A DNA stretch of 36,908 nucleotides from an uncultured delta proteobacterium (GTDB lineage Bacteria; Desulfobacterota; Desulfovibrionia; Desulfovibrionales; Desulfovibrionaceae). Positions 1 through 36,908 of the stretch are shown in pieces. Made by a program: the position numbers and the translations under genes. The first letter of the stretch is position 1; each line of letters begins with the position of its first letter. The notes beneath the pieces are model-generated. The model saw only the letters and a list, made by a program, of their open reading frames with translations. It had not been told where the DNA came from and made no database searches. The stretch is taken from contig CAILNX010000028.1 in the NCBI GenBank assembly GCA_903835685.1, positions 1-36,908 of the forward strand, in the 5' to 3' direction.

Positions 1-123
1 AATGGCGTAGCCACCAAGTATCTACCCAACTACCTGGGCTGGCGGCGTATGACCGAAAACCCAAAACGGGTGTTGACCCCTACGGGCTGGGTTCAGGCTG
101 CTTCGGGACGAACCCTCAAATGA
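1..123 (+). CDS. Transposase C-terminal fragment, IS1595-like (5' end outside window)
   Basis: Frame 1 is open from the first base and ends in TGA after 40 codons. The segment starting N-G-V-A-T-K-Y-L and containing Y-L-G-W-R-R-M resembles the C-terminal end of zinc-ribbon DDE transposases of the IS1595 family, where a GVATKYLxNYLGW-type block follows the last acidic catalytic residue. A putative terminal repeat begins at the stop codon, so the gene reaches almost to the element's right end. Whether the transposase is intact cannot be judged from here. Family assignment rests on this short block only. Confidence 0.6.
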   Translation, partial: NGVATKYLPNYLGWRRMTENPKRVLTPTGWVQAASGRTLK

Positions 124-140
124 TTAACGCGAACAGAGCC
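121..140 (-). repeat. Candidate right terminal inverted repeat of the IS
   Basis: The minus-strand sequence GGCTCTGTTCGCGTTAATCA begins at 140 and runs into the transposase stop codon. It has the GG start and CTGT core seen in IS1595-type ends. Its partner would be upstream of the window. Confidence 0.45.
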
Positions 141-174
141 TAAATTTTCATGGAATCTCATCGGAGATATTGCC

Positions 175-639
175 TTGGGACGCCCTAATCTTGGGGCGAG
201 TATGCGGGTAGAGGTCTACCGGCTGATGCAGTTCACCTTCCGCGATGTCTTGGAAAACGAGCTAGGGACACAGAAGTCCGACAAATTGTTTTACGCCTCC
301 GGAAAGCTTGCCGGGACAGAATTCTATAAAACGTTCTTCGGTCATATAAATGACTTCAACGAGTTCGTGAATGCCATGCAAACCACCCTGCGCGACCTTG
401 GCGTGGGGATTTTGCGTGTGGAAGAAGCTGACATGGAGAAAGGATCCTTTGTCCTCACCGTGGCAGAGGACTTGGACTGTTCCGGCCTGCCGGAATTGGG
501 CCACGGGGTTTGTGTCTACGACGAGGGCTTCATCGCCGGGCTAATGGAGAGCTTCACAGGCAGGCCGTACAGGGTGAAGGAAGTGGATTGCTGGTGTACC
601 GGCGGCCGCATCTGTCGGTTCACTGCGGAGCCTGAATGA
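175..639 (+). CDS. V4R domain sensor protein
   Basis: A 154-residue cytosolic protein without membrane segments. Its C-terminal half fits the V4R (4-vinyl reductase) small-molecule-binding domain: a segment reading YDEGFIAGLMESFTGRPY followed by VKEVDCWCTGGRICRF, with the family's Cys cluster at residues 139, 141 and 147. The TTG start at 175 is preceded by GGAG at 163-166 with an 8-base spacer; an ATG at 202 is the alternative. The stop overlaps the next gene by four bases (ATGA), so the two are translationally coupled and the V4R protein is probably a detachable sensor subunit for the cyclase. The ligand is unknown. The gene starts only 35 bases from the IS end, so its native promoter may have been displaced. 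Confidence 0.85.
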   Translation: MGRPNLGASMRVEVYRLMQFTFRDVLENELGTQKSDKLFYASGKLAGTEFYKTFFGHINDFNEFVNAMQTTLRDLGVGILRVEEADMEKGSFVLTVAEDLDCSGLPELGHGVCVYDEGFIAGLMESFTGRPYRVKEVDCWCTGGRICRFTAEPE

Positions 640-2294
640 GCAAGTGCCCTAGGGATCCCCTTCCAGTGGCGGAGCTAACCGCCCAGCCTGACCTGAAGCG
701 CATACTTGAGGTCCTACAGGGAGCGTTACAATTGGCCGCAGCGCCGGAAGCCCTCCCCGAGGATTTGACCAGCGTGGAAGGTCTTGCTTCCTTTTACGCA
801 CAGATCATGGATCTGCGCCTCTTCCTCTTGGGCTTGAGCCAGGGGAAGCTCCACCAGAAGCTGGGCCACAAAGGCTATCTGCCCGGGGTACTCAAGACGT
901 TCCAATCCAACCTGAAGCACCTGACCTGGCAGACGCAGATGCTGGCCGACGGCGATTTCTCCCAGCGGGTGGACTTTCTGGGCGAATTCTCAACCGCCTT
1001 CAACTCCATGGCCGTGCGCCTGGATGAGGCGTATGCCCTCACCAAAAGCATCCTCAATGTCATCGCCAGCCCCATCTTCATAAAAGATCGGGCCGGGATC
1101 TACACCGACTGCAACGATGCATTCTGCACCGCAATCGGCCGCCCCAAGGAGGAGATCATCGGCAAGGGGGTTTTCAATCTCTTCAGCGAGGAGGAAGCAC
1201 GCAAGTATTTCGAGATGGACGAGGCTCTCATGGTTGCGGACGGGGTCCAGATGTATGACTTCCGCCTCACGCGCAATAACGGCGAGCAGCGCGACGTCAT
1301 ATTCAGCAAGGCCGCCACCCACGATGTCGCTGGCCGGGTCAACGGCATCGTCGGCGTGGTCACGGACATCACTGAGCGCAACCGGACCGCCCGGGCCCTG
1401 CGCGAAAGCGAGGAGCGTTACCGCTTTCTGGCCGAGAACTCGGCTGACATCATTTGGTGGATCGACGCGGACCACCACTTCATCTACGCTAGTCCGGCCG
1501 ACGAACGCATGCGCGGCTTCCACCACAAGGAGATCCTCGGTCAGCCTGTGTGGAGCGCCATGCACCCGGACTTTGTAGCCCTCATGCAGGAGCGCTGCCG
1601 GGGCTATCTTGCCTCCATCGCGGACGCGGCAGAAGACCCCGCGCCCCTTCGCGTGGAGGTGCCGCTCCTGCGTAAAGACGGCGGTAGCATTTGGGTCGAG
1701 ATCCTCTCCAACCCCGTGCACGAAAACGACGGGAGCATCCGTGGCTTTCACCTTGTGGCCCGCGACGTCACCCTGCGCAAGGCCTACGAGGAGCAGCTCG
1801 TGTTCGTGTCCACCCACGATGCGCTTACGGGTCTTTACAATCGGGCCTATTTCGAGACCGAGTTCCAGCGCACCGCCCAGGGCCGCCAACTGCCCATCAG
1901 CGTCATCATGGCCGATGTGGACGGGCTCAAGAATATCAACGACAGCCTTGGCCACGCCGTGGGCGACGAGCTCATCAAGACTGCCGCCGAGGTCCTCAGG
2001 AAGGCATTCCGCGTCAGTGATCTGGTGGCCCGTCTGGGCGGGGACGAGTTCGCCGTGCTGCTTCCCGGCGCGGACGAGGCGGCCGTGGCCGAGTCCTTGA
2101 AACGCATATGCACGGAGATAGGGACCTGCGGCCGCCAAAACCGCCGCTTCTGCCTAAGCCTGTCCCTGGGCGCAGCCACGGCCCGGACCCCGGAGGAGAT
2201 GGAGCACTTGTTACGCAAGGCCGACCGGTGCATGTACGAGGACAAGACCGCGCACAAGACCGCCATGTGCGCAGTCCCACCTTCGGAATCATAA
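636..2294 (+). CDS. PAS-PAS-GGDEF diguanylate cyclase
   Basis: A 552-residue soluble enzyme expected to make cyclic di-GMP from two GTP. A helical N-terminal part ends in a HAMP-like stretch (about 104-134, containing LADGDFSQRV), followed by a first PAS domain (about 135-250), a second PAS/PAC (about 258-385, starting ESEERYRFLAENSADIIWW) and a GGDEF domain (about 393-545). The catalytic GGDEF is intact near residue 468, and RVSD five residues before it fits the RxxD product-inhibition site, so the cyclase should be active and feedback-controlled. No EAL or transmembrane segment is present. The ATG lies inside the V4R stop codon, indicating co-expression with that sensor. Confidence 0.92.
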   Translation: MSKCPRDPLPVAELTAQPDLKRILEVLQGALQLAAAPEALPEDLTSVEGLASFYAQIMDLRLFLLGLSQGKLHQKLGHKGYLPGVLKTFQSNLKHLTWQTQMLADGDFSQRVDFLGEFSTAFNSMAVRLDEAYALTKSILNVIASPIFIKDRAGIYTDCNDAFCTAIGRPKEEIIGKGVFNLFSEEEARKYFEMDEALMVADGVQMYDFRLTRNNGEQRDVIFSKAATHDVAGRVNGIVGVVTDITERNRTARALRESEERYRFLAENSADIIWWIDADHHFIYASPADERMRGFHHKEILGQPVWSAMHPDFVALMQERCRGYLASIADAAEDPAPLRVEVPLLRKDGGSIWVEILSNPVHENDGSIRGFHLVARDVTLRKAYEEQLVFVSTHDALTGLYNRAYFETEFQRTAQGRQLPISVIMADVDGLKNINDSLGHAVGDELIKTAAEVLRKAFRVSDLVARLGGDEFAVLLPGADEAAVAESLKRICTEIGTCGRQNRRFCLSLSLGAATARTPEEMEHLLRKADRCMYEDKTAHKTAMCAVPPSES

Positions 2295-2324
2295 CTCAGG
2301 ACCGCCCGGCGATTTCAATATGAT

Positions 2325-2336
2325 TTCGTATACGAA
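2325..2336. repeat. 12-bp perfect palindrome
   Basis: TTCGTATACGAA is its own reverse complement. It lies 30 bases after the diguanylate cyclase stop, in the 222-bp gap before the toxin-antitoxin pair. The rest of that gap shows only a short GCCGG/CCGGC hairpin (2433-2451) without a U-tract. A protein-binding site is possible, but no adjoining promoter is evident. Confidence 0.4.
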
Positions 2337-2469
2337 GAGTCGAACAGAAGACTTAACTTGCCTGAATTTAAGCAATGCCTTTTGCACTGTTTGCCGGATA
2401 CCCCCAGAGTAATCCCCAGTCGTCGTTTTTAAGCCGGTTTTCTGTTCCGGCGCTCCCTGGACTCCAGGC

Positions 2470-2500
2470 TTGACCTATTGCCCCTGAGTGACTACATGTA
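2470..2500 (+). promoter_or_regulatory. Candidate promoter and operator of the toxin-antitoxin operon
   Basis: TTGACC (2470-2475) is followed after 17 bases by TACATG (2493-2498). The -10 is weak (3 of 6), but it is embedded in the perfect palindrome TACATGTA (2493-2500), a layout typical of a site bound by a ribbon-helix-helix antitoxin for autoregulation. The predicted transcript would start close to the antitoxin ATG at 2517. Confidence 0.45.
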
Positions 2501-2516
2501 TTCAAAAGGGAGGGGT

Positions 2517-2744
2517 ATGCCCACATCCGTTCGTTTGCCGGAAGACGCCGAAAGACGGCTTGAGGCCCTGGCCAACCAGACCGGGAGGTCCAAGGCGTTC
2601 TACATCCGCGAGGCCATCATGGAGCACCTGGACGACCTTGAGGACACCTATCTGGCCCAGGCCAGGCTTGAAGCCTTAAAGGCCGGGAAAAGCCATACCG
2701 TCACGATTGAAGAGGTCATGAAGCGTTATGGCCTGGAAGGTTGA
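2517..2744 (+). CDS. RelB/DinJ-type ribbon-helix-helix antitoxin
   Basis: A 75-residue protein beginning MPTSVRLPEDAERRLEALA, the pattern of an N-terminal ribbon-helix-helix DNA-binding domain (beta strand TSVRLP, then two helices with GRSKAFYIREAI). The acidic C-terminal part would wrap the toxin. The ATG at 2517 is preferred because it follows the purine-rich AAAAGGGAGGGG and puts the domain at the N terminus; an in-frame ATG at 2478 would place the candidate promoter inside the gene. It overlaps the toxin gene by 17 bases, the usual arrangement for coupled antitoxin-toxin synthesis, and probably represses its own promoter. Confidence 0.85.
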   Translation: MPTSVRLPEDAERRLEALANQTGRSKAFYIREAIMEHLDDLEDTYLAQARLEALKAGKSHTVTIEEVMKRYGLEG

Positions 2745-3000
2745 ACTCGACCACCAGGCCGAGAAAGACTTGGACCGAATAGACCGCCAGGAAGCCCGGC
2801 GCATCCTCGTTTTCCTCTTTGAGCACGTGGCCAAGCTCGACGACCCGCGCAGCATCGGGGAAGCCCTGAGAGGCCAGCTCGGCGGGCTTTGGAAATACCA
2901 CGTGGGGGCCTATCGCATCATCGCGGATATCCAGGATGAGGATATCCTCGTGCTCGTGGCCAGGATTGGCCACAGGAGCAAGATTTACGGCGGACACTAG
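2728..3000 (+). CDS. RelE/ParE-family toxin
   Basis: A 90-residue protein of RelE/ParE size. The pattern WKVELDHQAEKDLDRIDRQ at the start, LRGQLGGLWKYHVGAYRIIA in the middle and VLVARIGHRSKIY at the end matches the family, including the GxWxYRxGxYRI-like core strand and the basic C-terminal GHR segment. RelE members cleave ribosome-bound mRNA while ParE members poison gyrase; the sequence alone does not decide between them, though GHRSKIY is commoner in RelE-like toxins. The start lies inside the antitoxin gene in another frame. No disruption is seen, so the pair looks functional. Confidence 0.85.
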   Translation: MAWKVELDHQAEKDLDRIDRQEARRILVFLFEHVAKLDDPRSIGEALRGQLGGLWKYHVGAYRIIADIQDEDILVLVARIGHRSKIYGGH

Positions 3001-3038
3001 GAATTGAAGCATCCCCCACCCCACCCCAGGCCGCACAC

Positions 3039-3076
3039 AAAGGCCCAAGAACAAGTGATGCTTGTCCGTGGGCTTT
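3039..3076. terminator. Possible hairpin between converging genes
   Basis: An interrupted hairpin: outer arms AAAGGCCCA and TGGGCTTT (one bulged G) and inner arms ACAAG (3051-3055) and CTTGT (3061-3065) around TGATG. It sits between the toxin gene and the converging LysR gene, where a shared terminator is expected. There is no long U-tract on either strand, so the call is weak. Confidence 0.35.
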
Positions 3077-3125
3077 GAAATGTCCAGGGTCCGTGTCAGG
3101 ACCAGGGCAAAGGGACCGGCCCGGT

Positions 3126-4049
3126 TCAGACCTTGGAGTGCAGGCCGACCGCGAAATCCTGGCCCCATTTCAGGGCGTATTCCCGGAACCGGGCGGCCGT
3201 GGGCAGGAACTCCCGGCCCGCGTGGTGCACCAGGTAGAAGGAGCGGTCCATATCCAGGGCCAGGTTGGAAATTTCCGTAAGCTCACCCCGGACCAGGGCG
3301 TTCTCAGCCGCCAGACGGGAGGTCACGGTGCTGCCCAGCCCGGCCATGGCGCAGCGCAGGGCCGACTCGGTGCCCCCTACCTGCACGGCCCGTTTGAGTG
3401 CCCGGGGATTGACCCCCAGCTTGTCCAGGGCCTGCTCAAAGGATTTCCGGGTGCCTGAGCCGCGTTCGCGCATGATCCAGGGCCAGCCCGTGGGGTCCCC
3501 GGCCGCAATGGCCGCCGCGTGGGCCTTGGCGAATGCGGGCGAGGCCACCACCACCAGGTGGTCCTTGAACAGGGGCTCGAAAGCCAGGTCCGAACGTTGG
3601 GCCTTGGCCCCGACCAGGCCCAGGACCACTTCGCCCTTGGCCGTGCGCTCCATGATCTGGTCCGTGTCCCCGTCCTGGATTTCCACCCGGACCTCGGGGT
3701 ACAAAGGCAGAAAACCGGACAGGATGCGGGGCAGAAGGTAGTGGGCCGGGATGGTGCTCCCGCCCAGAATGAGTTCGCCAGCCACTTTTTCGCGCAGAAG
3801 GAGCACCTCGGCCCTGGCCCGCTCCAAGGCCCGGAAGACCTCCAGAGCCCGGGCGTTCAAGGCCTCGGCTGCGGGCGTGGGCAAAACCCCCCGGCCCAGG
3901 CGGTCAAACAGGCGCACCCCGAGTTCCTCCTCCAGGGCGGCCACATGGGCGCTCACCGTGGGCTGGGACAGGAAAAGCTCCTGCCCGGCCCGGGAAAAGC
4001 TCCGCAACTCGTACACTTTGCGAAAGGCTTCCAGGCGTCGAATATCCAT
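3126..4049 (-). CDS. LysR-family transcriptional regulator
   Basis: A 307-residue regulator. Residues 1-60 form the winged helix-turn-helix (MDIRRLEAFRKVYELRSFS, then LFLSQPTVSAHVAALEEELG), followed by a periplasmic-binding-fold effector domain (about 90-295). The segment GELILGGSTIPAHYLLPRIL and the later RERGSGTRKSFEQAL resemble the selenium-metabolism-associated and CysB-like LysR group; the effector is not known. The start at 4049 is chosen over the upstream ATG because the domain begins there and GAGGTGG precedes it by nine bases. It lies downstream of the rplQ terminator on the same strand, with no divergent partner visible. Confidence 0.88.
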   Translation of the reverse strand: MDIRRLEAFRKVYELRSFSRAGQELFLSQPTVSAHVAALEEELGVRLFDRLGRGVLPTPAAEALNARALEVFRALERARAEVLLLREKVAGELILGGSTIPAHYLLPRILSGFLPLYPEVRVEIQDGDTDQIMERTAKGEVVLGLVGAKAQRSDLAFEPLFKDHLVVVASPAFAKAHAAAIAAGDPTGWPWIMRERGSGTRKSFEQALDKLGVNPRALKRAVQVGGTESALRCAMAGLGSTVTSRLAAENALVRGELTEISNLALDMDRSFYLVHHAGREFLPTAARFREYALKWGQDFAVGLHSKV

Positions 4050-4059
4050 TCTATCTATC

Positions 4060-4086
4060 CACCTCATCGAATTTTCTGATGAGATG
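4060..4086 (-). promoter_or_regulatory. Inverted repeat covering the LysR ribosome-binding site
   Basis: Arms CACCTCATC (4060-4068) and GATGAGATG (4078-4086) are reverse complements at 8 of 9 positions with a 9-base spacer; the odd pair is G-U in the mRNA. In the minus-strand transcript the second arm contains the Shine-Dalgarno GAGGTG of the LysR gene. It could be a hairpin that hides the ribosome-binding site or a dyad operator for autoregulation. Confidence 0.5.
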
Positions 4087-4090
4087 CCAT

Positions 4091-4121
4091 AAAAAAAAGG
4101 CGGGCGCAAGGCCCGCCTTTT
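4091..4121 (-). terminator. Rho-independent terminator of the ribosomal protein array
   Basis: Arms GGCGGGC (4099-4105) and GCCCGCC (4111-4117) form a perfect stem around GCAAG, extended by four A-T pairs, and are followed in the minus-strand RNA by eight U residues (4098-4091). It begins nine bases after the rplQ stop codon. The U-run on the other strand is only four long, so it works mainly leftward. Confidence 0.9.
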
Positions 4122-4129
4122 CGTAAAAG

Positions 4130-4732
4130 CTACTCTTTGGTCTCTGCGACCGGGGCCTCTTCGGCCTTGGGCTTTTTGGCCCGGGGCTTCTTGGGCTTCT
4201 CCTCGGCCGGAGCGCCTTCGGCGGCTGCGGCCTTGGGCTTGGCCTTGACGGCGCGCTTGGGCTTTTCCGCCGCATCTGCAGCGATTCCGGCCTTGGACTT
4301 GGCCTTGGGCTCGGCCTTGGGCTCGGCCTTCACGGCCTTGGCGGCCTTGGCGGGCTTCTCAGCCGTCTTCTCGGCCATCTTGGTCAGTTCGATGATGGTC
4401 ATGGGCGCGCAATCGCCAGCCCGGGGAATGGCCATCTTGAGGATGCGGGTGTACCCGCCGCCTCCGCCATTGTAGCGGGGGCCGATCTCGTCGAACAGGC
4501 GCTGGACCAACTGGTGGTTGTTCAGGAACTTATAGGCCAGGCGACGGGAATGCAGATCGTCGCGCAGGGCCAGGGTGATCAGCTTGTCCACGACCTTGGT
4601 CAGTTCCTTGGCCTTGGCCTCGGTGGTGCGGATGCGTTCGTGGGTCAGCAGCGACCGGGCCATATTGCGGAGCATGGCCGTGCGGTGCTCGTGGTTCCTG
4701 CTGAGAGCACGACCGGATTTCTTATGCCTCAT
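4130..4732 (-). CDS. rplQ: 50S ribosomal protein L17 with Lys/Ala-rich tail
   Basis: Residues 1-120 are a normal L17 core ([20 protein letters not shown] at the start, [20 protein letters not shown] near the end), the protein near the exit tunnel of the large subunit. About 80 further residues form a low-complexity tail of Lys, Ala, Pro and Glu, absent from E. coli L17 (127 residues) but common in Desulfovibrio relatives. The gene overlaps rpoA by 11 bases and is the last of the array, directly before a strong terminator. The tail is encoded partly by short tandem DNA repeats. Confidence 0.97.
4307..4330. repeat. Tandem 12-bp repeat in the L17 tail
   Basis: GGGCTCGGCCTT occurs twice head to tail (4307-4318, 4319-4330) and encodes the K-A-E-P-K-A-E-P repeat of the L17 C-terminal extension. 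Slippage here would change tail length without breaking the frame. Confidence 0.7.
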
Positions 4733-5759
4733 CTTTTTCTTTCCTCTTCATCCATTCCTGGTATTTTTGCTCAAAATTATCCAGAGACATGCCGAATTTC
4801 AGCCCCATGGATTCGAGCACTCTGCGAATTTCGTCCAGGGACTTGCGACCAAAGTTCTTGGTCTTGAGCATGCTGGGTTCCGTGCGCTGCACCAGCTCGC
4901 CCACCAGGCGGATATTGGCCGCCTTCAGGCAGTTGGTGGCCCGGACGGAAAGCTCCAGCTCGTCGATGCTCTTGAAGAGGTTGGGGTTCAAGTCCGAGCT
5001 TCCGGCTCCGGCCCGCTCCTCTTCCTGGGATTTGAATTCGTCGAAGTTGATGAAGACCGTGAGCTGGTCCTTGAGGATTTTGGCGCTGTAAGCGATGGCG
5101 TCCTCAGGGGAGACCGAGCCGTCGGTCCAGACTTCCAGGACCAGCTTGTCGTAGTTGGTCATCTGCCCCACGCGGGCCTGCTCCACGGTGTAGGCTACCT
5201 TGCGCACCGGAGAGAAGCTGGCGTCCAGGGCGATGGTTCCGATTTCCTTGGACAGTCCCTCGTGCATATCGGAAGGCACAAAGCCCTTGCCCATGCGGAC
5301 CTCGAGCTCCATCTTGAGCTCCTGATCCTCGGACAGGGTGCCGATGAGCCAGTCCTTGTTCAGCACGCTGACATTGTGGGTCTCTTTGATGCATTCCGCC
5401 GTGACCGGGCCCTTCTTGTTGGCATGCAGAACCAGGACGACGGGCTCCTGGGTGGTCATGGCGAAGCGGACGCTTTTTAAGTTCAGGACGATCTCGGTCA
5501 CGTCCTCAATGACTCCGGGAATGGTGGTGAACTCGTGCTGGACACCTTCGATGGTGGCCCGCACAACCGCCGCACCCTGGAGTGAGGACAGGAGCACCCG
5601 CCTGAGGGAGTTGCCTATGGTCGTCCCGAAACCCCTTTCCAGGGGCTCGCAGGTGAACCGGCCATACACGTCCGAGGAACGGGTATCGCGCACCAACTGC
5701 TCGGGCCGGACCAGTTCGGTCCAGTTGCGGGTATTGATCAGCTTTTCGCCATTTTGCAT
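4722..5759 (-). CDS. rpoA: DNA-directed RNA polymerase subunit alpha
   Basis: A 345-residue alpha subunit. The N-terminal assembly domain (about 1-235) carries [20 protein letters not shown] and [13 protein letters not shown], the dimerisation and beta/beta'-contact motifs. After a linker of roughly 20 residues ([15 protein letters not shown]), the C-terminal domain (about 265-335) has the double helix-hairpin-helix signature [19 protein letters not shown] and [13 protein letters not shown], which binds UP elements and activators. The gene lies 19 bases after rpsD and overlaps rplQ by 11, so core polymerase supply is tied to ribosomal protein synthesis. Confidence 0.98.
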
Positions 5760-5778
5760 AGGTGTGCCCTATACCTGC

Positions 5779-6405
5779 TTATTTGGAGTACAGTTCGACG
5801 ATCAACTGTTCGTTGAGCGGCAGCTGGATGTCTTCGCGAGTGGGCAGGTTCTTGACCTGACCCTTGAGGGCCGCGCCATCGACTTCGAGCCAAACCGGAC
5901 AGCCCCGACGGGCTATGGTTTCCTGGGCTTCCTTGATGACCACGGATTCCTTGTTGCGCTCGCGCACGGAAACCACGTCTCCGCCTTTGACCAGCATGGA
6001 GGGGATGGTCACCCGGCGGCTGTTCAAGGTGAACAGGCCGTGGCGGACCATCTGACGGGCCTGGTCGCGGGAGGCCGCGAAACCCAGGCGGTAAACCACG
6101 TTGTCCAGACGACGTTCGAGCAGGATGAGCAGGTTGGCGCCGGTGACGCCCTTGGCCTGGTCCGCCCGTCCGAAATACAATCTGAACTGGCGCTCCAGCA
6201 CGCCGTACACACGGCGGGCCTTCTGCTTCTCGCGCAACTGGACGGCGTAGTCGCTCATCTTCTTGCGGATGCGGCCGTGCATGCCAGGCGCATAGGGACG
6301 GCGCTCATACGCGCACTTGTCCGTGTAGCAGCGGTCGCCCTTGAGGAAAAGTTTCTGGCCCTCACGCCGACACAGGCGGCATTTGGCTTCGGTATATCTG
6401 GCCAA
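5779..6405 (-). CDS. rpsD: 30S ribosomal protein S4
   Basis: A 208-residue primary 16S rRNA-binding protein. The N terminus keeps a zinc-binding form with Cys 9, 12, 26 and 31, which S4 of many bacteria has lost. The S4 RNA-binding domain (about 98-160) reads [20 protein letters not shown] followed by [14 protein letters not shown]. In E. coli S4 represses the alpha operon by binding an mRNA pseudoknot ahead of rpsM; here the gene-free leader before rpmJ is the place to look for such a site. It lies 21 bases after rpsK. Confidence 0.97.
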
Positions 6406-6426
6406 GTCCGATCTCCTTCTTTGGAA

Positions 6427-6816
6427 TTAGACTCTGCGACGCTTGGGAGGGCGGCAGCCGTTGTGCGGGATCGGGGTGATGTCCCTGATGAAACTCACCC
6501 GAAAACCCGCGTGGTTGATCGCGCGCATGGCCGCTTCACGGCCGGCGCCCGGGCCCTTCACATAAATCCCCACGGTACGCATGCCGTTTTCCTGGGCCTT
6601 CTTGGCAGCGTTCTCAGCCGCGATCTGGGCCGCAAAGGGCGTGCTCTTGCGCGATCCCTTGAACCCGGACTGTCCGGAACTGGCCCAGCTCACCACGTTC
6701 CCCCTCATGTCCGTGAAGGTAATGATGGTGTTGTTGAACGAGGCGTTGATGTGGGCCATCCCTACCGGGATATTCTTCTTTTCCTTCTTCTTGCCTGTGC
6801 GACGGGGTCGAGCCAT
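6427..6816 (-). CDS. rpsK: 30S ribosomal protein S11
   Basis: A 129-residue platform protein. The family signature is complete: [20 protein letters not shown] near the start, then [19 protein letters not shown], and the basic end [15 protein letters not shown]. It begins 96 bases after the rpsM stop, an unusually long gap for this array. That gap holds a small bulged hairpin in the transcript (CAGGGAA, loop CGCCA, TTCCTG) and no open frame. Confidence 0.97.
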
Positions 6817-6912
6817 ACACCCTTTCTCCGATTCAATTCGCCGGACGTATCCTCAGGAATGGCGTTCCCTGGGGAGCCCTGGCGCTGTTAATGAACGGCC
6901 TAGCGCGCTTCG

Positions 6913-7284
6913 CTATTTCTTCTTCTTGCCGACTGCGGAACGACGCGGTCCCTTGCGGGTCCGGGCGTTGGTGTGCGTCCGCTGGCCGCGCACCGGAAGT
7001 CCCTTGCGATGACGCAGTCCGCGATAGCATCCGATGTCCATCAAACGCTTGATGTTCCCGGTGATGTCGCGGCGCAGATCGCCTTCCACCTTGAAGTTGG
7101 ACTCGATCTCCTTGCGGATGACATTCACTTCGTCACCGGACAAGTCGTCGGTCTTCTTGGTCCACTCGATCCCGGTGGTGTCCAGGATTTTGAGGGCGGT
7201 GGCGCGACCGATACCGAAGATATAGGTCAGCGCGACATCCAGCCGCTTGTTCTTGGGCAAATCGACACCTGCAATGCGTGCCAC
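6913..7284 (-). CDS. rpsM: 30S ribosomal protein S13
   Basis: A 123-residue head protein contacting the P-site tRNA and 50S bridges. The start [20 protein letters not shown] and the signature [20 protein letters not shown], followed by a basic tail ending VGKKKK, match the family over its full length. It lies 13 bases after rpmJ, placing rpmJ at the head of the alpha cluster. Confidence 0.97.
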
Positions 7285-7297
7285 TATTGTTCCCCTT

Positions 7298-7411
7298 TTA
7301 ACCTTGACGCTGCTTGTGCCGGGGGTCTTCGCAAATGACCCTGAGCACGCCGCGGCGTCTGATGATTTTGCACTTGGAGCAAATCTTCTTCACAGAAGGC
7401 CTGACTTTCAT
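7298..7411 (-). CDS. rpmJ: 50S ribosomal protein L36
   Basis: A 37-codon gene read from ATG at 7411 to TAA at 7300-7298. The product begins [15 protein letters not shown] and ends [12 protein letters not shown]. Cys 11, Cys 14, Cys 27 and His 32 form the zinc ribbon of the C+ type of L36. Paralogues that replace this form under zinc limitation lack these residues. Its start is preceded by GGACGGGAGAGATC, a good ribosome-binding site. The 187 bases upstream carry no gene but several hairpins. Confidence 0.96.
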
Positions 7412-7598
7412 GATCTCTCCCGTCCTTTCAAGCGGTCAAAACCGCCTTTTTGAACACCCCGAAAAAGAGGCGCGTACCTAAGGCAAAATTTGAACAATGG
7501 CAAGAGCTTTTTTAAGCCTTGCCCCCCGTGGCTTGCCAGCCACCGAAAACAAAACCACTTGGTCCAAAAAACGACCTTCCCCGAAAAAACTGAAAGGC
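7412..7598 (-). promoter_or_regulatory. Gene-free leader before rpmJ with competing hairpins
   Basis: No open frame is seen on the coding strand. Two stable stems stand side by side: 7499-7523 (GGCAAG/CTTGCC with inner GCTT/AAGC) and 7528-7543 (GTGGCT, loop TGCC, AGCCAC). Because GGCAAG and AAGCC/GGCTT elements occur in both, they can also pair with each other, giving mutually exclusive folds. A third stem, GCGGT/ACCGC at 7430-7445, lies close to the rpmJ start. No convincing -10 box was found. The position, ahead of rpmJ-rpsM-rpsK-rpsD, fits a regulatory leader of the alpha cluster. Confidence 0.45.
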
Positions 7599-8366
7599 CT
7601 AGGAAGGTCGGCTCATGATCTCTGGTCCGTGGGACATAAGGGCCACGGAGTGCTCGAAATGAGCCGAAAGCTTGCGATCCTTGGTCACCGCGGTCCACTG
7701 GTCCGCCAGGATCTCCACCTCGTGGGTTCCGACGCAGACCATGGGTTCGATGGCCAAAACCATGCCCGAGCGCAGACTCACGTCCGGCATGCCCTTGGGC
7801 ACGAAATTGGGCACCTCCGGCTTCTCGTGCAGGTTGCGCCCCACACCGTGCCCCACGAACCGCCGAACCACGGAGAACCCGCTTGACTCCACGTAGTTCT
7901 GGATGGCGGCCGATATATCATACAAACTGTTTCCAGACTTGGCCTGTTCAATGCCCTTGTACAAGGAGGCCTCGGTCACGGCCAGAAGCCGCTTGGCCTC
8001 GTCCGAGACCTGCCCCACCGGATAGGTCCGGGCCGAGTCTCCGTAGAACCCCTCATACACCGCGCCCATGTCGAAGCTGACGATGTCACCCTCTTGCAGC
8101 ACGCGCTCCGAGGGGAACCCATGCACGATCTGCTCGTTGACCGAACAGCACAGGGCGAACGGGTAGCCCAGATAGCCCAGAAACGCGGGCCGAACCTTGA
8201 ATTCCTCGCAGCTCCGGCGGGCGATCTGCTCGAACTCCAGGGTCTTGACCCCGGGCGCGACCTTTTCGGCCAATCTGTCAAGGATCACGGCGACAATGCG
8301 GTTCGCCTCGCGCATAAGCTCTATCTCTTTGTCATTCTTGAGATAGATTCCCCGGAACTTTTTCAA
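7599..8366 (-). CDS. map: Type I methionine aminopeptidase
   Basis: A 255-residue cytosolic dimetal hydrolase that removes the initiator methionine from nascent proteins. Metal and catalytic motifs are intact: CCSVNEQIVHGFPSE (His), SFDMGAVYEGFYGDSART (two Asp), GHGVGRNLHEKPEV (His), AIEPMVCVG (Glu) and AHFEHSVAL (Glu). The frame is open far into secY, but the family start corresponds to TTG at 8366, two bases after the secY stop, giving a product starting with KKFRGIYLKNDKEIELMREA after the initiator. Placement between secY and rpmJ is standard for spc clusters. Confidence 0.95.
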   Translation of the reverse strand: MKKFRGIYLKNDKEIELMREANRIVAVILDRLAEKVAPGVKTLEFEQIARRSCEEFKVRPAFLGYLGYPFALCCSVNEQIVHGFPSERVLQEGDIVSFDMGAVYEGFYGDSARTYPVGQVSDEAKRLLAVTEASLYKGIEQAKSGNSLYDISAAIQNYVESSGFSVVRRFVGHGVGRNLHEKPEVPNFVPKGMPDVSLRSGMVLAIEPMVCVGTHEVEILADQWTAVTKDRKLSAHFEHSVALMSHGPEIMSRPS

Positions 8367-8368
8367 GG

Positions 8369-9682
8369 CTAACGTCTGCCCTTCACGCGGGTTTTGCCCA
8401 TCAGCCCCTCGTACTGTCGGCTGATGAGATAGGACTCGATCTTGCCCATGAAGTCCATGGCCACGCCCACCACGATGAGCAGACTCGTGCCGCCGAAGTA
8501 GAAGGGCACGTTGAAGTGCTGGATCATGAACATGGGCAGCACGCAGACCACGGAGATGTAGATGGAGCCCCACAGGGTGATGCGCGTGAGCACCTTGTCG
8601 ATATAGTCCTTGGTCTTCTGCCCGGGCCGGATGCCGGGGATGAACCCGCCCTGCTTGCGCAGGTTGTCCGCGATCCCCTTGGGATCGAAGATGATGGCCG
8701 TGTAGAAGTAGCAGAAGAACACGATGAGCGCGATGAAGAAGACATTGTACAGGATGGCCCCGGGATGGAAGGCGCTGGATATCTGCTGGAGCCATTCCAC
8801 GCTGGAGAAGTTGGCCAGGGTGGCCGGGAACATGAGCAAACTGGAGGCAAAGATGGGCGGAATGACGCCTGCGGTGTTCAGCCGCAGGGGCAGATGCGAG
8901 GACTGGCCCCCCATCATGCGCCGTCCCATCATGCGCTTGGCGTACTGGATGGGCACCCGCCGCTGGCCGCGCTCGCAGAACACGATGACCCCGAGCACGC
9001 CGACCATGAGCACCGCCAGAAACAGCAGCACGAAGATCGACATTTCACCCGTGGACACCAGGCGGAAGGTGTTGGACAGGGCCGTGGGCAGTCCGGCCAC
9101 GATGCCCGCGAAGATGATCAGCGAGATGCCGTTGCCCACTCCCTTCTCGGTCATCTGCTCGCCCAGCCACATGAGGAACACCGTTCCCGTGGTCAGGGTG
9201 AGCATGGTCATGAGCCGAAAGCTCCAGCCCGCGAGCATGACCACCGGCGCGCCCGTGGGGCTGTGCATCTGCTCCAGGCCGATGGCGATGCCAAAGCCCT
9301 GGATCAGGGTGATGAGCACGGTCCCGTACCGGGTGTACTGGGTGATCTTCTTGCGCCCCTCGGCCCCTTCCTCCTTGGACAAACGCTTCAAGTCCGGGCT
9401 GACCACGGTCAGAAGCTGGATGATGATGGAGGCCGAGATGTAGGGCATGATCCCCAGGGCCAGGATGGAGATGTTGCGGAGGCCGCCTCCGGAGAACATG
9501 TCGAACAGGCCAAAAAGGGTGTTCTTGGCCTGTTCGAAGAAGTCAAAGAGGGCCAGCCTGTCCACGCCAGGGACCGGGATGTAGATGCCGACCCTGTAGA
9601 CCGCCAGAAGGGCGAAGGTCCACAGGAGCTTTTTCTTCAACTCCGGGAGTTTGGCTATGTTTTGCGCGCCGGTGAGGGCCAC
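8369..9682 (-). CDS. secY: Protein translocase subunit SecY
   Basis: A 437-residue inner-membrane channel protein with ten predicted transmembrane segments. Signatures are clear: GIYIPVPGVD in the first helix region, MPYISASIIIQLLTVVSPDL in TM2 (plug region side), and the cytoplasmic loop KGIADNLRKQGGFIPGIRPG before TM9. It partners SecE/SecG and SecA. It lies three bases after rplO, and map starts two bases after its stop, so all three are co-translated. Confidence 0.98.
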   Translation of the reverse strand: MALTGAQNIAKLPELKKKLLWTFALLAVYRVGIYIPVPGVDRLALFDFFEQAKNTLFGLFDMFSGGGLRNISILALGIMPYISASIIIQLLTVVSPDLKRLSKEEGAEGRKKITQYTRYGTVLITLIQGFGIAIGLEQMHSPTGAPVVMLAGWSFRLMTMLTLTTGTVFLMWLGEQMTEKGVGNGISLIIFAGIVAGLPTALSNTFRLVSTGEMSIFVLLFLAVLMVGVLGVIVFCERGQRRVPIQYAKRMMGRRMMGGQSSHLPLRLNTAGVIPPIFASSLLMFPATLANFSSVEWLQQISSAFHPGAILYNVFFIALIVFFCYFYTAIIFDPKGIADNLRKQGGFIPGIRPGQKTKDYIDKVLTRITLWGSIYISVVCVLPMFMIQHFNVPFYFGGTSLLIVVGVAMDFMGKIESYLISRQYEGLMGKTRVKGRR

Positions 9683-9685
9683 TGG

Positions 9686-10132
9686 TTACCCTTCCAATTC
9701 TTTTGCCGAGCCGCCGGCTTTGGTGATCTTTTCCTTGGCCGAGGCGCTGAACCGATGGGCCTCGATGGTCATGGCCGTGGTGATCTCGCCCTGGCCCAGG
9801 ATCTTGACCGGTTCGCCCGGACGGGCGATGCCGCGAGCGTAGATGTCGTCCAGGGTGATCTCGGTGACCCCGGAAAATTCCTCGGCCAGGCGCTTCAAAT
9901 TCACCGGCGCGTATTCAACCCGGTTGGGATTGAAGAAGCCGAACTTGGGCAGACGGCGGGACAACGGCATCTGGCCGCCTTCAAAGCCCACCTTGCCGCC
10001 CGTGCCTGAACGGGAATTCTGGCCCTTGTTGCCCTTGCCCGAGGTGCAACCAGTCCCGGAACCGCGACCGCGGCCGAGACGCTTCTTATTTTTGCGTTCC
10101 TCAGGGAACGGATACAATTCGTGCAACCTCAT
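9686..10132 (-). CDS. rplO: 50S ribosomal protein L15
   Basis: A 148-residue large-subunit assembly protein. The Gly/Arg-rich N terminus (RGRGSGTGCTSGKGNKGQNS) and the RRLPKFGF motif are diagnostic. Its ATG overlaps the rpmD stop by four bases (ATGA), so the two are translationally coupled. Confidence 0.97.
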   Translation of the reverse strand: MRLHELYPFPEERKNKKRLGRGRGSGTGCTSGKGNKGQNSRSGTGGKVGFEGGQMPLSRRLPKFGFFNPNRVEYAPVNLKRLAEEFSGVTEITLDDIYARGIARPGEPVKILGQGEITTAMTIEAHRFSASAKEKITKAGGSAKELEG

Positions 10133-10302
10133 GACTTCACAACCTCCACCATGTGCTTGACCTTTTCAACCATGCCCATGACGGACGGGCTTTCCTCAAA
10201 GGACTTCTCGGCCCGAATCTTCCGCAGTCCCAGGGCGTCAAGCGTCCTGCGCTGTTGAGGAGAGCAGCCGATGCGGCTTTTCAACAATTTGACCTTCAAC
10301 AC
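10129..10302 (-). CDS. rpmD: 50S ribosomal protein L30
   Basis: A 57-residue protein read from GTG at 10302 to TGA at 10131-10129. It begins VLKVKLLKSRIGCSP (initiator read as Met) and contains RRTLDALGLRKI, the L30 signature. GTG is chosen because GAGAGG lies seven bases upstream and no ATG exists before residue 42. It sits 13 bases after rpsE and overlaps rplO by four. Confidence 0.93.
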   Translation of the reverse strand: MLKVKLLKSRIGCSPQQRRTLDALGLRKIRAEKSFEESPSVMGMVEKVKHMVEVVKS

Positions 10303-10315
10303 GACTCGGCCTCTC

Positions 10316-10810
<495 letters not shown>

Positions 10811-10821
10811 TGGGGACACCC

Positions 10822-11181
10822 TTAGAATTGGAGTCCGCCCTCGCGGGCGCCGTCAGCCAGGGCCTTAACACGGCCGTGGTACAGATATCCGTTGCGGTCG
10901 AAGACGACCTTGAGGATGTTCTTTTCCTTGGCCTTGGCGGCCACATCCTTGCCCACCTTGGCGGCGCTTTCCTTATCCATCTTGAGGGCCTCTCCGCCCT
11001 TGGCCAGGGCCAGGGTGGAGGAGCTGACAAGGGTGTTGCCCGTGGTGTCGTCCACCACCTGGGCGTACATGTGGCAATTGGAGCGGAAGACCACCAGCCG
11101 GGGGCGCTCCGGGGTTCCGGATATCTTCTTGCGGATGCGCTTCTTCCGCCGGCTTCTGGCTTCTTCCTTCGTGAGTTTCAT
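10822..11181 (-). CDS. rplR: 50S ribosomal protein L18
   Basis: A 119-residue 5S rRNA-binding protein. A basic N terminus ([16 protein letters not shown]) precedes [20 protein letters not shown], and the end [20 protein letters not shown] is the family hallmark. It lies 12 bases after rplF. Confidence 0.97.
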
Positions 11182-11193
11182 GGCCTTACCCCG

Positions 11194-11730
11194 TTATTTT
11201 TTACCGGACTTGCCGGCCTTGCGCCGAATGTGCTCATCGGCGTACTTGATGCCCTTGCCCTTGTAGGGTTCGGGCGGACGGACACGGCGGATCTTGGCCG
11301 CCACTTCGCCGACCAGCTCCTTGTCGATGCCCTGGATGGCCAGCTTGTTGCCTTCGGCCTTGGCCTCGATGCCCTGGGGCAGGGGGAACTCCACCGGATG
11401 GGAATATCCCACGTTGAGCACCACGCTTTTCCCGGCCACTGAGACCTTGTAGCCCACGCCGATCACTTCGAGATTCTTGACGAATCCCTTGGTCACGCCC
11501 TCGATGGCGTTGGCCAAAAGCGTGCGGCGCAGACCATGCTGGGACCGGGCCTCGCGGCTTTCGTCCTTGCGGGTGAGCACCACCAGCTTGCCATCCACCT
11601 CGTACTGCACGGTGGCATGGACAGGGGTGGACAGGCTGCCCTTGGGTCCCTTGATGGAGATGGCCTCGGCGCCGACTTTGACCTCGACCCCGGAGGGGAT
11701 CTCGATGGGTTTTTTACCTATGCGCGACAT
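11194..11730 (-). CDS. rplF: 50S ribosomal protein L6
   Basis: A 178-residue protein with two L6 folds, near the sarcin-ricin loop. The start MSRIGKKPIEIPSGV, the middle VIGVGYKVSVAGKSVVLNVG and the signature RRVRPPEPYKGKGIKYADEH are all present. It lies 15 bases after rpsH. Confidence 0.97.
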   Translation of the reverse strand: MSRIGKKPIEIPSGVEVKVGAEAISIKGPKGSLSTPVHATVQYEVDGKLVVLTRKDESREARSQHGLRRTLLANAIEGVTKGFVKNLEVIGVGYKVSVAGKSVVLNVGYSHPVEFPLPQGIEAKAEGNKLAIQGIDKELVGEVAAKIRRVRPPEPYKGKGIKYADEHIRRKAGKSGKK

Positions 11731-11745
11731 GGTTTTTGGTCCTCT

Positions 11746-12129
11746 CTACCAGACTTCGCAGAGAAGCTCGCCGCCGACATTCTTGGCTTTGGCTTCCGAG
11801 CCTTCCAGGATGCCCTGGGGGGTGGACAGGATGCAGATGCCCAGTCCGTTCTGGACCCGGGGGATATCTTCCACGCCGACATAAACCCTGCGACCCGGGG
11901 TGCTCATGCGACGGGTTCCGGCGATAAGCGCCTTGCCCTTGTTGTACTTGAGGATAATTTCCAGGTTGCGCTCCTGACGGGTGCAGTCCTCAATATAGCC
12001 CTGCCCCTTCAGAATCCCGGCCATAGCCTCTTTCACCCCGGAGTAGGGGACCAGCACCTTCTTGTGGAAGGCGCAGTGGGCGTTGCGAAGCCGGGCGAGC
12101 ATATCGGCAATGGGATCAGTGACAGCCAT
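11746..12129 (-). CDS. rpsH: 30S ribosomal protein S8
   Basis: A 127-residue 16S rRNA-binding protein. The start VTDPIADMLARLRNAH and the end GLGICILSTPQGILEGSEA with GGELLCEVW match the family; the usual PQGxMT motif reads PQGILE here, a mild variation. In E. coli S8 autoregulates the spc operon at rplE. The 36-base gap to rpsN upstream is longer than its neighbours' but shows no clear hairpin. Confidence 0.96.
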   Translation of the reverse strand: MAVTDPIADMLARLRNAHCAFHKKVLVPYSGVKEAMAGILKGQGYIEDCTRQERNLEIILKYNKGKALIAGTRRMSTPGRRVYVGVEDIPRVQNGLGICILSTPQGILEGSEAKAKNVGGELLCEVW

Positions 12130-12165
12130 TGTGCTCTCCTTGACTAAATACTTGCGAAAAAAAGT

Positions 12166-12351
12166 TTACCAGCTGGACTTGCGGACGCCGGGGAGTTCCC
12201 CAGCCAGGGACTTGTTGCGGAAGCAGATACGGCAAACGCCATACCGCCGCAAAAAGGCTCTGGAACGGCCGCAAATGGGACAGCGGTTGTACGCACGGGA
12301 CGAAAACTTGGGCTTTCTGGAAGCCTTGATGCGTAATGCGGTGCGGGCCAC
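12166..12351 (-). CDS. rpsN: 30S ribosomal protein S14, zinc-binding short form
   Basis: A 61-residue type Z S14. Cys 24, 27, 40 and 43 (CPICG and CRICF) make the zinc ribbon, and [20 protein letters not shown] is the family signature. The long, zinc-free form (about 100 residues) is not in this cluster. It lies 10 bases after rplE. Confidence 0.97.
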
Positions 12352-12361
12352 GACTTCGCTC

Positions 12362-12901
12362 CTATTTCTTGAAGGGCATACCGAGAAGCTCCATGAGCAT
12401 CTTGCCCTCTTTGTCGGTGCGGGCGGTGGTGACGATGGTCACATTCATGCCCTTGACCTTGTCCACTCGGTCGATCTCAATCTCCGGGAAAATGGTATGT
12501 TCCCGAAGACCCATGGTGAAGTTCCCACGGCCGTCGAATCCGCGATCCGGGATGCCGCGAAAGTCGCGGACCCGGGGCAGAGCGAAAGTGACCAGCTTGT
12601 CCAGGAAGTCCCACATGCGGTCCTGGCGCAGAGTGACCCGGCAACCGATGCCAAGTCCTGCGCGCAGCTTGAATTGGGCGATGGCCTTCTTGGCCCGGGT
12701 GATCACAGCCTTCTGGCCAGTGATCCGGGTCAATTCGTTCATCCCGTCTTCAACCAGCTTCTGGTTCTGGATGGCTTCGCCAAGGCCCATGTTCACGGAG
12801 ATCTTGACCAATTTGGGGATCTCCATGGGGCTCTTGTACCCGAACGCTTTTTGTAGCTCGGGCGATACCTTCTCGGCGTAAATCTGTTCCAGACGAGTCA
12901 T
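12362..12901 (-). CDS. rplE: 50S ribosomal protein L5
   Basis: A 179-residue protein of the central protuberance that binds 5S rRNA with L18. The motif [12 protein letters not shown], then [20 protein letters not shown] and the end [17 protein letters not shown] are diagnostic. It is nine bases after rplX. In other bacteria the S8 repressor site of the spc operon lies at the start of this gene. Confidence 0.97.
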
Positions 12902-12910
12902 TGTTAGTCC

Positions 12911-13231
12911 CTAATCAAGGATTTCGTTGCACTTGCGGCAGACGCGAACCTTTTTCCCGTCTTCCGTGGTTTTGTACCCGATCCGGGTGGCCTTGGCGCA
13001 CTTGTCGCACATGTAGGCCACATTGGAGATATGGATCGGGGCTTCCTTTTTCACGATTCCCCCGGGCTGATTGGCATAGGGGTTGGCCTTGGTGTGGCGG
13101 GAAACGACGTTCACGCCCTCGACCATGATCCGATCCTTCTTGCGAACGATCTTGAGCACCTTTCCAATTTTGCCCTTGTCCTTGCCGGCAAGGACCATCA
13201 CCTTGTCTTCTTTGCGAATCTTGCTATTCAT
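12911..13231 (-). CDS. rplX: 50S ribosomal protein L24
   Basis: A 106-residue assembly-initiator protein with a KOW motif ([20 protein letters not shown]). Its C-terminal half carries two CxxC pairs (CDKC and CRKC) about 21 residues apart, a putative zinc ribbon found in part of the L24 family. Its ATG follows the rplN stop by one base. Confidence 0.96.
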
Positions 13232-13232
13232 A

Positions 13233-13601
13233 TTACAGAACCTCGGGAGCGAGGGAGACGATCTTCATGAAGTTGCGGGCGCGCAGCTCCCTGGCCACCG
13301 GGCCAAAAATGCGCGTCCCGATGGGCTCAAAGGCATTGTTCAAAAGCACGGCGGAGTTGGTGTCGAACTTGATGTAGGAGCCGTCGGCCCGGCCGACTTC
13401 CTTCTTGGTCCGCACGACAACGGCTTTCATAACATCGCCTTTCTTCACCTTGGCGTGGGGCATGGCCTCCTTCACGGAAACCACGATGATGTCCCCAAGT
13501 CCGGCGTAGCGACGCTTGGAGCCGCCCAGGACCTTGATGCAGGCCACGCGCTTGGCTCCGGAGTTGTCCGCCACGTCGAGATTGGATTCTACCTGAATCA
13601 T
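13233..13601 (-). CDS. rplN: 50S ribosomal protein L14
   Basis: A 122-residue, highly conserved subunit-interface protein. The start [19 protein letters not shown] and the signature region [20 protein letters not shown] with [11 protein letters not shown] leave no doubt. It is nine bases after rpsQ. Confidence 0.98.
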
Positions 13602-13610
13602 GACAGCACC

Positions 13611-13877
13611 CTACTGAGCCTTCTCGATGATTTTCACCAGATGCCACCGCTTCTGGCGGGACAGCGGGCGGTATTCCACGACCTGGACCGTATCGCCCAT
13701 GGAGCATTCGTTGGCCGGATCGTGGGCCATGACCTTGCTGCGACGGCGAACGTACTTTTTGTACAAGGGATGTTTCACCAGGGTTTCCACCCGGACCACG
13801 ATGGTCTTGTCAGCCTTGTTGCTGACCACAAGCCCGGTCAGGGTCCGTCTTTCACCCTTGAATCTCAGTTCAGCCAT
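13611..13877 (-). CDS. rpsQ: 30S ribosomal protein S17
   Basis: An 88-residue OB-fold protein that binds 16S rRNA. The stretch [20 protein letters not shown] and [18 protein letters not shown] match the family signature. Its start overlaps the end of rpmC by eight bases. Confidence 0.97.
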
Positions 13878-14073
13878 TGGAGGCCTCCGAAGCGCGCTGG
13901 CGCTGAATGGTCAAAATGCGGGCGATGGTCTTCTTCACTTCAGGAATCCTGTGGGTCTTGTCCAGCTGGGCCGAGGCGTGCTGGAAGCGGAGCTTGAAGA
14001 TTTCCTGCCGCATTTCCGTAAGCTTGGTAGCCAGTTTGTCGGCGGTTAAATCGCGCAATTCCTTACCGGTCAT
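13870..14073 (-). CDS. rpmC: 50S ribosomal protein L29
   Basis: A 67-residue two-helix protein at the tunnel exit, where SRP and trigger factor dock. [20 protein letters not shown] and [17 protein letters not shown] followed by [14 protein letters not shown] fit the family. It overlaps rplP by four bases (ATGA) and rpsQ by eight. Confidence 0.96.
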
Positions 14074-14489
14074 GACTCATGACCCTCCTTCACCACGATG
14101 ACGGTCTTCACCGGCAGCTTGTGCATGGCGCGGGTCATGGCTTCCTTGGCCAGCTCCAGGCTCACGCCCTTCACTTCGTAAAGGATGCGGCCCGGCTTGA
14201 CCGGGGCGCACCAGCCCACCGGAGCGCCTTTGCCCTTGCCTTGGCGCACTTCGGCAGGCTTGGCCGTGACCGGAATGTCCGGGAACACCCGGATGAAGAC
14301 CTGCCCGCCACGCTTGATGTGGCGCATGATGGCCACGCGGGCGGCCTCGATCTGCTGGCTGGACAGCTTGCCGTGCTCGACGCACTTCAAACCCACCTCG
14401 CCAAACGCGACCATGAACCCGCTGCGGGCGTTGCCCTTGAGGCGGCATTTCTGCCGCTTGCGATAAACGACTTTCTTAGGAGCCAGCAT
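14070..14489 (-). CDS. rplP: 50S ribosomal protein L16
   Basis: A 139-residue protein near the A-site tRNA. It begins [19 protein letters not shown] and contains [20 protein letters not shown] and [15 protein letters not shown], the standard signatures. The ATG shares one base with the rpsC stop (TGATG). Confidence 0.97.
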
Positions 14490-15127
14490 CAGCTTCCCAC
14501 CTCATCCAGAATCTCGCCTTTGAATATCCAGACCTTGACCCCGATGGTACCATAGGTGGTCTTGGCGATGGCGTATCCGTAGTCAATGTCCGCGCGCAGG
14601 GTATGCAGGGGCACCCGCCCGTCGCGATACCATTCGGTGCGGGCGATTTCCGCCCCGGCCAGGCGGCCGGCGCAGGAGATCTTGATGCCCTCGGCCCCGA
14701 ACCTGCGGGCCAGGCCCACGGTGCGCTTCATGGCCCGGCGGAAGGCCACCCGGCGCTCAAGCTGGAGGGCGATGTTCTCGGCCACCAGTTGGGAATCGGT
14801 TTCAGGACGGCGGATTTCGGTCACCTCGAGGGTGAAGTCCGAACCGAATTCGTGCTTGAGATCACCGCGCAGCTTCTCGATTTCGACACCCTTGCGGCCG
14901 ATGACGATGCCCGGCCGGGCGGTGTGGAGAATCAGGCGGATCTTCCCACCGGCACGCTCGATTTCCATTTTGGAAATTCCGGCCTGGTAGAGTTTTTCCT
15001 TCACGTACTTACGGATCTTGTCGTCCTGGACGACAAAGGCCGGGTACTCTTTCCTGCTGTACCACCGGGAGAGCCAATTCTTGGTGTATCCCAGGCGGAA
15101 GCCCAATGGATGAACTTTTTGACCCAT
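14489..15127 (-). CDS. rpsC: 30S ribosomal protein S3
   Basis: A 212-residue protein at the mRNA entry channel. A KH domain is visible ([20 protein letters not shown], with the GxxG loop as GRKG), followed by the C-terminal signature [20 protein letters not shown] and [20 protein letters not shown]. It is ten bases after rplV. Confidence 0.98.
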
Positions 15128-15137
15128 CGCTTTGTTC

Positions 15138-15470
15138 CTACATCTCGTCGACGACGATCGTAATATGGCTGGTGCGCTTCAGAATATGATACGCGCGTCC
15201 CTGCGCCCTGGGCATGATCCGCTTCCAGGTCGGCCCCTCGTTCACCTGCACATTCTTCACAAACAGCGCATCCACATCCACCCCACCGAGCTGCTCGGCA
15301 TTGGACAGGGCGGAATACAGAACCTTGCTTAAGATCTTCGCGCCTTTTTTCGGCGTGAACTTGAGCAGGTTCAGGGCTTGCTCCACCGGCATTCCGCTGA
15401 TGTTCTTGGCCACCAGCCGGACTTTCTGGGCGGAGATGCGCATGTATCTGGCAATAGCTTTCGCTTCCAT
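15138..15470 (-). CDS. rplV: 50S ribosomal protein L22
   Basis: A 110-residue protein whose beta-hairpin lines the exit tunnel. Conserved blocks are [20 protein letters not shown] and the C-terminal [19 protein letters not shown]. It lies 30 bases after rpsS. Confidence 0.97.
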
Positions 15471-15500
15471 GATGAAACCTCGTGTCGGCCCTATTTAAGG

Positions 15501-15776
15501 CTAGGACTTGCTCTTCTTGTCCGACGCGTGCCCGAAATAGGTCCGCGTGGGGGAGAACTCGCCGAGTTTATGGCCGACCATGTTCTCGGTGACGAACACC
15601 GGAACGAACTTGCGGCCGTTGTGCACCGCAAAGGTGAGCCCGACCATTTCCGGGACGATGGTGGAACGGCGGGACCAGGTCTTGATCACCCGCCGGTCAC
15701 TGGCGTCATTGGCCCGCTGGACCTTCTGCAACACATGGCCGTCAATGTACGGCCCTTTCTTTAAGGATCTGGGCAT
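15501..15776 (-). CDS. rpsS: 30S ribosomal protein S19
   Basis: A 91-residue head protein paired with S13. It starts [20 protein letters not shown] at 15776; the frame is open further upstream into rplB, but that part is unlike S19 and antisense to nothing useful. [17 protein letters not shown] is the family signature. It is 11 bases after rplB. Confidence 0.97.
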
Positions 15777-15787
15777 TGTCGCTGCTC

Positions 15788-16618
15788 CTACTTCTGGCCG
15801 CGGCGTTTGACGATGAGCTTGGTGGAGCTCTTCTTCTTGTTGCGAGTCTTGTAGCCCTTGGTCGGCTTGCCCCACGGGGTGCAGGGGTGACGGCCGCCGG
15901 AGCTCTTGCCTTCACCACCGCCCAAGGGGTGGTCAACCGGGTTCATGGCCACGCCGCGCACCATGGGACGGCGGCCAAGCCAACGGTTGCGGCCAGCCTT
16001 GCCCAGGGAAATCTGCTCGTGGTGGATGTTGCCCACCTGGCCGACCGTGGCCGTGCAGGTGGACAGGATGTTGCGCACTTCGCCCGAGGGCAGCCGCAGC
16101 AGGGCGTATTTCCCTTCCTTGGCGATGAGCTGGGCGTAGGTCCCGGCAGCGCGGCAGAACTGGCCGCCCTTGCCCGGGGCCAGCTCCACGTTGTGCACCA
16201 CGGTGCCGACCGGGATGCGGCCCAGACGCATGGCGTTGCCGGGCTTGATGTCCGCGCCGTCGCCGGCCAGGACCTGGTCGCCCACCGCAAGCCCCACCGG
16301 GGCCAGGATATAGCGCTTCTCGCCGTCGGCGTAGTTCAGGAGCGCGATGCGGGCGCTGCGGTTGGGATCGTACTCGACCGTGGCCACCTTGGCCGGGATG
16401 TTCAGCTTCTCGCGCTTGAAGTCGATGAGCCGGTAGCTGCGCTTGTGACCGCCACCGCGCCGACGGCTGGTGATGCGTCCATAAGTATTGCGGCCGGACT
16501 TCTTGTTCAGGCCCGTGGTCAGGGACTTCTCCGGCGTGTCCCGGGTGATTTCCTCAAAGGAGGAGATCGTCTGGAACCGGCGGCCGGCCGAAGTGGGTTT
16601 CACCTTGCGAACGGACAT
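15788..16618 (-). CDS. rplB: 50S ribosomal protein L2
   Basis: A 276-residue primary 23S rRNA-binding protein needed for subunit joining and peptidyl transferase assembly. The OB and SH3-like domains are complete, and the C-terminal signature [20 protein letters not shown] includes the conserved His linked to peptidyl transferase activity. It is four bases after rplW. Confidence 0.98.
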
Positions 16619-16622
16619 ATGC

Positions 16623-16913
16623 CTACACTCCCTCGAAAATCTCGATCTTTTCGCCCTGCGCCAGCGTGACGTAGGCCTTCTTGAAGCCGGACTCCTGTCC
16701 GGTGACCTTGCCGTGCTTGACCCGGGCGCGAACCCGCCGCTTGACCACGTTCACCGCTGTGACCTTCACGTTGTAGGCCTTCTCCACCGCCTTGGCCACT
16801 TCGATCTTGTTGGCCCGGGGACTGATGAAGAAAACAACCTGGTTGGCCCCTTCCTTGACGGCAGTGGCCTTTTCCGAAACCAGCGGCTTGAGCAGAATCT
16901 GGGTGTAATCCAT
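16623..16913 (-). CDS. rplW: 50S ribosomal protein L23
   Basis: A 96-residue tunnel-exit protein that binds trigger factor and SRP. It begins [19 protein letters not shown] and contains [20 protein letters not shown], both typical. The gap to rplD is two bases. Confidence 0.96.
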
Positions 16914-16915
16914 GG

Positions 16916-17551
16916 CTATTTCGCCTTTTCAACCTTCAGTCTTTCCTGGACATCCTGGGCGGCGGACTCGAGTATCACCACTTGGGGGTAACGCAAGACG
17001 TCGTAAACGCTGACGTTGTCAGCATCGACCAGCTTGACCCAGGGGTAGTTCCGAGCCGAAAGAACGAGGTTTTTATCTGCATTTTTAGAAACAATCAAGG
17101 CTTTTCTCAAGCCCAGGGCGCTGACCACATCGGCGAAGAGCTTGGTCTTGATCTCCGGCAGGTCGATGGAGCGGACCACCAGGAGGTTGTCCTCCATGAG
17201 CCGGGAGGACAGGGCCATGCGCAGAGCCAGGCGCTTGACCTTCTTGTTCAGCTTGAAGGAGTAGTCTCGGGGGCGCGGGCCAAAGGTGACGCCGCCGCTC
17301 CGCCAGATGGGCGAACGGCTGGAGCCTGCCCGGGCGCGGCCGGTGCCCTTCTGGCGCCAGGGCTTCTTGCCGCCGCCGCGCACCTCGCCCTTTTCCTTGG
17401 TCTTGTGGGTTCCGGCCCGGTGCTCGGCCAAATAGGCCCGCACGGCCAGGTGCAGGATCTCCGGACGAACCGGGACCTCGAACACCTCGGAGGCCAACTC
17501 CAACTTGCCGACTTCATTCCTGTTCTGATCGTAAACATTCACGACAGCCAT
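16916..17551 (-). CDS. rplD: 50S ribosomal protein L4
   Basis: A 211-residue protein whose loop reaches into the exit tunnel. The loop [20 protein letters not shown] followed by [15 protein letters not shown] is unmistakable. In E. coli L4 represses its own S10 operon. A comparable leader would have to be in the 87 bases before rpsJ, where one GC hairpin is visible. It is 11 bases after rplC. Confidence 0.97.
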
Positions 17552-17562
17552 TGGTCTATCCC

Positions 17563-18195
17563 CTACTTGGACTTACGGATCAGCACCAGGCCGTTGGTGG
17601 GCCCAGGGACCTGTCCCTTGATGAGCAAAATGTTCTCTTCGGGGCGAACGTCCATCACCTCGACATTGAGCACCGTGACCCGGCGATTGCCGAGCTGGCC
17701 CGCCATCTTCTTGCCTTTGATGACCTTGCCGGGTTCGGTGTTGTTGCCGATGGAGCCGCCGCTGCGATGGACCTTTTCGGCGCCGTGCGAGCTGCACATG
17801 CCGGAGAAGTGCCATCGTTTCATGACGCCCGCGAAACCTTTGCCCTTGGAAGTGCCGGAGACCTTGACCTTCTCGCCAGCGGCGAAGATGTCAACGGTCA
17901 GGTCCTGGCCCACGGCGTATTCGCCGAGGCTGTCCAGGGGAAGTTCGCGCAGGGCGCGCAGATAGCCCTTCCCGGCTTTGTCCAGGTGGCCCTTCATGGG
18001 CTTGTTCACCTTGCGCTCCGCAATGGAGCCGTAGCCGATCTGCAGGGCGTTGTAGCCCTCTTTCTCAGCGGTCTTGATCTGGGTGATGGGACAGGGTCCG
18101 GCCTCCACCACAGTGACGGGCACAATCGACCCGTCATCGGCGAAGACGCGGGTCATGCCCAATTTGCGTCCAAGTATTCCAAGCGTCCTGGCCAT
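17563..18195 (-). CDS. rplC: 50S ribosomal protein L3
   Basis: A 210-residue early-assembly protein near the peptidyl transferase centre. It starts [19 protein letters not shown] and has the signature [20 protein letters not shown], then [20 protein letters not shown] and [13 protein letters not shown]. The HRSPGSIG of many relatives reads HRSGGSIG. It is 12 bases after rpsJ. Confidence 0.97.
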
Positions 18196-18207
18196 GGCGA
18201 CCTCTCG

Positions 18208-18525
18208 TTAAAGCTTAATTTCCACGTCCACGCCGGCCGGCAAGGAAAGCTTGCCAAGGGCGTCCACGGTCTGCTGGGTGGGTTCCAGAATGTCCAAAAG
18301 CCTTTTGTGCACACGTTGTTCGAACTGCTCGCGGGACTTCTTGTCCACGTGCACCGAGCGCTGCACCGTGGTCTTGTGGATCTCCGTCGGCAGGGGGATG
18401 GGGCCGGAAATGGCCGCGCCGGTGTTGCGGGCCGTATCCACGATCTCACCCACCGCCTTGTCCAGGATGCGGTAGTCGTACGCCTTGAGCTTGATCCTGA
18501 TCCGGTCGCTGGTCATGGGAACCAT
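18208..18525 (-). CDS. rpsJ: 30S ribosomal protein S10
   Basis: A 105-residue protein, also the NusE antitermination factor. The core [19 protein letters not shown] and [20 protein letters not shown] are diagnostic. Three ATGs lie close together (18531, 18525, 18516); 18525 is chosen because AGGAG is seven bases away, while 18531 touches it. Upstream is the fusA stop, 87 bases off, with a GC hairpin (18546-18561) and a TTGACG lacking a matching -10 box. The usual tuf gene between fusA and rpsJ is missing. Confidence 0.96.
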
Positions 18526-18612
18526 TGTCATTCTCCTGTGCTTCTCGGGCCGGTCCGCCCGGCTTCCTTCCCTATTCGTACGTCAAAGAGCAGGTGGAAC
18601 CAAAAAGTTCCT

Positions 18613-20682
18613 CTAGGCGCTCTTCTTGATCAATTCCTCGGCCAGGCTCGCGGGAACCCGCTCGTAGTGGTCAAACTGCATGGTGAAGGTGGCCCGTCCC
18701 TGGGTCTTGGAGCGCAGGTCCGTGGCGTACCCGAACATGTTGCTTAAAGGTACGGTGCAGCGCACGGCCTGGGAGCTGGCCCGGGCCTCCATGCCGCTGA
18801 CTTTGCCGCGGCGGGCGTTCAAGTCACCCATGACGTCGCCCAGGTAGTCGTCGGGAGTGACCACTTCGACGCTCATGATGGGCTCCAGCAGAACCGGCAC
18901 GGCCTGGCGGCAGGCCTCTTTCAGGGCCATGGAACCGGCCACGTAGAAGGCCTGCTCGGAAGAGTCCACCTCGTGGAAGGAGCCGTAGACCAGCCGCACC
19001 TTCACATCCACCAGGGGGTATCCGGCCAGGACGCCGTTCTTCATGGCGTCCTGCATGCCCTTGTCCACCGGGGCGATGTATTCCTTGGGAATGATGCCGC
19101 CGGAAATGGCGTTTTCGAACACGTAGCCGCCGCCCGGGTTGGGCTCGGCCTCGATGACCACATGGCCGTACTGGCCGCGGCCGCCCGACTGCTTGATGTG
19201 CTTCATGTCGACCTTGGCCGACTTGGAGATGGTCTCGCGGTAGGCCACGCGGGGCTGGCCCACGTTGGCGTTCACGCTGAACTCGCGCAGGAGGCGGTCC
19301 ACGATGATTTCCAGGTGCAACTCGCCCATGCCCGCGATCAGCGTTTGCCCGGTCTCTTCGTCGCCCTTGACCCGGAAGGAGGGGTCCTCCTTGGCCAGCT
19401 TGGCCAGGGCGGCCGAGAGCTGGTCCCGGTCGGCCTTGGTCTTGGGCTCGATGGCCACTTCGATGACCGGATCCGGGATGTCCAGGGACTCCAGGATCAC
19501 CGGGTGGTCCATGTCGCAGAGGGTGTCGCCCGTGGAGGCGTATTTCAGGCCCACTGCGGCCACGATGTCGCCGGCAAAGGCCTCTTTGATCTCTTCGCGC
19601 TTGTTGGCGTGCATTTTCAGCAGACGCCCGATGCGCTCTTTCTTCTGGTTCCCGGCGTTCAAGATGGTCATGCCCGACTCGATGCGACCCGAATAGAGGC
19701 GCAGGAAGGTCAGGTGGCCCACAAAGGGGTCGGTGGCCAGCTTGAAGGCCAGGGCGGCCAGGGGCTTGTCGTCGTCGCAGGGGCAGAGAATCTCGTGGCC
19801 CTTGTAGGGGTCCTTGCCCATCATCTGCTTGACGTCCAGGGGCGAAGGCATGAAATCGACCACGGCGTCGAGCAGCGGCTGCACTCCCTTGTTGCGGAAG
19901 GCCGAGCCGCAGAGCACCGGGCAGATGGACATATTGATGGTGGCCTTGCGAACCGTGGCCACGAGCTCGTCCTCGGTCAGGGCCTCTCCGGCCAGGTACT
20001 TCTCCAGCAGGGCCTCGTCTTCCTCGGCCACGGAGTCGATCAGGGCCAGACGGTACTCTTCGTACTTGCCCATCATGTCGGCCGGGATGTCCTTGATGGT
20101 GTAGTCCTTGCCGGACTTGTCATCGTAGTACATGGCCGTGCCGCGGATCAGGTCGATGATGCCGATGAAGGTGTCCTCGATCCCGATGGGGAGCTGGATG
20201 GGCACGGCCTTGGCGCCCAGGCGGTCCTTCATGGTCTGCACGGAACGGTAGAAATCCGCACCGACCCGGTCCAGTTTGTTGATGAAGGCGATGCGGGGAA
20301 CCCCGTAGCGGTCGGCCTGACGCCAGACCGTCTCGGACTGGGGCTCCACTCCGGCCACGCCGTCGAACACGGCCACGGCCCCGTCGAGGACGCGAAGCGA
20401 CCGCTCGACTTCCATGGTGAAGTCCACGTGACCCGGGGTGTCAATGATGTTGATGCGGCAGTCACGCCAGAAACAGGTGGTTGCCGCGGAGGTGATGGTG
20501 ATCCCGCGCTCCTGCTCCTGGACCATCCAGTCCATGACCGCCTCTCCGTCGTGAACCTCGCCCAGCTTGTGAGTAATGCCGGTGTAAAAGAGGATTCTCT
20601 CGGTAGTCGTGGTCTTTCCGGCATCAATGTGGGCCATGATGCCGATATTGCGCTGACGCTCTCTGGGGACAAGTCTGGGCAC
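18613..20682 (-). CDS. fusA: Elongation factor G
   Basis: A 689-residue translocase GTPase. G motifs are intact: [15 protein letters not shown] (P-loop, residues 17-31), [10 protein letters not shown] (switch I), [11 protein letters not shown] (G3) and [11 protein letters not shown] (G4). Domains II to V follow, with the domain IV loop reading [14 protein letters not shown]. There is nothing to suggest the EF-G2 paralogue. It is 17 bases after rpsG; no tuf follows it. Confidence 0.98.
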
Positions 20683-20699
20683 GATCCTACTCTCCGATG

Positions 20700-21191
<492 letters not shown>

Positions 21192-21563
21192 TTATTTGGG
21201 ACGCTTGGCGCCGTACTTGGAGCGGCTCTGGCGGCGATCATTGACGCCAGCGGTATCCAAGGTGCCACGGACGATGTGGTAACGGACGCCGGGAAGGTCT
21301 TTCACGCGGCCGCCCCGGATGAGCACCACCGAGTGCTCCTGGAGGTTGTGGCCCTCACCCGGGATGTAGGCCGTGACCTCGATCCCGTTGGTCAGGCGCA
21401 CACGGGCGACCTTCCGCAAGGCCGAGTTCGGCTTCTTGGGGGTGGTGGTGTACACGCGGGTGCAAACGCCCCGGCGCTGCGGGCATTCCAGCAGAGCGGG
21501 GGTCTTTTTCCGCTTGATGACTTTCTTCCGGCCTTTGTGGATCAACTGATTAATGGTGGGCAT
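21192..21563 (-). CDS. rpsL: 30S ribosomal protein S12
   Basis: A 123-residue decoding-centre protein and the first gene of the array. [20 protein letters not shown] and [20 protein letters not shown] followed by [10 protein letters not shown] are complete. The TTTPKKPNS loop carries Lys at the position where substitutions give streptomycin resistance, so the allele looks wild type. GGAGGGGCC precedes the ATG. The promoter at 21610-21638 gives a leader of about 40 bases. Confidence 0.98.
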
Positions 21564-21609
21564 GGCCCCTCCAACACTGTATTTTAGAGTGAACGCGCAA
21601 GAGGGGTGC

Positions 21610-21638
21610 TCTTAATGCGACTTTGATCTTCTTGTCAA
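21610..21638 (-). promoter_or_regulatory. Promoter of the rpsL-led ribosomal array
   Basis: On the minus strand a perfect -35 TTGACA (21638-21633) is followed after 17 bases by TTAAGA (21615-21610); shifted by one, TAAGAG also fits loosely. The -10 is poor but the -35 and distance to rpsL (about 40-base leader) support it. A T-rich stretch lies upstream. Confidence 0.6.
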
Positions 21639-21932
21639 GTGGAAATGCGGGGCTTTTTTTCCTGATTTCGCAGGCAGCGCCCAGCCCGGCGGTTTCACAG
21701 ACAAAAATATTCACCCTCTTTTTCGCCACATTTCGCCCGGCCCGGGGAGGCGGTTTTTAAGGCCGCCAACGACAAGCCGCCCGTCCTGATATACGATCCT
21801 GCGGAATTATCAACCCCAAACCGGCCCCTCTTTCCCGAAAGGATGGGGCGGCCCCCATTATTCGTGGAGGCTCCCGGCCCGGAAAGCGGCCGCTCCGGTT
21901 CGGACGCGGCCCGCCCGCTGCCCTGGCGCGGC

Positions 21933-21961
21933 TTGATATCCTCCGGGGTTGCGCCTACAAC
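21933..21961 (+). promoter_or_regulatory. Promoter of the nuclease-helicase gene
   Basis: TTGATA (21933-21938), 17-base spacer, TACAAC (21956-21961): 5 of 6 and 4 of 6 matches to the sigma-70 consensus. The transcript would start about 35 bases before the ATG at 22003. Confidence 0.6.
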
Positions 21962-22002
21962 GGGAAGGCATCAGTTTCATACCCGGCCCGGAGGACTTCC
22001 GC

Positions 22003-25000
22003 ATGAACCGTTTTGTCGCCGACCTGCACATCCACTCGCGCTTCTCCCGGGCCACGAGCAAGGCGCTCACCCCCCGCCGCCTGGCGGCCTGGGCCAGGGT
22101 CAAGGGCATCGATGTCCTGGGCACCGGCGACTTCACCCACCCCGAATGGCTGGCCGAACTGGAGGATCAACTCGTTGACGACGGCACGGGCCTGTTGGTC
22201 CTGCGCCAGGAGGCCGGGCTGGCCGCCGAGATCCCCTGGCTCTCCCGGGACCCGGCCGGACACACCCGCTTCCTGCTCCAGGCCGAGATCAGTTCCATAT
22301 ATAAAAAGGCGGGCAAGGTCCGCAAAGTGCACAACCTGGTCTATGTCCCGGATTTCGCCGCGGCCCGGAGCCTGAACCTGAAGCTGGCCCGGGTGGGCAA
22401 CCTGGCCTCGGACGGCCGCCCCATCCTGGGCCTGGACAGCCACGACCTCCTGGAAATGGTCCTGGAGCTCGACCCCCGGGCCTTCCTGGTCCCGGCCCAC
22501 ATCTGGACCCCCTGGTTTTCGGTGTTCGGGTCCAAGTCCGGGTTCGACTCCCTGGAGGAGTGCTACGGGGACCTGGCCTCCCACGTGTTCGCGGCCGAGA
22601 CCGGCCTGTCCTCGGACCCGGCCATGAACTGGACCATCAGCAAGCTGGACCGCTTGAAACTCATCTCCAACTCCGACGCCCATTCCGGGGAAAAGCTCGG
22701 CCGGGAGGCCAACCTCTTCTCCGGCGACCCCAGCTACGAGGGCATCCTGCGGGCCTTGAAGGACGAGGGACTGAGCCATAAATTTTTGGGCACCCTCGAA
22801 TTTTTCCCGGAGGAAGGGAAATATCACTTGGACGGGCACCGCAAGTGCAACGTGGTCCTGGAGCCCGAGGAAAGCCGCAAGCGCGGCGGGATATGTCCGG
22901 TATGCGGCAAGCCGCTCACGGCCGGGGTACTCTCCCGGGTCCTGGAGCTGGCCGACCGCGACGAGCCGGTCAAACCCGCCCATCACCCGGGCTTCACCTC
23001 CCTCATCCCCCTGTCCGAACTCCTGTCCGAGGTCCTGGGCGTCGGGGAAAAGGCCAAGCCCGTGACCGAGGCCTACGCCCGGCTCATGGACCGCCACGGG
23101 TCCGAGCTGTCCCTGCTCACCGAGGTCCCGCCCGAGGACCTGGCCCGGCAGATCCCCCTTCTGGGCGAGGCCGTGGCCCGCATGCGCGCGGGCCGGGTCA
23201 TCCGACGACCCGGGTTCGACGGGGAATACGGGGTCATCCGGGTCTTCACCGCCCAGGAGATCAGGGAATTTAAGAGCGGCAAGACCATGATCTCCCTGGC
23301 CGTGGACCGCCTTCAGCCCGGCTCGCCCGTGGTCATCCGGACCACCACCACGGCCGAGCCTCCGGCCCCCGAGCCGCGCCCCACCTACAATGAGGCCCAG
23401 CAGGCGGCCTTGTCCGCCGAACCGGGTCCGATGCTGGTCCAGGCCGGGCCGGGCACGGGCAAGACCCGGACCCTGATCGGCCGGGTGGAGCTGCTCCTGG
23501 ACCAGGGCCAGGACCCCGAGGGCATGCTGGTGGTCACCTTCACCCGCCGGGCGGCCGAGGAGCTGCGCACCCGCCTGCGGGCCTTGCGCGGAGAAGAGGC
23601 CAAGCTGCCTCACGCGGACACCCTGCACGCCTGCGCCTACGCCTACTGGACCATGGCCCACAACGGGCACCCGCCGGTGCTCATGAACGAGGACACGGCC
23701 CGGGCCGTGTTCGCCGAGGCCAACCCGGGGCTTTCCGGGAGCAAGCTCAAGTCCGTGTTCACGGCCTACACCCTGGACCGGGAGGCCATGCGCCAGTCCT
23801 CCCAGTTTCGCCCAGGCGGCGAGTACGACGGGCACGTGTACCGCTACGCCCGTTTGAAGGAGGGCTCGGGGATCACGGACTATACTGATCTTCTGGAATT
23901 CTGGCTGGAGGGCCTGCGCCGGGGCCGGGTGGCCGCCCGGCCGACCCACGTGCTGGTGGACGAGGTCCAGGATCTGACCGCCCTGCAACTGGCCCTGATC
24001 CTGACCCTGGTCCATCACGACGGCCGGGGGCTGTTCATCATCGGGGACCCGGACCAGTCCATCTACGGATTTCGCGGCGCGTCCGGGAATATCCAGGAGA
24101 CCCTGCGCCGCCGCTGGCCCCGGCTTCAGACCCACACCCTGACCGAAAACTACCGCTCGGGCCAGAATGTCCTGGACCTGGCCCACGCCCTCCTGCCCCA
24201 GGGACCTCGGCTCACGGCCCAGGCCGACGTCCGCTCGGCCATCACCCTGTTTCAGGCCCCGGACGAGGGCCACGAGGCCTCCTGGGTGGCCGAGAAGATC
24301 CGCGCCCTCCTCGGGTCCACGGCCCACACCCTGGCCGACCAGGGGGACCACGGCGGCCTTTCCCCGGGCCAGATCGCCATCCTGGTCCGCTTCAAGGGCC
24401 TCATCCCCACGCTGGAGCGCAGCCTGTCCCGCCTGGGCGTGCCGGTGTCCGTGCCCGAGCAGGAGTCCTTCTGGGCCGACGCCCGCATCCAGACCCTGCT
24501 GCGTAGCGTGGGCAAGTCCCTGGGCCTGCCCGTGGGCGCTGGCGAAGTGGTGGATTTTCCGCCCCGGCTTCTGGGCATGGGACCGGTGGGGCTTTCGGCC
24601 TGGCTGAACACCATCCCGCCCTTTGACGAGCTGTTCTGGCGCGGCCGGGAGTTCGTGGCCCTGAAGAAGGCCTTTGGGGAGCGGGGGGACTGGCCCTCGC
24701 TCATCAGCTGGGTGCAGATGCAGGACGAGTTGGAGCTGGTGGGCCTGCGGGCCGAGAAAGTCCGGATCATGAGCCTGCACGCGGCCAAGGGCCTGGAATT
24801 CGAGGCGGTCTTTCTGCCGGCCCTGGAGGATGGGATTCTGCCCTTTGCCGGAACCGGCCTGCTCACCGGCAAGCCCGATCCCCTGGAGGAGCGGCCCGAC
24901 GAGGCCGAGGAGCGCCGCCTGCTCTATGTGGGCCTGACCCGGGCCAGGGCGCGGCTGTATTTGAGTTATTCAGGCAAACGCCGCCTGTTCGGACGCCTGC

Positions 25001-25113
25001 AGATGCTGCCGCCCTGCCGGTTCCTGAAGAGCCTGCCCGTGGAGCTGTTCACCCGGGTGGCCCTGGTGCCCAAGAAGGTGCACAAGGAAAAGAAATTGAG
25101 CCTGTTCGAGTAG
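22003..25113 (+). CDS. Endonuclease Q-like PHP nuclease fused to UvrD/Rep helicase
   Basis: A 1036-residue fusion. Residues 1 to about 410 match endonuclease Q (TIGR00375 type), which nicks DNA 5' of deaminated bases: PHP metal motif DLHIHSRFSR (His 9, His 11), GTGDFTHPEW, VPAHIWTPWFSVFGSKSG, SNSDAHSGEKLGREAN, then a Cys cluster (near 281, 298, 301; CPVCGKPLT). After a linker (about 410-455), a UvrD/Rep SF1 helicase has every motif: GPGTGKT near 481, TFTRRAAEEL, DEVQD near 652, GDPDQSIYGFRG, LTENYRS, MSLHAAKGLEFEAVFLPALE and LLYVGLTRARARLYL. The start follows GGAGG by eight bases. I infer that it nicks damaged DNA and unwinds from the nick. The helicase is shorter than UvrD (about 580 residues here). 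Confidence 0.9.
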   Translation: MNRFVADLHIHSRFSRATSKALTPRRLAAWARVKGIDVLGTGDFTHPEWLAELEDQLVDDGTGLLVLRQEAGLAAEIPWLSRDPAGHTRFLLQAEISSIYKKAGKVRKVHNLVYVPDFAAARSLNLKLARVGNLASDGRPILGLDSHDLLEMVLELDPRAFLVPAHIWTPWFSVFGSKSGFDSLEECYGDLASHVFAAETGLSSDPAMNWTISKLDRLKLISNSDAHSGEKLGREANLFSGDPSYEGILRALKDEGLSHKFLGTLEFFPEEGKYHLDGHRKCNVVLEPEESRKRGGICPVCGKPLTAGVLSRVLELADRDEPVKPAHHPGFTSLIPLSELLSEVLGVGEKAKPVTEAYARLMDRHGSELSLLTEVPPEDLARQIPLLGEAVARMRAGRVIRRPGFDGEYGVIRVFTAQEIREFKSGKTMISLAVDRLQPGSPVVIRTTTTAEPPAPEPRPTYNEAQQAALSAEPGPMLVQAGPGTGKTRTLIGRVELLLDQGQDPEGMLVVTFTRRAAEELRTRLRALRGEEAKLPHADTLHACAYAYWTMAHNGHPPVLMNEDTARAVFAEANPGLSGSKLKSVFTAYTLDREAMRQSSQFRPGGEYDGHVYRYARLKEGSGITDYTDLLEFWLEGLRRGRVAARPTHVLVDEVQDLTALQLALILTLVHHDGRGLFIIGDPDQSIYGFRGASGNIQETLRRRWPRLQTHTLTENYRSGQNVLDLAHALLPQGPRLTAQADVRSAITLFQAPDEGHEASWVAEKIRALLGSTAHTLADQGDHGGLSPGQIAILVRFKGLIPTLERSLSRLGVPVSVPEQESFWADARIQTLLRSVGKSLGLPVGAGEVVDFPPRLLGMGPVGLSAWLNTIPPFDELFWRGREFVALKKAFGERGDWPSLISWVQMQDELELVGLRAEKVRIMSLHAAKGLEFEAVFLPALEDGILPFAGTGLLTGKPDPLEERPDEAEERRLLYVGLTRARARLYLSYSGKRRLFGRLQMLPPCRFLKSLPVELFTRVALVPKKVHKEKKLSLFE

Positions 25114-25121
25114 GCCGGGGC

Positions 25122-25271
25122 CTAGAGCCCACCGACCTTCTTGTACACGTAGCGTTCGTACGCGCAGCAGAACTTCTTGGCCTTGTCCTGCTCCACTCCC
25201 ACTTCCCGAAGCCTGCAAAACAGATGCAGGGGATTGAACAAATGCTGCATGATCGATCTGAACTTTTTCAT
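25122..25271 (-). CDS. Conserved-looking 49-residue protein, function unknown
   Basis: A small gene whose ATG at 25271 is preceded by AGGAGG with a six-base spacer, one of the best ribosome-binding sites in the window. The product begins MKKFRSIMQHLFNPLHLFCR, has a basic, partly helical middle and ends YERYVYKKVGGL; Cys 19, 34 and 35 are present. Similar tiny proteins with an MQHxFNPLHxxCRLR pattern seem familiar from Desulfovibrio genomes, but I know no function. It converges on the nuclease-helicase gene with eight bases between stops. The frame is open upstream, but the Shine-Dalgarno fixes the start. Confidence 0.75.
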   Translation of the reverse strand: MKKFRSIMQHLFNPLHLFCRLREVGVEQDKAKKFCCAYERYVYKKVGGL

Positions 25272-25429
25272 AGCCAACCTCCTGGTCCGGCCATTTCCCA
25301 CTCCCGTCTTATGCAAATCGCGTGCCCCCTTCCTCTCCTTCGGATCTGCTGGAAATCCATGGTGTTGCCCGAATCCGGCCCCATGGTCCCCAGTCCAGGA
25401 GGGAAAAAACGTCCCGGAGGCGCTTGCCA

Positions 25430-26203
25430 TTGTCTCATCGGAACGATGCTGATTTCACTTTAGCCACGCCCGGAATCCTGGGATCTTTTTGTCCGGCCGC
25501 GCCCTCCTACGTGCGGCCCGGGACCGTGGCCGAGAACGCCGAATATTTGGCTGGCCGGGTCAAGGAAGTGGCCCTGCTCTTTTTTGAGACCCAGGCCTGC
25601 CTGGACTACACCGAGGCCGACCTGCCCCCGGGCCTGGCCGACCTGCCCCTGTCCTGGCACATCCACCTGCCCCTGGACCTGCCCTGGGACGCAGGGCATG
25701 AGGCCGTGGCCCGGGCCGTGGCCGGACTGGCCGCCAAGGCCGCCTTTCTCAAGCCCCGGGCCCTGGTCCTGCACCCGCCGCCTACGCCCGGCCTCCTGCC
25801 CCTCCTGGTCCAGGCCCTGGGGGACTCCGGGGTCCTTCCTTCTTCTCTTTTGCTGGAGAATACGGTACGGGAGCCCCTGCCTGCCTATTGGGAGGAAATC
25901 CGCAGGTGCGGATGCGGGGTCTGCCTGGACCTGGGGCACCTGCTCCTGGCCCCAAATCCGGCCCGGACCCTGGCCCTGCCGGGCCTCTGGGAACGCGCGG
26001 CCATGCTCCATGTAAGCGCTCCGGCCCAGGGCGGGCACGCCTCCCTGGCCGCGCTGGACGCTCCGGGCCGCTCCCTCTTGCGTCACATCTTGGAAGGGCT
26101 TAAAAAGGACTCCACCGTGGTTCTGGAATTGTTCGATCTTCCCAGCCTGGCCGAATCGGCCCGGCTCCTGGCGGCCTGGGGCCGGGAATGGAGGCTGTGG
26201 TGA
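25430..26203 (+). CDS. CbiR-like cobamide hydrolase (AP endonuclease/xylose isomerase fold)
   Basis: A 257-residue TIM-barrel protein of the AP endonuclease 2/sugar isomerase superfamily. Metal-ligand-type motifs follow in order: SWHIHLPLDLPW, LVLHPPPTPG, LLLENTVREP (Glu), GVCLDLGHLLL (Asp, His), MLHVSAP (His) and VVLELFDL (Glu). The HxHLPLDLPW block and the adjoining CobU-like gene fit CbiR, which opens the nucleotide loop of cobamides so the corrinoid can be rebuilt with another lower ligand. No ATG fits; TTG at 25430 follows GGAGG by nine bases. The last 16 bases overlap the next gene's upstream ATG. A different phosphosugar isomerase remains possible. Confidence 0.7.
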   Translation: MSHRNDADFTLATPGILGSFCPAAPSYVRPGTVAENAEYLAGRVKEVALLFFETQACLDYTEADLPPGLADLPLSWHIHLPLDLPWDAGHEAVARAVAGLAAKAAFLKPRALVLHPPPTPGLLPLLVQALGDSGVLPSSLLLENTVREPLPAYWEEIRRCGCGVCLDLGHLLLAPNPARTLALPGLWERAAMLHVSAPAQGGHASLAALDAPGRSLLRHILEGLKKDSTVVLELFDLPSLAESARLLAAWGREWRLW

Positions 26204-26721
26204 TATCCCTGATCCTGGGAGGGGTGAAGTCGGGCAAGTCCCGGCATGCCCTGGCCCTGTTCGAGGCCCGGCGCGCGGTCCTGGGGCGGGGCCTGATCCT
26301 GGTCACCGGCCAGGCCCGGGACCTGGATTTTCGGCAGCGGGTCACGGACCACCGCCTGGAGCGGGACCCGGCCGTGCCCGTGCGCGAGGTGGGGGCCAAC
26401 CTGCCCGAGGCCCTGGCTGCCGAACACGGCCAAAAAGGCGTGGTCCTGGTGGACAGCCTGGATTTCTGGCTCTTTCTGCGCCTGGAGCGCGGGGACGCGG
26501 ACCGAGCCGCCAGGGACCTGGAACAGGCCTTGCGGGCCTGGACCGGCCCGGAGCTGATCCTGGTCTCCTGCGAGACCGGGCTGGGCGGGATGCCCGGGCA
26601 CGCGCAGGCCCTGGCCTTTGCCCGCGAACTGGGGCATGTGAATCAAACGGCCGCGGCCCTGGCCCACGAGGCCTGGCTGGTGGTCGCGGGGTTGCCCCTG
26701 GCCCTGAAAAAGGCGAACTGA
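26200..26721 (+). CDS. cobU: Adenosylcobinamide kinase/guanylyltransferase (CobU-like)
   Basis: A 173-residue enzyme that phosphorylates adenosylcobinamide and then transfers GMP to it, in nucleotide-loop assembly of cobalamin. The P-loop GGVKSGKS is near residue 8, the His of VTDHRLERD corresponds to the guanylylated His, and ETGLGGMPGHAQALAFAREL with GHVNQTAAALAHEAWLVVAG completes the family pattern. The usual motif GGxRSGKSxxAE has Lys and His variants here. GTG at 26200 is preferred (GGAGG five bases upstream, GTGA overlap with the preceding stop); ATG at 26188 is the alternative. The stop shares one base with the next ATG. Confidence 0.88.
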   Translation: MISLILGGVKSGKSRHALALFEARRAVLGRGLILVTGQARDLDFRQRVTDHRLERDPAVPVREVGANLPEALAAEHGQKGVVLVDSLDFWLFLRLERGDADRAARDLEQALRAWTGPELILVSCETGLGGMPGHAQALAFARELGHVNQTAAALAHEAWLVVAGLPLALKKAN

Positions 26722-27716
26722 TGGCCTATTTCCGACACCTCGAAGAACAGATGAAGCGGATGCTGGCCCTGGCCGTCAAGGGAGACCGCTGGCTCATCAC
26801 CATCAACGCCGACCCCGACTCCCTGGCCTCGGCCATGGCCCTGCGCCACATCCTGACCCGCCGGGGCTGCACCGTGGGCATCGGCCAGGTCAACGAGATC
26901 AAACGCCTGGATAACCTGGCCATGGTCCGCTACCTAAACATCCCCACCCACCGGCTCATCCCCAACCTGATCGCCCAATACGACCGCTTCGCCCTGGTGG
27001 ACTCCCAGCCCCACCACCACCCGGAATTCGAGAAGCTCCACTACGCAATCGTCATCGACCACCACCCCCTGGTCCCGGAAAAGCCGGTCAAGGCCGACTA
27101 CGTGGACATCAAACCCGAGTACGGGGCCACCTGCACCATCCTGACCGAATACCTGTACACCTTGAAGCTCCGGCCGCCCAAGCTCCTGGCCACCGGCCTG
27201 GTGTTTGGCATCAAGTCCGACACCCAGGGGTTCGAGCGCAAATTCGTGGATGCGGACATCAAGGCCTTCCAGTATTTGAACAAATACGCGGACTCGGCGC
27301 TGATCAAGCGCATCGCCCGTAGCGAGTACCACCTGGACTGGCTGCGCTATTTCTCCCGGGCCTTCTACACCCAGCGCCGCATCGGCCAGGCCATCTTCGC
27401 CTTCGTGGGCCGGGTGGAGAACCCGGACGTCCTGGTCATCATCGCGGACTTCTTCACCCGGGTGCACGGCATCCCCTGGAACGCCGTGGCCGGAATCTAT
27501 CTGGAGAAGCTGGTCATCATCTTTCGGGGTGACGGACGGCGCAAGAACATGGGCCAGTTTGCCTCCTGCCTCTTCGGGGACATCGGCTCGGCCGGAGGGC
27601 ACAAGGACGCGGCCCGGGCCGAGATCGAACTCAAGCACATCCTGGACCGGGACCCGGAAAAATACGCGGCCGACCGCCTGATCCGGGGCTGCGGGATCAA
27701 GGCCAAGAAGAGCTGA
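26721..27716 (+). CDS. DHH-family phosphoesterase
   Basis: A 331-residue DHH/DHHA1 phosphoesterase. Manganese-site motifs are present: NADPDSLASAMAL (about 30-42), ALVDSQP, VIDHHPL (DHH) and a C-terminal GDIGSAGGHKDAARAEIEL, the GGGH-type DHHA1 substrate loop. Relatives include NrnA oligoribonucleases/pAp phosphatases and cyclic-dinucleotide phosphodiesterases; substrate is not determined by sequence. Its ATG overlaps the cobU-like stop by one base, so all three genes from 25430 form one operon, though the link to corrinoid metabolism may be only transcriptional. Confidence 0.88.
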   Translation: MAYFRHLEEQMKRMLALAVKGDRWLITINADPDSLASAMALRHILTRRGCTVGIGQVNEIKRLDNLAMVRYLNIPTHRLIPNLIAQYDRFALVDSQPHHHPEFEKLHYAIVIDHHPLVPEKPVKADYVDIKPEYGATCTILTEYLYTLKLRPPKLLATGLVFGIKSDTQGFERKFVDADIKAFQYLNKYADSALIKRIARSEYHLDWLRYFSRAFYTQRRIGQAIFAFVGRVENPDVLVIIADFFTRVHGIPWNAVAGIYLEKLVIIFRGDGRRKNMGQFASCLFGDIGSAGGHKDAARAEIELKHILDRDPEKYAADRLIRGCGIKAKKS

Positions 27717-27793
27717 GAAAAAAACGACGCGGCCACTCTGGCCGTGGATCGACCCTCCTTGCATCCGAGCCCATGGGCAAACAGGGGAATCGT

Positions 27794-28438
27794 ATGGTGC
27801 GGATCGCCTTGCGCTGGAATCTGCTGGGCCTGTGCCTGTCACTGTCCCTGGGCCTCTCTCTGTGGGCGCCCTGCCCTGGCCTGGCCCTGGCGGCCGATGG
27901 GGAGCCCAGCGTCTGGGACCTGGCCACCCAGCACGATGCGGCCGGAAACGCCGTGCGGCGGTTCATCCCGCCGGAACTCTACTCCGGCGCGCCCTGGTCC
28001 GGGAGCCGGGAGATGGTGTTACGTCCCATGAACGTGACCAAGAAGCCCAGCACCCCCTCGGACCACCCGGCCATCACCATCTCCGGCCCGGTGCCCTGGG
28101 ACAAGGACCCGTCCGTGCCCGTGCTCATCCGCACCCGGGTCAGCAAGAGGGAGGGGGAGGTCCGCCAGGTGTTCACCATCAACGAGAGAGGGGACGGGCT
28201 GGGACGGCTCTCGGACCAGCGTTCAACCCGGGGGACCAGGGACATGGCCGAGTGCTTCAAATTCCCCCTGGGGGAGTGGCAGGAGGGCGAGACCCGGGTC
28301 TGCAAGGAATCGACCATCCGGATCATCAAGCTGGACTACACCCACGCCGGGGCGGCCCATTCCCTGAAATTCCGCTGGAACGACGAGGGCGCCTACGTGT
28401 TTTCCCCGGAACGGGGCATGGTGAGTGTAGAGCACTAG
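27794..28438 (+). CDS. Secreted protein of unknown function
   Basis: A 214-residue protein I do not recognise. Residues 1-33 are a Sec signal peptide (basic MVRIALRW, a Leu-rich core, likely cleavage after A-L-A before ADGEP). No lipobox and no further membrane segment follow. The mature part has many charged turns and beta-prone stretches (PVLIRTRVSKREGEVRQVF) and two Cys (CFKFPLGEWQEGETRVC) that could form a disulfide in the periplasm. ATG 27794 is chosen because AGGGGAA precedes it; ATG 27773 upstream lacks a site. It is 77 bases after the DHH gene and may be read from the same transcript. Confidence 0.75.
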   Translation: MVRIALRWNLLGLCLSLSLGLSLWAPCPGLALAADGEPSVWDLATQHDAAGNAVRRFIPPELYSGAPWSGSREMVLRPMNVTKKPSTPSDHPAITISGPVPWDKDPSVPVLIRTRVSKREGEVRQVFTINERGDGLGRLSDQRSTRGTRDMAECFKFPLGEWQEGETRVCKESTIRIIKLDYTHAGAAHSLKFRWNDEGAYVFSPERGMVSVEH

Positions 28439-28490
28439 AGCCGCAGGCAGGAGCCACCGGTCTTAGCCGAGACCACGGCTGCGCACAACC

Positions 28491-28541
28491 AGAAGAAAAT
28501 ATTATTTTTTCTTCTCTTCCTCGGGGGGCATATCCCCGAGG
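28491..28541. terminator. Paired hairpins between the secreted-protein gene and metG
   Basis: Two stems: AGAAGAAAA/TTTTCTTCT (28491-28515), AT-only, and CCTCGGGG/CCCCGAGG (28519-28541) with a seven-base loop. The GC stem starts six bases after the metG stop on the minus strand and is followed by an A/U-rich run, so it is the likely metG terminator. On the plus strand, GGTCT/AGACC (28459-28474) and the U-rich arm could stop the other transcript. Confidence 0.55.
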
Positions 28542-28546
28542 CAGGA

Positions 28547-30463
28547 TCAGGAAACCTTGCCTCCGGACAGGGTCGGACGGTGGGTGGTCAAAAGGGACAT
28601 GCCGTGCTCGTCCTTGACCACCAGGATCATGCCGTGGGACTTTTGCCCGCGCAGCTTGCGGGGCTTCAAATTGGCCACCACCACCACCTGCCGGCCCACC
28701 AGATCGTTGATCTGGAAGAAGTCGGCCAGACCGGCCACCACCCGGCGGGGTTCGGCCTCGCCCAGGTCCACGTCCACCAGATAGAGCTTGTCCGCGTCCG
28801 GGTGCTTGTCCACGGACACCACCGTGCCCACGCGCAGGTCCATCTTCTGGAAATCCTCGAACTCCACGGCCTCGGCCGCCTCGGGCTTGGCCGGGGCCGG
28901 GGTCTTGAGCTTCGAGGGCTCGATCTCGGGCAGCTCCACCCGGGGGAAGAGGTTGGAGGAGGCGGCCACCTCGCTGCCGGTGTGCAGAAGCCCCCAGGCG
29001 TCCAGTTCCCGGGCGATGTTCACCTGGGTGGGGTCGAACTCCATGCCCAGTTGGCGCAGCATGATCTCGGCCGTGCCGGGCATGACCGGCCAGAGGTGCA
29101 CGGCCAGCTTGCGCAGATGCTCCAGCACGGTGAACATGACCGAGCCCAGACGCTTCATGCGGTTGTTCTTGGCCAGGGTCCAGGGGGCCGTGGCGTCGAT
29201 GTACTTGTTCAGGCCCCGCACCAGTTCCCAGAGGGTCTCCAGGGCGCGGGAGAATTTCAGCTCGGCGAACAGGGCCTGGTACTGCTCCATGGAGGTGCGC
29301 CCAAGGGCCTTGATCTCGGCGTCGCCCGGGCCTTCCTCCTCCGGGCTGGGGATGAGCCCGCCGAAGAATTTGTGGGTCATGGCCAGGGAGCGGTTGAACA
29401 GGTTGCCCAGGTCATTGGCCAGGTCGGCGTTCAGGCGGCCGATGAGGGCGTCCTCGGAAAAGCTGGCGTCCTGGCCGTAGGACATCTCCCGCAGCAGGAA
29501 GTAACGGAAGGCGTCCAGCCCGTATTTCTGGGACATCTCCAGAGGCCCGATGACATTGCCCAGGGACTTGGACATCTTGGTGTCGCGCACCAGCCAGTAC
29601 CCGTGGACGTTCAGGGACTTGTAGGGCTCCAGCCCGGCGGCCTTGAGCATGGTCGGCCAGAACACGGCGTGGGGTTTTAGGATGTCCTTGGCCACCAGAT
29701 GGTTGACCACGGGCCAAAACTTGCGGAACTTCTCCCCTTTGAGCGAGCCCAGGGCCGAGACGTAGTTGAGCAGGGCGTCGAACCAGACATAGCAGACAAA
29801 TCCGGTGTCAAAGGGCAGCTCGATGCCCCAGTTCAGGCGGCTCTTGGGCCGGGAGATGCACAGGTCCTCCAGGGCCCCGGACTTGAGCAGGCTGACCACC
29901 TCGTTGCGGTAGCCCTCGGGCCGGATGAAGTCCGGGTGGGTCTCGATGTGGGAGAGCAGCCAGTCCTGGTACTTGGACATGCGGAAGAAATAGTTCTTTT
30001 CCGAGATGAACTCGGGCTTGGTCTGGTGCTGGGGGCAGAGCCCGTCGACCAGCTCCTTTTCAGTGTAGAAGCGCTCGCACCCGAAGCAGTAGTGCCCGCC
30101 GTACTCGCCGAAATAGATGTCCCCGGAGTCATAGACCTTTTGCAGGATGTCCTGGACGCATTTGACGTGCTTGGGGTCCGTGGTGCGGATGAAGGCGTCG
30201 TTTTTTATGTTCAGGGCGGGCCAGAGCTGGGAGTACAGCGCGCTCACGGTGTCCGCGTATTCCTTGGGCGACTGCCCGGCCTCTTCGGCGGCCTTGGAGA
30301 TCTTGTCCCCGTGCTCGTCGGTGCCGGTGAGAAAAAAGGTCTCGTCCCCGGACACCCGGTGGAAGCGGGCCAGGGCGTCGGCCACGATGGTGGTGTAGGC
30401 GTGCCCCAGGTGGGGTTTGGCGTTGACGTAATAAATGGGCGTGGTCACATAGAATCGGCTCAA
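28547..30463 (-). CDS. metG: Methionine-tRNA ligase with C-terminal tRNA-binding domain
   Basis: A 638-residue class I synthetase charging tRNA-Met and tRNA-fMet. The HIGH motif is HLGH in VNAKPHLGHAYTTIVADALA, KMSKS is exact (KMSKSLGNVIGPLEM), and one zinc knuckle is present (CFGC...CPQH). Residues about 535-638 are an EMAP/Trbp111-like domain (MDLRVGTVVSVDKHPDADKL, then LKPRKLRGQKSHGM). The start is TTG at 30463 with AGGAG seven bases upstream; the frame is open upstream but that part belongs to the PSP1 gene's antisense-free tail. It follows the PSP1 gene by 40 bases and shares its promoter. Confidence 0.96.
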   Translation of the reverse strand: MSRFYVTTPIYYVNAKPHLGHAYTTIVADALARFHRVSGDETFFLTGTDEHGDKISKAAEEAGQSPKEYADTVSALYSQLWPALNIKNDAFIRTTDPKHVKCVQDILQKVYDSGDIYFGEYGGHYCFGCERFYTEKELVDGLCPQHQTKPEFISEKNYFFRMSKYQDWLLSHIETHPDFIRPEGYRNEVVSLLKSGALEDLCISRPKSRLNWGIELPFDTGFVCYVWFDALLNYVSALGSLKGEKFRKFWPVVNHLVAKDILKPHAVFWPTMLKAAGLEPYKSLNVHGYWLVRDTKMSKSLGNVIGPLEMSQKYGLDAFRYFLLREMSYGQDASFSEDALIGRLNADLANDLGNLFNRSLAMTHKFFGGLIPSPEEEGPGDAEIKALGRTSMEQYQALFAELKFSRALETLWELVRGLNKYIDATAPWTLAKNNRMKRLGSVMFTVLEHLRKLAVHLWPVMPGTAEIMLRQLGMEFDPTQVNIARELDAWGLLHTGSEVAASSNLFPRVELPEIEPSKLKTPAPAKPEAAEAVEFEDFQKMDLRVGTVVSVDKHPDADKLYLVDVDLGEAEPRRVVAGLADFFQINDLVGRQVVVVANLKPRKLRGQKSHGMILVVKDEHGMSLLTTHRPTLSGGKVS

Positions 30464-30503
30464 GACGAAACTCCTGTGGGCAAGCGTAGGGGCAAAATTG
30501 GGA

Positions 30504-31811
30504 TCAGGACCCTTGTTCCGGTCCCGGACGGCGATGCCGCTTGCGCCGGGGGCGGCGGGTGGCCGAGGCCGGACGTCCGGCCCGGTCGGCGGCCTGTTCG
30601 GCAGGCCGTTCGCCTGACCGTGGGGCAGAGCCCTCGGCCCCGCCCTGGTCCGTGTTTTCAGGACGGCGAGGGGCTTCCGGACGGCGGCCGGAGGCGGCCT
30701 GCCCGCCCTGGGCCTGGCCTTCGGGACGATGGGATTGGCCTTCTGATCTTTGGGACTGGCCTTCGGGCCGGGGGGCCGGGCCGGGACGCCGGTCCCGACG
30801 GGGACGGTCCCGACGGCCGTCGGAACGCCGCGCCGCGCCAGCCGGGGCCTCCGGGGCGGACGACAGGGACGGGGGGGACGGGGAGGCATGGGGGGCCGAA
30901 AGGAACACGCGGGCCTGGGGGGCCTCCTCGGATTCCGGGGCAAAGCCCTCGGCCTCCTCCCCTGCTCCGGCCGATCCGGCCGATCCGGCCAATCCAGCCT
31001 CAGCCTGGCGGCCGGTGATGTCCTCCCATTCGGACAGGCTCACTTCCTTTTCTCCTCCGTCCTCCAGAATGAACTGCACGGTCTGGCGGAAGAAATTCAG
31101 GCGGATGACCTTGGCCCGGCCCAGGGTGGTGGTGAACTTTTTCCCGATGCGCGGGCAACGGGCGTGGAACTCCTCGTAGTTGTGCTGCTCGAAGCTCAGG
31201 CAGCACAAAAGCCGCCCGCAGATGCCGGAAATCTTGGTGGGGTTCAGGAACAGGTTCTGCTCCTTGGCCATCTTGATGGTCACCGGGTGGAACTTGCGCA
31301 GGAACCGGCGGCAGCAGCAGGTCTGGCCGCAATTGCCCAAGGCCCCGATCATCTGGGTCTCGTGGCGCACCCCGATCTGGCGCAGCTCGATGCGGGTGCG
31401 GTACTGGCGCACCAGGTCCTTGACCAGATCCCGAAAATCGATGCGGCCAGGCGCGGTGAAATAGAAGACCATCTTGCTGCGGTCGAAAAAGACCTCCACG
31501 TCCACGAGCTTCATGTCCAGTTCGCGTTCGCGGATGCAGGCGCGGCTGTAGTCCCGGGCCTGGCGGCCCAGCTCCAGGTTCTCCCGGCGCTGCTCCAGGT
31601 CCTCGTCATTGGCCAGGCGGTAGATGGGCTTCACCTCGTCGGGATGCACCTGGGGCGGGATCGTGTCGCGCACGTCCACCACCTCGCCCATGCCCAGGCC
31701 CTGGTCGGTCTTGACCAGGACGAAACGCCCCTGCTCCACCACGAAAGGCCCGGCGTCGAAATAATAGGGCTGCCCGTGATCGGCGAATTTTATTCCAAGA
31801 ATGTGGCCCAT
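30504..31811 (-). CDS. PSP1 C-terminal domain protein (RicT/YaaT-like) with basic tail
   Basis: A 435-residue protein. Residues about 60-215 are the PSP1 domain. The Cys-rich core GNCGQTCCCRRFL and GICGRLLCCLSFEQ matches RicT/YaaT of Bacillus, part of the Fe-S-bearing RicAFT complex that affects RNA maturation and Spo0A signalling; RicA and RicF partners are not in the window. From about 285 on the protein is a disordered Ala/Pro/Gly/Arg tail ending in a basic RRPRRKRHRRPGPEQ, which could bind RNA. The start at 31811 has GGGAGG three bases away. It heads an operon with metG. Confidence 0.88.
   Translation of the reverse strand: MGHILGIKFADHGQPYYFDAGPFVVEQGRFVLVKTDQGLGMGEVVDVRDTIPPQVHPDEVKPIYRLANDEDLEQRRENLELGRQARDYSRACIRERELDMKLVDVEVFFDRSKMVFYFTAPGRIDFRDLVKDLVRQYRTRIELRQIGVRHETQMIGALGNCGQTCCCRRFLRKFHPVTIKMAKEQNLFLNPTKISGICGRLLCCLSFEQHNYEEFHARCPRIGKKFTTTLGRAKVIRLNFFRQTVQFILEDGGEKEVSLSEWEDITGRQAEAGLAGSAGSAGAGEEAEGFAPESEEAPQARVFLSAPHASPSPPSLSSAPEAPAGAARRSDGRRDRPRRDRRPGPAPRPEGQSQRSEGQSHRPEGQAQGGQAASGRRPEAPRRPENTDQGGAEGSAPRSGERPAEQAADRAGRPASATRRPRRKRHRRPGPEQGS
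30708..30770. repeat. Three 21-bp repeats coding for heptads in the PSP1 protein tail
   Basis: Degenerate units encode RPEGQSQ, RSEGQSH and RPEGQAQ in tandem. They lie in the disordered tail and are likely free to expand or contract in frame. Confidence 0.65.
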
Positions 31812-31863
31812 GGCCCTCCCCTGCGCGGCCGTCCGACAAGCGGGCGCTGCCGCGCAAACCGGT

Positions 31864-31892
31864 CGTATACTCCAAAGCGGGCCGAACTTCAA
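31864..31892 (-). promoter_or_regulatory. Promoter of the PSP1-metG operon
   Basis: Minus strand: TTGAAG (31892-31887), 17-base spacer, TATACG (31869-31864), each 4 of 6 to consensus. The transcript would start about 45 bases before the PSP1 ATG. Confidence 0.55.
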
Positions 31893-31951
31893 ACCCCTAT
31901 CGCCAGGGAAAAGCGCACCATCGCATCCGAGTTGTGAACCCGCCCTGCCCT

Positions 31952-31966
31952 TGGCACATTCCTTGA
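31952..31966 (+). promoter_or_regulatory. Sigma-54-like promoter
   Basis: TGGCACATTCCTTGA matches the -24/-12 consensus TGGCACG-N4-TTGC with exact TGGCAC and exact spacing; the -12 dinucleotide is GA instead of GC. It would give a leader of about 115 bases for the secreted protein gene at 32093. No enhancer-binding site was recognised. Confidence 0.45.
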
Positions 31967-32092
31967 AGGAAACCAGGGGGGAAAACCTTTCCGGACCCGG
32001 CCCGGGGCTTAAGCCTTGGGGGCATACGTCCGAAAAGAGAACGAGGGTGTACCGCTGGTGCGCCCGGACACAGGCGTCGAGGGAACAGGGAC

Positions 32093-33349
32093 ATGAAGCG
32101 ACTTGCGGCCGTGCTCCTCCTGGCCTTCCTGATCTCAGGGGCCTTGGGGGCAAAACCAGGACAGTGCGTGGACTACACGCCGCCCTTCCTCACGCCCATG
32201 TACGCCTCCCCTGGAAACGTTCTTTCCCCGGACACCAACCGCTACTGCCCGGTGAGCCCGGCCAGCCCCTTGAGCCGGACCCTGGTCCCGCCCGAGGCCC
32301 TGGCCCTGGGGCGCATCTTCAACCATTTCGCCTGGCCCACCCAGGGTGTGGGCGCCATTCCAGGATACACCAAGGCCGGGATCACCGTGGGCCAGACCAG
32401 CCTGGCCCAGCTCCTGGACGGGCAACGGCCCTACCCCTATCCCCTGCCCGCCACGGCCAAGGCCGACCAGCCCGGGGCCTTAGGCGCGGCCCGGCTGTTC
32501 GCGGACTTAAGCGCGGCCCTGGGCGCGACCTTTGGCGACAAAGGCTCCCTGGTCAACGCCACCTTGAGCCCAGGCCTGCTCGCGGACCATTTCCGCTATT
32601 CCCGCAACGCCAGCCTGGTCCTGGGCCGGGACGCCTCGGCCGGGGCCTGCGGGGCCTTCATGGCCGTCCTGGAGAACGAGGCCGAACACGGCCGACCGGC
32701 GCTTTTGCGCCTGGGCGACCCGGCCCTGGGCCAGGTCCCCCTGACCGGGGTGGTGGCCGGGGTGGTTGACGGGTACGACCGGCGCGACCCGGCCCGGCAC
32801 CTGGTGCACGTGGTCTTCGGCAATGGCACGGGCCAGGGCCAATGGCTGGCCTTAAACGCCAGCACGAACCCCGTTCCCGGCCTGCCCGCAGGCTGCTCGG
32901 CAGCCAGCGCCATCATCGGCATCCGCCCGGTGCAGGCCGACCTCACCCTGCTCAGCCCGGTGAATGCCAGTCGGATTGGCGGAGGGATGGGCGCAGGGGC
33001 GGGCATGCCCCAGACCACCCGGGCCAACGGCCCCTTCCGCTTCACGGCAGCCGAGGGCCCGGACCCGGCCACGCCCTTCTCCTACTACCAGGTCCAACTG
33101 AACGGCCCGGGCGGCTGGTCTCCGGATATCTTCTGGCCCGCCACCTCCTGCCAGAAGGGCGCGGGCATCTGCGAGGTCTATTTCAAGGCCTCGGGCCGCC
33201 AGACCACCGGGGTGCACCAGTGGCGGGCGCGCGGCATCGCCTGGACCCCGAGCACGCCCCTGATTCCCGGACCCTGGACCGCCTGGCGGGCCTTCAACGC
33301 CACCCCGCCCGAACTGGTCAAGCCCCTGCTTCCGGGAACGGTCAAATAG
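32093..33349 (+). CDS. Secreted C10-peptidase-like protein lacking catalytic residues
   Basis: A 418-residue protein with a clear signal peptide (MKRLAAVLLLAFLISGALG, then AKPGQC). From about residue 65 the order of motifs follows the C10 (streptopain) fold: ALALGRIFNHFAWPTQGVGA (helix that in C10 starts with the nucleophile Cys), a distinctive LFADLSAALGATFGDKGS, FRYSRNASLVL, ENEAEHGRPALLRLG, GVVDGYDRRDP and HVVFGNGTGQGQWLAL. The nucleophile position reads Pro and the catalytic His position reads Val, so it should not cleave peptides. The C-terminal 130 residues are beta-rich and of unknown role. Assignment is by eye. Confidence 0.7.
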   Translation: MKRLAAVLLLAFLISGALGAKPGQCVDYTPPFLTPMYASPGNVLSPDTNRYCPVSPASPLSRTLVPPEALALGRIFNHFAWPTQGVGAIPGYTKAGITVGQTSLAQLLDGQRPYPYPLPATAKADQPGALGAARLFADLSAALGATFGDKGSLVNATLSPGLLADHFRYSRNASLVLGRDASAGACGAFMAVLENEAEHGRPALLRLGDPALGQVPLTGVVAGVVDGYDRRDPARHLVHVVFGNGTGQGQWLALNASTNPVPGLPAGCSAASAIIGIRPVQADLTLLSPVNASRIGGGMGAGAGMPQTTRANGPFRFTAAEGPDPATPFSYYQVQLNGPGGWSPDIFWPATSCQKGAGICEVYFKASGRQTTGVHQWRARGIAWTPSTPLIPGPWTAWRAFNATPPELVKPLLPGTVK

Positions 33350-33354
33350 GACAA

Positions 33355-33373
33355 CGGGCCTTTCCAAAGCCCG
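33355..33373 (+). terminator. Weak hairpin after the C10-like gene
   Basis: CGGGC (33355-33359) and GCCCG (33369-33373) with inner TTT/AAA pairs form a stem six bases after the stop. No U-tract follows directly, so termination is uncertain. Confidence 0.35.
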
Positions 33374-33462
33374 GCTCGCTCCTGCCCCGCCTTTTTCTGC
33401 CTCGGCCCGTGCGCACAGCCCCTCCCTGACCGTCTTTTCTTCCTTTTTCACCGATTTATCCA

Positions 33463-33492
33463 TTGACGAAGGTTTTTCTCCGTGGTTAGGCT
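33463..33492 (+). promoter_or_regulatory. Candidate promoter of the anion transporter gene
   Basis: TTGACG (33463-33468, 5 of 6) with TAGGCT (33487-33492, 3 of 6) at an 18-base spacing; the -10 is weak. The leader to the ATG would be about 80 bases. The rest of the 231-bp gap shows nothing else recognisable. Confidence 0.4.
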
Positions 33493-33580
33493 GGCTTTGC
33501 TGTATTTTCTCGGATTGTTGGGGCCAAAGCAGGCCCGGTTCGGCCAGAAACAGCCCTCAAGCCCGATAAGGAGCGATTCC

Positions 33581-35020
33581 ATGAAATCCTTCTCCGTCAA
33601 AGCGGCCCTGCCCCTGATCCTCGGTCTGCTCATCTGGATGCTGCCGGTTCCCGAGGGGCTCACGGCCAACGCCTGGACCTATTTCGCCCTGTTCATCGGC
33701 GTGGTCACGGCCCTCATCCTGGAGCCCATCCCGGCAGCGGCCTCGGGCTTCATCGGCGTGACCCTGGCCGCAGCCCTGCTCCTGGTTCCCACAGCGGCAG
33801 CACCCGCCCCGATCAAATCCGGCGACGTGATCAAATGGGCGCTGTCGGGATTTTCCAACGGCACGGTCTGGCTCATCTTCATCGCCTTCATGTTCGCCAT
33901 GGGCTACGACAAGACCGGGCTGGGACGGCGCATCGCCCTGGGCCTGGTCAAGCGCATGGGCAAGAAGACCCTGGGCCTGGGCTACGCCGTGGCCTTCGCC
34001 GACCTGGCCCTGGCCCCGTTCATGCCCTCGAACACGGCCCGCAGCGGGGGCACCATCTTCCCGGTCATCAAGAACATCCCGGCGCTCTACGACTCAGGCC
34101 CGGACAAGGAGCCGCGCAAGATCGGGGCCTATCTCATGTGGACGGCCCTGGCCACCACCTGCGTGACCAGCTCCATGTTCATCACCGCCCTGGCCCCCAA
34201 CCTCCTGGCCCTGCAACTGGCCGAGAAGACGGCCAAAGTGACCTTCACCTGGATGGAATGGTGCATCGGGTTCCTGCCCGTGGGCCTCATCCTGTTCCTC
34301 ATCGTCCCCTACCTGACCTATCTCATCTACCCCCCGACCATGAAGGAAAGCGCCGGGGCCGCCAAATGGGCGGGCGAGGAACTGGAGAAGATGGGGCCGG
34401 TCTCGTCCAAGGAATGGACCATGCTGGCCACGGCCCTGGGCGCGCTGACCCTGTGGATCGGGTTCACCGAGCAGTTCGACGCCACCACCGTGGCCATGAT
34501 GGCCCTGGCGGCCATGCTGCTCACCAAGGTCATCACCTGGGACGATCTTTTGGCCAACAAGCAGGCCTGGAACGTCCTGGTCTGGTTCGGAACCCTGGTG
34601 GCCTTGGCCGACGGGCTGAACAAGGTGGGCTTTCTCAAGTGGTTCGCCGCCAAGGCGGCCGCAGCCATGGCCGGGTTCACCCCCCTGGCCCTGGTCATCG
34701 GCCTGGTGGTGGTCTTCTTCCTCTGCCACTACATGTTCGCCAGCCTGACCGCCCACGCCACGGCCCTGCTCCCGGTCTTCCTGGCCTCGGCCATGAATGT
34801 GCCCGGGGTGCCCATGAAGACCCTGGCCTTTCTGCTCTGCGCCAGCCTGGGCCTCATGGGCATCATCACCCCCTTCGCCACCGGCCCGTCGCCCATCTAC
34901 TTCGGGAGCGGGTTCATAAAGCCCAAGGACTTCTGGATCCTGGGCTTCGTCTTCGGCCTGGTCTTTCTGGGGGTGTTCCTGGGCGTGGGAGTGCCCTGGT
35001 TCAGAATGATGAACCCCTAA
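33581..35020 (+). CDS. DASS/SLC13-family anion transporter
   Basis: A 479-residue inner-membrane protein with about 12 hydrophobic segments. The paired substrate/sodium-site motifs are visible: PSNTARSGGTIFPV in the first half (SNT motif) and SLTAHATALLPVFL with TPFATGPSPIYFGSGF in the second. The family carries dicarboxylates, citrate, sulfate or related anions, by sodium symport or exchange; resemblance to the CitT/SodiT-like anion permease branch favours a di- or tricarboxylate. The ATG at 33581 is chosen for AAGGAG eight bases upstream. The gene stands alone, with its own promoter and a strong shared terminator. Confidence 0.92.
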   Translation: MKSFSVKAALPLILGLLIWMLPVPEGLTANAWTYFALFIGVVTALILEPIPAAASGFIGVTLAAALLLVPTAAAPAPIKSGDVIKWALSGFSNGTVWLIFIAFMFAMGYDKTGLGRRIALGLVKRMGKKTLGLGYAVAFADLALAPFMPSNTARSGGTIFPVIKNIPALYDSGPDKEPRKIGAYLMWTALATTCVTSSMFITALAPNLLALQLAEKTAKVTFTWMEWCIGFLPVGLILFLIVPYLTYLIYPPTMKESAGAAKWAGEELEKMGPVSSKEWTMLATALGALTLWIGFTEQFDATTVAMMALAAMLLTKVITWDDLLANKQAWNVLVWFGTLVALADGLNKVGFLKWFAAKAAAAMAGFTPLALVIGLVVVFFLCHYMFASLTAHATALLPVFLASAMNVPGVPMKTLAFLLCASLGLMGIITPFATGPSPIYFGSGFIKPKDFWILGFVFGLVFLGVFLGVGVPWFRMMNP

Positions 35021-35042
35021 CCTCCCTCCCATCCAAACGCAA

Positions 35043-35077
35043 AAAAGGCCCGGCAGGACGAACCTGCCGGGCCTTTT
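35043..35077. terminator. Bidirectional Rho-independent terminator
   Basis: A perfect 11-bp stem GGCCCGGCAGG (35047-35057) and CCTGCCGGGCC (35063-35073), loop ACGAA, extended by four A-T pairs. U-runs are four long rightward and six long leftward. It lies between the converging transporter and pyrophosphatase genes. Confidence 0.92.
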
Positions 35078-35100
35078 GCATTCAATCAGTCCGAAAGGGC

Positions 35101-36024
35101 TTAGGCGAAGGCCTTTTCGAAATTGGGCACGACCTGCTTCTTGCGGCTCATGACCTTGGGCAGCCACACGGAGGAGCCGGTCACGGTCACGCTGAAAGCC
35201 TTGTCCACGATCTTCGGATCGTCGGACACGATCAGCATCTCGGAGCCTTCCTTCATGATGTCGGTGAGCAGCAGGAACACAGAGTGACGTCCGCCTTCCT
35301 CGCCCTTGACCTTCTTGCACTCTTCCAGGAGCTGGGCCTTGATGGGCTCCAGGATGGACAGGTCCACCACTTCGAGCTGGCCGATGCCGACCTTTTTGCC
35401 GGACATGTTGAAGTCCTTGTAGTCGCGGAAGACCAGGTCGCGGATGGGGGTGCCGTCCACGGCGCTCTTGACCTTGAACATCTCCAGGCCGATGGCCATG
35501 TAGTCGGTCACGCCCGCGATCTTGGCCAGGGCCTCGACGGCCTTTTTGTCACACTCGGTGCAGGTGGGGGACTTGAACATGACCGTGTCGGACAGGATGG
35601 CGCAGAGCATGATCCCGGCAATGGCCTTGGGGATCTCGATGCCGTAGAAATCATAGGCGTTCTTGACCACGGTGCCGGTGCAGCCCACGGGCCAGACCCA
35701 CATCTCCAGAGGACCGGAGGTGGTCACGTCGCCCAGCTTGTGGTGGTCGTACACGTAGAGGATCTCGGCCTTGGCCAGATCGTCGGGGAGCTGGGTCAGC
35801 TCGGTGGTGTCCACCAGGGCGACCTTCGCGCCTTCCACGGAGGTCTGCACGGCCGGGGCGGCCACGCCGAACTTCTTGAGCACGTAGTCGGTCTCAGGGT
35901 TGATGGCGCCCTGGGTGATGGCCTTGGCTTCCACGCCACGCTTGGTCAACAGGTCGGCCACGGCGATGGCGGCGGTAACGGTGTCGGTGTCCGGGTTTTT
36001 GTGTCCAAGAACGATAACAGCCAT
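35101..36024 (-). CDS. ppaC: Manganese-dependent inorganic pyrophosphatase, family II
   Basis: A 307-residue cytosolic DHH-superfamily enzyme splitting pyrophosphate. Metal motifs are VLGHKNPDTDTVTAAIA (His 7, Asp 11, Asp 13), ALVDTTELTQLP, YDHHKLGD (DHH) and, in the DHHA2 domain, the substrate-binding MSRKKQVVPNFEKAF (SRKKQ). There are no CBS inserts, so regulation by adenine nucleotides is not expected. ATG 36024 follows AGGAGG by nine bases; the frame is open further upstream into the promoter. In sulfate reducers such an enzyme removes the PPi made when sulfate is activated by ATP sulfurylase. Confidence 0.97.
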   Translation of the reverse strand: MAVIVLGHKNPDTDTVTAAIAVADLLTKRGVEAKAITQGAINPETDYVLKKFGVAAPAVQTSVEGAKVALVDTTELTQLPDDLAKAEILYVYDHHKLGDVTTSGPLEMWVWPVGCTGTVVKNAYDFYGIEIPKAIAGIMLCAILSDTVMFKSPTCTECDKKAVEALAKIAGVTDYMAIGLEMFKVKSAVDGTPIRDLVFRDYKDFNMSGKKVGIGQLEVVDLSILEPIKAQLLEECKKVKGEEGGRHSVFLLLTDIMKEGSEMLIVSDDPKIVDKAFSVTVTGSSVWLPKVMSRKKQVVPNFEKAFA

Positions 36025-36097
36025 TTTTGAGATCCTCCTATGGGGTTTGTTTGCCTGGTCAAGGCCTTGCCCGGGCAGCGCCCGGACACGAACGTGC

Positions 36098-36126
36098 GAA
36101 ATATCACAAGGTGGGGGCGGAGTCAA
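36098..36126 (-). promoter_or_regulatory. Promoter of the pyrophosphatase gene
   Basis: Minus strand: TTGACT (36126-36121, 5 of 6), 17-base spacer, TATTTC (36103-36098, 3 of 6). The leader is about 65 bases and includes a CCGGGC/GCCCGG hairpin (36071-36085). Confidence 0.55.
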
Positions 36127-36190
36127 TTGGAGAGTAGACAAAGTGAAAGGGCACCAAGGATGCGCACCGCCACGTCAGATCAACCCGCGC

Positions 36191-36226
36191 GGCAACTGTT
36201 GCCTTTGATGGACATCACGGTATAGG
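36191..36226 (+). promoter_or_regulatory. Candidate promoter with overlapping palindrome
   Basis: The 13-bp perfect inverted repeat GGCAACTGTTGCC (36191-36203) covers the -35 candidate TTGCCT (36199-36204), which pairs with TATAGG (36221-36226) at 16 bases. A protein binding the palindrome would block the promoter of the gene at 36264. Confidence 0.45.
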
Positions 36227-36263
36227 GTCAGCGCGAAAGACTAGTTATTAAAGGGGACAGGGC

Positions 36264-36908
36264 ATGAGATGTTTTAAGGAAAAAGAATTCGGGGGATGGT
36301 GCAAGGGGGAGGAACTATTAACAGCGCCAGACAAAAATCAATATTGCATTTTCCATGCTCCTATGGAAGCCAAGAAAGGGAAGGAAAAAATATTTCAGCA
36401 ACGATTCTATAAAAGATTGAACAGTGCCATAGGCACACAACCTGACCTTGACTTTTCTGGAATGATATCACCAATCCCAATTTCATTTATAGAATTTACT
36501 ACTCTGCCGAATTTTCAGTTTGATGACTGTGAATTTTACCGAGAGGTCCATTTTTATGGGGGAGAATATAACAATGTTGTTCACTTAACTAGGTCGAAAT
36601 TTTTCGACACTTTGTCAATTGATAAGTCAATATTTCATAAAGGATTAAAAATTTCTGGAATTTTACACAATGGATTAAAAATACACACAGCGATATTTAA
36701 TTCCAAAACACACATTGAAGTTAAATGCGTAGACTGTGATATATTTTTTGGCAATTGTCCTTCGATTTCAGACTTAGAATTTATAAATCTAGCGTCAAAT
36801 GGTGAACTAAGCATTATAAAGTCAAACATCTCATCGCTACAAATGAACAATATAAATTCGAAAATAAGTATAATATTTGAAAATTCAATCCTTAACACTA
36901 TCCATTTC
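36264..36908 (+). CDS. Pentapeptide-repeat-like protein, 3' end outside window
   Basis: The frame is open from ATG 36264 to the last base, 215 codons without a stop. The N terminus has Cys 3, Cys 13, Cys 28 and His 31 in a pattern ending YCIFHAP, seen at the start of many pentapeptide-repeat proteins and probably binding zinc. From about residue 88 the protein shows a roughly ten-residue rhythm of Phe/Ile/Leu (for example FFDTLSIDKSIFHKGLKISG), as in a right-handed beta-helix of divergent pentapeptides. GC is far lower than its neighbours and codons such as ATA and TTA are common, signs of transfer. Function is unknown. Confidence 0.65.
   Translation, partial: MRCFKEKEFGGWCKGEELLTAPDKNQYCIFHAPMEAKKGKEKIFQQRFYKRLNSAIGTQPDLDFSGMISPIPISFIEFTTLPNFQFDDCEFYREVHFYGGEYNNVVHLTRSKFFDTLSIDKSIFHKGLKISGILHNGLKIHTAIFNSKTHIEVKCVDCDIFFGNCPSISDLEFINLASNGELSIIKSNISSLQMNNINSKISIIFENSILNTIHF

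Follow-up and report, generated by a model that had tools for sequence, protein, structure and literature searches.

A widespread bacterial family joining endonuclease Q to a UvrD-type helicase, a candidate nick-and-unwind enzyme for deaminated DNA

Architecture and context of the fusion gene

The window (the whole stretch of DNA analyzed, 36,908 nucleotides) contained a gene in which an endonuclease Q (EndoQ), a linker, and an SF1 helicase of the UvrD/Rep type follow one another in a single polypeptide:

22003..25113, + strand: whole EndoQ-UvrD fusion gene; uninterrupted open reading frame, ATG start, TAG stop, 1036 aa
22003..23280, + strand: EndoQ module, residues ~1-426 (phmmer, profile hmmsearch, structural alignment)
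23281..23376, + strand: disordered linker, residues 427-458 (pLDDT <50 in the predicted model)
23377..25068, + strand: UvrD/Rep-type SF1 helicase module, residues 459-1022 (Pfam, phmmer, structural alignment)

A mechanical list of open reading frames placed the start at a TTG at 21949, and many homologs begin at the position of the ATG at 22003. The modules on either side of the disordered linker were both well folded in the predicted model. The original prediction had identified an EndoQ and a helicase in one polypeptide; this was borne out by phmmer, profile hmmsearch, Pfam, and structural alignment, and the observation is confirmed as real. The fusion was present in all 80 loci examined (the best 80 of 584 relatives), which came from more than ten bacterial phyla, and this recurrence rules out a chance open frame or an assembly join. 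The promoter of its own that had also been claimed for the gene was not recovered: a consensus scan of positions 21550-25600 gave 0 sigma-70-like sites against a mean of 0.3 in shuffles, a kind of scan that is weak evidence both ways.

The neighbors in the window were genes for translation (EF-G, S7, and S12, read by eye) and cobamide genes. No gene was common to the neighborhoods of most of the 81 loci (the window and the best 80 of 584 relatives). Within the flanks of these 81 loci, dnaN was found in 6 (5 of them checked by Pfam), adjoining the fusion in divergent orientation in 3 loci of one clade, and polA in 7 (2 checked by Pfam). Synteny is thus a weak clue to function.

The nuclease half is an endonuclease Q

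The N-terminal half matched PfuEndoQ (5zb8) in phmmer (E 7e-54), and a profile hmmsearch returned a single stretch covering EndoQ residues 5-385 (E 5.7e-74). The structural comparison suggested in the original prediction showed an EndoQ fold over the full length, with the predicted model (pLDDT 87.9, pTM 0.83) aligning to 5zb8 over 386 residues with a Z of 45.0 and an rmsd of 2.7. The features of this module are listed below, with conservation given for the window plus the best 80 of 584 relatives.

22021..22035, + strand: first PHP metal motif, D7-x-H9-x-H11, aligned to Pfu DLHIH; D7 and H11 in 81/81 rows, H9 in 80/81
22285..22332, + strand: E95 and H110, aligned to Pfu catalytic Zn ligands E76 and H84; 81/81; Pfu roles from PMC8307549
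22498..22500, + strand: H166, equivalent to Pfu H139, Zn ligand and lesion pocket (alignment, row conservation; Pfu roles from PMC8307549)
22597..22611, + strand: E199, G201, and S203, equivalent to Pfu E167, G169, and S171, metal site and base-discrimination pocket (alignment; Pfu roles from PMC4357722 and PMC8307549)
22675..22683, + strand: D225-A-H227 of the SDAH motif (alignment, row conservation; Pfu roles from PMC4357722)
22837..22905, + strand: predicted Zn ribbon, H279-x2-C282 ... C298-P-V-C301, one Pfu Cys replaced by His (translation, alignment)

The nine metal ligands described for the Pfu enzyme, D6, H8, H10, E76, H84, H139, E167, D192, and H194 (PMC4357722, PMC8307549), aligned with D7, H9, H11, E95, H110, H166, E199, D225, and H227 of the window protein, and all nine were identical. 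Apart from H9 (80/81 rows), every ligand was found in 81/81 rows (window and best 80 of 584 relatives). The Pfu pocket residues H139, G169, and S171, which exclude T and A (PMC8307549), were conserved as H166, G201, and S203. From these correspondences, the window protein is predicted to incise 5' of dU, dI, or AP sites. The bacterial EndoQ modules also carried conserved insertions beside the catalytic E95 and H110 that are absent from Pfu, so their specificity may differ.

Pfam reported no PHP match above cut-off in the nuclease half, and the NCBIfam model TIGR00375 scored 164.3 bits, below its curated cut-off of 326.6. Across the phylum, 104 of 148 genomes matched TIGR00375 and none of the 148 reached the cut-off, which indicates that the cut-off fits other lineages; membership in EndoQ was therefore judged by fold and ligands. 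Since Pfam shows only the UvrD helicase and the EndoQ model falls below its threshold, the family is easily overlooked and has probably been labeled an ordinary helicase.

The helicase half is a distinct UvrD-type subfamily

Two Pfam models matched the C-terminal half above their cut-offs, PF00580 (E 2.4e-39, 136.1 bits versus 23) and PF13361 (E 6.2e-33, 115.1 bits versus 25.6). Structural alignment gave Z scores of 30.4-39.8 with Rep, PcrA, and UvrD of E. coli and Deinococcus, and of 26.1 and 28.5 with mycobacterial UvrD1. The ATPase motifs in the window were AGPGTGKT, DEVQD, GDPDQSIYGFRG, LHAAKGLEF, and VGLTRA, and they were largely invariant among homologs. The first two we take to be motifs I and II:

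23443..23466, + strand: AGPGTGKT, residues 481-488, presumed motif I (Walker A); AGPGxGKT in 80/80 homologs (best 80 of 584 relatives)
23959..23973, + strand: DEVQD, residues 653-657, presumed motif II (Walker B); DExQD in 80/80 homologs (best 80 of 584 relatives)

A481, G482, P483, G484, G486, K487, and T488 were each found in 81/81 rows (window and best 80 of 584 relatives). A decayed helicase half was not supported, the motifs being kept across these homologs. The claims that the metal motifs of the nuclease and the motifs of the helicase are intact were confirmed; of the Cys cluster said to be kept, all four ligand positions were present, with one Cys replaced by His (H279). From its sequence the helicase half is predicted to unwind DNA 3' to 5', the polarity of UvrD.

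A tree was inferred from 41 of the 81 fused helicase halves, the helicase of the split gene pair described below, and paralogs from four genomes. Six true housekeeping UvrD-type paralogs formed a clade of their own (support 100/98), apart from the fused helicases; one further row labeled as a paralog (L120) was the fused gene of locus L020 and was discounted. The branch of the window's order was long. A UvrD-type helicase of 732 aa, separate from the fusion, was also encoded in the source genome. The fused helicase is a subfamily apart from the six housekeeping paralogs.

Distribution of fused, split, and stand-alone forms

Relatives were ranked against the full-length query, and the 80 loci kept from the 584 were read individually; this ranking favors fused proteins, and the sample says nothing about their share among EndoQs. 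One of the 80 (L049) runs off its contig within the helicase. In one genome the two halves were adjacent separate genes, an EndoQ ending in GQMRLL and, after 1 base, a helicase ending in NQMELFS, which links EndoQ and helicase without a fusion. Three shorter genes (L129, L130, and L131), nested in or near fused clades, had no helicase, indicating that the helicase is dispensable in some lineages. Shorter, stand-alone-length EndoQ frames were found in 62 of the 104 matching genomes of the phylum, where fusion was inferred from open-frame length and the 62 include broken fused genes (G105), the split pair (G109), fragments (G088, G002, G013, and G090), and a doubtful match (G118). The EndoQ-helicase fusion is a widespread bacterial family.

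No published description of an EndoQ-helicase fusion, and no biochemistry or assay of any fused member, was found in the literature, in agreement with the earlier remark that no biochemical description was known. Earlier publications already cover the occurrence of EndoQ in Desulfovibrio and a clamp motif of bacterial EndoQs. Among the papers listed in literature searches on a lack of uracil-DNA glycosylase (UDG) in Desulfovibrio and on the fitness of Desulfovibrio mutants with repair genes, none dealt with the fusion gene in its title or the opening of its abstract.

A putative beta-clamp peptide at the C-terminus

The beta-clamp-binding pentapeptide is QL[S/D]LF, in which positions 1, 4, and 5 matter most (PMC3919608). 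The window protein carried a related sequence close to its end:

25093..25107, + strand: C-terminal KLSLF, residues 1031-1035, a degenerate form of the beta-clamp peptide QL[S/D]LF (consensus PMC3919608)

The Q at position 1, one of the most important, is lost. The canonical pattern Q[LMI]xL[FL] ended 61 of 80 fused proteins (drawn from the best 80 of 584 relatives and the window, excluding L049, cut by its contig end), compared with 12 matches among 7946 12-mers taken from the interior of fused and stand-alone rows. A slightly different pattern, scored first, had given 66/80 against a background of 30/6876; the 61/80 belongs to the tighter pattern. After removal of near-copies the canonical peptide was found in 21 of 34 representatives (<55% identity to one another). 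It was present in 52 of 58 fused homologs outside a Desulfovibrionales-like set (n = 22, picked by similarity and record title) and in 9 of the 22 within it, the window being among the 13 without. Of 31 stand-alone EndoQs of the phylum, 13 ended in the canonical peptide, or 20 when a looser pattern was applied; these counts exclude L133, a broken fused gene that was still a stand-alone row in the EndoQ tree. Most of the fused homologs examined thus end in a putative beta-clamp-binding peptide, QLxLF, which is degenerate in the window. This peptide in most members, the breadth of the family, and the adjacent separate halves were points absent from the original prediction.

Uracil and hypoxanthine repair genes

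Family 1 UDG has a wide reported distribution among Bacteria (PMC6202378). In the window's order, 119 of 120 sampled genomes contained an EndoQ, 115 of them at fused length as judged by open-frame length. A UDG superfamily match was found in 31 of these genomes and 89 had none; within the window's own family it was found in 15 of 79, and across the phylum in 136 of 148. EndoV (Nfi) was found in 0 of the 120 genomes of the order. The source genome had one EndoQ and no UDG, EndoV, or Nfo match. The survey proposed earlier, of Ung, Nfo, and Nfi, thus covered the Ung superfamily and Nfi in the order, and Nfo in the source genome.

With recognizable UDG absent from most sampled genomes of the window's order and EndoV found in none of them, the fusion is likely the main initiator of uracil and hypoxanthine repair there. 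Among fusion-bearing genomes outside the order, 46 of 50 had UDG, so the fusion as a general replacement for UDG is ruled out and any replacement is local. The loss of UDG within the order may represent one or a few events. With 89 of 120 genomes lacking a UDG match and 119 carrying EndoQ, the order offers a direct test of what repairs uracil where UDG is lacking.

Proposed mechanism and alternatives

With moderate confidence, we favor the interpretation that the fusion serves excision repair as one polypeptide that both nicks and unwinds DNA at deaminated, and probably abasic, sites. By homology and from the conserved metal and pocket residues, the EndoQ module would flip out uracil or hypoxanthine and cleave the phosphodiester bond immediately 5' to the flipped base. 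The helicase, kept at the nick by the flexible linker of about 30 residues, would load on the intact strand and move 3' to 5', displacing the downstream 5' end that bears the lesion. Completion would need a polymerase to extend from the 3'-OH, removal of the displaced piece by a flap or single-strand nuclease, and sealing by ligase. In most members examined, the C-terminal peptide is predicted to tether the enzyme to the beta clamp, by analogy with the PIP-PCNA interaction of archaeal EndoQ; the peptide is degenerate in the window.

The helicase may instead act before or in place of excision, scanning DNA, displacing RNA polymerase or other proteins, or opening the duplex for an EndoQ working on a single strand, with housekeeping UvrD and Pol I processing the nick. 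EndoQ cuts U and Hx in ssDNA as well (PMC11354406), the separate 732-aa helicase of the source genome (L107) could unwind downstream, and many EndoQ frames of the phylum (in 62 of 104 matching genomes) are of stand-alone length, so that unwinding downstream of the nick is not required of the same protein. A flexible C-terminal tether fits handover at product and substrate alike, and we consider this arrangement rather unlikely.

Also unlikely is a main substrate other than a deaminated base: an AP site, an oxidized pyrimidine, a mispair, or a replication-fork structure. The role would then resemble clamp-directed mismatch repair (nick, UvrD, and beta clamp). AP sites and oxidized pyrimidines are EndoQ substrates (PMC8307549), the conserved bacterial insertions lie close to the active site, and the fusion coexists with UDG in 46 of 50 genomes outside the order. 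The base-pocket residues are nevertheless conserved. Of 61 genomes of the order, 60 had a MutL match over its cut-off, so the order does not lack mismatch repair and a mismatch-repair substitute is weakened.

Gabija consists of an OLD-type nuclease, GajA, beside the UvrD-like helicase GajB, and in a PADLOC scan of the window protein GajB profiles matched the helicase half (best E 6.8e-59). An anti-phage or anti-plasmid factor attacking uracil-containing or otherwise odd DNA, a kind of role that a review allows for bacterial EndoQ (PMC8307549), is very improbable here: the GajB match covers the generic helicase only, and the top 25 of the 50 PADLOC matches include no nuclease family; EndoQ occurs in all but one of the 120 sampled genomes of the order, unlike a patchy defense gene; the neighbors are translation and cobamide genes, with polA in some relatives; the EndoQ half had no match in the phage collection; and a plasmid tblastn with the whole protein returned 494 records in which the 30 matches listed were to the helicase half and no place covered 80% of the query.

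For the nick-and-unwind enzyme, the self-contained alternative excision pathway of the original prediction is consistent with scarce UDG and absent EndoV in the order, its activity being predicted. The identity, metal sites, and helicase motifs were confirmed, the promoter was not supported, and the excision role is one we infer. More tentatively, and as something short of probable, the order (probably Desulfovibrionales) may have largely abandoned glycosylase-initiated repair, with a single nickase-helicase as its chief uracil and hypoxanthine repair enzyme. If so, most bacteria of the order would be natural UDG-free, EndoV-free cells using incision and strand displacement.

Comparison with known systems

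The fusion shares with archaeal EndoQ (PfuEndoQ, TkoEndoQ) the fold, metal ligands, Zn ribbon, and pocket residues, and most examined members of the family share a putative C-terminal sliding-clamp peptide, which in the archaeal version is a PIP box (PMC4858679). The archaeal enzymes are stand-alone (~420 aa) and bind PCNA, whereas the fusion has a helicase between nuclease and C-terminal peptide, one Zn Cys changed to His, and insertions close to the active site. Stand-alone bacterial EndoQs, including that of Bacillus pumilus (reported via PMC6202378) and many of the phylum, belong to the same nuclease family but lack the helicase, so that the putative clamp peptide, in those that have it, comes directly after the nuclease.

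The fused helicase shares the SF1 fold and motifs with UvrD, PcrA, and Rep (Z 30-40 against Rep, PcrA, and E. coli and Deinococcus UvrD), but is shorter (~565 aa) and falls outside the clade of six housekeeping paralogs. To our knowledge, the canonical enzymes of this group carry no nuclease. AddAB, AdnAB, and RecBCD also combine a UvrD-type helicase with a nuclease in one enzyme; theirs, a RecB-type domain at the C-terminus, resects double-strand ends, while that of the fusion is N-terminal, PHP-type, and a predicted lesion nickase. Mismatch repair by MutL, UvrD, and beta clamp likewise brings nick, unwinding, and clamp together, in separate proteins and with MutS sensing the error. The fusion places nuclease and helicase in one polypeptide, in an order in which MutL is present too.

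Architecture of the fusion gene

The fusion gene and its downstream neighbours in the window are as follows.
22003-25113, + strand: EndoQ-helicase fusion gene, ATG to TAG, 1036 residues
25322-27716, downstream of the fusion: CbiR (cobamide remodelling; NCBIfam E 1.8e-48), CobU and a DHH phosphoesterase

The original prediction, that an EndoQ-type nuclease and an SF1 helicase share one polypeptide, was confirmed by sequence, profile, Pfam and structure alignment. EndoQ occupied residues 2-426, and the top solved relative by both sequence and structure was the archaeal enzyme PfuEndoQ (Pfu; E 7e-54 by sequence, 5.7e-74 by profile; VIA-align Z 45.0, rmsd 2.7 over 386 residues). Residues 459-1022 formed a UvrD/Rep-type SF1 helicase (PF00580, E 2.4e-39; PF13361, E 6.2e-33) that aligned with structures of Rep, PcrA and the UvrDs of E. 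coli and Deinococcus (VIA-align Z 30.4-39.8). The AlphaFold2 model of the protein was confident (pLDDT 87.9, pTM 0.83); pLDDT fell below 50 at residues 169-171, 427-458 and 775-783, and was low over the final 16 residues. In the model, residues 427-458 read as a flexible tether between the two halves. Because no Pfam model scored over its cut-off in the EndoQ half (22003-23280; the best was PHP_C, E 0.0058), automatic annotation probably labels this protein a helicase only.

Conservation of the active sites

The window protein was aligned with 80 homologues (81 rows). D7, H11, E95, H110, H166, E199, D225 and H227 were invariant and H9 was present in 80 of 81 rows; D7, H9, H11, E95 and H110 aligned with D6, H8, H10, E76 and H84 of Pfu, and H166, E199, D225 and H227 with its H139, E167, D192 and H194. 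The metal motifs of the nuclease are thus kept at all nine ligand positions described for Pfu (PMC4357722). E76A, H84A and H139A each abolish Pfu activity, and its H139, G169 and S171 obstruct the normal bases T and A (PMC8307549); G201 and S203, the counterparts of G169 and S171, were found in 81/81 rows. The predicted Cys cluster is also there, but as a His-Cys3 zinc ribbon rather than the Cys4 of Pfu. Compared with Pfu, bacterial members have extra residues inserted next to E95/H110 and within the GSKSG region, and we therefore infer, rather than read off, their substrate specificity. The helicase half proved as intact as had been proposed: residues of AGPGTGKT, DEVQD, GDPDQSIYGFRG, HAAKGLEF and VGLTRA, which we take to be its motifs, were largely invariant across the 81 rows, and AGPGxGKT and DExQD were found in all 80 homologues.

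Distribution and genome context

A scan of 84,980 species genomes matched at least 588 stretches, at least 584 of them relatives, of which the best 80 were retained. All 80 covered both halves of the query, and when complete open reading frames were clustered, the window and 79 of these 80 loci fell into one family of 936-1190 aa; the sole exception, L049, lies on a contig that ends inside the gene. Record titles included Desulfovibrio and relatives, Geobacter, Myxococcales, Gastranaerophilales, Endomicrobium, Acidobacteria, Planctomycetes, Caldilineales, alpha-proteobacteria, Poribacteria, Cloacimonas, Caldithrix, Spirochaetes, Verrucomicrobia (Ereboglobus) and others. In the window's phylum, EndoQ matched in 104 of 148 genomes; as counted from the listing, 42 had open frames of fused length (at least 890 aa) and 62 shorter ones. 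The fusion is a real, intact and widespread architecture of two known families.

In one delta-proteobacterial clade, dnaN adjoined the fusion divergently (L046, 4458-5576; L047, 4184-5302; L054, 4361-5479; Pfam confirmed the first two), with a gyrB-like gene, recognized by eye, next to dnaN, the beta-clamp gene. Six of the 81 loci, the window included, had a DHH-family gene close to the fusion, and in several of them polA came after it.

Many homologues ended in QLxLF. In bacteria, beta-clamp-binding peptides follow the consensus QL[S/D]LF, in which positions 1, 4 and 5 weigh most (PMC3919608). Scored as Q[LMI]xL[FL] within the last 12 residues, this putative clamp peptide was found among fused proteins in 52 of the 58 that lie outside the Desulfovibrionales-like set and 9 of the 22 that belong to it. 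Of 31 stand-alone EndoQ proteins, 13 had it (20 when the pattern was relaxed), and the background was 12 of 7946 internal 12-mers. Bacterial EndoQ had been credited with a clamp motif before; the location at the helicase end of fused proteins, these counts and the degeneration in the window's group are new here. The window protein has KLSLF and has lost position 1, so clamp binding is uncertain here. Its own genome has one beta clamp.

Origin of the fusion

The EndoQ tree had 113 rows, 81 fused and 32 short (including L133, a broken fused gene). Fused and short forms were clustered, with 5 changes between them where shuffles averaged 28, yet they did not separate cleanly, and starred branches forced at least two changes. 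Three short genes (L129, L130 and L131) fell in or near fused clades and had no helicase match beside them in the DNA fetched around them; they are possible helicase losses. The helicase tree held 41 fused helicases, a split one and paralogues; one supposed paralogue (L120) was a mislabelled fused gene. The six true paralogues, among them the 732-aa UvrD-type helicase of the window's own genome (L107), grouped in a single clade (100/98) that excluded every fused helicase as well as the split one. Distances of the two halves correlated (Pearson 0.66, 34 representatives). At L091, an EndoQ gene (5006-6280, ending GQMRLL) and, one base further downstream, a helicase gene of its own (6282-7973, ATG start, ending NQMELFS) lie side by side, which we read as the same two partners acting unfused.

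In genome G243 of the window's order, the EndoQ gene (L124, about 838-9271) was split by a stop and about 7.2 kb resembling a phosphate-uptake operon (Pst/Pho-like genes, by eye), with no helicase match downstream of the insert in the fetched DNA. This genome had a UDG match (E 7.5e-15).

Uracil repair

EndoQ was found in 119 of 120 genomes drawn from the larger group of the window's order, each at least 90% complete; 115 had frames of at least 980 aa, as counted from the listing. Of the other four, G197 had a match covering residues 1-1035 in one frame, yet an open frame of 465 aa; in G247 and G187 the gene ran to contig ends, and in G243 it was disrupted. UDG superfamily matches were found in 31 of the 120 (26 over cut-off; 15 of the 79 from the window's family and 16 of the remaining 41), only two with E <1e-30 and the remainder from 1e-17 to 8e-4, and EndoV in none. 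In several genomes of genus g144 the UDG-like matches were very weak (E 7e-6 to 8e-4) and may represent either divergent UDGs or proteins of another kind. The window's own genome had one EndoQ and no UDG, EndoV or Nfo match.

Across the phylum sample, UDG was found in 136 and EndoV in 67 of 148 genomes, and the six same-family genomes of this sample had neither. Comparison of two listings showed that the 12 genomes lacking UDG comprised seven with fused-length EndoQ and five without EndoQ; UDG was absent from none of the 62 with a shorter frame. Simple replacement of UDG by the fusion is counted against by the fusion-bearing genomes outside the order, where UDG was present in 46 of 50 (50 of 59 such loci entered the search); the fusion alone therefore does not cause UDG loss. 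Of the survey suggested with the original prediction, the Ung superfamily and Nfi were covered in the 120 genomes of the order and Nfo in the window's own genome. Within the order, the fusion was retained while UDG was mostly lost, an association among non-independent genomes, which may also have other uracil-repair enzymes, unrecognised or unrelated. The order is a good natural case in which to test UDG-free uracil repair.

Comparison with known systems

UvrD-type helicases move 3'->5'. EndoQ nicks just 5' of the lesion, leaving a 3'-OH and a 5'-phosphate (PMC4357722), and with this polarity the pairing is therefore sensible. The EndoQ module would incise 5' of the lesion; the helicase would load on the intact strand at the nick, travel toward the lesion and peel the damaged 5' end away, so that repair synthesis could start from the free 3'-OH. 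The architecture is apparently undescribed, as no description was found in the titles, abstract starts and text passages of the open-licence literature. The main text of PMC4357722 does not mention UvrD and mentions a helicase once, in a pathway legend, where helicase activity is proposed to remove the excised piece in an archaeal EndoQ/EndoV route. The COG1379 protein of Pyrococcus abyssi has been reported as a PCNA partner (PMC3820547).
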